From assembly GCA_022567135.1 (NCBI GenBank), contig JADFHP010000010.1, positions 1 through 39,453 of the forward strand: a stretch of 39,453 nt of DNA. The letters are read 5' to 3'. The position numbers and the translations under genes are program-made. Position 1 is the stretch's first letter. Each line of letters starts with the position of its first letter. The stretch comes from Chloroflexota bacterium (GTDB lineage: Bacteria; Chloroflexota; Dehalococcoidia; Lucifugimonadales; Lucifugimonadaceae). The notes under the pieces are model-generated. The model was given only the letters and a program-made list of their open reading frames with translations, ran no database searches and was not told the origin of the DNA. This document shows, one piece after another, positions 1-39,453 of the stretch.

Positions 1-662
1 GCCCCGGTGACGTTGACGAGTTCGAGGTCACCGACAGCGTGCTCTCGTCCGCGACGGGGGCAACCCACATCTATCTCAGGCAGAAGCACCAGGGCCTGCC
101 TGTCTATAACGGACAGTTGCAGATCCACATCACCCGTGACAGTCGTATCTTGAGTATCACGAACACCTTCATGCCCAATCTCCGTGCGTCGCGGAGATCT
201 ACGGGGGCGGCGATCAATGCCGCGCAGGCCGTGTCGTCCGTCGCGAGGCACTTGAACATTCAGGTGGATACCCCACCGCGCACCATGGGCGAACCCCTTG
301 GACTTCAGCGCGTGACCCCGCTGGTTGCCGATCAGATCCTTCCGGTGCTTGAGGAGGGTACGGACAGGCTTGGCCGGGAGTTCATGGACCGCCTTTTCCA
401 GGGGGTGATAACGACCCTCAACGGCCCTGCGGCAAAGGCGCAGGCTCTGGACCTGGCGTCAGCCATCGAGCGCTCCTTCGGCGAGAAGAACGTCTTGATC
501 AATCTCAAGAACCCTGACTCACAGAGAGCCATTGCCCAGATCGGGTGGGCGGGGGAACTGGATCGTTCCGGGCTGCCCGAGGACCGCGATCGTGTAATCC
601 CTATCGACTCCAACGTTGGCTGGAGCAAGGTTGACCGTAACATTCGGCGCACGCTCGACTAA
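1..662 (+). pseudogene. FTP propeptide remnant fused to DUF4012 C-terminal region (5' piece, partial at window edge)
   Basis: The frame is open from the window edge, so the ORF-track start at 39 is only the first GTG. The first ~95 codons read like the fungalysin/thermolysin propeptide (FTP) of M36-type metallopeptidases, with 'THIYLRQKHQGLPVYNGQL' and a following AAQAV...ARHL helix. From about position 310-330 the frame changes character to the C-terminal half of a DUF4012 protein ('GWAGEL', 'DSNVGWSKVDRNIRRTLD'). It stops at TAA 660-662 where family members normally continue with Tyr. The reading frame then continues with family sequence in the next entry. No peptidase catalytic domain follows the propeptide. 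I infer a decayed chimeric gene. A genuine fusion, a sequencing error at the stop, or an assembly join at ~320 remain possible. Confidence 0.6.
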
Positions 663-1259
663 GAGATCGAGTTGCTCGAAGGTGGCCGTTCCCGCTCTCG
701 TCTGACTCTCGGTTACACGAACGTAAGTGGGCCGGGCGCCACTGGGTGCGAAAGCCAGCGGCAGGACCGCGGCAGCGCATACTCTGTGCTGAAGAACGCC
801 TGTTACTGGAACTTGCTGAGGGCGTTCGTGCACCCGGAGGCCGACCTGATCTCGGCTGATCGAATGCCGCTTCCGGACAACAGCGTCATCGAGCAATCCG
901 GTCTCGCGGTCGCCGGTGAAGATACCTTCGAGGAGACGTTGAGGGCGGACTCGACCGTCTACGGCGGCCTGCAAACCGTTGCGCCGGGAGAGTCCCGTGA
1001 GGTCACATTCGTGTACGAAGTGCCGGAGTCGGTCGTAGAGTGGCGGGACGAGACGGCTACCTACTATCTGGAGCTTCAGGTTCAACCCGGAACCCGGGGG
1101 CGAGACGTGCAGATCAAGGTCACTGTTCCTCAGGGATATGAGTACTCCGGCAGTTCTATGATGCCGGAACGCGTAGCCGGGCCGGTGGTGACATTCAGCT
1201 TCAACATGGTCAGGGACGTTCTCCTGAGCGTGGAATTCAGCCGTGTCGAGGCCGGTTAG
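663..1259 (+). pseudogene. DUF4012 C-terminal tail downstream of an in-frame TAA
   Basis: This is the same reading frame as the preceding piece, separated only by the TAA at 660-662. The sequence 'EIELLEGGRSRSRLTLGYTN' continues the DUF4012 beta-rich tail, with the typical 'NACYWNLLRAFVHPEADLISA' block and a final 'VTFVYEVP'-type strand region. The codon before the stop is GAC and the codon after it is GAG. Replacing TAA by TAC or TAT restores one uninterrupted protein, so a single-base nonsense change explains the break. The ORF track lists it from a TTG at 672, but no ribosome binding site supports independent initiation there. DUF4012 proteins are membrane-anchored extracytoplasmic proteins of unknown function in Actinobacteria and Chloroflexi (family knowledge). 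Confidence 0.6.
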
Positions 1260-1262
1260 GGC

Positions 1263-2516
1263 GTGCTGAGTTTCGGAGCGAGGAGCCTGCCCGCGGTCGT
1301 GGCGTTGGCGCTGATGCTGGCCGTCGCGTGCGGCGGCTCCGGTTCGGAAGCCCCGGTACCCACCCCGCCAACCACGCCGGAATTGTTCGTGGCGGGGCCC
1401 ACCGGGACGTCTCAGCCCTCGATCGAGACCCCGTCCTCGGTATCGGCTGTGGACGCGACACCAACCATTGAGGTCGCCAGCCCCGCCGCCGACCACACGA
1501 GCTTTGACATAGAGTCGCTCTCCATCGCCGCCTGCAATACGTTTTCCTCGGACGCGCCACTACCTGCCTTCGGCACCGTTCCGGTTCCTACGCCGACGCC
1601 TGTGCCTACACCGGTAGTCGCTCCGACACCGCGCTCGGCTGATGTATCCCGGCAGGACCTTTCCGAGTATCTGCCAGTGATGAGCCTCATTGCCGATGCG
1701 ATCTCCGTTATTACAGGTGAGACAGAGGCGCTATGGGCCCGTACAGATCACCTTGCGAGCAGGGCTGAGCAACTATTCATCGAATCGCGCCGGGTTGCCG
1801 CCCTCTGCAACACGCTTTCACTGACGCCGACCCCACCTGAAGCGAAGGCCGCACGGACGCTGGCGTCTCTACTGCTCATCCAGCGGCGCGAGTGGGCTGC
1901 GGATGTGGCAGAGTTGATACGCGGCTCGGGGCAAAGCTCAGACCCGGCGCTGGAGGCCGCGAGAGCAGTCATCACGGCCAACGTGACTGCTTTCCAAGAT
2001 GAAATCGCGTCGCTCGCGGCCGATTACGGCGCAGTTGCGCAGATGCCATCTTTGGGTCTGAAGGTTACCAGCGAGCGGGTGCGCGTCGCCTTCACCGCCC
2101 CGGCTGGATGGCTTCTCGTGCGGTCGGATTCGCGGATTACCCTGACCGCGCCGCTTGATCTGCAGGCTCCCGGCATCCGGGGACTGGGCCCCGGCCGCGA
2201 GCCGTTCGGGACATCGATCGGAGTTCGCCGGGTGCGGAGTGTGCCAGGATGGACACTGGCCGACGCCAATCAACAGATCGCCTCGCTCCTTGGGACCTTC
2301 GGCGCCCCGATCGGAGCCGAAGACATAGAGATCGATGGCAACGCGGGCACCCTGCACCGGTTTATTGATGAAACGACCGATTGGGAGACAGGCTTCGCCG
2401 TGAGCGTGGCGGGTGACTACAGCTTTTTCATCGAAACGGGATGTCCAACGGAGCTCGCGAGCGAGTGCCGTTCCCGGCTATTCGAGATTCTGGAGTCGAT
2501 GAGCCTGGACGGCTGA
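1263..2516 (+). CDS. putative secreted lipoprotein, function unknown
   Basis: The 417-residue product starts at GTG three bases after the DUF4012 stop, so the two were probably co-transcribed. Residues 1-22 are a hydrophobic signal peptide ending in a lipobox-like 'LAVAC' with the candidate lipidated Cys at 23, followed by 'GGSGSE'. Residues ~30-125 are low complexity, rich in Pro, Thr and Ser with a 'VPTPTPVPTP' stretch, and look like a cell-surface spacer. The middle (~130-250) is Ala-rich and helical. The C-terminal ~150 residues contain 'VAFTAPAGWLL' and 'FFIETGC', which resembles the small extracytoplasmic PsbP/lipoprotein-type fold only in general pattern. I cannot assign a function. 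Lipoprotein export is reasonably secure. Confidence 0.7.
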   Translation: MLSFGARSLPAVVALALMLAVACGGSGSEAPVPTPPTTPELFVAGPTGTSQPSIETPSSVSAVDATPTIEVASPAADHTSFDIESLSIAACNTFSSDAPLPAFGTVPVPTPTPVPTPVVAPTPRSADVSRQDLSEYLPVMSLIADAISVITGETEALWARTDHLASRAEQLFIESRRVAALCNTLSLTPTPPEAKAARTLASLLLIQRREWAADVAELIRGSGQSSDPALEAARAVITANVTAFQDEIASLAADYGAVAQMPSLGLKVTSERVRVAFTAPAGWLLVRSDSRITLTAPLDLQAPGIRGLGPGREPFGTSIGVRRVRSVPGWTLADANQQIASLLGTFGAPIGAEDIEIDGNAGTLHRFIDETTDWETGFAVSVAGDYSFFIETGCPTELASECRSRLFEILESMSLDG

Positions 2517-2828
2517 CGGGCAGCTACGGAATCGCGCGGCGAGTTACTTCGAGTTCGGCGTCGAATAGCCCCCAGACGTCCTCAATTCTCCGAATCACAA
2601 CTCACTACGAAAGGATCCAGGCGTGGGTGGTCGATATCCCCTCCCGGCGCCTGGAAGTAGACGCTCACCGCCCGTCCAGTGCCATCGAGACCCCGAATCC
2701 TCACCTGACAAGAGCTCCCGACGTGCGTTTTAGCGTTTCTGGGCGCAAACCTCTCTCGCACGCGCGATACGCGCGCGCATTATGCGAGGGGTGTTTCGAC
2801 CAAAATGACCGTTAGCACATACGGAATA

Positions 2829-2861
2829 CCCTTTGGTGACCCTTTGGTGACCCTTTGGCGA
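2829..2861. repeat. three direct 11-bp tandem repeats
   Basis: The unit CCCTTTGGTGA occurs twice perfectly and a third time as CCCTTTGGCGA, head to tail. The 11-bp period is close to one helical turn, so the copies face the same side of the DNA. This could be an iteron-like protein-binding array or slippage-generated sequence. No replication gene is next to it. Confidence 0.75.
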
Positions 2862-3223
2862 CCATGAGGCGGCCCCGTGCGCGCGCACGCGCGATTCCCC
2901 GCTTCATTACGGCTCTTAATCTGGTAAGTGCGCGCCGGATTCCCCGCCACCTATGCTCGCGAGGCGGACGCCAGTGCAGGACCGAATTCCTCCCGCCTTC
3001 GAGGGCTCGCGATCGAATCTGAACAGGCCGCAAATATGATGATTCGACCTGACCGGAGACGGGTGGAGATTTTCCAGTTCGATCGAGTCGGTAGCAGGCC
3101 GCCAGGTGAGGCTCCATTGGCGTTCCACCGAGATCGCCGATAGCTGCCTACCCGTGGAAGGGAAACACCCAGCATCAGCCCGGGGCACATCCCGGTATTG
3201 GCCAGGGCATCACTCCACCTACG

Positions 3224-3269
3224 CGTTGTTGCTACTCGGAGGATCTAGATCACCGAAGCAGCAGCAACG
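3224..3269. other. long imperfect hairpin with a palindromic loop
   Basis: The outer arms CGTTGTTGCT and AGCAGCAACG pair over 10 bp with one G-T pair. A second inner stem (CTCGG with CCGAAG, one bulge) follows. The loop contains the palindrome GATCTAGATC. No T-tract follows on either strand, so an intrinsic terminator is not indicated. It may be the fold of a mobile-element end or a structured RNA. Confidence 0.5.
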
Positions 3270-3583
3270 GATCGTCCCGGTTCAATGCCACGAAGGGACA
3301 CGAACGGAAGTGGTTACGAATATCGGATTCCCCCTGAGCTCCCCCAACGAATAACGTCACAGCGCCACTGATGATTTCCACGGGTTGAATACGAATCAGC
3401 CCGTTGAGCCGTCAGACTATAGGTCCAGAGCTGTTGTTGAGGGATAATTACTGGGAAACAGCCCGAGGCGGCGCACCGCACAGCTATGCGCGATGCGGAG
3501 CGTGGCACACAAGGATGGGCCATTGCTCTATTGGAACCAGGTCCCGGAATTTCGGTCGTTTCAGCCTTCTCGACTCCTTGCCG

Positions 3584-3612
3584 GGGGAGGCGCGGAAAAT
3601 CCGCGACTCCCC
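3584..3612. repeat. strong hairpin of a GTCATTTCGG-type dispersed palindrome
   Basis: The arms GGGGAG-G-CGCGGA and TCCGCG-A-CTCCCC pair over 12 bp with one mismatch around an AAA loop. It is followed by CCGAAATGACGG, which pairs over 7 bp with ATTTCGG about 60 bases upstream. Read on the minus strand it begins GTCATTTCGGGGAG, resembling the dispersed palindromes that translate as 'TPRNDG' in many bacterial genomes. It ends 26 bases before the XRE start and may affect that transcript. Confidence 0.6.
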
Positions 3613-3638
3613 GAAATGACGGCACAGGAATCTTAATC

Positions 3639-3956
3639 GTGACAATTACCTTCGACGGCAGGAATATGCAGGAGCACTCGAGGGAGAGTTTCGCCCCGGT
3701 CCTGACGCGCCTCAACAAGAAGTCCGGGTTGAAGCCAACCGAACTGGTCAAGGCCTCGCTACTACAGCGCGAATATATCTGGCGTCTTGAGGTTGGAGAA
3801 AAGACTCATCCCACGCGCCGTACTGTGGAACGGTTGAGCCATGGGTTGATGACGGGGCCCACACCGCCCACCCTATGGGAGTTGGTGCCACTCTATCTGT
3901 CGGCGGGCCTGTTCCCGAATTTCATGGATATCCGCGATCTCAAGGAGCCGGAATAA
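3639..3956 (+). CDS. XRE/Cro-type helix-turn-helix regulator
   Basis: This small protein has ~105 residues from the GTG at 3639, which is preceded by CAGGAA about 9 bases upstream. An alternative ATG lies at 3666. The ORF track extends the frame to 3486, but that part is repeat-derived ('TPRNDG'). The segment 'FAPVLTRLNKKSGLKPTELVK' with 'REYIWRLEVGEKTHPTRRTVERLSHGL' is a typical lambda-repressor-like HTH: helix 1, 'LKPTELVKAS' helix 2, 'LQREYIWRLEVGE' recognition helix. The C-terminal ~30 residues ('LYLSAGLFPNFMDIRDLKE') match no known domain. It is a cytoplasmic DNA-binding protein. Its position in gene-poor DNA next to a tRNA fragment fits a leftover regulator of a mobile element. The target is unknown. 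Confidence 0.72.
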   Translation: MTITFDGRNMQEHSRESFAPVLTRLNKKSGLKPTELVKASLLQREYIWRLEVGEKTHPTRRTVERLSHGLMTGPTPPTLWELVPLYLSAGLFPNFMDIRDLKEPE

Positions 3957-3994
3957 CGTGAGTTGGATCTAGTCCTGGAGGCTCCGCCACTTGA

Positions 3995-4034
3995 CTGTTG
4001 TCTGCGGGACAGCTACATTTTCCCTGGACAACAG
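3995..4034 (+). terminator. stem-loop downstream of the XRE gene
   Basis: CTGTTGTC and GACAACAG form a perfect 8-bp stem, extended inward by two G-T pairs and GGG/CCC around a C bulge. The loop is A/T-rich (ACAGCTACATTTT). It starts 38 bases after the XRE stop codon. There is no T-run after it, so it is a weak intrinsic terminator candidate or a structured 3' end. Confidence 0.4.
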
Positions 4035-4143
4035 AAGCAGGAAATCAGAGGGCTGATTTAAGGCGATATTACTGGATCGAGATCCGGGTGTTTTTCCCAG
4101 GTATTCAAGTTCAAATGGGCGCGAAAAAGGGGCTCGAAAAGTC

Positions 4144-4190
4144 GCTGCCTTCCAAGTAGGTGGTCGCGAGTTCGAATCTCGTCCCCCCTC
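4144..4190 (+). pseudogene. 3' half of a tRNA-Gly(TCC) gene
   Basis: From the anticodon arm onward the sequence reads as a tRNA: loop CTTCCAA with anticodon TCC, an imperfect stem (one mismatch, one G-T), a five-base variable region, a complete T arm (GCGAG-TTCGAAT-CTCGT) and an acceptor 3' strand CCCCCCT. The 26 bases upstream have no D arm and no complementary acceptor strand, so only the 3' half is present. A tRNA 3' half starting near the anticodon loop is the classic footprint left by tRNA-targeting integrases (known mechanism). In reverse complement it translates as 'GGRDSNSRPPTWKA'. Confidence 0.7.
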
Positions 4191-4449
4191 ATCACGTACA
4201 CGCTCAATGCGGGCCACTGTCCCAACGTCGTGTGGTTCCGCTGGCCCTCCAACTTCCGGGCCGCTCTTGATCAGCGCAACGCCAAAGCGCCTATCGCCAT
4301 CAAGGCATCGCTTCAGCATCTCCCTGTAGCGGGGCTCGAAGATCCGCAGCGGCAGCGGGGCGCCCGGGAATAGCACCGTGTTCAGGGGGAAGATTGGGAG
4401 CGTCTCTGACATCAGTCTGACGGGAGTTTAGCAATCGGGCCCAATCGAC

Positions 4450-4466
4450 AGTGTCCAATGGACACT
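4450..4466. promoter_or_regulatory. operator-like palindrome AGTGTCC-AAT-GGACACT
   Basis: Perfect 7-bp arms surround a 3-bp centre. The site lies between the divergent LON fragment and the M20 gene, 34 bp before the first possible M20 start. This spacing suits a dimeric regulator (inference). No regulator gene is adjacent except the XRE gene 500 bp away. Confidence 0.5.
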
Positions 4467-4499
4467 ACAGGGTGCCCCCATTAGACTCAGCCACTCTTA

Positions 4500-5717
4500 T
4501 TGCTGCTCACTACGGGGCCGTCGATTAAGAGTGAACGGAGCCGTGTAACACAATTGGCTGACGCAATTAACGCCGCGATAGACGCGATTCAGGGCGAGAT
4601 GGTGGCCCTCCGCCGCTCACTCCACGCCGCACCGGAAATCGCGTTCCAGGAGCACGAAACCGCCGCCCGCATCGCCTCTGAGCTGACCTCCGCCGGGCTG
4701 GACGTGAACGCGGAGATCGGCGGCACCGGCCTCGTCGGCATCATCGAAGGCGACCGCCCCGGCCCAACGCTGATGATTCGCGCCGACATTGACGGCCTGC
4801 CCGTCACGGAGCTCACCGGCCTTGAGTTCGCCTCCACCAACGGCAACATGCACGCCTGCGGCCACGATGGCCACATAACCATCGCCATCGGCGCGGCAAA
4901 AGTGCTCTCCGGCATGCGGGACAGGCTGGCCGGCAAGATCGTGTTCCTGTTCCAGCCGGCCGAAGAGATCGTCGGTGGCGCCAACGCGATGATCGACGAT
5001 AGCGTGCTGCAAGATTACCCGTGCGACCGCGCCATCGGCCTCCACCTCTGGAACCCGTTGCCGCTCGGCACGATCGGTGTCAATCGATCCACGGTCTTCG
5101 CGAGCGCGGACGCAGTGCGCATCACCGTACGCGGAAGGGGAGGGCACGGCGCGCTCCCACACCTCGCCGCCGACCCAGTGGCCGCCGCCGCACAGATCGT
5201 CTCGGCCGCGCAGACCGTCATCAGCAGGGAAGTGCCGCCTAACGAGATGGGCGTACTGACATTCGGCCAGATCCATGGCGGCGTTGCGCCCAACGTCATT
5301 CCCGACGAAGTCGTCATCGAAGGCACGATACGCGCTTATACGCCTGACATAAGAGAGCTCATCCACCAGTCCCTCGAACGGCTGGCGAAACAGACCGCGC
5401 TCGCCATGAAGTCTGAAGTCACGTTCGAGCGCCTCTACGGCGCGCCGCCCGTCGTCAACAATCCGGAGGTGGCCGACTGGATCGCCGCGACCGCGGCCGG
5501 CGTGATCGGTGCGGATAACGTCGGCGAGGTGGAGCCGGTGAGCGTTGGCGACGATATGGCTGAATTCATCAACCGCGTCCCCGGCTGTTACTTCCTGCTC
5601 GGGGCCTCCAAAGACGGCGCCGAGAACCACCACAACGCCCGATTCGACTTCGACGAGGCCTGCTTGCCGACAGGCACCGAGGTCTTCGTCAGAGCAGCGC
5701 TGGACTATCTCTCTTGA
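4500..5717 (+). CDS. M20D family amidohydrolase / metallo-aminoacylase
   Basis: The product (~405 residues from TTG 4500; a TTG at 4554 giving 387 residues fits the usual family N-terminus better, but neither has a well-spaced Shine-Dalgarno) is an M20D peptidase-like hydrolase. Visible landmarks are 'RRSLHAAPE', 'RADIDGLPV', 'MHACGHDGH' (residues 117-125) with the metal-binding Cys and His, 'QPAEE' (the catalytic and ligand Glu pair), 'GLHLWN', and the C-terminal 'NHHNARFD' His. The dimerisation 'lid' lies between ~190 and 300. Known members hydrolyse N-acyl amino acids, hippurate or IAA-amino acid conjugates. The precise substrate cannot be read. It heads a plus-strand cluster with DUF1028 and DUF885 genes, suggesting scavenging of amides or peptides. 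Confidence 0.88.
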   Translation: MLLTTGPSIKSERSRVTQLADAINAAIDAIQGEMVALRRSLHAAPEIAFQEHETAARIASELTSAGLDVNAEIGGTGLVGIIEGDRPGPTLMIRADIDGLPVTELTGLEFASTNGNMHACGHDGHITIAIGAAKVLSGMRDRLAGKIVFLFQPAEEIVGGANAMIDDSVLQDYPCDRAIGLHLWNPLPLGTIGVNRSTVFASADAVRITVRGRGGHGALPHLAADPVAAAAQIVSAAQTVISREVPPNEMGVLTFGQIHGGVAPNVIPDEVVIEGTIRAYTPDIRELIHQSLERLAKQTALAMKSEVTFERLYGAPPVVNNPEVADWIAATAAGVIGADNVGEVEPVSVGDDMAEFINRVPGCYFLLGASKDGAENHHNARFDFDEACLPTGTEVFVRAALDYLS

Positions 5718-5745
5718 GACTGGTCTTGAGATCGGCCGACGGGCA

Positions 5746-6657
5746 ATGACCTACTCCATCGTTGCCCGCGACCCGAATACCGGAGAACTGGGCGTCGGTG
5801 TGCAGACCAACCGGCCCACCGTCGGTGCGATAGTCCCGTGGGTCGAGCCCGGCATCGGTGCCGTGGCCACCCAGTCCCGGGCAAACGTCTCCTTCGGGCG
5901 GCAGGCGCTCGACCTCATGCGCACCGGCCTTGCCGCTCCGGCCGCGCTGCGGGCCGTGCTGGCCGGCGACGATGAGCCCGAGGTTCGGCAGGTCGGCGTG
6001 ATCGACGCGGCCGGAAACACCGCCGCCCACACCGGCGGTTCATGCATCCCCGAATACGGCGCAGTGCAGGGCGGCAACTTCTCCGCGCAGGCCAACATGA
6101 TGCTCAACCCCGGTGTGCCGGAAGCCATGGCCGCGGCATACGAATCATCCACCGGCGCCCTGATCGACCGCATCCTCGCCGCCCTGGATGCCGCCCAGGC
6201 AACCGGCGGAGACATACGCGGCATGCAGTCCGCTGCCATATTCACAAGCCCGCCTCCCGCAGGCCCCGGCGAACCGCTGGTCGGCGTGCCGCCCGCTGGC
6301 AGATGGGATCTGCGCATCGACAACAGCGAAGACCCTCTGGGGGAGATACGGCGCCTGAAAGACCTGATCACAGCCGAGAATTCAATGCGCGAACCCGACG
6401 CAAACGAAACCCTGGCTGGAGCAAAGTCCGCATATGCCGCCGCCGCTAATCTCTCCCCGTCGGATGAACTAACCTTCTGGTACGGCGTTCGCAATCTCAC
6501 CCTCGCGCTCGGAGAATTCGATCAGGCGGCCAAAATACTCGAGCCCCTCTTCACCCGTGCGCCGGAGTGGAAGGAACTACTTCACCGCCTCCCCGATCTG
6601 CCTGCCGACTCGCCACTGCTAGCACGATTCCCGCGTGACGCCGACCAGAGCCAATAG
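5746..6657 (+). CDS. DUF1028 family protein (Ntn-hydrolase-like)
   Basis: The ATG at 5746 starts 'MTYSIVARDPNTGELGVGVQT', the canonical DUF1028 N-terminus. The ORF-track extension to 5545 overlaps the M20 gene and is spurious. 'GIGAVATQSRAN', 'GRQALDLMRTG' and 'AVQGGNFSAQANMML' are further family blocks. The DUF1028 core spans ~1-215. The last ~80 residues ('SDELTFWYGVRNLTLALGEFDQAAKILEPLF') look like a TPR-like helical pair, as in the longer members of the family. The role is not established experimentally as far as I know, and a predicted Ntn-hydrolase fold suggests amide hydrolysis. It begins 28 bp after the M20 stop, so the two are probably co-transcribed. Confidence 0.85.
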   Translation: MTYSIVARDPNTGELGVGVQTNRPTVGAIVPWVEPGIGAVATQSRANVSFGRQALDLMRTGLAAPAALRAVLAGDDEPEVRQVGVIDAAGNTAAHTGGSCIPEYGAVQGGNFSAQANMMLNPGVPEAMAAAYESSTGALIDRILAALDAAQATGGDIRGMQSAAIFTSPPPAGPGEPLVGVPPAGRWDLRIDNSEDPLGEIRRLKDLITAENSMREPDANETLAGAKSAYAAAANLSPSDELTFWYGVRNLTLALGEFDQAAKILEPLFTRAPEWKELLHRLPDLPADSPLLARFPRDADQSQ

Positions 6658-6686
6658 CCTCAGGCCCAAAGAATTGCCGAGGAACA

Positions 6687-8372
6687 ATGTCTGAGATCTA
6701 CGACATAGCCGACCGATACGTTGATCGCATCGCCGAACTTCATCCCATCCTTGCGACCCACCTAGGCGTCCCCGGCCACGATCACCGGCTGCCCGACTAC
6801 TCGCCAGACGGCGCGGCGGAGCGGGTGAAGCTGAGCCGGTCGACACTCGCCGAGTTGCAGGCCGCGCCGGTACATGGCGAAGCAGACCGACTGGCACGGG
6901 ACGTGATGGTGGAGGAACTCGAAATCGACCTGCAGGAGTTCGAGCGCAAGACCCACCTGTTCAGCCTCAACGTTATCGCCAGTCCGGTACAGGGGCTGCG
7001 CCAGATATTCGACCTGATGCCGCGCGATACGGCCGAGCAGTGGGAGAACATCGCCCGCCGGATGTCGGCGCTTCCCGAGGCGTTCTCTAACTACCAGAAG
7101 GCCCTGGAAGAAGGCCAATCACAGGACCTCACGGCCAGCACACGGCAGGCCAGGGAGGCCGCTAATCAGGCCAGGTCGTGGAGCGGGCAACAGGAGGGGA
7201 CACAATCGTTCTTCCAGGGCCTGATCGATGCATACGACGAGACCGGCATCGGAAACGGCGCCCTGCGCGAAGACCTAGCAGGCGCCGCCTCAACGGCCGA
7301 TAGCGCCTACGCAGGCATGCGGCGATTCCTGCTGGACGAGTACCTTCCGAACGCCCGAGAAAAGGACGGCGTCGGCAGAGAACGATACGAAGTCGCCGCA
7401 CGCCGCTTTCTCGGGATGGAAATCGACCCCGAAGAGACCTATGCATGGGGCTGGGAGGAGCTGGTCCGCATCGAGGAGGAGATCGCAAAAACGGCGCAGC
7501 AAATTCTGCCTGGCGAAAGCCTCGAAGCCGTAACCGAATTGATGGGGACGGACCCGGCGAGAGCGATCGAGGGAGAAGAAAAGTTCCGGCAGTGGATGCA
7601 GAACATCCAGGAAGAGACTATCGCCGATATGGACGGCACCCACTTCGACATCGCCGAGCCCGTGAAGAAGATCGAATGCCTGATCGCGCCGCCCGGCGGT
7701 CAGCTTGCGATGTACTACACATCGCCTTCGGAAGATTTTTCCCGCCCCGGTCGAGTCTGGTATCCCACCGGCGGCAAGACACGCTTCCCGCTCTGGACGG
7801 AAGTCTCAATCGCCTACCATGAGGGCGTTCCCGGACACCACTTCCAGCTCGCCACGACAAAGCACCTGGGCGACCGCCTCTCACGCTTCCAGCGAAATAT
7901 CGCAGGCACCTCCGGCCACGCCGAGGGCTGGGCCCTGTACGCCGAGCGGCTGATGGCCGAACTCGGATATCTGGAGAACCCCGACTACTACCTCGGCATG
8001 CAGATTTCGCAGGCGTTCAGGGCTGCCAGGGTAATCATCGACATAGGCATGCACCTGGACCTCGAAATTCCTGCCGGGCAGCCGTTCCACCCCGGCGAGA
8101 CGTGGACCCCCGAACTAGGCCTCGAGTTCCTCATTCCCCGCTGCCCGTTCGAAGAGGCGTTTGCCCGCAGCGAGATAAACCGGTATCTCGGCTGGCCCGG
8201 CCAGGCGATCAGTTACAAAGTAGGGGAGCGCGTATTCCTGGAAGCGCGGGCCGAGGCGAAAGCAAAACTGGGCAGCGCCTTCGACCTGAAGAAATGGCAC
8301 ACCAAGGCGCTGAACATCGGCCCGATGGGATTGGCGCAGATGAAGCGCGAGATGTCGCGCGACACCGTGTAG
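6687..8372 (+). CDS. DUF885 family protein, putative metallocarboxypeptidase
   Basis: A 561-residue protein starting at ATG 6687 behind GAGGAACA. The motif 'AYHEGVPGHHFQL' (His 378, Glu 379, His 384) is the zinc-site signature of the DUF885 family, related in layout to HExxH/M32-type metallopeptidases. 'GTSGHAEGWALYAERL' about 25 residues later supplies the conserved Glu-containing helix. The N-terminal 100 residues carry the usual 'HPILATHLGVPGHDHRLPDYSP' block. There is no signal peptide, so it is probably cytoplasmic. It follows DUF1028 by 29 bp. Peptidase or hydrolase activity is inferred from the motif. Confidence 0.87.
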   Translation: MSEIYDIADRYVDRIAELHPILATHLGVPGHDHRLPDYSPDGAAERVKLSRSTLAELQAAPVHGEADRLARDVMVEELEIDLQEFERKTHLFSLNVIASPVQGLRQIFDLMPRDTAEQWENIARRMSALPEAFSNYQKALEEGQSQDLTASTRQAREAANQARSWSGQQEGTQSFFQGLIDAYDETGIGNGALREDLAGAASTADSAYAGMRRFLLDEYLPNAREKDGVGRERYEVAARRFLGMEIDPEETYAWGWEELVRIEEEIAKTAQQILPGESLEAVTELMGTDPARAIEGEEKFRQWMQNIQEETIADMDGTHFDIAEPVKKIECLIAPPGGQLAMYYTSPSEDFSRPGRVWYPTGGKTRFPLWTEVSIAYHEGVPGHHFQLATTKHLGDRLSRFQRNIAGTSGHAEGWALYAERLMAELGYLENPDYYLGMQISQAFRAARVIIDIGMHLDLEIPAGQPFHPGETWTPELGLEFLIPRCPFEEAFARSEINRYLGWPGQAISYKVGERVFLEARAEAKAKLGSAFDLKKWHTKALNIGPMGLAQMKREMSRDTV

Positions 8373-8385
8373 GAGGTCCTGTCAG

Positions 8386-8910
8386 ATGGCAACCGAGTAT
8401 CCATCGATCACGCCCGAGCAGGCGGAGCTGATCAATACGGCACCGCTCTTCTTCGTCGCCGGGGTGGACCCGTCCCTGGAACAGCGGCCAAACGGCCTGG
8501 GTCCGCTCAACCTGTCGCCGAAGGGTGGCACACCACTGCACATCCTGGACGAAAACCACGTCGCCTATCTCGACTATCAGGGGAGTGGCAACGAGACGGC
8601 GCGAAGCGCGGCCCTGGGCGGGCCCATGACCATCATGATCTGTTCGTTTGGCGAAGGCAATGCCGCGGTCGTCAGGCTGTTCGGACACGGAAGCGCCACG
8701 CCTCTCGCCGAATCACCCCTCGCCGAACGCCTGCTCGGTCGGCCATTCGACGAGATCGCTCTGCCGGCGCGCCAGGTGATCGAGTTGACCGTCGAGTCAA
8801 CCCAGACAAGCTGCGGCTACGGCGTGCCGGTCATGGAATATCGCCATGAGCGGACTACCGCCATGCGCGGCCGCCAGTACAAACCCGGCGGCAGCAGGGC
8901 GAGGGTCTAG
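8386..8910 (+). CDS. pyridoxamine-5'-phosphate-oxidase-like FMN-binding protein
   Basis: 174 residues from ATG 8386 behind a strong AGGAGG, 13 bp after the DUF885 stop. 'TAPLFFVAGVDP', 'GPLNLSPKG', 'VAYLDYQGSGNETA' and 'MICSFG...VVRLFGHG' follow the split-barrel flavin-reductase/PPOX layout. Family members bind FMN, F420 or heme and reduce or oxidise diverse small molecules. The cofactor cannot be decided from the sequence. Its stop codon TAG (8908-8910) is directly adjacent to the stop of the convergent cupin gene, with no intergenic DNA. Confidence 0.82.
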   Translation: MATEYPSITPEQAELINTAPLFFVAGVDPSLEQRPNGLGPLNLSPKGGTPLHILDENHVAYLDYQGSGNETARSAALGGPMTIMICSFGEGNAAVVRLFGHGSATPLAESPLAERLLGRPFDEIALPARQVIELTVESTQTSCGYGVPVMEYRHERTTAMRGRQYKPGGSRARV

Positions 8911-9204
8911 TTAACCCTTCAGCTCAATCAAGATGACGTGGGAGTCTTCGCTCAGCACCTCGGTCGTGTGCTCGAAGCCGGGGTTGAACATCGCCGCCCC
9001 GGCGGACAGCTCTAACTCCATAGATTCGCCATTGGGCATGCCGAATGCCACCTTGGTGTCGCTCACGCTCACCGCGACAACATCTGGATGCGAGTGCATC
9101 GCAGTCTTGTCGCCCTTCTTCCCTTTGAACTCCAGAATCCGGACTCTGTCATTCTCCTCGACGACTTTATAGTGATCCGGCGCTGCTTCGACTGCGTCAG
9201 GCAT
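8911..9204 (-). CDS. small single-domain cupin
   Basis: 97 residues from ATG 9204 behind GGGAGGACT. 'GDKTAMHSHPDVVAVSVSDTK' is cupin motif 1 (with an HxHP pair but without the usual distal Glu), and 'AGAAMFNPGFEHTTEVLS' is motif 2 with its His. It fits a one-domain beta-barrel metal or small-molecule binding protein in the cytoplasm. The lack of the motif-1 Glu makes a three-His or non-catalytic site likely (inference). A well-formed promoter lies upstream. Confidence 0.78.
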   Translation of the reverse strand: MPDAVEAAPDHYKVVEENDRVRILEFKGKKGDKTAMHSHPDVVAVSVSDTKVAFGMPNGESMELELSAGAAMFNPGFEHTTEVLSEDSHVILIELKG

Positions 9205-9262
9205 ATCTAGTCCTCCCTGTCGGCTATTGAGTCCAGCCTACCCAAAATTACTTAGCGGCCGA

Positions 9263-9291
9263 ATAATGGCCCGGTCGCGGCCGCCTGTCAA
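9263..9291 (-). promoter_or_regulatory. sigma70-type promoter for the cupin gene
   Basis: On the minus strand there is TTGACA (9291-9286), a 17-base spacer and CATTAT (9268-9263). The -35 is perfect and the -10 matches four of six. The predicted start is ~50 bases before the cupin ATG. The spacer contains GCGGCCGC, whose GCGGCC half recurs in inverted orientation just past the -10. Confidence 0.6.
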
Positions 9292-9303
9292 TTCGCGAGC
9301 GCA

Positions 9304-9849
9304 TCATTCTTTCGACTCGCCTAAGGAATTATTGGCCGACATGGCCCATGCTTCATGAATTGCCCTCTGGTATACCGGTCGAGGGCATAGAGAAAAAGAA
9401 ATCTGCTCTATCGCCTCATGAAACGGCACGAAGCGTCTGTGGCTCATCTCGTGCTCGGGATCCCACTCGCGAATCGAGACTGCCGCACGCCAAACCGATC
9501 TGACAAGTATCAGACCCTTCTCCGGGCCGCTCTTACAGACCCCTTTGGTGAAGCCAAGCAGCGACGCCTCCTCTACCCGCACGCAGGCTTCCTCAAGCAC
9601 CTCTCTATCTAAGGTCTCTCTCAAATCTTCGCCTGCCTCAGGACGACCGCCGGGCAGGTCCCAGGACTTTCCGTCCTGACTCACCAGGAGTACGTCCCCA
9701 TCGGGGGTGATGCAGACAGCTGAAGCGCCGTGAGGCCTTCCACTGGGAGGAGGAAGGGCCGCGGGATGCCACGATATGACCCAATCCTGGTGGCCGATGC
9801 GAAAGTCGAACTCTTCTCCGTCGCTCGCAGCAGATTCAGAATCTGTCAA
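9304..9849 (-). CDS. Nudix hydrolase
   Basis: 181 residues. The Nudix box begins at Gly 68 ('GRPEAGEDLRETL') and ends 'REVLEEACV', matching GX5EX7REUXEEXGU except that Cys 89 replaces the usual Gly. The metal-binding Glu residues are intact. The preceding 'ASAVCITPDGDVLLVSQDGKSWDLPGG' strand-loop is typical. The start is a TTG at 9849 without a clear Shine-Dalgarno, and no better in-frame start is visible nearby. Nudix enzymes cleave nucleoside diphosphates linked to other groups; the substrate is not predictable here. A 15-bp palindrome covers the first codons. Confidence 0.82.
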   Translation of the reverse strand: MTDSESAASDGEEFDFRIGHQDWVISWHPAALPPPSGRPHGASAVCITPDGDVLLVSQDGKSWDLPGGRPEAGEDLRETLDREVLEEACVRVEEASLLGFTKGVCKSGPEKGLILVRSVWRAAVSIREWDPEHEMSHRRFVPFHEAIEQISFSLCPRPVYQRAIHEAWAMSANNSLGESKE

Positions 9850-9875
9850 TTACGCGATCCCCACCTGCGTGCGGC

Positions 9876-10667
9876 CTAAACCACCGGCGCCGCGCCACCG
9901 TCCACGTTGAGCGACGCCCCGGCCACGTAACTTGCCCGCTCGGACGCCAGGAAGCAGATCACGTCCCCGACCTCGTGCGCCTCGGCTACGCGGCCGAGCG
10001 GCAAGTTCGCCCCCGCCTGCTCATAAAAAGCATCGAGGGTGAGCGACGGGTCGTCCTTTTTGAGGGCTTCATATCGCTTGCGCTGCTGGCCGCTCTTGGT
10101 CAGCGACACGCAGACGGTGTTCACGAGAATATTGTCAGGGGCGTAGTCCTTCGACATCGCCTTGGTCATCGCAATCCCCGCAGCGCGCGAGAGAGACGTC
10201 GGCAGCGTGCCGGCGCCCGCGGCCTTGCCGCCCGGAGTGGTGATGTTGATGATCCGGCCCCACTTCGCCTTTTGCATATGCGGCAGCGCCGCCTGCGCGC
10301 AGTGCATCGCGCCGTATACCTTGATCTGAAGATCGATGGTCAGCATGTCGGTAGTCATCGCATCGAACTTGGCTGCCGAAGAGGTGCCGGCGTTGTTGAC
10401 GAGAATATCCAGCCGTCCCCACTTGTCGACTACCTGCTGTACAGACGCCTGGACCGCTTCCCGGTCGGTTACGTCGCAACTGAGCGCCAGTACTTCGCCG
10501 GACCCGGCCGCGTCGATGTCGGCCGCCGCCGCGTCCAGCCGGCCCTGGTCCCTGGCGAATATCGCAACGTTGGCGCCCTCGGCGGCCAGCGATATCGCGG
10601 CGCCCTTGCCAATCCCGTCGCTGCCGCCGGTCACGATCGCAACTCTGCCGCTCAGTCCAAGGTCCAT
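9876..10667 (-). CDS. short-chain dehydrogenase/reductase with atypical active site
   Basis: From ATG 10667, which has GGAG seven bases upstream (the ORF-track start at 10694 lacks this), the protein is 263 residues. 'VTGGSDGIGKG' (12-22) is the TGxxxGxG dinucleotide loop, 'NNAG' lies at 91-94, and the C-terminus 'YVAGASLNVDGGAAP' is standard. In the catalytic region, 'GTLPTSLSRAAGIAMTKAM' aligns where YxxxK is expected, giving Thr 157 and Arg 161. The catalytic Tyr and Lys are therefore not in place. A known SDR subgroup carries such 'PTS-SRAAG' sequences, so this looks like a real variant rather than decay. Substrate unknown. Confidence 0.85.
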   Translation of the reverse strand: MDLGLSGRVAIVTGGSDGIGKGAAISLAAEGANVAIFARDQGRLDAAAADIDAAGSGEVLALSCDVTDREAVQASVQQVVDKWGRLDILVNNAGTSSAAKFDAMTTDMLTIDLQIKVYGAMHCAQAALPHMQKAKWGRIINITTPGGKAAGAGTLPTSLSRAAGIAMTKAMSKDYAPDNILVNTVCVSLTKSGQQRKRYEALKKDDPSLTLDAFYEQAGANLPLGRVAEAHEVGDVICFLASERASYVAGASLNVDGGAAPVV

Positions 10668-10782
10668 CACACTGCTCCAGACACTCTGGGCCAACCAGGT
10701 AGGGGCGCAATTATAGAGACGGTGAGCAATAAGCCGGGCACGGCCCGCCTGTGTTAGCGTTGATTTTCTGGATTATTCATAT

Positions 10783-10803
10783 GCCCCGCATCCCAGGCGG
10801 GGC
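10783..10803. promoter_or_regulatory. hairpin in the leader of the aminotransferase gene
   Basis: GCCCCGC-ATCCCAG-GCGGGGC forms a perfect 7-bp GC stem with a 7-base loop, 25 bases before the chosen start codon. It lies between divergent genes and may be part of the 5' untranslated region. No T-tract follows. Confidence 0.5.
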
Positions 10804-10828
10804 AGGTTTATGTTTGACGAGGAATGAG

Positions 10829-12025
10829 TTGACCAACGAATTCGGGCCGCTCTCCGTGCCGCGGCGGCTGCTAATGGGTCCCGGACCGACAGACGTGCAC
10901 CCGAGAGTGCTCAGGGCCATGTCGACGCCGATTACCGGTTATCTCGACTCCGCCTACTTCGAAATCCTGGATGAAGTGGCCGAAATGCTGCGGATCGTCT
11001 ACGAGACACGGGCGACGACCATGGTCGTCGCCGCATCCGGCTCGGGCGGCATGGAGGCCGGGCTGAACAGCTTTATCGAGCCCGGCGACACGGTCGTCAT
11101 GTGCTCATACGGCCACTTCTGCGAGCGCATGATCCTGATGGCCGAAAGGCTGGGGGCCAACGTCGTCCCTGTTCGGTCGGAGTGGGGCAGGGCGATGGAC
11201 CCTCAACTCCTTGTCGACGCGCTCGCTGCCAACCCCGGCACGAAGCTCGTCACCGCAATACATGCGGAGACCTCGACGGGCGTCCTGCAGCCGCTCCCCG
11301 AGCTCTCCCGGCTGGCGCACGACGCGGGCGCGCTCTTCATGGCGGACATGGTGACTTCCCTGAGCGGCTGCGAAGTTCGTGTGGACGAATGGGGCGTCGA
11401 CTACGCTTACTCCGGTCCGCAAAAATGCCTCGCAGGCCCCCCCGGCCTCAGCCCGGTCGCCGTCAGCGAAAGAGCGCTTGAAACGGTGAGGACGCGCAAG
11501 ACGCTTCCGAGTAGCTGGTACCTTGACCTCGATCTGATCGACCAGTACTGGGGCCCCGACCACGTCCACCACCACACCAGCCCTGTCAGCATGATGTTCG
11601 GCCTGCGCGAAGCTCTTGCGATGGCACTCGAAGAAGGCCTGCCGACCAGATTTCAGCGGCACGCCTCCACCGCCTCCGCCCTGCGCGCCGGGCTGACCGC
11701 GCTCGGCCTCGAGCTGCCCGTCCCTGCGGCCGAGCGGCTCAACCAGCTAACCCTGATCCAGGTGCCAGACGGCATCGACGACAACGCGGTCAGGCAGCAG
11801 GTGCTCGACGACTACAGCATCGAGATCGGCCGCGGCCTCGGCGAGTTCAGGGGCAACAAGTGGCGCATCGGCCTGATGGGCCACTCCTGCCAGCCGGGTA
11901 ACGTGCTGGCCGTCCTGTCGGCGCTCGAGAAGGTGCTCCCCGCCCACGGATACGAAGTGGGCGTCGGCGCCGGTGTCGCGGCCGCCAGCGCAGAGCTGGC
12001 GAAGCACGATATCCGGGTGCCGTAG
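10829..12025 (+). CDS. class V aminotransferase, alanine/serine-glyoxylate type
   Basis: I prefer TTG 10829 (GAGGAA just upstream) over the ORF-track start, because it gives the usual N-terminus 'PRRLLMGPGPTDVHPRVLRAM' and a 398-residue protein of family length. 'ASGSGGMEAGLNSFIEPGD' is the cofactor phosphate loop, 'HAETSTGVLQPL' follows, and 'SGPQKCLAGPPGLSP' carries the PLP Lys 199. This is the AGT/SGAT branch of fold-type I enzymes, which convert glyoxylate to glycine using alanine or serine (family knowledge). It faces the operon that encodes a glycolate-oxidase-type GlcDEF set, so a glyoxylate-disposing role is plausible. The neighbouring context does not exclude (S)-ureidoglycine or phosphonate-type substrates. 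Confidence 0.87.
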   Translation: MTNEFGPLSVPRRLLMGPGPTDVHPRVLRAMSTPITGYLDSAYFEILDEVAEMLRIVYETRATTMVVAASGSGGMEAGLNSFIEPGDTVVMCSYGHFCERMILMAERLGANVVPVRSEWGRAMDPQLLVDALAANPGTKLVTAIHAETSTGVLQPLPELSRLAHDAGALFMADMVTSLSGCEVRVDEWGVDYAYSGPQKCLAGPPGLSPVAVSERALETVRTRKTLPSSWYLDLDLIDQYWGPDHVHHHTSPVSMMFGLREALAMALEEGLPTRFQRHASTASALRAGLTALGLELPVPAAERLNQLTLIQVPDGIDDNAVRQQVLDDYSIEIGRGLGEFRGNKWRIGLMGHSCQPGNVLAVLSALEKVLPAHGYEVGVGAGVAAASAELAKHDIRVP

Positions 12026-12052
12026 CCAGTACCTTCGCATCCCCTGATCATG

Positions 12053-12150
12053 GTCATTCTGGCCTGCGCCGGAATCTAGCCCCGTTGTAGCGACCAGCGT
12101 GAGTGACGAGCGCGCTGAGGCCTCTGGATTCCGGCGTTCGCCGGAATGAC
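12053..12150. repeat. 98-bp inverted-repeat element (MITE-like / GTCATTC repeat)
   Basis: The two 27-bp ends are inverted copies matching at 22 of 27 positions, starting GTCATTC and ending GGAATGAC. Each end is itself a small palindrome built on CCGGCG/CGCCGG-type arms. The 44-bp centre has no coding potential. It fills the gap between two convergent gene ends. No clear target-site duplication is visible. Likely a dispersed non-autonomous element or a bidirectional transcription terminator. Confidence 0.72.
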
Positions 12151-12199
12151 GTATACGTAGGCGGCGCCGGTGAGCAACACAGATAGCCACCCCCCGGCG

Positions 12200-13528
12200 C
12201 TACTTCTCCCGGCTATACGCTTCGTCCAGCAGGTCGATCACGTACTTCACCTGCGTCGAGCTACCCCGTGCCTCGAGGCCCTTGCTCATCTGCAGCACAC
12301 AGCCGGGGTTGCCGGACGCCACCACCATCGCGCCGGTCGACTCCACGTTCTCGACCTTGCGGTCGCGCAGGTATCCTGACATCTCCGGAGAAGTGAGCGC
12401 GTACGTGCCGCCCGCGCCGCAGCAGACCGAGGATTCCGGCAGCTCGACAAGTTTCAGGCCGGGAATGGAGTTCAGAAGCTGCCGGGGTTGATCGGTGATC
12501 TTCTGCGTATGAGCCAGGTGGCAGGCGTCCTGATACGTCACCGTCATGTCGAGAAATCCCTGCGGCGGCTTGAAGCCCACCTCGACCAGATATTCGTGGA
12601 TGTCCCTCGTCATCCCGGCCAGCCGCTCCGCCTTCTCGGCATAGTCGGGGTCACCGGCCAGCAGCTCGCCGTAGTCCTTCATCTGGGTGCCGCAGCCCCC
12701 CGAAGCAGTTATTACGGCGTCGATATCCAGTTCCAGAAAACTATCAATGTTGCGGCGGGCCATCTCACGGGCGGTCTCACGCTCGCCTGCATGCACGTTC
12801 AGCGCGCCGCAACATGCCTGGCCCGCCGGCACGATCACCTCGATACCGTTGCGCCGGAGCACGCGCATCGCCGCTTCCATCGTCGGGCCGTGCATCAGCG
12901 GCATCACGCATCCAGCCAGCAGCGCCACTTTTGCCTTCCGCTCGCTCGCAGGCGGCGTAGCGGTCTGGTTGGATGCGGCAAAGAACTTCGTTCTCAGCTC
13001 CGGCAGATACGCTTCCAGGACTACCTGATCGCCCGGCAGCAGCCGTAGTATCCCTATCGCCCGCACAACCCGCCTCATTCCAGACCGCTGGTAGAGCTTG
13101 ATGCTGGTGGCGAACGCCCGCAGCAATCGCGGCCGCTGCAGCAGTATGCCGAACCCGACCCGCCGGGCGAATCGCGCATGCCGGGGCCGCTGGCCGACTG
13201 TCTTGATCTCGAGCCTCACTGACTCCATCAGGCTGCCGTATGGCACATTGGAGGGACAGGCGTCTTCGCAGGCGCGGCATTGCAGGCAAAGCTCCCAGCT
13301 CGGAATTACGGCCGGGCCGATCTCCAGCCGCCCCTCGTGCACCGCCTTCATCATCGCAAGCCGGCCGCGCGGCGACTCCGACTCGAGCCCGGTTGCCAGA
13401 TATGTCGGGCATGCGTTCAGGCAGAAGCCGCAATGCACGCACTTGTAGAGGTCTTCCTCACGCGGTGCCTCTGGCGTGGTGAAGCCAGACGTTTTTGATA
13501 TCGTGCCGGTGGTGCTTTGCAACTTCAA
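12200..13528 (-). CDS. GlcF-like iron-sulfur subunit (glycolate/lactate oxidase type)
   Basis: 442 residues. Two [4Fe-4S] ferredoxin motifs occur early: Cys 30/33/36/40 ('CVHCGFCLNACP') and Cys 81/84/87/91 ('CLQCRACEDACP'). Two CCG domains follow ('AGQACCGALNVH' and 'SSVCCGAGGTYAL'), as in GlcF and heterodisulfide-reductase-type subunits. The start is TTG 13528, overlapping the GlcE stop in the four bases TTGA, so translation is probably coupled. It accepts electrons from the flavoprotein partners and passes them to the membrane quinone pool. It is the last gene of the minus-strand operon and is separated from the GlcD-like gene by four other genes. Confidence 0.87.
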   Translation of the reverse strand: MKLQSTTGTISKTSGFTTPEAPREEDLYKCVHCGFCLNACPTYLATGLESESPRGRLAMMKAVHEGRLEIGPAVIPSWELCLQCRACEDACPSNVPYGSLMESVRLEIKTVGQRPRHARFARRVGFGILLQRPRLLRAFATSIKLYQRSGMRRVVRAIGILRLLPGDQVVLEAYLPELRTKFFAASNQTATPPASERKAKVALLAGCVMPLMHGPTMEAAMRVLRRNGIEVIVPAGQACCGALNVHAGERETAREMARRNIDSFLELDIDAVITASGGCGTQMKDYGELLAGDPDYAEKAERLAGMTRDIHEYLVEVGFKPPQGFLDMTVTYQDACHLAHTQKITDQPRQLLNSIPGLKLVELPESSVCCGAGGTYALTSPEMSGYLRDRKVENVESTGAMVVASGNPGCVLQMSKGLEARGSSTQVKYVIDLLDEAYSREK

Positions 13529-14808
13529 ATCCGCCCAACGAATCGGCCGGGATTCAGGGTACGTTTAGGGTCGAACTGCTCTTTCATGCGCCTCATGATA
13601 TCGATCGCCGGCCCCGGGTTGCCCCAGACGTCAATCTCGCTCTTCAATTCGGACGGATACCTCTCGAAGACGGCCTCGCACCGGAACTCCCGGGCCGCCA
13701 TCGCCGCCGCCGCAGCGGTCTTCGCCAGCTCCTCCGGGTCGCCACCCGGCCAGTCCGCCAGCACAGTGCCGGTGCCGACGTGAATAGTCGCGCCGAACGC
13801 GCCAACTGCGTTCGAAGCTCCTATAAGTCGCGATGCGTACGCGAACGCGTCCGTGGGTTTCAGCGTCGCTCTGGCCGATAGCGCCGGCGGCGTCTGCGCA
13901 TCCGGAAGCGACCCCGCCCAGGCAGCCTCCGCGTCTTGTCCGCCTAATACATCGAATCCGTCGGCCATGTCCGCCCCGAATAGCGACGTAAGCTCATCTA
14001 CCTGCCTGCGAACCGCTGAAAATCCACCCGATACCCGCGCCAGGATCACCACCGCCTCCGACTCGCCATCGCCAGGTCCGGCAAGCGTCTGAACCACGGC
14101 GAGCGCCCGTGCCCCGACCAGCACCGCAAGCGCCTCGGGCTGAAACGACCAGTTGAAGATACGCATGGCTGTCTCGCGCGCCGCATCCAGTCCGTCGAAC
14201 CAACCCGCCACCGTCTGCGTGTCTGCCGGGATTGGGGAGACCTTGAATGCGACCTCCGTGATGATTCCAAGAGTACCAAGCGCACCGATATGAAGTCGCA
14301 CAAGATCGAACCCCTGCACGTTCTTGACCACCCGTCCGCCGGACTTGGTCACCGCGCCGTCCGCCTCCACCACCTCCAACCCGATCGCCAGGTCGCGAAC
14401 GCCGCCCACGTTGGAGCGCACCGGCCCAACCGCGTTCGACGCCAGCGAGCCGCCAATAGTTGCCGCAGCCGGCTCCGGCGGGTCAAAGTCCAGGCGCTGG
14501 CCAGACTCCCCAAGCACCGCCTGCAACTCCGCGATCCGAGTGCCGCCGCTGACAACGACGGTCAGGTCCGCAGGCTCATATTCGACTATGCCGGAGATTC
14601 CAGTGAGATCGACTGCAACGTCGTACCGCTCCGGGGTGTTGCCAAGGCTCATCCGCGTCCCGCCACCCCACGGGATAACCGCCTCGCCTGCTGAGTTGGC
14701 ATCGGCGATCACCCGCGAGAGTTCGTCTGCCGAGGCTGGCCGCTCGACGCGGCTCGGGGACAGGCCATCGACCTCAAACCCGGTTTCCGATTGCGATGCC
14801 TCGGCCAA
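13525..14808 (-). CDS. GlcE-like FAD-binding subunit
   Basis: 427 residues from TTG 14808, eight bases after the aldo/keto reductase stop; no clear Shine-Dalgarno is visible, so coupling to the upstream gene is likely. The N-terminal PCMH-type FAD domain shows 'VIPWGGGTRMSLG' and 'ATIGGSLASNAVGPVRSNVGGVRDL'. The C-terminus ends 'FDPKRTLNPGRFVG', the family's terminal motif. GlcE is the second flavin-type subunit of glycolate oxidase and lies next to GlcF here as in other bacteria. The substrate of the complex may differ from glycolate given the sugar-acid-like neighbours. Confidence 0.85.
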   Translation of the reverse strand: MAEASQSETGFEVDGLSPSRVERPASADELSRVIADANSAGEAVIPWGGGTRMSLGNTPERYDVAVDLTGISGIVEYEPADLTVVVSGGTRIAELQAVLGESGQRLDFDPPEPAAATIGGSLASNAVGPVRSNVGGVRDLAIGLEVVEADGAVTKSGGRVVKNVQGFDLVRLHIGALGTLGIITEVAFKVSPIPADTQTVAGWFDGLDAARETAMRIFNWSFQPEALAVLVGARALAVVQTLAGPGDGESEAVVILARVSGGFSAVRRQVDELTSLFGADMADGFDVLGGQDAEAAWAGSLPDAQTPPALSARATLKPTDAFAYASRLIGASNAVGAFGATIHVGTGTVLADWPGGDPEELAKTAAAAAMAAREFRCEAVFERYPSELKSEIDVWGNPGPAIDIMRRMKEQFDPKRTLNPGRFVGRI

Positions 14809-14816
14809 GCGACTTG

Positions 14817-15791
14817 CTACACCAGCCGCGGGCCGTTGTCGCGGGCCCAGTCGGCAATTTTCTGCGCATCATCAAGTGCCGCGGCAGACACCGGCAACTC
14901 CCAGTCCGCCAGGTTCGCCTGCAACTGCTCCTCCGTTCGCGCCCCCACGATGCACGCCGTGACCGCAGGGTGCTTGAGTACCCACTTGGTGCCGAGTTGA
15001 TACGGACTCACGTCGTACTTCTCACAGATCTTGGTATACCGGTCCACTGCCTCGAACTGGCTTTCGTGCCAGTACGTGCCGCGGTAGAAATTTGACGCCC
15101 GGAACTCCTCACTGAATCGTGTGCCCGGCACCGCGCCGTCACGACTGTGCTTGCCCGTGAGAAAACCGCCCGCCATCGGGCTGTAGACGATCACGCCAAC
15201 GCCGAATTCCCTGCATGCGGGCAGCAGCTCTAATTCGGGATGCCGGTAGAGCATGTTGTAGCGCGGTTGCGTCGAATCCATCCGCGCCAGCCCGTCCCGG
15301 TCGCTTATCCAGAGGGCTTGCGTTAGCTGGTATCCAGAAAAATTGGAGCAGCCGATGTACCTCACCTTGCCCTGATGCACCAGGTCGTCCATCGTGCGCA
15401 ACATCTCGGCTAGAGGGGTATCCGGGTCGAATGCGTGGATCTGATACAGATCGATGTAATCGGTCTTGAGGCGCCGGAGCGAGTCCTCGATCGCCTTCAT
15501 GATCGCCTTGCGCGAAGTGCCGATATCATGCAGCCCGTCGCCAACTTTGCTCCGGCATTTCGTGGCGAGAACAATCTCATCGCGCCGGCCCTTGAGAAAC
15601 TTGCCGACGATCTCCTCCGAACGCCCGCCGACGTAGCTGTTCGCCGTGTCGAACGTGTTGACCCCGGCATGGGCCGCCGCGGCCATCATGCGCAGCGCTG
15701 TCGACTCCTCGGTCTGATCGCCGTAGTTGTCGCACCCCACGATGTACTGCGAGATCTTGAGGCCCGTCCGACCCAGGTTTACGTATTCCAA
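14817..15791 (-). CDS. aldo/keto reductase (first of tandem pair)
   Basis: 324 residues from 'MEYVNLGRTGLKIS'. The catalytic tetrad is visible: Asp 48 and Tyr 53 in 'FDTANSY', Lys 78 in 'LATKCRSKVGD', His 119 in 'LYQIHAFD'. 'IGCSNFSGYQL' and 'YSPMAGGFLTGKHS' are standard barrel segments, and 'IVGARTEEQLQANL' is the cofactor phosphate-binding end. It reduces aldehydes or oxidises alcohols with NAD(P)H. It lies 8 bp before GlcE and 19 bp after its paralog, in the operon. Confidence 0.88.
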   Translation of the reverse strand: MEYVNLGRTGLKISQYIVGCDNYGDQTEESTALRMMAAAAHAGVNTFDTANSYVGGRSEEIVGKFLKGRRDEIVLATKCRSKVGDGLHDIGTSRKAIMKAIEDSLRRLKTDYIDLYQIHAFDPDTPLAEMLRTMDDLVHQGKVRYIGCSNFSGYQLTQALWISDRDGLARMDSTQPRYNMLYRHPELELLPACREFGVGVIVYSPMAGGFLTGKHSRDGAVPGTRFSEEFRASNFYRGTYWHESQFEAVDRYTKICEKYDVSPYQLGTKWVLKHPAVTACIVGARTEEQLQANLADWELPVSAAALDDAQKIADWARDNGPRLV

Positions 15792-15810
15792 GCCCTGCTC
15801 ACTTTAGTTG

Positions 15811-16836
15811 CTATCCTGTTGAAATCTGGACGGCCTGAACCGGCGGCGGATATGTCACCGGCGTGCTCGCCGCAAACTCCTCCGCGATCTCACGTACCAT
15901 CGACATCACACCTTCCGGCGCGTCTTCGCTGAGAGCATCGAGCGTCGATTCGATCTGATCCACGCGGCGGGCCCCAATTATCGGACTGGTCACCCCCGGA
16001 GTCTCCCTGACCCACTGAAGCGCAAGCCGGATCATGGGCTGGCCGGACTCGTCCGAAAGCGCACGCAGCTTCTCCACAACCTCGAACCTGTACTCGTCGA
16101 AATACTTGCGCTTCAGTGATCCGCCGCGTTCTGCATCCCGTGTCCCGAACTTCGTTTCCGGCTCCGCGCCTGACGGACTGTGCTTGCCGGTCAGGAAACC
16201 GGACCCCATCGGGCTGTATGCCGTCACCGCCACCTTCTCCTGAATGCAGAGCGGGATGGTTTCGACCGCGAGCCCCGGCCGGACGATGTTGAACTCCGAC
16301 TGGATGCACTCGAACCGGGCGAGATTGTTCACGTCGCTGATCCAGAGCGCCTGCGCAAGCTGCCACGCCGCCCAGTTTGAACAGCCTACGTAGTGGGCTT
16401 TCCCGGCCCGCACCACGTCGTCCAGCGCCCGCACCGTCTCCTCCACCGGCGTCGTCCGGTCGAACGAGTGGATCAGATAGAGATCGACGTGGTCCGTACG
16501 CAGCCTGCGGAGGCTCTCATCGATGCCGTTCAATATGTGATAGCGGGACGCGCCAACGTCGTTCGGCCCGTCGCCCACACGCGAGCGAACCTTAGTCGTC
16601 AGAAAGACCTCATTACGACGCCCTGAATCTTCCAGGTACTTGCCGATCACCTTCTCCGAGTTGCCGTCGGCATACGAGTCGGCGGTGTCGATGTGGTTGA
16701 TGCCCGCATCGAGCACGGTGCCCAGTATCTGGCGGCTCGTTTCCTCATCGGCGCCGTACGGGTTGCCGAGGTTATCCGTGCCGTATGCCACCTCTGAGAC
16801 ACGCGCGCCGGTCCTGCCGAACTGGACATATCTCAA
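15811..16836 (-). CDS. aldo/keto reductase (second of tandem pair)
   Basis: From TTG 16836 the protein starts 'RYVQFGRTGARVSEVAYGTDN', aligning with its neighbour's N-terminus. The ORF-track GTG at 16851 overlaps the previous gene more deeply. GTGAGG lies a few bases upstream of the TTG, and TTGA joins start and stop with the Gfo/Idh gene. Tetrad: Asp 50, Tyr 55, Lys 82, His 123. The 'SYAxGNSE', 'GDGPNDVGASR' and 'GCSNWAAWQLAQALWISD' segments parallel the other copy, showing an old tandem duplication. The divergence between copies suggests different substrates or opposite steps of one pathway. Confidence 0.87.
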   Translation of the reverse strand: MRYVQFGRTGARVSEVAYGTDNLGNPYGADEETSRQILGTVLDAGINHIDTADSYADGNSEKVIGKYLEDSGRRNEVFLTTKVRSRVGDGPNDVGASRYHILNGIDESLRRLRTDHVDLYLIHSFDRTTPVEETVRALDDVVRAGKAHYVGCSNWAAWQLAQALWISDVNNLARFECIQSEFNIVRPGLAVETIPLCIQEKVAVTAYSPMGSGFLTGKHSPSGAEPETKFGTRDAERGGSLKRKYFDEYRFEVVEKLRALSDESGQPMIRLALQWVRETPGVTSPIIGARRVDQIESTLDALSEDAPEGVMSMVREIAEEFAASTPVTYPPPVQAVQISTG

Positions 16837-17879
16837 TCGAGCCTCACCCACCTTTCCTCGTCCGCCGCGAGCTGAGCCGCGTCCCTGAGGCGCGCCGCCT
16901 CCAGGCCCGCGGCAAAACTGCTCTTCACCGGTTCGCCGGTCAATACGGCCCGCACGAACTGCTCGTACGGCTGCGGGTACGCCGGGCCGGCCGGCACCTC
17001 TGTCAGGACGTCTCGGTTTCCAAGACCGTTGATGCCCCTGATCGATGTCAAGCCGTCGTTTTGCAGCCGGCCTGTCGAGCCGGCGATATCCAGATGGACG
17101 TGCGTTCCGCTCGAATCGTCAAGGCCGCGTGTGATGAAACTCGTGTGAATCACCGCATACGAGCCCGTCGAGAACTCCAGTAGAAACGCCGACGAGTCGG
17201 GCGCATCGCAGTCCATCCCGTCGGGATAGCCAGGAATCGGCCGATTCTTCTCCATCACCGGGGCTATCGCTGCCAGCCGACGCACAGGTCCACCCAGCAG
17301 CAGGGCCATGTCGAAGGCGTGTATCAGCTCGTAGATCGTCCCGCCTCCCGCCTCGGCGCGAAACCGCCACGGCGTCGCATCGGGCCTGAGGTCGTGGGCC
17401 TGGCTCTGGCCCCACCAGATGTTGATGTGGTAGATATCGCCGAGATAGCCATCGTCGATCAACTGCTTGATCTGGCCGACCGGCGTCCGGCCGCGCTGGT
17501 TGAAGTTTGTGCAGTGGACAACGCCCGCCGCCTCCGCGGCGGCCAGCATCTCCTCGCACTGCGACGCCGTCATGGCAAGAGGCTTGTCGCACAGCACGTG
17601 CTTACCCGCCGCAATGGCATCCATCGCTATCGGATGATGCGAGTCGGTAGGCGTCACGATATCGACCGCGTCGATCTCACCGTCCGCAAGCAGCTCTTTG
17701 TAATCGGTGTAGCCCTTGCCGACGTCCCACTTCGACTGCATCTCAGCCAGCGCATCCGGATCACGCCGGCAGAATGCGACAACCTCAACGCCGTCAACTT
17801 TGGCGAGCTCTTCCATGTGTGTGTTGGTGAAACCGCCGGCGCCGATTATTCCGACCCTGACAGGCGCGTCCTGTGCCAT
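16833..17879 (-). CDS. Gfo/Idh/MocA family NAD(P)-dependent oxidoreductase
   Basis: 348 residues from ATG 17879 with AGGGAG five bases upstream. The Rossmann motif 'GIIGAGGFTNTH' opens the protein, and 'CDKPLAM' carries Lys 99 of the conserved EKP-type active site. 'WRFRAEAGGGTIYELIHAFDMALLL' contains the GG..D..H metal- and substrate-side motif. The family oxidises or epimerises sugars, inositols and sugar acids. It sits between the GlcD-like and AKR genes, which points to a polyol or sugar-acid substrate (inference). Confidence 0.88.
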   Translation of the reverse strand: MAQDAPVRVGIIGAGGFTNTHMEELAKVDGVEVVAFCRRDPDALAEMQSKWDVGKGYTDYKELLADGEIDAVDIVTPTDSHHPIAMDAIAAGKHVLCDKPLAMTASQCEEMLAAAEAAGVVHCTNFNQRGRTPVGQIKQLIDDGYLGDIYHINIWWGQSQAHDLRPDATPWRFRAEAGGGTIYELIHAFDMALLLGGPVRRLAAIAPVMEKNRPIPGYPDGMDCDAPDSSAFLLEFSTGSYAVIHTSFITRGLDDSSGTHVHLDIAGSTGRLQNDGLTSIRGINGLGNRDVLTEVPAGPAYPQPYEQFVRAVLTGEPVKSSFAAGLEAARLRDAAQLAADEERWVRLD

Positions 17880-17969
17880 ATATCTCCCTTGTCTTCTGGC
17901 GTGATTCGTTACCCGACGAGAGGGACGCCAAGTCTAGCGGATTGCTGGTTTCAGGCGTCTGCGACGCCC

Positions 17970-19421
17970 CTAAACAACGTCCGACGTCCCGGCGCGCCGG
18001 GTCTTGGAGTAGCCGGTCTCGGCCTCAGAACCCTCCCCAACCGGGAACACCTTCGACGGATTGAACCCATCGTCCGTCGCGAATGCAGGGCCCAGACGCG
18101 CCATAGACCGCATGTCGTCGTCGGTGAACACCAGCGGCATGTAGGCCTGCTTCTCCAGGCCGATGCCGTGTTCTCCGGAAAGCGCCCCGCCGGCATCGAC
18201 ACAAAGCTTCAGGATCTGGCCGCCTGCGTCCAGCACCCGCTCCGTTTCACCCGGGATCCGCTCGTCGAAGAGAATGCAGGGATGCAGGTTCCCGTCGCCC
18301 GCATGGAATACGTTGGCGATCATGAGGTCCATCTCCGCGCCGATCTCCGCCACCTTCGCGAGAACCTCCTGCAGTTTGGTCCGGGGCACTACGCCATCTA
18401 CCAGATAGTAGTTGGGCTTCAGGTTCCCGAACGCCCCAATCGCACCCTTGCGGGCGGCCCACAACTCGGCCCGACGCTCCGAATCGTCGGACGATTCATA
18501 TGACGCGACGCCGTTGTCCCTGCAGAGCTGCTCAATCGCGGCCGACTGGTCTTCGACGCTCTCACGCAGCCCGTCCACCTCGATAATCAGCACCGCCTGA
18601 GCCTCAGCCGGGTAGTTGGGGTGATAAGTAGGCTCGACGGCATCGATCGTCACCCTGTCCATCATCTCCAGCGCAGCCGGAACGACTCCCCCGGCGATGA
18701 TGTCCGAGACCGACTTCGAGGCCTGATCCATCGAGCCGAACACGGCCACCATCGTCCGGATCATCTCGGGCAGCGGCATCAACCTGACGGCAATCTTCGT
18801 CGCGATGCCGAGCGTGCCTTCGGATCCGATGAACACGCCGCGCAGGTCGTACCCCGGCGCCTCCCGCGCCTCGCCGCCGAGCCAGACCATCGACCCATCG
18901 GCAAGCGCCACTTCCATGCCCGTGACGTGGTTCGTCGTCACGCCGTAAGCAAGGCAGTGCGGGCCGCCCGCGTTCTCGGCCACATTGCCGCCGATCGAAC
19001 AGGCCCTCTGGCTCGACGGATCCGGCACGTAGTACAGGCCGAGCGACTCAACCGCGATGGAGAGATCGGCGTTGATAACGCCCGGCTCGACGATCGCGAT
19101 CCGATTCTCGGCGTCTACTTCGATGATCGACCGCAGGCGCGATGTGACTATCTGCACAGTGCCTTCGGTGGGCACTGCGCCCCCGGAAAGCCCCGTGCCG
19201 GAGCCGCGCGGCACAACGGCGATGCCAACTTCGTGGCACAGCGCGACGCAGAGCGCCAGCTCTTGCGTCGTTCCGGGCACCACCACGGCCCGTGGCAGGT
19301 GCTTGTCCACCGACCCATCGTATTCGTAGACGATCAGAGCGTCGGGCCGGTGCACCACATAGCGTTCCCCGACCACGTCGCGCAGCCGGAAGAGCAGACG
19401 CTCGAACGCATTCATCGTCAT
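17970..19421 (-). CDS. GlcD-like FAD-linked oxidase
   Basis: The start is ATG 19421, 11 bp after the alcohol dehydrogenase stop. The ORF-track extension to 19547 overlaps that gene and is spurious. The 483-residue product has the PCMH FAD domain ('VVPRGSGTGLSGGAVPTEG' near 70-87, 'CSIGGNVAENAGGPHCLAYG' near 141-160) and the FAD-oxidase C-terminal domain ('NVFHAGDGNLHP', 'SGEHGIGLEKQAYM'). This is the D-2-hydroxyacid oxidising subunit type (glycolate, D-lactate). The last ~20 residues are an extra tail. GlcE and GlcF partners lie downstream in the same operon after three other genes, which is an unusual order. Confidence 0.88.
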   Translation of the reverse strand: MTMNAFERLLFRLRDVVGERYVVHRPDALIVYEYDGSVDKHLPRAVVVPGTTQELALCVALCHEVGIAVVPRGSGTGLSGGAVPTEGTVQIVTSRLRSIIEVDAENRIAIVEPGVINADLSIAVESLGLYYVPDPSSQRACSIGGNVAENAGGPHCLAYGVTTNHVTGMEVALADGSMVWLGGEAREAPGYDLRGVFIGSEGTLGIATKIAVRLMPLPEMIRTMVAVFGSMDQASKSVSDIIAGGVVPAALEMMDRVTIDAVEPTYHPNYPAEAQAVLIIEVDGLRESVEDQSAAIEQLCRDNGVASYESSDDSERRAELWAARKGAIGAFGNLKPNYYLVDGVVPRTKLQEVLAKVAEIGAEMDLMIANVFHAGDGNLHPCILFDERIPGETERVLDAGGQILKLCVDAGGALSGEHGIGLEKQAYMPLVFTDDDMRSMARLGPAFATDDGFNPSKVFPVGEGSEAETGYSKTRRAGTSDVV

Positions 19422-19432
19422 GGCAGGCGGGC

Positions 19433-20551
19433 CTACGGAGCCACTACGGCGCGGGTGATCTTGTTCGAATCCCGCCCCATCCACTCGGCCTGCGAGAACG
19501 CGTCGCCGATCTTCTCTATCGGGAACACGTCCGAGACGACGTCGCACACCGCGAACCGGTCCCGGTTGCGCATCAGGAAGTCGATGGCCGATGGCAAAAT
19601 CCAGGGGTCGTAATGCTGAATACCGTGGAATCGTATCTGTCGTGACACCAGCTTCTGCACATCGAGCGAGGCAAAGCTGTTCGGACTGATGTGCCCGACC
19701 TCCAGGTAAGTGCCGCGTTGCCGCAACATCTTGACGCCCTCTTCGACCGCTGACGGGAAGCCGACCAGTTCGATGGCGATGTCCGCGCCGATGCCGCCGG
19801 TCAGCTCCATCACCCTCTCGATACGCGCCTCCGGAGTGTCATACTCGGTGATGTCTATCGTATCGGTGGCGCCCGATCGCAGCGCCAGATCGAGCCGGGC
19901 CGGCTGGCCGTCGATCGCGATCACCTGATGCGCGCCCATATCGCGCGCCACGGCCATCGCATTCACGCCGAGGCCGCCCGCGCCCTGCACAACAACGTGA
20001 TCGCCGAATCTGACGCGGCCGATATGCAGCGCCTCTATCACCTGCGCCAGAGCGCAGTTGATGGGCGCAGCCTCCTCGTCCGAGATCTCATCCGGCAGCT
20101 TGAAAATGAAGTTGGGCCCGCGCAGGTAGTAGTACTGCGCGAACCCGCCATTGCACACCGCCCACTCGTCCAGCGGCTTCCGGCCACCCCGATACAGACA
20201 CGCTCCCAGCTCACCGCGAATGCAGTTGTAGCAACGCATGCACGGGAAGAAATAGCTGAAGACGACGCGATCGCCCTCCTTGAGCGGATTGCGCAATGAG
20301 TCCGTCTCGACGCCCTTGCCGAGCGCCGCAATCTCACCCATCATCTCGTGCCCGAAAACGAACGGATCGCGCGGCGGAGCGCCCTTCTCGATGCCGTCAC
20401 CACGCCAGATGTGCAGGTCCGACCCGCACACGCTTGTGCGGAGGACCCGGATGCTGATCCCGCCCTCCTCAACCTCGGGAACCGGAAGCTCCCTCAGCTC
20501 AAACGACTGGTCGGAGTCGTGCCATACCGCTGATATTCCCGTATCGACCAT
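19433..20551 (-). CDS. zinc-dependent medium-chain alcohol/polyol dehydrogenase
   Basis: 372 residues from ATG 20551 with GGGAG upstream. Catalytic zinc ligands are Cys 42 ('TSVCGSDLHIW') and His 68-Glu 69 ('FGHEMMGE'). The structural zinc site is Cys 104/107/110/118 ('CMRCYNC'...'GAC'). 'QGAGGLGVNAMAVA' (189-202) binds NAD(P). It belongs to the MDR superfamily, with sorbitol/threonine-dehydrogenase-like features. It is the second gene of the operon, between the aldolase and the GlcD-like gene. A short CCCGCCAGCGGG inverted repeat overlaps the region of its Shine-Dalgarno. Confidence 0.88.
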   Translation of the reverse strand: MVDTGISAVWHDSDQSFELRELPVPEVEEGGISIRVLRTSVCGSDLHIWRGDGIEKGAPPRDPFVFGHEMMGEIAALGKGVETDSLRNPLKEGDRVVFSYFFPCMRCYNCIRGELGACLYRGGRKPLDEWAVCNGGFAQYYYLRGPNFIFKLPDEISDEEAAPINCALAQVIEALHIGRVRFGDHVVVQGAGGLGVNAMAVARDMGAHQVIAIDGQPARLDLALRSGATDTIDITEYDTPEARIERVMELTGGIGADIAIELVGFPSAVEEGVKMLRQRGTYLEVGHISPNSFASLDVQKLVSRQIRFHGIQHYDPWILPSAIDFLMRNRDRFAVCDVVSDVFPIEKIGDAFSQAEWMGRDSNKITRAVVAP

Positions 20552-20574
20552 TGTTGTTCTCCCGCTGGCGGGCG

Positions 20575-21300
20575 CTACTTGCCGGCCAGAAGCTCTTTGC
20601 CCGCATTCAGCAGCATCGCATGTACCCAGTCGGTGACCATGAAGTCCCCGGCCACCTTTTTGCCAGCCTTGCGGATACGGTCGTATATATCGTTCATCGC
20701 ATCCTGAACAGCCGGATTCGTATAGTCCCCGGGATACCCCAGCGACTGCGCGAAGTCGTTGTGGCCGATGCTGTAGTAATCGATTCCCGGCACCTCGAGA
20801 ATGCCATCCAGCTCGTCGATCACCGACTTGTCTTCGAGAAGCGCGCCGACGAGCATATTTGCATTGGAATCTTTGTAGTACTGGACCTTCTCATCCGGCG
20901 CTATGAAGTCATACTCAGACCCGCGGTTGCCGCCGAACGACCGGTCGCCCTCCGGACCGAACAGGCAGGCCTTTGCCAACTGCTCTGCGTCCGCCTTCGT
21001 TCCAATGTGCGGGCCCATGATCCCCTGCACGCCGCGGTCGAGAAATCTCAGGATGGTCGAGGAGCCGATGTCCGGTACGCGGGCCACCGGAGTCGCCCCC
21101 GCCTGCGTGGCGACGCGGCAGATATCTTCGAGCTGATCCAGGCTCCATGGGCCGTGCTCACCGTCAATCCAGACGAAGTCGAAATCCAGATAGCCAAGGA
21201 CCTCCACCACCCAGGGCGAAGGGAACACCAGGTTATAGCCGTACGCCTTCCGGCCCTCCCGTATCGCAGTCTTGATACGGTTCTCTCTTACGCTCGCCAA
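20575..21300 (-). CDS. HpcH/HpaI-type class II aldolase
   Basis: I choose TTG 21300, which has GGGAGG five bases upstream, over the ORF-track TTG at 21324. The product is 241 residues. Active-site landmarks of HpaI-type pyruvate aldolases are present: 'WIDGEHGPW' (catalytic His 49), 'VARVPD' (Arg), 'ALLEDK' (metal Glu) and 'SIGHNDFAQSLG' (metal Asp). Known members reversibly cleave 2-keto-3-deoxy sugar acids or hydroxy-ketoacids to pyruvate and an aldehyde. First gene of the minus-strand operon, so it probably defines the pathway. The exact substrate is not evident. Confidence 0.86.
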   Translation of the reverse strand: MASVRENRIKTAIREGRKAYGYNLVFPSPWVVEVLGYLDFDFVWIDGEHGPWSLDQLEDICRVATQAGATPVARVPDIGSSTILRFLDRGVQGIMGPHIGTKADAEQLAKACLFGPEGDRSFGGNRGSEYDFIAPDEKVQYYKDSNANMLVGALLEDKSVIDELDGILEVPGIDYYSIGHNDFAQSLGYPGDYTNPAVQDAMNDIYDRIRKAGKKVAGDFMVTDWVHAMLLNAGKELLAGK

Positions 21301-21422
21301 AGTCGCCTCCCAGCGTCGATCCAACTTGCCGCGACAGCGGCCCGGTTACAGTACGCCCCGTCACGCCGCGCTTCAATAACCCGCGTCGGCTGATCCGGCC
21401 GCGGGGCAGGGCGTGGCGGCGA

Positions 21423-21430
21423 TATAAAAT
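21423..21430 (+). promoter_or_regulatory. -10 element TATAAAAT for the threonine-synthase-like operon
   Basis: TATAAAAT stands out in a GC-rich intergenic region, 55 bp before the first ATG. No convincing -35 lies 17 bp upstream, so the promoter may rely on an activator or an extended element. Confidence 0.45.
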
Positions 21431-21484
21431 CGTCTCTGATCCTGATCGATTCCACCGAGCACCGTCTGAGCAAAAGGAGCCCGC

Positions 21485-21538
21485 ATGGTCGTCACTGCCC
21501 CACGACCCGGCTCGGGATGGGGATCGCTCGCCGGATGA
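21485..21538 (+). CDS. 17-codon upstream ORF, translationally coupled leader peptide
   Basis: ATG 21485 follows AAAAGGAG by five bases, the best ribosome binding site in this region. It encodes 17 residues (MVVTAPRPGSGWGSLAG) and ends at TGA 21536-21538. The stop overlaps the next gene's ATG in the arrangement ATGA. It is too short for the ORF track. There is no run of Thr or other regulatory codons, so classical attenuation is not indicated. The layout suggests that translation of the main gene depends on ribosomes finishing this ORF. Confidence 0.6.
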   Translation: MVVTAPRPGSGWGSLAG

Positions 21539-22635
21539 GCCTGAGCCACACCCTCCGCTGCATCGCCTGCGCCGAGTCACTCCAGCCCACGCTCACCACC
21601 CTCGAGTGCCCCGTCTGCGGCTTTCCGCTGGAAGTCGAGTATCCCGATGCGCCGGACGGTCTCTCGCCCCGCCTGCCTCTGAGTCGTCCGGAGGAGATTA
21701 TTTCACTCGGCGAGGGGAACACGCCCCTCATACACCTCCCAAGAATCGCCGCGGAACTCGGGCTAAACCAGCTATGGGCCAAGCTGGAGTTCGAGGCGCC
21801 TACCGGGTCGTTCAAGGACCGCGGCTCCGCGGTGCTTATTTCAGTAGCCAGAGAGGCAGGGCTAACTGAGTTCGTCGAAGACTCGTCAGGCAACGCCGGA
21901 GCATCCCTCTCCGCCTATGCCGCCGCAGCCGGCATGCTGTGCCACGTCTTCGCTCCCTCGTCAGCGGGTATCGGCAAGAAGAACCAGATCCGGGTATTCG
22001 GCGCGCTGCTCCACGAGGTGGAAGGGCCGCGCCAGGCATCGACAGACGCCGCCCGCGAATTTGTCTCCGAGCGCGGAATACCCTGGCTCTCCCACGCCAT
22101 GAGCCCGTATTTCATGGAAGGGATGAAGGCATTTGCATACGAGTTGTCTGACACACCCGCAGCGCCGGTCGGCCACGTGATCTTCCCCGTCGGCAACGGC
22201 TCCCTCCTAATCGGCGCACTCAAGGGATACCGCGAGCTCGTTCAGGCCGGGAAGCTAGCGGAAATGCCGGCACTCCACTGCGTTCAGGCAGAAGCGATAC
22301 GGCCCATCGTGGCCGCAATCAATAACGAGGACTGGCCTGCTGGTGCCGCCGCCACGACGATAGCCAGCGGCATATCGGTCACTTCGCCGCCCCGCCTCTC
22401 GCAAGTGGTCGACGCTGTACGGGAAACAGGCGGGCAAGGCGTCGCCGTAGACGAGGCGTCCATCATCGGGTGGCAGAAGCGGCTGGCAATGTCTGAGGGG
22501 ATCTTCGGCGAGGCCACATCCGCAGTCGCGTTCGCCGGACTTGAGCGCTTGATCGCCGACGGAGTGATCGCATCCGACGACAGAGTGGTCGTCCCGGTCA
22601 CCGGCTCAGGCCTCAAAGAGCCGCTGCCACAGTGA
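21535..22635 (+). CDS. thrC: threonine-synthase-like PLP enzyme with zinc ribbon
   Basis: The ATG at 21535 ('MSLSHTLRCIACAESL') is preferred to the ORF-track ATG 21517, because it matches the family N-terminus and is coupled to the upstream ORF. 366 residues. Cys 9/12 and 25/28 form a small zinc ribbon, as in many archaeal and Chloroflexi threonine synthases. 'TGSFKDRGSA' holds the PLP Lys 94, and 'EDSSGNAGASLSAYAA' is the phosphate-side loop. 'VVPVTGSGLKEPLP' closes the protein. Fold-type II chemistry converts O-phosphohomoserine to threonine. A related cysteate- or diaminobutyrate-type activity cannot be ruled out, since no other threonine gene is nearby. Confidence 0.83.
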   Translation: MSLSHTLRCIACAESLQPTLTTLECPVCGFPLEVEYPDAPDGLSPRLPLSRPEEIISLGEGNTPLIHLPRIAAELGLNQLWAKLEFEAPTGSFKDRGSAVLISVAREAGLTEFVEDSSGNAGASLSAYAAAAGMLCHVFAPSSAGIGKKNQIRVFGALLHEVEGPRQASTDAAREFVSERGIPWLSHAMSPYFMEGMKAFAYELSDTPAAPVGHVIFPVGNGSLLIGALKGYRELVQAGKLAEMPALHCVQAEAIRPIVAAINNEDWPAGAAATTIASGISVTSPPRLSQVVDAVRETGGQGVAVDEASIIGWQKRLAMSEGIFGEATSAVAFAGLERLIADGVIASDDRVVVPVTGSGLKEPLPQ

Positions 22636-22647
22636 CTCAGGCGAAGA

Positions 22648-23832
22648 TTACCCGCGCGCTTCCCGAAGCGCCGCCTCGAAGCCGGGCAGCGCGCCTTCAA
22701 GCACCCTGTCCTCAACACTGAACGACAGCCTGAAGAAGCCGGGCCAGCCGAACCCGACTCCGGGCACTGTCAGCACCAGCTTCGACTGCAACAGCGCCAC
22801 GAACTCACGATCGTCCTCAAGCGGCGATCTGGGGAACAGGTAAAACGCGCCCTGCGGCTCCACGCACTCGTATCCCATCCCGATAAGAGCGTCGTAAATG
22901 AACTCTTTCTTGCGCCGGTACACGTCTACGTCTACGGAGACGTTCTGCAGTCTCGCGACCAGCCGCTGCATGAGCGCCGGCGCGTTCATGAACCCCAGCG
23001 TCCGGTTGGCAAACGTAACGGCGTCGATGAAGTCACCGCGCTCGCCATAACCAGGGTTCACCGCGATGTACCCGATGCGCTCGCCGGCCAGGCCAAGGTC
23101 CTTCGAATGCGAGGTGACCACCACCGTGCGCAGATGATGCTCGAAGACGAACGGATACGGCTCGTCCGTGAAGATCAGCTTGCGATACGGCTCGTCGCTG
23201 ATCAGGAATATCTCCGTTCCAAACCGATCTTCAGCCTCACGTATCACACCGACCACTGCCTCCAGCGTCTCTTCCGAGTAGATCACCCCGGTCGGATTGT
23301 TGGGAGAGTTAATCAATACGGCGCGCGTCCGCTCGGACATCGCGTCGCGAATGGAGTCGATATCCGGCTGGAAGTCGCCTTCCGAACGCGCGATCACGGC
23401 TTTCCCACCCTGGTTATCTATGAAGTACGGGTACTCCACGAAGTACGGCGCGATCACGATCACCTCGTCGCCCGGGTCAAGCAGCGCCTTGAACGTCACA
23501 TTGAGGGCCCCGCCCGCTCCGCAGGTCATGATCACGTCGGCGCCGGTGAAGGGCAGGCCCGTCTCTTTTGCAAGGCTTTCTGCCACCGCGGCCCTCGTAT
23601 CCGGCAAGCCGCCGTTCGGCATGTAGCGATGCGTGCCGGGCGTCTCGTCCTCGACAATACGCATCAACTCAGTTTTGAACTCCGGCGGCGGTTCGAGAAT
23701 CGGGTTGCCAAGCGATAGATCGAAGACGTTTTCCGGCCCGTGCTCGGCGGCCAGAGCAGCAGCCTCTTCGAACATGCGTCGAATCAACGAACTCTCGCCC
23801 ATCTGGGCGCGTGTCTTATTCGAAATACCCAT
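22648..23832 (-). CDS. class I/II PLP-dependent aminotransferase
   Basis: 394 residues from ATG 23832. 'DLSLGNPILEPPPEF' is the N-terminal arm, 'CGAGGALNVTFKALLDPGDE' the phosphate loop, 'NSPNNPTGVIYSEE' the cofactor Asn region, 'ISDEPYRKL' the PLP-ring Asp, 'SHSKDLGLAGERIGY' the PLP Lys 244, and 'FRLSFS' the carboxylate-binding Arg. The subgroup resembles aspartate/alanine-type aminotransferases of subfamily I-gamma. It converges with the threonine-synthase-like gene (12-bp gap) and has its own promoter with a perfect TATAAT. Confidence 0.87.
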   Translation of the reverse strand: MGISNKTRAQMGESSLIRRMFEEAAALAAEHGPENVFDLSLGNPILEPPPEFKTELMRIVEDETPGTHRYMPNGGLPDTRAAVAESLAKETGLPFTGADVIMTCGAGGALNVTFKALLDPGDEVIVIAPYFVEYPYFIDNQGGKAVIARSEGDFQPDIDSIRDAMSERTRAVLINSPNNPTGVIYSEETLEAVVGVIREAEDRFGTEIFLISDEPYRKLIFTDEPYPFVFEHHLRTVVVTSHSKDLGLAGERIGYIAVNPGYGERGDFIDAVTFANRTLGFMNAPALMQRLVARLQNVSVDVDVYRRKKEFIYDALIGMGYECVEPQGAFYLFPRSPLEDDREFVALLQSKLVLTVPGVGFGWPGFFRLSFSVEDRVLEGALPGFEAALREARG

Positions 23833-23878
23833 CTAATGACCCCGCCTGCAGTTCTACAGTGAGTGAACCCGGCTGAAA

Positions 23879-23898
23879 CCGCCGTATTATAGGCGGGC
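23879..23898 (-). promoter_or_regulatory. -10 box TATAAT inside a 6-bp-arm palindrome
   Basis: On the minus strand TATAAT occupies 23892-23887, about 55 bp before the aminotransferase ATG. It lies between the arms CCCGCC (23879-23884) and GGCGGG (23893-23898), so a dimeric regulator bound there would cover the -10. No good -35 is present. The divergent epimerase gene starts 69 bp away. Confidence 0.5.
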
Positions 23899-23966
23899 TC
23901 AATCGAGGGTTGGCGAGGGCCAGCGCGGACCAACCGCGGCCGGCTCGCGCTCCGTGGTGGTGAGAT

Positions 23967-24968
23967 TTGACCGACGGCCAGACAGACAGGCCCAGTAGTT
24001 CCAGTTGTTCTGGCGAACTCGTCCTCGTTACGGGCGCTTCAGGCTTCATCGGCGGGCGCATCGCCCGGATGTTGCAGGAACGCGGCACAAATGTCAGGGC
24101 CATGTGCCGGCCGTCGAGCAATCGCAGCCACCTGCCACCCGATACCGAGTGGGTCACGGGCGATATTCGCGATCAGGACGACGTCCGCCGCGCCGTCGAA
24201 GGCTGCACCGGCGTATTCCACTGTGCAGGCTTCGTCGGGCCGACCCACTACCGCCTGCGCGACTTTGACGAGATAAACGTTCGCGGCACCCGCAACGTGA
24301 TGCGCGCCGCGGCGAAAGCGGGCGTCATCCGTGTCGTCCACACCAGCAGCATCGCCGCGATCGGCGGCGGTAATGGACAGCTGGTTGACGAATCGCGCGG
24401 GGGCCGGATGCTGACGAAGGGCTACGCACTCTCGAAACGAGAGTCGGAGACCGTTGCCCTGGAGAGCAACAGCCATGGGCTTCAAGTCGTCGTCATAAAC
24501 CCCGGCGTCGTCTACGGCCCCAGGGACCGATACTTCGGACGATTGATCGAGATGCATATGAAGGGCCGGCTCAAACTCATCGCCTTCGCGCATCGCAGCC
24601 TCTGCCTGGCATACGTCGACGACGTCGCTTCAGCGCATATCGCGGCAATGGAACGGGGCGAGAGCGGCCAGCGATATCTCGTGGTCTCGCCTGCCGTTAC
24701 CCTCGGCGAATTCATGATGACGCTCTCTCTGGCCTCCGGCGTGCGGCCACCGCTATGGAGCGTGCCGGATTTCGTGGGGAAGGCCGCTTTCGCCCTCGCA
24801 TGGGGAGCATCGCCCGTCACACGGTTCCGGCCGCCGCTGCGAATGAGCGATCTGAGCGGCCCGGGACCGGCATACGACGGCTCGAAAGCCGAGCGCGAAC
24901 TCGGCGTGACATACACCCCATTGCGTGAAGGGCTCGCCCGCACCCTCGAGTGGATGCGCTCCCGTTAG
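23967..24968 (+). CDS. NAD-dependent epimerase/dehydratase (extended SDR)
   Basis: 333 residues from TTG 23967 with GGTGGTGAG just upstream. 'VLVTGASGFIGGRIA' (19-33) is the extended-SDR TGxxGxxG motif. 'VVHTSSIAAIGGG' and 'KGYALSKRESE' give the catalytic Ser, Tyr 153 and Lys 157. 'NPGVVYGPRD' is typical of the dihydroflavonol-reductase/3-beta-HSD-like branch. It uses NAD(P) to oxidise, reduce or epimerise sugar- or lipid-linked substrates; which one is not clear. Its stop TAG overlaps the stop of the convergent RDD gene by three bases. Confidence 0.86.
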   Translation: MTDGQTDRPSSSSCSGELVLVTGASGFIGGRIARMLQERGTNVRAMCRPSSNRSHLPPDTEWVTGDIRDQDDVRRAVEGCTGVFHCAGFVGPTHYRLRDFDEINVRGTRNVMRAAAKAGVIRVVHTSSIAAIGGGNGQLVDESRGGRMLTKGYALSKRESETVALESNSHGLQVVVINPGVVYGPRDRYFGRLIEMHMKGRLKLIAFAHRSLCLAYVDDVASAHIAAMERGESGQRYLVVSPAVTLGEFMMTLSLASGVRPPLWSVPDFVGKAAFALAWGASPVTRFRPPLRMSDLSGPGPAYDGSKAERELGVTYTPLREGLARTLEWMRSR

Positions 24969-25552
24969 CTGCTCTTATTCCCGCCGCCGAACCGCTTGCC
25001 CAGCAGCTTGAACGGCCCGGGCGCAGTAGCGTCGGACTTGCGCACAACGTACGTCCCGGCGATCTTGTCGTGCCAGCCCTGCCGCTTCTTGTCCGGAATG
25101 ATCCAGGCCAACCCCAGTCCCAGCGCCGCTATCGAGACGACCCGGCCGATCATCTCGCGCGGAATCGCCATCGCCACGCCCGGCACGCGACCGTCTTCGT
25201 CTACCACGATGATCCCGGCCACCCACTTGCCCGGAGTCTGGCCTTTCAACCCGGTCGGCAGAATGAAATACGCCCACGCGATGACGATGTTGGTTGTCGC
25301 AAGAGGCTGCGTGCTGATCAACGCTCCATCGAGGATCGTAATGGCAAGCAACCAGGCGCCACTCAGTATGAAAAAGTCGGTCCCGAACGCATACAGCCTT
25401 AGGGCCGGACTGGCAATTGCCATCGGGTAAATCTTCTCAGGGCGTGAACCGGGCGCGACTACGGTGGCCGGTCCCGTCTGCGGCGCCTCTCGGGCGCCTC
25501 TCCTCCGGCCGCCGCCGCGGCCTGTTCTATTTGCGTTGGTCTTTCTGGGCAT
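24965..25552 (-). CDS. RDD family membrane protein
   Basis: I prefer ATG 25552 ('MPRKTNANRTGRGG') over the ORF-track start at 25603; a later ATG ('MAIASPALRLYAFG') would remove the basic N-terminus. 195 residues: a ~50-residue Arg/Gly-rich cytoplasmic N-terminus, then three hydrophobic segments ('FFILSGAWLLAITIL', 'IVIAWAYFILPTG', 'VSIAALGLGLAWII'). 'GLKGQTPGKWVAGIIVVDEDG' is the family hallmark loop. 'RQGWHDKIAGTYVV' closes the domain. RDD proteins are small integral membrane proteins, some of which act in ion exchange, though most are uncharacterised. Stop codons with the epimerase overlap as TTAG. Confidence 0.82.
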   Translation of the reverse strand: MPRKTNANRTGRGGGRRRGAREAPQTGPATVVAPGSRPEKIYPMAIASPALRLYAFGTDFFILSGAWLLAITILDGALISTQPLATTNIVIAWAYFILPTGLKGQTPGKWVAGIIVVDEDGRVPGVAMAIPREMIGRVVSIAALGLGLAWIIPDKKRQGWHDKIAGTYVVRKSDATAPGPFKLLGKRFGGGNKSS

Positions 25553-25683
25553 GCCAACTCGCAATGATACCGGCCACTGGTCTCTCACGCCGCCCGGCTC
25601 CAACGTTGACCGCGCCGTTAAGCGGCCTTACGATTCCGGCCCAAACACTGGGCCAACCACCCACGGAGCGAAACCGAGTTCAC

Positions 25684-26451
25684 ATGAGACTAGAGAGCAA
25701 AGTGGCGCTCATCACCGGCGCAGCGTCGGGCATCGGCGAGGCCACGGCCGAGCTGTTCGCCGCGGAAGGCGCGTCCGTAGTGGTGTCGGACATCAACGAA
25801 GACGCCGCCCGTGACGTGGTGCAGCGCATCCAGGACGCCGGCGGGGAAGCGACTCTGATCGCCGGAAGCGTGGCGGACAGAGCCGCGGTCGAGCGTATCG
25901 TCGGCGGAACCGTGGAGCGCTACGGACGCATAGACATCCTGGTGAACAGCGCCGGTGTGACCCGCAGGCACGCGCCGGAGAACGCGGACTTTGACGAGCA
26001 GTGGGAGTTCGTCATGGGCGTCAACATGAAAGGGACCATGTTGATGTGCAGGTTTGCCTCTGATGAGATGAAAAAGACCGGCGGTGGAGCCATCGTCAAC
26101 CTCGCCTCCGTATACGGATTGGTGGGACGCCCCGCAAGCCTCGGAGACGGGTTCGACCCCTACACGCAGTCGAAAGGCGGCGTGGTGCAACTCACCCGGG
26201 AGATGGGCGTCACGATGGCCAAAGACGGCATCCGCACCAACTGCCTCTGCCCCGGCTTCGTCCATACGAACCTGACCACCGGCCTTACGGGGGATCCGGA
26301 GACGCTGGCGAAACTGGAAGCGCTCCACCCCATGGGCAGGCTGGGCGAGTCCCACGAAATAGCGAAGGCCGCTCTCTTCCTCGCCTCCGATGACGCCTCG
26401 TTCATCACGGGTGCGGTACTGTCTGTCGACGGCGGATACGCAGCCCAGTAG
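25684..26451 (+). CDS. short-chain dehydrogenase/reductase (classical)
   Basis: ATG 25684 starts 'MRLESKVALITGAASGIGEA', so the long ORF-track extension is not coding. 255 residues with TGAASGIG (11-18), 'NSAGV' in place of NNAG, and the full catalytic set Ser 142, Tyr 160 and Lys 164 ('DPYTQSKGG'). 'ITGAVLSVDGGYA' is the standard C-terminus. Resembles FabG/glucose-dehydrogenase-type enzymes; the acidic 'VSDINED' after strand 2 (Asp 36) favours NAD over NADP. Divergently transcribed from the RDD gene, with 131 bp between them. Confidence 0.88.
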   Translation: MRLESKVALITGAASGIGEATAELFAAEGASVVVSDINEDAARDVVQRIQDAGGEATLIAGSVADRAAVERIVGGTVERYGRIDILVNSAGVTRRHAPENADFDEQWEFVMGVNMKGTMLMCRFASDEMKKTGGGAIVNLASVYGLVGRPASLGDGFDPYTQSKGGVVQLTREMGVTMAKDGIRTNCLCPGFVHTNLTTGLTGDPETLAKLEALHPMGRLGESHEIAKAALFLASDDASFITGAVLSVDGGYAAQ

Positions 26452-26505
26452 GGAGTCTCGATGCCGAATCGGGACTGCTTCCGAGCCTGTTCTATGAATC
26501 GCGGG

Positions 26506-26533
26506 GTAGGGGGGCACGGCCGTGCCCCCGTAC
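26506..26533. terminator. 20-bp perfect palindrome between convergent genes
   Basis: GGGGGCACGGCCGTGCCCCC (26510-26529) is perfectly self-complementary and extends by three more pairs (GTA/TAC) past one mismatch. It lies 58 bp after the SDR stop and 50 bp after the minus-strand flavoprotein stop, where a bidirectional terminator would be expected. No T-tracts follow, so it may instead be a REP-like palindrome. Confidence 0.5.
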
Positions 26534-26579
26534 TTGAGCAGCGTCTGTGGGATCCACGCTCGGTGAGACGGAACTCCCG

Positions 26580-27695
26580 TCAAAGAAACCGCCCCACATC
26601 ATATTCCGCAGGCATCGCCACCGAGGCCTCCTCGCCCGTAACGATCTCCCGCACGAACTCCGCGACCGCGTGCGAAAGCAAGATCCCCTTACTGCCCATG
26701 CCATTGGCCACGATAGCGCCGTCGGCAACAGCCCCGACCACCGGCAATCCGTCCACAGACGTGGGCCGCAGGCACGCCGTGTGCTCGACGATCTCTGCGG
26801 ACTCGAGCCCCGGCGCAATCGCCAGCGCGCCGGCCATAATCCGGTCACGCGCCGCCACGGTCGCCGTCTCATCGAATCCGGCTTCCTCGTCAGTAGTGCC
26901 AATCCAGACCAATCCGTCCGGTTTCCGAGCCACATAAGAACGCGCCACAGCGATCCTGTGCGAAATATCGGCCTCCGGGTACCGCAGCCGAATGATCTCC
27001 CCCTTGACCGGCCGCACCGGCAGGTCAGGCAGTCCGTCGATCTCTCCTTCGCCCGCCCACGGCCCGCTGGCAATAACCACGGTACCGGCCGCCAACTCCT
27101 CCCCGGACTGGAGCGCGACTCCCGTTACGCGATCGCCATCGCGCGAAAGCCCGTTCACCGCTCCCGCCCGTATCTGCCCACCCTGTCGCTCGAACGCAGT
27201 CGCGAGCGCAAGCGCGAACCGGTAGCTATCGATCTCATAGTGGCTGTTGTGAAGCACCCCGCCGACCGCGTCGGGTGCAATACCAGGCTCGATCTCCCGC
27301 AGATGACGCTGATCGAGCATCTCGAAGTCGAACCCCTGCGCGGCCCACCAGGCGCTCCGGTCGAACAGTTCGATCATGGCCTCCTGCGTGAGCGCCAGGT
27401 CTATCGACGGCGCCTGTCGCAGGCCGATGTCGATGCCGGTCTCATCCTGCAACTGCGGGTCCAGCTCCCGGTGCAGTTCGATCGACCGCAACGCCACCGG
27501 CAGCGTGGGGCCGGGGATGCCCGGACCGAAACTCGCATAGAGGCCGCCATAGGCATTGCCGGAGGCGTGGCTGGCAATGGCGTCTCGCTCTACCAGCGTC
27601 ACGTTGAGGCCGCCCTCGGCCAGCTTGAGTGCGCAGGCGCAGCCGATAACCCCGCCGCCGACTACAACAGCGTCGGGCAGCCGAAGATCCCTCAC
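26580..27695 (-). CDS. FAD-dependent amine/amino-acid oxidoreductase (DadA/ThiO-like)
   Basis: The real start is GTG 27695, which overlaps the amidohydrolase stop as GTGA; the ORF-track start at 27956 lies inside that gene. 371 residues. 'PDAVVVGGGVIGCACALKLAEGG' is the N-terminal FAD dinucleotide motif, followed by 'VTLVERDAIASHASGNAYGG'. 'LRPTSVDGLPVVGAV' and 'NGMGSKGILLSHAVAEFV' are the C-terminal FAD-contact blocks of glycine/D-amino-acid oxidases (DAO family). It oxidises an amine to an imine. The coupling to an amidohydrolase suggests that the hydrolase releases its substrate (inference). Confidence 0.87.
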   Translation of the reverse strand: MRDLRLPDAVVVGGGVIGCACALKLAEGGLNVTLVERDAIASHASGNAYGGLYASFGPGIPGPTLPVALRSIELHRELDPQLQDETGIDIGLRQAPSIDLALTQEAMIELFDRSAWWAAQGFDFEMLDQRHLREIEPGIAPDAVGGVLHNSHYEIDSYRFALALATAFERQGGQIRAGAVNGLSRDGDRVTGVALQSGEELAAGTVVIASGPWAGEGEIDGLPDLPVRPVKGEIIRLRYPEADISHRIAVARSYVARKPDGLVWIGTTDEEAGFDETATVAARDRIMAGALAIAPGLESAEIVEHTACLRPTSVDGLPVVGAVADGAIVANGMGSKGILLSHAVAEFVREIVTGEEASVAMPAEYDVGRFL

Positions 27696-28957
27696 CGCAC
27701 GCCGCGCTCGACCCGCTGGCCGGCCTGGTAGACGTCGCGAACGTCCCAGAGGGCCTTCACGCCGCCCAGAGGATCTCCGCCAGCCACCAGCACGTCGGCG
27801 CGCCGACCCGGCGCAAGCAGTCCTGAAGAGTCGGACACACCAATCGACGCCGCGCTCCAGGACGTTCCCGCAAGCATCGCGTCGGAGCTGGTCAAGCCGG
27901 CTCGTTCCAGCATCTCCATCTCGTAGATGAACTCGCCGGGCGCGTAATAGCCCCACGGGGAGTCAGAGCCCGCCACCATCTTTACGCCCTGGTCGATCAT
28001 GTTCGCCACGGACTTTACCCGAGTCTCCAGCTCCCGCTTCTGACCGTCCAGATCGGCCTCCTGCTCCTTCGTAAGTCCCTCCGTCTGCCGCCGCTCTTCC
28101 CAGTTGCTGATAGCGGCCCGCGTCACATGGAGGGTCGGGTTGACCCAGGCGTCGGCCTCGATGAGCCGCTCGATCAGATCGGGTCTGTCAGTGAACTTGC
28201 CGTCCGGCTCGTTGAAGACGCAGTGAATGATCATGTCCACCTCGGCGTCGAGGCAGTTCTGCACACCCTGGGCCGAGGTGCAGTGAGCCGCCGTGAGCAC
28301 CCCGGCGTTGTGCGCCTCCTCCGTGATGTTGCGCAACTCCTCGACGGTGAAAGACGCCCGGTTGGGGTCGGACGTGCGGGTCGAGCCGCCGGTGGCCGTT
28401 ATCTTTATGTAGTCGGCGCCCTCCTTCAGCAGCTTCCGGACTTCCGCACGCGCCTCCCAGGGCCCGTCCACTTCGGAGCCCCAGTAGCCCATGTGTCCGC
28501 CGGTTATCGCGATAGGCCGTGCGCAAATGACCATCTTCGGCCCGACGGCGAGGCCGCGGCGAATGCCCTCCTTCAGATTGATCGTCACCTGGCCCATCGC
28601 CCCGTTCTCACGGATGGTCGTCACGCCGGAGTGCAGAATCGTCCGTGCATTCTTCGCCGCCTGCAAAAGCAGTATCTGGTGCCTCTCTTTGGCTATCTCG
28701 TCCCCCACCGTGCCGTCACCGGGCGCGCAAAGATGCGTATGGCAGTCGACGAGGCCCGGAACGATCGTCGCGTCCCCGTAGTCGACCTCGGTCACGGACG
28801 CGCCGTCGGGAGCGCGCACGTCGGCCTGCCTGCCGATCTCCACGATCTCCGAGTCCTCCATGAGCAGAGCAGCGCCCTCGATCGGCGCCTCGCCGACGCC
28901 GTCGATCAGCCGATCTGCTTTGATGAGGGTGAATTTCGGCTCGTCTGCTGCCATCAT
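27692..28957 (-). CDS. amidohydrolase (imidazolonepropionase/prolidase-like)
   Basis: 421 residues. Two adjacent ATGs (28957, 28954) follow ACAGGAG; the second has the better spacing. Metal-site residues are visible: His 73/75 ('DCHTHL'), the bridging Lys 185 ('YIKITATGG'), His 225 ('TAAHCT'), His 245 ('IIHCVF') and Asp 332 ('AGSDSPWG'). 'LLAPGRRADVLVAGGDPL' is the terminal composite-barrel strand. This is the binuclear-metal group that hydrolyses cyclic amides, N-acyl amino acids or Xaa-Pro dipeptides. It ends in GTGA overlap with the DadA-like gene. Confidence 0.88.
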   Translation of the reverse strand: MMAADEPKFTLIKADRLIDGVGEAPIEGAALLMEDSEIVEIGRQADVRAPDGASVTEVDYGDATIVPGLVDCHTHLCAPGDGTVGDEIAKERHQILLLQAAKNARTILHSGVTTIRENGAMGQVTINLKEGIRRGLAVGPKMVICARPIAITGGHMGYWGSEVDGPWEARAEVRKLLKEGADYIKITATGGSTRTSDPNRASFTVEELRNITEEAHNAGVLTAAHCTSAQGVQNCLDAEVDMIIHCVFNEPDGKFTDRPDLIERLIEADAWVNPTLHVTRAAISNWEERRQTEGLTKEQEADLDGQKRELETRVKSVANMIDQGVKMVAGSDSPWGYYAPGEFIYEMEMLERAGLTSSDAMLAGTSWSAASIGVSDSSGLLAPGRRADVLVAGGDPLGGVKALWDVRDVYQAGQRVERGVR

Positions 28958-29034
28958 CCGCTCCTGTGACCGCTCGGATTGACGTGATCGCCGCTGAAGT
29001 CATGAATAGGACCGCCCGGGGCGCGCCGAACCTA

Positions 29035-29048
29035 CCCCGCATGCGGGG
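29035..29048. terminator. 14-bp GC-rich palindrome after the kinase gene
   Basis: CCCCGCATGCGGGG is perfectly self-complementary and lies 46 bp downstream of the histidine-kinase stop, on the way to the co-directional amidohydrolase. There is no T-tract. It is a possible transcript boundary between the two operons. Confidence 0.4.
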
Positions 29049-29094
29049 GAGTGTCAATCCATCGGGATTTCTGAATGGGCTCGGGGAAGTGCGG

Positions 29095-30636
29095 TCAGGC
29101 CGGCAAACGGACGGTGAAGCGAGTGCCGCCGCCGCCCCCAACCCCGGAAGCGTCAGAATGCACAGGACTCTCAGCGCTCACTGTGCCGCCGTGCGCCTCC
29201 ACCAACTGCCGCACAATCGTCAGGCCAAGTCCGGCTCCGCCCGTCGCGTGACTGCGTGACGGGTCGACACGGTACAGCCGGTCAAAAACATACTCCAACT
29301 CATCGCCGGGTATCCCCGGACCGGTATCGGTGACAGACAACGCGACCTCACCCGGGCCGGCCGTTACGTCGACATCCACCCGTCCGCCCTCTGGTGTGTA
29401 GCTGATAGCGTTTTCGATCAGGTTGGCAATGACCTGCCGAATGCGCGTCTGATCGACGCTGATCTCCGGGAGGTCCGAAGATCGCGTCAGCGCGAGGGCA
29501 ATATCCCGCTCATTGGCTCTTGGCATGAATGAGTCGACCGTCAGATCGGCGATATCGCCCAGATCGCCGCTGGTCATATCCATGCGGAGCGCTCCGGCCT
29601 CCATCATCGCGATGAGCCGCAGGTCTTCCACGAGATGGCTCAGGTGCAGTACCTGGGAGTGCAGAGAGGCGATGGTTTCGGCATCGGGCTCGATCAGCCC
29701 GTCCTTGATCGCTTCGAGATAGCCCTGGAGGTTCGATAAAGGCGTGCGCAACTCATGCGCCACATCTGCCGTCATCGACCGCCGGACGGCCTCGGCATCC
29801 TCGAGCTGGGACGCCATATTGTTGAAAGTGCGCCCCAGTTCGCCAACCTCATCCCGGCCCTTGACAGGGACGCGCATGGAGAAGTCGCCGCGGCCCAGCG
29901 CGACGGCAGCGCGAGTGAGCGTATGCACGGGCGCCAGGGTACGCTGGGTCGTCAGAGAGATGATCACTATGCCCGCCGCGCCTGCGGCCAGCCCTGCCCA
30001 GATCAGCGACCGGTTGAACGACGCGGCCAGTTGCGAGAGCTGCGGCTCGACCTGGTTCTGGGCCGAATCGCCCTCGATGCTTTCGACCTCTTCAATGCCC
30101 GTTGGCTCAGAGCGCGGGGGCCGCGGTCCATCTTCGCCGATCGTTAGCGACTGTATCCTCAGCGCTTCAGAACTGATGGTGTACGGAATCGACTCAAGGA
30201 GCCCATGGGGAATCGGGTAAGGCGACTCGAACAGAATCTCGCCGAGCAGCCTGCCCCTCACCATGATCGGCCGGCGCGTCACCTGCGGTCCCTTGAAGAA
30301 CGTCTCCGCCCTCATCTCGCCATCGTATCGATGCGACCCCGCGATCATATTCCCGTGCCGGTCAACCACCGCGATCTTCCATCCAAATAGCTGAGCGGCG
30401 TTTCGAAGCGCCGGCTCCAGCAGGCTCATCCGCGGTTCAAGCTCCAGATCGAAAGTATCCGCGACCACGTTTTCAAGGCGCGCCACCCGCGCCACCTCAA
30501 CGTCCTCACCGAAGGCATCAAGCTCCTTCTGTGTGGCGTACGACGCATAAAAGCCCACCCCGGCAAGGGCCAGCGCGAGCACAGATACAAAGCCGACTAC
30601 CAGTCGGAATTGCAGGCTATGGAGCCAGTCAGACAT
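29095..30636 (-). CDS. membrane sensor histidine kinase
   Basis: ATG 30636 ('MSDWLHSLQFRLVVG') lies inside the response-regulator stop region (ATGTCTGA, 8-bp overlap); the ORF-track extension is not used. 513 residues: TM1 ~11-31, an extracytoplasmic sensor of ~175 residues, TM2 ~209-229, HAMP 230-283, then the H box 'DVAHELRTPLSNLQGYLEAI' with phospho-accepting His 294. The N box is 'ANLIENAISYTPEGG', G1 'DTGPGIPGDEL' and G2 'GGAGLGLTIVRQLVEAHGG'. The sensor region matches no domain I recognise. It phosphorylates the OmpR-type regulator encoded just upstream. The stimulus may involve the secreted repeat protein of the same operon. Confidence 0.9.
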   Translation of the reverse strand: MSDWLHSLQFRLVVGFVSVLALALAGVGFYASYATQKELDAFGEDVEVARVARLENVVADTFDLELEPRMSLLEPALRNAAQLFGWKIAVVDRHGNMIAGSHRYDGEMRAETFFKGPQVTRRPIMVRGRLLGEILFESPYPIPHGLLESIPYTISSEALRIQSLTIGEDGPRPPRSEPTGIEEVESIEGDSAQNQVEPQLSQLAASFNRSLIWAGLAAGAAGIVIISLTTQRTLAPVHTLTRAAVALGRGDFSMRVPVKGRDEVGELGRTFNNMASQLEDAEAVRRSMTADVAHELRTPLSNLQGYLEAIKDGLIEPDAETIASLHSQVLHLSHLVEDLRLIAMMEAGALRMDMTSGDLGDIADLTVDSFMPRANERDIALALTRSSDLPEISVDQTRIRQVIANLIENAISYTPEGGRVDVDVTAGPGEVALSVTDTGPGIPGDELEYVFDRLYRVDPSRSHATGGAGLGLTIVRQLVEAHGGTVSAESPVHSDASGVGGGGGTRFTVRLPA

Positions 30637-31372
30637 CACCAAACCTGTAACCGACTCCATACACGGTGGAGAGGAACCGCTGCCCGTCAGGATCCCGCTC
30701 GATCTTTCGCCGCAGATTGGAGACATGGGTATCCAGGGTTCTGTCGAACCCCTCGAAGTCGTACCCGAAAACCCGCTCGATGATCCGGCCGCGGGGGTGT
30801 ACCTGCCCCGGCGCTCTCATGAAATGGACGAGAAGATTGAACTCGGTCGGCGTGAGCTTGATCGAGTCACCCCCGACCTTGACGACGCGGGCGTCGACGT
30901 GGACCGTCAGCTCGCCGTAAGAAAGCACGTCTCCGGCATCTTCTCCGCTTTCCCCGTCGTCAACGGATGTCCTCCGGAGCACGGCGCGCACCCTCGCCGA
31001 AAGCTCGCGCGGGCTGAACGGTTTCGTCATGTAATCGTCGGCGCCATAATCGAGCCCGGAGAGCTTGTCGGCCTCATCGACCCGCGCCGTGAGCATGATC
31101 ACCGGAACGTCGTTTTTCTCTTCCCGGAGGCGCCGGCAGATCTCAAGGCCGTCCATGCCCGGAAGCATCAGGTCCAGAACGATCAGGTCCGGACTGGTTT
31201 CCCGGGCTAACTTCAGCCCCTCCGACCCATCGTGAGACACGGTGACGTCATGACCGTCTCGGGCCAGGTAGAGCCGCGAGATTTCCGCCGCGTGCGGGTC
31301 GTCCTCAACAATGAGGATGGATTTGCCCGAAGCGTTCCGTGTGCCGGGTGGAGTTGTCTGTGCTGAGGTCAT
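30629..31372 (-). CDS. OmpR-family response regulator
   Basis: 247 residues from ATG 31372. The receiver domain has acidic residues Asp 24/25 ('IVEDDPH'), phospho-acceptor Asp 67 ('VLDLMLPGMDG') and Lys 117 ('DYMTKPFSPREL'). The C-terminal winged helix (~150-245) shows 'IKLTPTEFNLLVHFMRAPGQV' and 'RTLDTHVSNLRRKIE'. It regulates transcription once phosphorylated by the adjacent kinase. Two overlapping palindromes in front of the operon are candidate binding sites. Confidence 0.92.
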   Translation of the reverse strand: MTSAQTTPPGTRNASGKSILIVEDDPHAAEISRLYLARDGHDVTVSHDGSEGLKLARETSPDLIVLDLMLPGMDGLEICRRLREEKNDVPVIMLTARVDEADKLSGLDYGADDYMTKPFSPRELSARVRAVLRRTSVDDGESGEDAGDVLSYGELTVHVDARVVKVGGDSIKLTPTEFNLLVHFMRAPGQVHPRGRIIERVFGYDFEGFDRTLDTHVSNLRRKIERDPDGQRFLSTVYGVGYRFGDV

Positions 31373-31426
31373 CGTGCCCTCAATATCTGTTGGTGCCGCG
31401 CCAGACTATATCGGCAGGGCTATCTG

Positions 31427-32581
31427 TTAAATCGATCGGTTCAAAATATCCGTCTCTTCGGACGGCGCCTCATCGTCGAGATCAGGGAACTCGAACCGGA
31501 ACGGCTCTCCATCGTTGAAACGGAACTCGAATAACCCGGAACCGCCGAAATCGCGGAAGCGTTCTTCAAGGCGCTGTCTCAGATCATCGAGGTTCTCGGG
31601 GTCGATCTCGCCGAGTTCCGGAATCACCAACGGTCCCCTGTCTCCGAAAAGATCCCCAAACCGGAAACCCCGGAACGGGAATCGCCCATCTGGACTCTCG
31701 AAATCAAACTCAAACTCGAATGCGCCCGAGCCATTCCCGTCTTCCGAATCGTGATCGGAGTGCCCGAAAAAGTCCTCGAGGTGGAAGCGCTCTCCCAGAT
31801 GCCCGAGCCCGCCAAACAGATCAGGGAGCGTCTTGAAGGCGTGGGTCTTGGCGCCAAAGAAGAAACTCTCGGCAAATGGCAGTCCAAAGTGCAGTGGCCC
31901 GGGAATCAACTTGTTCGCAGCGTCCGGCCGGCTGTGCCACCACGCCTCGAACGCGTCCGCATCGCCTTGCTCGATTATCCCGGCCTCTACCAGGCCGTCG
32001 ATGGTCAGCGGAAGCGGCTCTTCATCGTTTGTCCGCCGTTCTACCTGGATCTTGAAAAATTCGATCGCCTCGGGCAGGCCGAGGTCGAGCAGGCCATCTG
32101 GGAAATCGTCCAGCCACGCCTTTACTTCGGCCGCGTCTTCTTCGGTTATCTCGCCGCTCAATACAGCCGCCGACAAGGCAGGGCGGCCGATGCGGAACAC
32201 GCTGCGGAAAGTCGGGCCATCACCGTCGATCAACTCTCTAACGGTTGCGGCCGTGATTTCGCCAATCGACTCGGGCCGCGATGCCAGCCACGCCTCTATC
32301 TCAGCCGCTTCCTCTTCGGATAGCTTCTCGGCATGCACAAGCTTGGCCAGCAGATCGGCGATCTTTTCGTCCGTCAGCTCGCCGCCGGCCTGCTCAAAGG
32401 CGTCCTTCAAGTTGGATGGGTCTATGCCCAGGATCTCGGCGGTCCTATCGAAAAGCCTGTCCTTGTGCTCGCCGCCGTGCCCGGTGAGCGCTTGCGCTGC
32501 GACCACGCCACCGCTGATAGTGGCGATCACCACGATCAGCAGCGGCACGAGAAATATGCGGCGTCGAAGTCTGCGAATCAT
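31427..32581 (-). CDS. secreted acidic repeat protein, function unknown
   Basis: 384 residues from ATG 32581. Residues ~9-30 form a signal peptide or anchor ('FLVPLLIVVIATISGGVVAA') after a basic start. Three units of the pattern (I/L)-T/S-E-E-(E/D)-A-A-E-x-x-A-W-x-x-x-x-P have their Trp at 98, 156 and 214, an exact 58-residue period. The 'DRLFDRTAEILGID' block before them resembles repeats in other Chloroflexi exported proteins. The last ~120 residues are strongly acidic and rich in Phe and Gly ('FEFEFDFESPDGRFPF'). First gene of an operon with the response regulator (54 bp) and kinase. It could be a ligand, accessory sensor or cation-binding surface protein. I do not recognise a named family. 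Confidence 0.75.
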   Translation of the reverse strand: MIRRLRRRIFLVPLLIVVIATISGGVVAAQALTGHGGEHKDRLFDRTAEILGIDPSNLKDAFEQAGGELTDEKIADLLAKLVHAEKLSEEEAAEIEAWLASRPESIGEITAATVRELIDGDGPTFRSVFRIGRPALSAAVLSGEITEEDAAEVKAWLDDFPDGLLDLGLPEAIEFFKIQVERRTNDEEPLPLTIDGLVEAGIIEQGDADAFEAWWHSRPDAANKLIPGPLHFGLPFAESFFFGAKTHAFKTLPDLFGGLGHLGERFHLEDFFGHSDHDSEDGNGSGAFEFEFDFESPDGRFPFRGFRFGDLFGDRGPLVIPELGEIDPENLDDLRQRLEERFRDFGGSGLFEFRFNDGEPFRFEFPDLDDEAPSEETDILNRSI

Positions 32582-32632
32582 GCTTCAGAACCCCCGGGAT
32601 CCTCGAAATCCCTGATAACCACCAGGAACTCA

Positions 32633-32663
32633 AGACTTTTCAAGTCTACAAGGGTAGTTGTAG
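32633..32663. promoter_or_regulatory. two overlapping palindromes upstream of the two-component operon
   Basis: AGACTT-TTC-AAGTCT (32633-32647) overlaps CTACAA-GGGTAG-TTGTAG (32646-32663) by two bases. Both have perfect 6-bp arms. They lie 52-82 bp before the secreted-protein ATG. A minus-strand TTGACA (32688-32683) sits just upstream, though without a good -10 at the right distance. Good candidates for autoregulatory sites. Confidence 0.5.
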
Positions 32664-32823
32664 CCGCCCAATCTCAAGGAAATGTCAAAACATTCTTCAG
32701 GTTGAACGGCGACCGACTGCTGATTTGATGCCTGAAGCCGGTCAAGCAGCCGGAGTGCCTCGACCGGCTAACCTGCGAAAATCCAACAGTCCGGCTCTAA
32801 AAGCCGTCGCATAACGCCTTTTA

Positions 32824-34077
32824 TTAAAACTCTTCCGGACACCAGGGCATGCGCTCCCCGGCGAACATCGCGTCGGCTCGTTCAAGCGCCCCGCTCGCAG
32901 TCTCCTCCACACGCCCCGCCGCACGCAAAGTAGTGAATGAGACGCCGCCCAGGTATGTCGCTGCGAGATCGGCCACCGCCAACTCGATATCCGCGGCCTC
33001 AGTCGTCGCCACGCATGACGCGCCGTCGCCATCGGCCTCCAGCCTGTACGCTCCGTCGTTCCGCCCATGTTTCTGGGGACTAACGTCGTCGTGGACGCGG
33101 ATAACGATGCGGCCATCTGCCGAGTAAGCTCGGGCAGCAAGCGCCGCCGGAACGTCCATCAGCTTTACCCATACTCCGTCTATCGGCTCGCGACGCAACT
33201 GCCGTGAATCGTGCAGCAGCCAGGGCAGCGGGTCGTCAGCGGGAAGGTTCCAGTACTTGATCGTCTCCATCAGATCGACCGATAAGCAGTAGTTCCACAG
33301 AGCACGATGCGCCTCGGCAGTCTTCCAGACCAGCTCCTCGATCTCCAGCGAAGGGCCTTCCTTCGGGTTGATCCGATACGTCACGTAACCCTCGCAAACG
33401 TCGCCGTCCCGGTACACCGTATGCACCTTCGGACCCGCGCCGTGGCGCTCGTGTTCCGGGTCGGCCAGCAGGAATCCCCACCAGTGATCACCCCGGGCGA
33501 GCATTCCCGGCCATAGCGGCCTGGCCGCCTCGTATGCCTGCTGCATGTGCGGCAGAGCGTCATCCGGGCTCATGATCGTCAGCCGGCCGGGAAAATCGAC
33601 CGCCCCACCAAACGCCGCATGTTTTCGGGAAATCGACCAGTGTTCCATCGGCACGGCCATGCCGAATCCGAACCGGCCGTATATGGGCGTCTCGGAAGGC
33701 CAGAGCGCCGCCAGGACATCGCCCCGCTCACGACTCTCTCCCAGTTGCCGGTCCATCATCGCCCTCAGAATTCCCCGCCGGCGATGCGTCGGCTTCACGC
33801 CGACGTAGGCGATGCCTGCCGTCGGGACGGCCGCGCCCCCTGGCACGGTCATGGGCACCGACTGCGCGGCCGTTGTGCCAACGATCTGATTACCGTCCAG
33901 CGCGACAAACGCCCGATCGTCCTCGAAGATTCTCCGCTCCTGATCAATGCGGCCCTGTGGCGTGTCATTGCCGAATCCGAAATCGACAGCCCGGAAGAAC
34001 GACTCGAACTCGCCATCTTTCAAGGCGCGCAGCTCGATGCCCTCGGGCACTCTTGCCTGCCTAGAAATCGATGACAT
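32824..34077 (-). CDS. Eis-like GNAT N-acetyltransferase (copy 1)
   Basis: 417 residues. The N-terminal GNAT domain has the acetyl-CoA loop 'VGVKPTHRRRGILRAMM' (near 90-106) and the Eis signature 'SETPIYGRFGFGMA'. A degenerate second GNAT half and a C-terminal SCP2-like domain follow, ending in 'PEEF', a C-terminal Phe like the Eis family's catalytic carboxylate. Eis proteins are hexameric acetyltransferases that multiply acetylate aminoglycosides or other amines (family knowledge). The start overlaps the end of copy 2 by 17 bp. Third and last gene of a tandem set. Confidence 0.87.
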   Translation of the reverse strand: MSSISRQARVPEGIELRALKDGEFESFFRAVDFGFGNDTPQGRIDQERRIFEDDRAFVALDGNQIVGTTAAQSVPMTVPGGAAVPTAGIAYVGVKPTHRRRGILRAMMDRQLGESRERGDVLAALWPSETPIYGRFGFGMAVPMEHWSISRKHAAFGGAVDFPGRLTIMSPDDALPHMQQAYEAARPLWPGMLARGDHWWGFLLADPEHERHGAGPKVHTVYRDGDVCEGYVTYRINPKEGPSLEIEELVWKTAEAHRALWNYCLSVDLMETIKYWNLPADDPLPWLLHDSRQLRREPIDGVWVKLMDVPAALAARAYSADGRIVIRVHDDVSPQKHGRNDGAYRLEADGDGASCVATTEAADIELAVADLAATYLGGVSFTTLRAAGRVEETASGALERADAMFAGERMPWCPEEF

Positions 34078-35269
34078 TCCAGGGCGCCTTTCGAGTCGCG
34101 AACATAGCGTCTGCTGTTTTCAGTGCGCTGTCGGACCGGGCTTCTATGCGGCCCGCCCGTGCAAGCACGCTTGGCCGGACGCAGCCGAAGTAGATCGACG
34201 CCAGATCGGCGACGTTCATTTCCAGGTCGGCCGGCCCCGATGACTCCCTACAAGACGCGCCGTCCGCATCCCCTTCCAGGTCAAATGTGCCATTGGAGAC
34301 GCCCAGAAAATCGTCCCCTATCTTCAGAGACAACTTGCCGTCGCTCGAGTAGCTACGCGATGCGAGAACGGCCTGAACGTCGAGTATCCGGGACCAGATC
34401 CCGTCATGCCGCAACATATCCAGCTTTCTCATATCCACGAGCATCCAGCGCAGGGGATCATCGACCGGCCGCGTCCCGGCGGAAATTTCCTCGCCAAGAT
34501 CGATCCCGAAACAGAACCTCCAGAGCGCCGCCGCTGCCTCGTCTGAGGCCGCGATCGCCTCCGCGACCCGGATATCTTTTCGGCCGTCACCGGTTCGCCG
34601 GTAGAGCATGTAACCGCCCAGGCCCGCGTCGTCCTCGTAAAGCGCGCAGCTCAGAGCGCTATCGCCGCGGCGATCGTACTCAGGGTCCTTGAGGCGGTGC
34701 TCCCAGTCATGTTCTCCTCTGGATATCCAGCCCGGTCGGTCTGCGCCCGCCGCATCGAATATCGCCGGCAGTATGCCCGCCGCTTCATCGAGCGTAATAA
34801 TGCGGACGCTGCCTGAGGAGTCGAGTCCCGGCCGCAACTCAGCGTCGGACCTGGCTATCTTGTAGCGGTCGCGCTGCACGCTAATTCCGTAACCGAACCG
34901 GCCATATATCGGGGTTTCCGACGTTGCCAACGATGTAATCGCGTCGCCCCGTTCCCTGCGCTGCTCAAGAATCTGGCGCATCATCTGCGTGAGGATGCCC
35001 CTTCGCCTGTGTGTTGCCGCGACGGTAACGATGGTGATGCCCCCCGTCTGTAGCTTGCCGCCGGGAACGTTGGTCTGAAAATCGATAGCGCCAATCGTGC
35101 CCACAATATCGGGACCATCGAACGCGCCCAGATTGTCTATTCGTTTCAGGAAACCCTCGAAGTCGTCCAGGGCCTCTGGGCTCGGATGTTCCGTGAAGCC
35201 GCGTTCGACGGCGCGGGCGAAGGTTCGAAGTTCTTCCGTATCTGGCTTGCGTATCTCGTAATCAGGCAT
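34061..35269 (-). CDS. Eis-like GNAT N-acetyltransferase (copy 2)
   Basis: The start is ATG 35269 ('MPDYEIRKPDTEEL'), four bases after the stop of copy 3; the ORF-track extension to 35389 lies inside that gene. 402 residues with 'VAATHRRRGILTQMM', 'SETPIYGRFGYGIS' and terminal 'WNVIDF'. Domain order matches copy 1. Placement in the middle of the array with 4-bp and 17-bp junctions implies one transcript. Sequence divergence from its neighbours is high outside the motifs, so duplication is old. Confidence 0.86.
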   Translation of the reverse strand: MPDYEIRKPDTEELRTFARAVERGFTEHPSPEALDDFEGFLKRIDNLGAFDGPDIVGTIGAIDFQTNVPGGKLQTGGITIVTVAATHRRRGILTQMMRQILEQRRERGDAITSLATSETPIYGRFGYGISVQRDRYKIARSDAELRPGLDSSGSVRIITLDEAAGILPAIFDAAGADRPGWISRGEHDWEHRLKDPEYDRRGDSALSCALYEDDAGLGGYMLYRRTGDGRKDIRVAEAIAASDEAAAALWRFCFGIDLGEEISAGTRPVDDPLRWMLVDMRKLDMLRHDGIWSRILDVQAVLASRSYSSDGKLSLKIGDDFLGVSNGTFDLEGDADGASCRESSGPADLEMNVADLASIYFGCVRPSVLARAGRIEARSDSALKTADAMFATRKAPWNVIDF

Positions 35270-35273
35270 CTCG

Positions 35274-36497
35274 TTACCAGTACATGTGCGCCCACGGCGC
35301 AACTGTCGAGCGGAACATTCTGTCGAGCCTCGCCACTCCGTCTCCGGTGTGATCTTCGATACGTCCGGCGCGCTGCATCGACCGCGCACTCACCCCACCC
35401 AGATACAGCGAACCCAGCTCTCTCGCTGCCATAGTCACGTCCGGCCCCTCGGAAGTGGGCGAGCAGGCCGCCCCCTCAGGTCCGGCATCGAGCAGGAACC
35501 GGCCGTTGTTCCAGGGACAGAACTCATCGACTACCTCGATGACCATCGAGTCCTCTGTGTCGTACTTGCGGGCGCTCAGCGCCCCCGGCACGTCCACCAA
35601 TCTCAGGTACATCGAGTCGCCTACTTCCCGCTTCATCGCCCGCTTGTCGGCCAGCAGCCATACGAGCGGCTCATCGGGCGGCCGGGTCGCCTTTACCGTG
35701 CTTACCAGGTCGACATCAAGACAGAATCTCCAGAGGCCGGCGTATGCCCTGTCCGAGAGGGCGATCAGCTCCTTCACTGTAAGCACCTGCCGTGGCAAAG
35801 CGTCTACCCAGTTATCGTCGATCGAATAGGCCGCGAACCCTTCGATGCCTTCGTCACCGTCATAGGCGACGTAGAACATCTTCGGCGGCTTGTCCAGTCC
35901 CGTTTCATCGTCGTACAGACGTGCCGTCCAGAATGCATCCGAGCGCGTGACCATGCCCGGAAACAGATGCATCGCCCGCTCATGGATGGGTCTGAACAGG
36001 GCCTTAGCATCTTCGTATTCGACAAACTTGATCTGGCCGCCGGACTCAACCTCGGATTCGAACGCGCTGTTGTCGGCGTCGATCTCCCACTTCTCCCGGA
36101 AGTGCGACATCCCATAGCCGAACCGGCCGTATATCGGAGCCTGCGAGGTATACAGCGCCGCCAGCGGCTCGTCTCGCTCGTGGATATCGTCCATCTGCCA
36201 GCGCATCATCGCCGTCATGATCCCCCGCCTGCGATGAGTCGGAAGAACACCAATCCAACTGACGCCCCCGCATGGCAGGACGCTGCCACCGGGCACCGAC
36301 ATGCCAAGCGAATACGTCATGCTCTGGCCAACGAGCTGGCCATCGTCGAAAGCCGCCATCGACCGGTCGAACTCGAACGCGTTGTCACGCCAGTAGGCCG
36401 CCCGAGCCGGGTTAGGCAGTTCGCCCTCGACCATCTCATCGAGCGCGGCAACCGCATCGAAATCGTCGATAGTTAGTTTTCTGTATTCGAGATTCAT
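35274..36497 (-). CDS. Eis-like GNAT N-acetyltransferase (copy 3)
   Basis: 407 residues from ATG 36497. The acetyl-CoA loop 'IGVLPTHRRRGIMTAMM' and 'SQAPIYGRFGYGMS' are present, and the C-terminal SCP2-like domain ends 'PWAHMYW'. The terminal residue is Trp rather than the Phe of the other two copies, but the C-terminal carboxylate used in Eis chemistry is still available. First gene of the three-gene array, so any promoter lies in the 100 bp upstream. Substrates are unknown. Confidence 0.86.
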   Translation of the reverse strand: MNLEYRKLTIDDFDAVAALDEMVEGELPNPARAAYWRDNAFEFDRSMAAFDDGQLVGQSMTYSLGMSVPGGSVLPCGGVSWIGVLPTHRRRGIMTAMMRWQMDDIHERDEPLAALYTSQAPIYGRFGYGMSHFREKWEIDADNSAFESEVESGGQIKFVEYEDAKALFRPIHERAMHLFPGMVTRSDAFWTARLYDDETGLDKPPKMFYVAYDGDEGIEGFAAYSIDDNWVDALPRQVLTVKELIALSDRAYAGLWRFCLDVDLVSTVKATRPPDEPLVWLLADKRAMKREVGDSMYLRLVDVPGALSARKYDTEDSMVIEVVDEFCPWNNGRFLLDAGPEGAACSPTSEGPDVTMAARELGSLYLGGVSARSMQRAGRIEDHTGDGVARLDRMFRSTVAPWAHMYW

Positions 36498-36600
36498 GGC
36501 TCATCGTGAAATTGGCGCGAAATGCGAATGATAATTCACACGGCCTCAGAAGCGGTGCAGAACGAGGTGCGGGGGAACTACGAGGAGGCGGCGCCGACGA

Positions 36601-37341
36601 TTAGTCCACGTCCACTCTGGGTGGCGGGTTCAACACCGGGTGCAACGCCAGCAATCGCGCAACGGCCCCAGACGCGTTGTAGATCCCGTGACGCACCGTC
36701 GGCTCACACATGAACAGATCCCCCTCGGCGAGAGGAACGTTATCGTCATCGCCGTAAACGGCCGTCAAATTCCCCTCGTAACAGAACATCGACTCCTCGT
36801 GCGCCGGGTGGAAATGATTCGTCGCAACAGAGCCCGGCTCGAATGTCAGTTCCGAAACGTACGATGACTCCGCGCCAAGGAAATCGCCCACCATGTCGTA
36901 GCGCGAAACCCCGGGCATGAACTCGAACGACTCGTGCTGATCCCTGAAATAGACCCCCTGCTCCGGCGGGCCGTCGACCCACTCCGGCTCCGGCACGACC
37001 TCGCGCTCAGGAGACGGATTTGGATACATCACGATGAAGCGCGCCGGCGTGTCGCCCGCGTTGCCGATGCCGTGGCCCAACCCCCTGCGGGCGATCATGC
37101 AGTCTCCAGCCTTCGCCCTGAACCTGTGGCCATCCAGGCGCAGCTCCACCTCACCCTCGGCGACGAAGATCGACTCCTCCGTATTCGGGTGGACGTGGTA
37201 CACAGATGACACACCCGGCTCCAGCGTCAGATCGCCAACGGTCATCATCTTCGAGCCCAGTTCGCCGCCCATCATCTGGTACATGGAGCTACCTGGCATC
37301 GGCGACGCAGTCGGCTGGTCAGATCTTCTGTTGAGTGGCAT
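36601..37341 (-). CDS. bicupin (two-domain cupin)
   Basis: 246 residues from ATG 37341 with GAGGA upstream. Cupin 1 has 'YHVHPNTEESIFVAEGEVEL' (His 49, His 51, Glu 55) and 'GDCMIARRGLGHGI'. Cupin 2 has 'NHFHPAHEESMFCYEGN' (His 176, His 178, Glu 182) and 'GDLFMCEPTVRHGIYN'. Both metal sites look complete. Bicupins include oxalate decarboxylases, gentisate-type dioxygenases and (S)-ureidoglycine aminohydrolases. The length and N-terminus do not decide among them. No signal peptide is visible. Confidence 0.85.
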   Translation of the reverse strand: MPLNRRSDQPTASPMPGSSMYQMMGGELGSKMMTVGDLTLEPGVSSVYHVHPNTEESIFVAEGEVELRLDGHRFRAKAGDCMIARRGLGHGIGNAGDTPARFIVMYPNPSPEREVVPEPEWVDGPPEQGVYFRDQHESFEFMPGVSRYDMVGDFLGAESSYVSELTFEPGSVATNHFHPAHEESMFCYEGNLTAVYGDDDNVPLAEGDLFMCEPTVRHGIYNASGAVARLLALHPVLNPPPRVDVD

Positions 37342-37417
37342 GTGTTGTCCTCGGGAGCTTATTGCGAGCGGCCAACTTTACCACCGCCGGATTCTCTGGG
37401 CCCTCCCTTTTGTTGTC

Positions 37418-37445
37418 ATCCTCGGGCGCCCCGCGACCCGAGGAT
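37418..37445. repeat. 9-bp-arm hairpin, GTCATCCTCGGG-type palindrome
   Basis: ATCCTCGGG (37418-37426) and CCCGAGGAT (37437-37445) pair perfectly around a 10-base loop. It lies in the gap between the bicupin and the GNAT gene. It shares the GTCAT(T/C)C...GGA(A)TC layout with the element at 12053-12150, so the two may belong to one dispersed family. Confidence 0.6.
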
Positions 37446-37523
37446 CTCAGCCCCCTGGGGCGATTCGCGTCTGATTCGGCCAACAACGATACATTCCCCA
37501 TGTGGGTGCAGGTGGCACCCCGC

Positions 37524-38123
37524 CTATCCGCCTCTCACGTGCGCCAGACCCGCCCCCAGCGCGCGCTCCCACTCATCGGTTCCGTACAGCGCGGCCGGCG
37601 ACGCCGTCTCTGCCGGTGCATCCCCCGACGCGCTCAGCTCCATCTGCCACTCCCCGACGTCCACCCACTTGCCGCTCTTGAACCCCACCGATCGCTCGAC
37701 ACCCGCCGCGCGGCCGCCGAGGCTCTCAATCAACCCAACACTCGCCGGGTTCGGCAGAGCCACCCTGCCAAACGCCTGCCGGAAACCCAGCAACCGCAGG
37801 CACTCCATCAACGAAACCGATAAGGCCCTGCCTATGCCCCTGCCGCGATAGCCGTCCGCGATATACACCGCCATCTCAACCGACCACCGGTACGCAAGCC
37901 GCTCCCTCAGGCTCGACCCGTAAGCGTAGCCAACAACGGAGCCATCGATCTCACAAACCAGCCACGGATAACGTGTCGTGATGTCCGCTATGCGCGCCTG
38001 AATCTCCTCGACGCTGGGCGCCTCGGTCTCGAACGAGACGAATGTGTCCCTGACGATCGGAGCGTAGATCTCAGCTATCGCGGATGCATCGTTGGTGGTG
38101 GCAACCCGTATCAGCGCACTCAT
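37524..38123 (-). CDS. GNAT N-acetyltransferase, phosphinothricin-acetyltransferase-like
   Basis: 199 residues from ATG 38123 ('MSALIRVATTNDASAIAEIYAP'). 'FETEAPSVEEIQARI' and 'PWLVCEIDGSVVGYAYGS' follow the Pat/Bar pattern. 'VYIADGYRGRGIGRAL' is the acetyl-CoA loop, and 'RVALPNPASVGLIESLG' completes the fold. The C-terminal ~30 residues are an extra tail. ATG overlaps the MFS stop as ATGA, so the transporter and acetyltransferase are coupled. Members acetylate phosphinothricin, methionine sulfone or related amino acids; the true substrate is uncertain. Confidence 0.85.
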   Translation of the reverse strand: MSALIRVATTNDASAIAEIYAPIVRDTFVSFETEAPSVEEIQARIADITTRYPWLVCEIDGSVVGYAYGSSLRERLAYRWSVEMAVYIADGYRGRGIGRALSVSLMECLRLLGFRQAFGRVALPNPASVGLIESLGGRAAGVERSVGFKSGKWVDVGEWQMELSASGDAPAETASPAALYGTDEWERALGAGLAHVRGG

Positions 38124-39453
38124 TGTTCATCTGGTTCCCGGGTGAAAAAGGCCAACGCAGCGCCGACCAGGGCGAACCCCACTACCGCAAAGTAGGCAAT
38201 CTTCCAGCCACTCAGAAACGCAGCGCCCGCGCCGGGGATGACGTCAATCTCGTTCAAGGGTATGTCGAACCCGTCTGCCGCCATGATTCCCACCACTATC
38301 GCGGACGCGACCGCCTGCCCGGTCACGTTGCCAACATTCCGCGTCAGATTCGTCAGCGCGCTGACAACACCGAAACGCGATCTGGAGATCGAGCCCAGGA
38401 TAATGCTGTTATTCGGCACGCTCCAGAGCCCCATGCCAAGACCGTTCGCAAACGTGACGACCAACAATAACCACAACGCGGTTTCATCCGTGATGAAGGC
38501 GAATCCCAGCGCGGTCGCGACGATCACTCCGAACCCCATTACCGTGAATCTTCTTGACCCGAACGCGTCTGACAGCCTGCCGCTTGCCTGGGCCGCGATC
38601 GCCATGCCAACCGCGCTTACGAACAGCACACCGCCTGCAGCTCCTTCGCTCATGCCCCGGAAGCTGATCAGGAATATCGGCATCAAGAATCGCGTCGCCG
38701 TCGTACCCATGAAACCCATCCAGCGAGTCGCGATGGCCAGCGCGAACACAGCGTTCTCGAACATTCTCAGGTCCAGCATCGGCGCCGGATTCCTCAGCTC
38801 CCAGAAGATGAAGGCCGCCAGCAACGCCGCGGCCAGCAGGCCTCCTCCAATGATCAGCGGTGAAATCCATGCCACCGCAAACGGGTTGTTTATGGTGACG
38901 ACAAGCACGATCACCGCGACGGCCGACAGGAACGCGCCCAGCCAGTCGTAGGGTGGACGCTTCCCCTGAATCGCCTCGCTGATCCGAGAGTCGTCCAGCA
39001 CGATGAAGCTCCAGACCAACGCGATCGCCATCGGAATCGCCATCACGATGAACAACGCCTGCCAGCCCCAAACCTGCAGCAGCAGCCCGCCGATGATGGG
39101 CCCCGCAGCACCGCCAATCGCAACCGCGGTGGTCTGGCTGCCGATCGCCAGCCCGCGCTCACGCGTGGGAAAAACGGAGATGATGATGGCGGTCCCGACG
39201 GCCTGCCCCATCGCGCTGCCAACCGCCATGATCACTCGGGCCACTATCAGGATGCCGAGAGTGGGTGAGAAGGCCGCGAAGATGGCGCCGGCAATGAATA
39301 GCGCCTGGCCGATCAGATGGACCTTCTTCCGGCCGATGATGTCTGCGACCCGGCCCACCGGAAGCATGACGGCGCTGATCGTCAGTGACTGGGCGATGAT
39401 GACCCACGACACGGCGCGCAAAGTCTCTCCAAAGTCTTCCGCGATCGCGTTTA
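38120..39453 (-). CDS. MFS transporter, partial at window edge
   Basis: The frame continues past the ORF-track TTG (39421) to the window edge ('AIAEDFGETLRAVSWVIIAQ'), so the true start lies outside. The 443 visible residues contain the many hydrophobic helices of a DHA-type drug/proton antiporter. Motif A is 'PVGRVADIIGRKKVH', and 'AVGGAAGPIIGGLL'-like glycine-rich helix 5 (motif C type) appears as 'IGGAAGPIIGGLLLQVWGW'. The protein ends 'FFTREPDEQ'. Coupled by ATGA to the GNAT gene, it may export what the enzyme modifies or serve an unrelated efflux role. Confidence 0.88.
   Translation of the reverse strand, partial: NAIAEDFGETLRAVSWVIIAQSLTISAVMLPVGRVADIIGRKKVHLIGQALFIAGAIFAAFSPTLGILIVARVIMAVGSAMGQAVGTAIIISVFPTRERGLAIGSQTTAVAIGGAAGPIIGGLLLQVWGWQALFIVMAIPMAIALVWSFIVLDDSRISEAIQGKRPPYDWLGAFLSAVAVIVLVVTINNPFAVAWISPLIIGGGLLAAALLAAFIFWELRNPAPMLDLRMFENAVFALAIATRWMGFMGTTATRFLMPIFLISFRGMSEGAAGGVLFVSAVGMAIAAQASGRLSDAFGSRRFTVMGFGVIVATALGFAFITDETALWLLLVVTFANGLGMGLWSVPNNSIILGSISRSRFGVVSALTNLTRNVGNVTGQAVASAIVVGIMAADGFDIPLNEIDVIPGAGAAFLSGWKIAYFAVVGFALVGAALAFFTREPDEQ

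Follow-up and report, generated by a model that had tools for sequence, protein, structure and literature searches.

Much is known about envelope-stress sensing in proteobacteria, staphylococci, and streptomycetes. To our knowledge, it has hardly been studied in Chloroflexota, many members of which are uncultured.

The accessory protein CpxP inhibits the kinase CpxA, and cpxP is transcribed divergently from cpxRA (PMC6737893). The SaePQRS system of Staphylococcus aureus places its accessory gene first and the genes for the response regulator (RR) and the histidine kinase (HK) last. Its accessory proteins damp the kinase, with SaePQ raising the phosphatase activity, and the promoter before the accessory gene is autoinduced via the direct repeat GTTAAN6GTTAA, which has an 11-bp period (PMC5083920). 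In the CseA-CseB-CseC system of Streptomyces, which responds to envelope stress, a lipoprotein accessory precedes the RR and HK, and loss of CseA raises output (PMC6767563).

Here we describe a locus from a Chloroflexota bacterium in which the gene for a predicted secreted hairpin-repeat protein, called RWP in the following, precedes genes for an OmpR-type RR and a sensor HK. The window, i.e., the whole stretch of DNA analyzed, comprises 39,453 nucleotides. A first-pass annotation had suggested that RWP might be the ligand or accessory of a new kind of sensing system, a wording that is too strong because secreted or lipoprotein accessories with an RR and HK are known from SaePQRS, CseABC, and CpxP/CpxRA.

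RWP resembles CpxP and Spy (LTXXQ family, PF07813) in that it is predicted to be exported and helical and repeats an LTxxQ-like motif (LTQEQAD) at the helix start. As with CpxP and CpxRA, it lies beside an OmpR-type RR and an HK, RR-controlled expression would be expected, and some of its relatives are divergently oriented, as cpxP is. In contrast to cpxP, however, the RWP gene in the window is co-directional with the RR and HK genes, and members of the RWP family differ from CpxP and Spy in having 1-5 spaced repeats that carry Trp and RP, as well as variable tails. PF07813 did not match RWP up to an E-value of 10 and did not rank within the 25 families most often matched by 102 relatives; the NCBIfam ‘CpxP family’ model matched one of these 102 (E 2.8e-5). 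With SaePQRS, the RWP operon shares the accessory-first gene order and a putative promoter with an 11-bp direct repeat. SaeP, however, is a lipoprotein that needs SaeQ, whereas the locus has no SaeQ-like gene and RWP contains no Cys in its entire length and thus lacks the lipobox cysteine of the SaeP and CseA accessories. Searches of Pfam, NCBIfam, and the PDB revealed no sequence relation between RWP and SaeP. The order accessory-RR-HK is also that of CseABC, but CseA is a lipoprotein encoded in a sigma-E operon, whereas the three genes in the window neither enclose nor adjoin a gene for a sigma factor.

Results

The RWP gene is an open reading frame on the minus strand (31427-32581) encoding 384 aa, with orthologues and kept synteny in all three other members of the genus. 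Residues 1-31 (32489-32581, minus) read as a signal peptide, with an RRLRRR n-region, a hydrophobic core, and VVAAQA before the likely cleavage site. This basic, hydrophobic layout, which recurs in relatives, suggests that RWP is exported. It is followed by a conserved N-terminal helical segment (residues 42-72, RLFDRTAEILGI..LKDAFEQAGGEL; 32366-32458, minus), in which R46, A48, L51, A61, Q64, and A65 are invariant among 17 linked members. Three repeats were detected with a repeat HMM, all on the minus strand: repeat 1 at residues 70-107 (32261-32374, 41.9 bits), repeat 2 at residues 128-165 (32087-32200, 32.9 bits), and repeat 3 at residues 186-223 (31913-32026, 39.1 bits). The C-terminal tail (residues 228-384; 31430-31900, minus) is Phe-rich and acidic, as the first-pass annotation had noted, and contains 27 Phe, 36 Asp/Glu, and 21 Gly in the 157 aa after residue 227. 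Long tails of this type are confined to RR-linked members of one family-level clade. We set aside a co-occurrence of the long acidic Phe tail with a long HK sensor region, which is confined to one clade and thus does not count as independent support. A match to a generic terminator-like pattern at 31450-31465 is no more than expected by chance.

Trp residues at positions 98, 156, and 214 (and an additional one at 215) lie in EAW, KAW, and EAW motifs with a period of 58. Self-similarity of RWP is best at an offset of 58, with an ungapped BLOSUM62 score of 65, whereas the best score over all offsets of the shuffled protein was 43 and none of 300 shuffles reached 65. The repeat HMM finds three units at 58/58 spacing in RWP and in all three congeneric orthologues. 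This bears out the periodic (E/K)AW motifs of the first-pass annotation; of the ‘exact 58-residue repeat’ that it proposed, the period is exact but the sequence is not, as the three 59-residue blocks have only 10-12 identical positions in common. What is conserved is a unit of about 35 residues with the consensus LxxLVExGxITQExADxxxAWxxxRP, i.e., an exactly spaced motif. An AlphaFold model computed from a two-row alignment predicts hairpin-like helices, but its mean pLDDT of 39.8 is too low for fold or interface analysis or for a comparison with the antiparallel helical-hairpin dimer of CpxP and Spy.

A gap of 54 bp separates RWP from the RR gene (30629-31372, minus), which encodes 247 aa with a receiver domain (Response_reg, E 3e-32) and a Trans_reg_C domain (E 2e-25) and is thus an OmpR-family regulator. 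The HK gene (29095-30726, minus), with matches to HAMP, HisKA, and HATPase_c, comes third on the same strand. The listed HK start at 30726 implies a 98-bp overlap with the RR gene; judging from the sequence and this overlap, translation probably starts at Met31 (30636) instead. The spacing suggests that the three genes are on one transcript, in agreement with the earlier proposal that RWP is the first gene of a kinase/regulator operon. Among NCBIfam models, the catalytic region of the HK is nearest to BaeS-type envelope-stress kinases and the RR is nearest to MtrA/PhoB/OmpR, all below the cut-offs; the BaeS/BaeR equivalog thresholds were not reached by either the HK (239 vs 500 bits, NF012163) or the RR (195.5 vs 380 bits, NF007982). 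In an AlphaFold model of the HK from a two-row alignment (mean pLDDT 37.7), the sensor segment W116-F166 looks folded at low confidence.

All four genus members keep the order bicupin, several Eis-like acetyltransferases, RWP, RR, HK, amidohydrolase, and oxidoreductase. The region ahead of the operon in the window (32824-37341, minus) holds the bicupin gene and three tandem, mutually related genes for Eis-like GNAT/SCP2 acetyltransferases (32824-34077, 34061-35389, and 35274-36497, all minus). This cluster is conserved throughout the genus, and one locus (L034) has an extra copy.

Homologues of RWP were found in 30 of 60 relatives and in 62 of 196 genomes of the class, and a broader profile found the family in 125 of 201 Chloroflexota genomes; most of these genomes are metagenome-assembled, so that absence is uncertain. 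A contig scan with the RWP protein as the only query yielded one locus (L032), which carries the same genes as G003:C208 and was treated as a duplicate. Repeat spacing across the family is mostly about 35 to 121, and the 58/58 spacing occurs only in the genus of the window. Judged by profile comparison, the family is phylum-wide in Chloroflexota and weakly like DUF2680/SHOCT. The RWP repeat unit aligns with half of DUF2680/YckD (PF10925), but RWP differs in carrying several spaced copies. At E ≤ 0.01, 61 of 102 relatives match DUF2680; a few relatives match SHOCT-like models. RWP itself scores below the Pfam gathering cut-off for DUF2680 (18.1 vs 25 bits), whereas a paralogue in its own genome (L081) passes it (34.0 vs 25 bits). 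Run over the phylum, the DUF2680 model gave one match and is too insensitive for the RWP family. We dismissed weak Pfam matches to YggL, DUF4880, CARD, and others as noise from helical composition; sequence searches of the PDB returned no convincing match. A description of this family in Chloroflexota was not found in the literature searched, a search whose scope excluded most subscription journals.

Linkage of homologues with kinases, which the first-pass annotation had singled out as a check, is recurrent. Among 111 members from relatives and the class, a set with some bias, since linked members went into its search profile (A1), 54 have an RR/HK within 1.5 kb: 38 lie upstream of the RR, 11 are divergent, and five lie downstream of the HK. 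The corresponding count in a wider phylum sample, picked by a profile mixing linked and unlinked members, is 16 of 38 loci. RR/HK neighbors were detected by BLAST against the window’s own pair, so that distant ones may have been missed. The refuting outcome named in the first-pass annotation, a complete absence of kinase linkage among homologues, was therefore not observed. Around RWP, RRs occur at 260 per Mb in the nearest 500 bp and at 161 per Mb in the next 500 bp; farther out than 1 kb, their density is about ten times lower, at roughly 0-46 per Mb. Since four genomes contain 9-18 winged-helix RR genes each, adjacency by chance would be expected in only a few percent of cases. On the family tree, a quick search over 140 columns, linkage requires 31 changes by parsimony, at least nine of them on well-supported branches, and it is clustered (0 of 500 shuffles). 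At least nine well-supported changes together with this clustering indicate that the association has formed or been lost many times.

The partnership is common without being obligatory, and about half of the sampled members are unlinked. Conversely, no RWP was detected beside close relatives of the RR in 14 of 28 cases. One genome of the same family (G005) has a related RR/HK pair without an adjacent RWP; an acetyltransferase of the type seen in the window stands there instead, directly preceding the RR/HK with no repeat protein between (L196:2983-4209 and 2181-2933). In two relatives, a second, divergent RR gene lies upstream of the repeat protein (L049:5883-6647 and L050:7159-7875).

An alignment of the regions upstream of the four orthologues brought out the block TTTGACATTTCCTTGAGATTG (32669-32689, minus), an 11-bp direct repeat and candidate RR box in the promoter of the operon. 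A −10-like element, TACAAC (32657-32662, minus), lies 9 bp past the second half-site. At up to three mismatches, the block has one site per genus genome and is unique to this operon within the genus. Where an OmpR-family regulator activates a promoter, two half-sites separated by one helical turn and placed at a constant distance from a −10-like element are to be expected, and the box may be bound by an RR of this family, perhaps the one encoded in the operon. The operon promoter was missed by a simple sigma-70 scan.

We generalized the box to the pattern CTTSAAANNTTCTTSANA, an 11-bp direct repeat, and counted a match when at least 12 of 15 positions agreed. The pattern precedes 51% of the members that lie upstream of an RR, a figure that is partly circular, since linked members supplied the pattern. 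The unlinked members and the control genes provide a fair, independent test: it precedes 28% of the former and 0.6% of 481 control genes taken from these loci; in shuffles, the frequency is about 1%. Of the 47 matching sites, 31 have a TA, which is not part of the pattern, at exactly +9, whereas the next best offset has 8. The sole intergenic control gene that matches the pattern at 13/15 (L041:1206-2639, minus) is the divergent neighbor of an unlinked repeat-protein gene, and the two may thus share a control region.

Discussion

RWP is probably a feedback partner or a product of the adjacent sensing system. The reading that we prefer, and to which we give an even chance, is that it is the secreted accessory of an autoregulated, envelope-sensing two-component system, controlled by the RR and working in the manner of CpxP, SaeP, or CseA without shown homology to them. 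This reading is built on the repeat structure, the phylum-wide family, the repeated linkage with RR/HK, and the promoter element of fixed geometry. In this model, the phosphorylated RR would bind the direct repeat at 32669-32689 and turn on RWP, RR, and HK together. RWP would be exported, and its helical hairpins would act outside the membrane, where it would most likely bind the extracytoplasmic region of the HK and damp the kinase, as CpxP and SaePQ do. The stress reported by the HK would then either titrate RWP away or make use of it. We favor an accessory role because of the recurrent linkage, its three layouts, the shared promoter box, and the BaeS-like catalytic region of the HK.

The main rival, appreciably less probable than even but a serious contender, is that RWP is merely an output of the system, i.e., a Spy-like envelope chaperone or a surface or metal-binding protein that is induced by the RR, has no effect on the HK, and is co-located to ensure co-expression. 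The promoter element on unlinked members is what would be expected of regulon members, and many genomes hold several copies of the family; moreover, the Gly/His-rich tails of many unlinked members would suit metal or surface roles. However, adjacency to RR/HK that is this frequent and recurs in three layouts exceeds what a plain target gene needs. The two readings also overlap, as CpxP-like accessories are output and regulator at once, and both may hold for RWP.

It is improbable that RWP is a positive sensor that binds an extracellular ligand and presents it to the HK, as the ligand/receptor idea of the first-pass annotation would have it. Its first position in the gene order and its predicted export would fit such a role, and some periplasmic accessories do work as ligand-binding positive sensors (PMC12691602). 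RWP, however, is unlike solute-binding proteins or any ligand-binding fold, with no match to a solute-binding or ligand-receptor family in Pfam, NCBIfam, and PDB searches. Furthermore, the HK appears to have its own sensor segment, which looks folded, albeit at low confidence, and RR/HK pairs exist without an adjacent RWP. Placement beside RR/HK by chance or through a function-free conserved gene order, to which the inherited synteny of the genus out to the acetyltransferases, bicupin, amidohydrolase, and oxidoreductase lends a little weight, is close to refuted by the RR density near RWP and the tree analysis, since the linkage recurs over many family-level groups, takes several layouts, has unrelated flanks, and comes with a promoter element in common.

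Taken further, the accessory reading leads to the tentative and somewhat doubtful generalization that Chloroflexota use a phylum-wide secreted hairpin-repeat family as interchangeable extracytoplasmic feedback modules for OmpR-type systems, under a common RR box, TTSAxA-N5-TTSAxA-N9-TA. Together, the RWP family and the shared promoter box put a name to a candidate regulon and single out a concrete system of three genes. If the generalization were true, the unlinked copies would extend the same regulon, which would play for the phylum the part that the Cpx/Bae/Spy envelope response plays elsewhere. Small exported hairpin proteins would then have become partners of kinases on repeated occasions, perhaps independently of CpxP, and DUF2680-like repeats would gain a function.

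An RR-linked relative of 546 aa (L075:4790-6430) has an acidic tail with several near-identical tandem repeats of about 90 residues (...LDDLFSKLDGYEGGFGLSS...). A 161-aa relative upstream of an RR/HK (L197:2792-3277) consists of three almost identical LTQEQAD repeats of about 45 residues, and their near-identity points to recent duplication of the unit.

Follow-up and report, generated by a model that had tools for sequence, protein, structure and literature searches.

Most studies of Eis deal with the actinobacterial enzyme, which acetylates a broad range of amines and aminoglycosides. The closest described counterpart of the proteins reported here is M. abscessus Eis2 (PDB 6rft, 9mva), and we know of no tandem Eis array around Eis2. 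Eis enzymes acetylate aminoglycosides, arylalkylamines and peptides with a specificity that varies by homologue (PMC5799202, PMC4964394), and the preferred amine also differs among homologues (PMC5799202). In the Eis of M. tuberculosis (Mtb), Tyr126 acts as general acid, and the role of remote base has been proposed for the C-terminal carboxylate, that of F402 (PMC4964394). Activity of the Mtb enzyme requires the hexameric form (PMC3217979).

Layout of the Eis array

The analysed stretch of DNA, referred to as the window, comprises 39,453 nt of a Chloroflexota bacterium (GTDB lineage Bacteria; Chloroflexota; Dehalococcoidia; Lucifugimonadales; Lucifugimonadaceae) and corresponds to positions 1 to 39,453 on the forward strand of contig JADFHP010000010.1 in assembly GCA_022567135.1. 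It contains three genes for Eis-family N-acetyltransferases, all on the minus strand: Eis-1 (35274..36497, 407 aa) ending in ...APWAHMYW, Eis-2 (34061..35269, 402 aa) ending in ...APWNVIDF and Eis-3 (32824..34077, 417 aa) ending in ...MPWCPEEF. A first-pass annotation had described three complete, divergent Eis paralogues in one tight operon. The open reading frames are indeed complete, with pairwise identities of 33, 39 and 40%, and both reported junctions proved exact: Eis-1 ends at 35274 and the ATG of Eis-2 lies at 35269, leaving a gap of 4 bp, while the start of Eis-3 at 34077 lies inside Eis-2, which ends at 34061, giving an overlap of 17 bp. The term operon holds for the common strand and the tight spacing, and these two features suggest a shared transcript. 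A scan for promoters and terminators at the array gave no signal above chance.

A search of the source assembly (2.6 Mb, about 83% complete) found no PF17668 genes besides Eis-1, Eis-2 and Eis-3. As each of the four genomes of the window's genus also has the array, it is not a chance arrangement.

Family membership and fold

Acetyltransf_9, Acetyltransf_17 and SCP2_2 scored above the Pfam gathering cut-off in all three proteins, which corresponds to the layout GNAT-GNAT-SCP2. On the NCBIfam Eis-like subfamily NF002367 (/ PRK01346), they scored 326-398 bits, above the cut-off of 259. On the named Eis equivalogs NF002364 and NF002368, only 161-285 bits were reached, with cut-offs of 701 and 576. 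The array proteins thus resemble Eis of M. tuberculosis and M. smegmatis in domain layout, in the acetyl-CoA motif THRRRG and in the equivalent of Tyr126 (PMC4964394), but differ in staying below the named-Eis cut-offs, in belonging to another phylum and in their gene context.

M. abscessus Eis2 was the best PDB match of all three copies (E 1e-53 to 1e-69), followed by other mycobacterial Eis as the nearest solved structures. AlphaFold models of Eis-1 (pLDDT 92) and Eis-2 (pLDDT 94) superimposed on the Eis2 chains with a TM of about 0.93, making Eis2 their best fold match as well; the three-domain Eis fold is assigned from these models for Eis-1 and Eis-2 and from sequence only for Eis-3. The three-domain layout and the catalytic tyrosine are common to Eis2 and the array copies, although identity to Eis2 is only about 30-34%. 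Each array protein adds a new member to the Eis family, and no new chemistry is implied.

Catalytic residues and C-termini

All three copies contain the acetyl-CoA loop THRRRG. The tyrosine of the motif IYGRFG, aligned to Mtb Tyr126 (Y126), was likewise found in all three and was invariant across the homologues aligned. The proteins have full-length ends and finish, after a conserved PW, with W, F and F in operon order. These are the residues that had been pointed out earlier as different C-termini (F, F, W in coordinate order). The difference means little, because catalysis is proposed to use the main-chain C-terminal carboxylate (PMC4964394) and the residue itself is variable: 144 complete homologues ended in F (124), Y (7), L (5), W (4), I (3) or G (1). 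With F, Y, W, L and I all occurring among homologues, the terminal residue was ruled out as a functional marker.

The whole C-terminal motif, by contrast with its last residue, is position-specific within the genus array. It reads AHM[Y/A]W or PH[L/I]Y[Y/F] in copy 1, [N/T]V[I/V]DF in copy 2 and [C/S]PEE[F/I] in copy 3, and an acidic penultimate residue is kept in copies 2 and 3 and missing from copy 1. Such motifs are consistent with different amine pockets in the three enzymes.

Distribution in the family and class

Eis genes were detected in 55 of the 76 genomes of the window's bacterial family. More than one copy was present in 36 of them, as same-strand neighbours in 35 and near contig ends in one (G040); these 36 genomes are not independent and can be traced to few events. 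Outside the family, about 50 genomes of the wider order and class samples had more than one match, but adjacent genes were seen in only four (G170, G162, G150 and G302). In the rest of the class, genomes with several Eis genes mostly have them scattered.

Within the family, the relatives g7, g11, g3, g10 and g12 carry a single Eis gene, and the sister genera g2, g6, g8 and g9 carry tandem A/B pairs in fixed order. Like the genus array, these pairs consist of distinct, ordered paralogues with short junctions (28-43% identity). They differ from it in forming separate clades and in occupying another locus, and are therefore a separate array. Close to the A/B pair of g9 (L139 522-7194 and equivalents) lie SDR, TPP-enzyme and FtsZ-family genes; in the g9 genomes G047 and G048, neither an A nor a B copy was seen.

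This distribution bears on the suggestion of the first-pass annotation that the paralogues form mixed hexamers, in which combined active sites would widen the range of amines. Its premise that Eis proteins are hexamers is backed by the literature for mycobacterial Eis (PMC4964394, PMC3217979). The dependence of Mtb Eis activity on the hexamer (PMC3217979) would suit such mixing, as would the tight gene junctions, which favour co-translational contact, and the constant adjacency and order of the genes, both in the three-copy array and in the A/B pairs of other genera. However, the subunits are only 33-40% identical, and the catalytic residues are kept in each copy, so that no division of labour is visible. 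Moreover, mixing is not a general requirement, since close relatives (g7, g11, g3, g10 and g12) manage with one Eis and the A-type copy of g11 has no B partner. Mixed hexamers are therefore considered unlikely. A stricter version, in which the fixed gene order would reflect the ordered co-translational assembly of a defined hetero-hexamer that evolved more than once in one family, appears quite unlikely.

Phylogeny and selection

In a tree of 98 Eis proteins, positions 1, 2 and 3 each formed a clade of the four genus species with a support of 100/100. The distinct copies and their order therefore predate the divergence of the genus. In the best tree, the copy 1 clade was sister to the single Eis of the neighbouring genus g7 (95/95), and part of the copy divergence may thus be older than the genus itself. 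The first copies of g2, g6, g8 and g9 fell into one clade (100/100), which the single genes of g11 joined, and their second copies into another (99/97) that included one long branch; the separate A/B pair is hence also old. The deeper branching was weakly supported. Unrelated origins of the copies, which the first-pass annotation had named as evidence against its proposal, were not borne out, as a tree with the 12 genus copies constrained to one clade was not rejected (AU p = 0.19).

Per-domain identity within the genus was 52-65% within one position and 28-38% between positions. A recent duplication was ruled out by the low identity of the copies (33-40%) and by their origin before the genus split. 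Comparing genomes G000 and G072, dN/dS was 0.08 for copy 1, 0.18 for copy 2 and 0.17 for copy 3, and all three copies are therefore under purifying selection. The phylogenetic and conservation check proposed with the annotation thus came out in favour of an array retained by selection.

A fourth Eis reading frame lies upstream of copy 1 in genome G070 (L113 8708-9856). An intact fourth gene was ruled out there, as its N-terminus is disrupted and an in-frame stop precedes the C-terminal motif. At the equivalent site in G071 (L114 about 4260-4380), an Eis C-terminal remnant of about 37 residues was left, and no such remnant was found in G000 and G072. Copies thus decay at this locus, as would be expected if the tandem expansion served mainly enzyme amount or if the copies were neutral and on their way to loss. 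Against this, all four species have the three core copies in intact form, dN/dS of these copies lies well below 1, and their divergence far exceeds what dosage alone would keep. Dosage or drift is accordingly held to be very improbable, and given that the array does lose copies, the retention of its three core copies is all the more telling.

Gene neighbourhood

The neighbourhood of the array is conserved in the genus in the order MFS, small GNAT, cupin, Eis-1/2/3, 384-aa protein, response regulator, histidine kinase and amidohydrolase. In the window, those from MFS to histidine kinase share the minus strand with the array. Upstream lie a two-domain cupin protein (36601..37341), found there in four of four genus members, a single-domain GNAT (Acetyltransf_4; 37524..38123) and an MFS transporter gene (38120..39421) that overlaps the latter by 4 bp and is open at the window end. 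Between MFS and cupin, the small GNAT was detected in all genus members but G072 (three of four); MFS genes occur in all four, and there are two of them where the contig reaches far enough. The array is followed by a protein of 384 aa (31427..32581) whose N-terminal part includes a hydrophobic segment and for which a Pfam search gave no match, an OmpR-type response regulator (30629..31372) and a sensor histidine kinase with HAMP, HisKA and HATPase domains (29095..30726).

The 384-aa-type protein accompanies the neighbouring two-component system both in the window's genus and in g7, where a single Eis gene is followed by the genes for this protein, the regulator and the kinase. In g12, Eis is followed by regulator, kinase and amidohydrolase genes. 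The array therefore stands at an ancestral Eis/two-component locus, where copies were gained by duplication or insertion.

The likely correspondence of copy 1 to the g7 single gene (95/95), together with the position of that gene upstream of the same type of 384-aa protein and two-component genes, would fit a reading in which one copy is a housekeeping acetyltransferase of metabolites or proteins and the others detoxify xenobiotics. Eis proteins can also acetylate peptides and lysines (PMC4964394). As the tree backbone is poorly supported, such divergent roles are regarded as improbable.

Just upstream of Eis-1 (window 36498-36545 and its counterpart in L115), G000 and G072 share about 35-40 bp of nearly identical sequence, while the rest of the gap has diverged. 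The stretch, GTGAATTATCATTCG...AATTTCACG, has imperfect inverted ends and is a possible operator or promoter.

Elsewhere in the window, genes for FAD-linked oxidases and CCG/4Fe-4S proteins at 12200-14808 and 17970-19547 resemble glycolate oxidase subunits (GlcF and GlcE, plus GlcD about 3 kb off); they are surrounded by genes for aldo/keto reductase, GFO/IDH and alcohol dehydrogenase. Two adjoining aldo/keto reductase genes (14817-16851) are another tandem paralogue pair.

Proposed function and significance

The array is best explained, with reasonable though not high confidence, by three co-transcribed and catalytically competent Eis enzymes that each form a hexamer of their own and are specialised for different amines, which they would detoxify jointly. 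Eis-1, Eis-2 and Eis-3 are predicted acetyl-CoA:amine N-acetyltransferases, probably made from one transcript, to judge from spacing and strand. By analogy to mycobacterial Eis, each copy would most likely assemble with itself into two stacked trimers. Each enzyme may serve another range of amines, be it antibiotics, arylalkylamines, polyamines or peptides, as the differences read from their sequences suggest. Together, the three would then provide broad acetylating detoxification of amines. The conserved locus additionally encodes an MFS exporter and a further GNAT, as well as a two-component system that may control the array.

A search of open-licence papers yielded no description of Eis arrays in this group. 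Conserved multi-paralogue Eis arrays are real and apparently undescribed, while the chemistry of the enzymes is already known. The enzymes look ordinary; the unusual feature is that fixed sets of distinct copies are kept side by side. Selection maintains such sets, of two or three highly divergent Eis proteins each, at two loci in an uncultured family of Chloroflexota. These arrays are a natural panel for studying the determinants of substrate range, the mixing of hexamers and the amines that are relevant to these bacteria.
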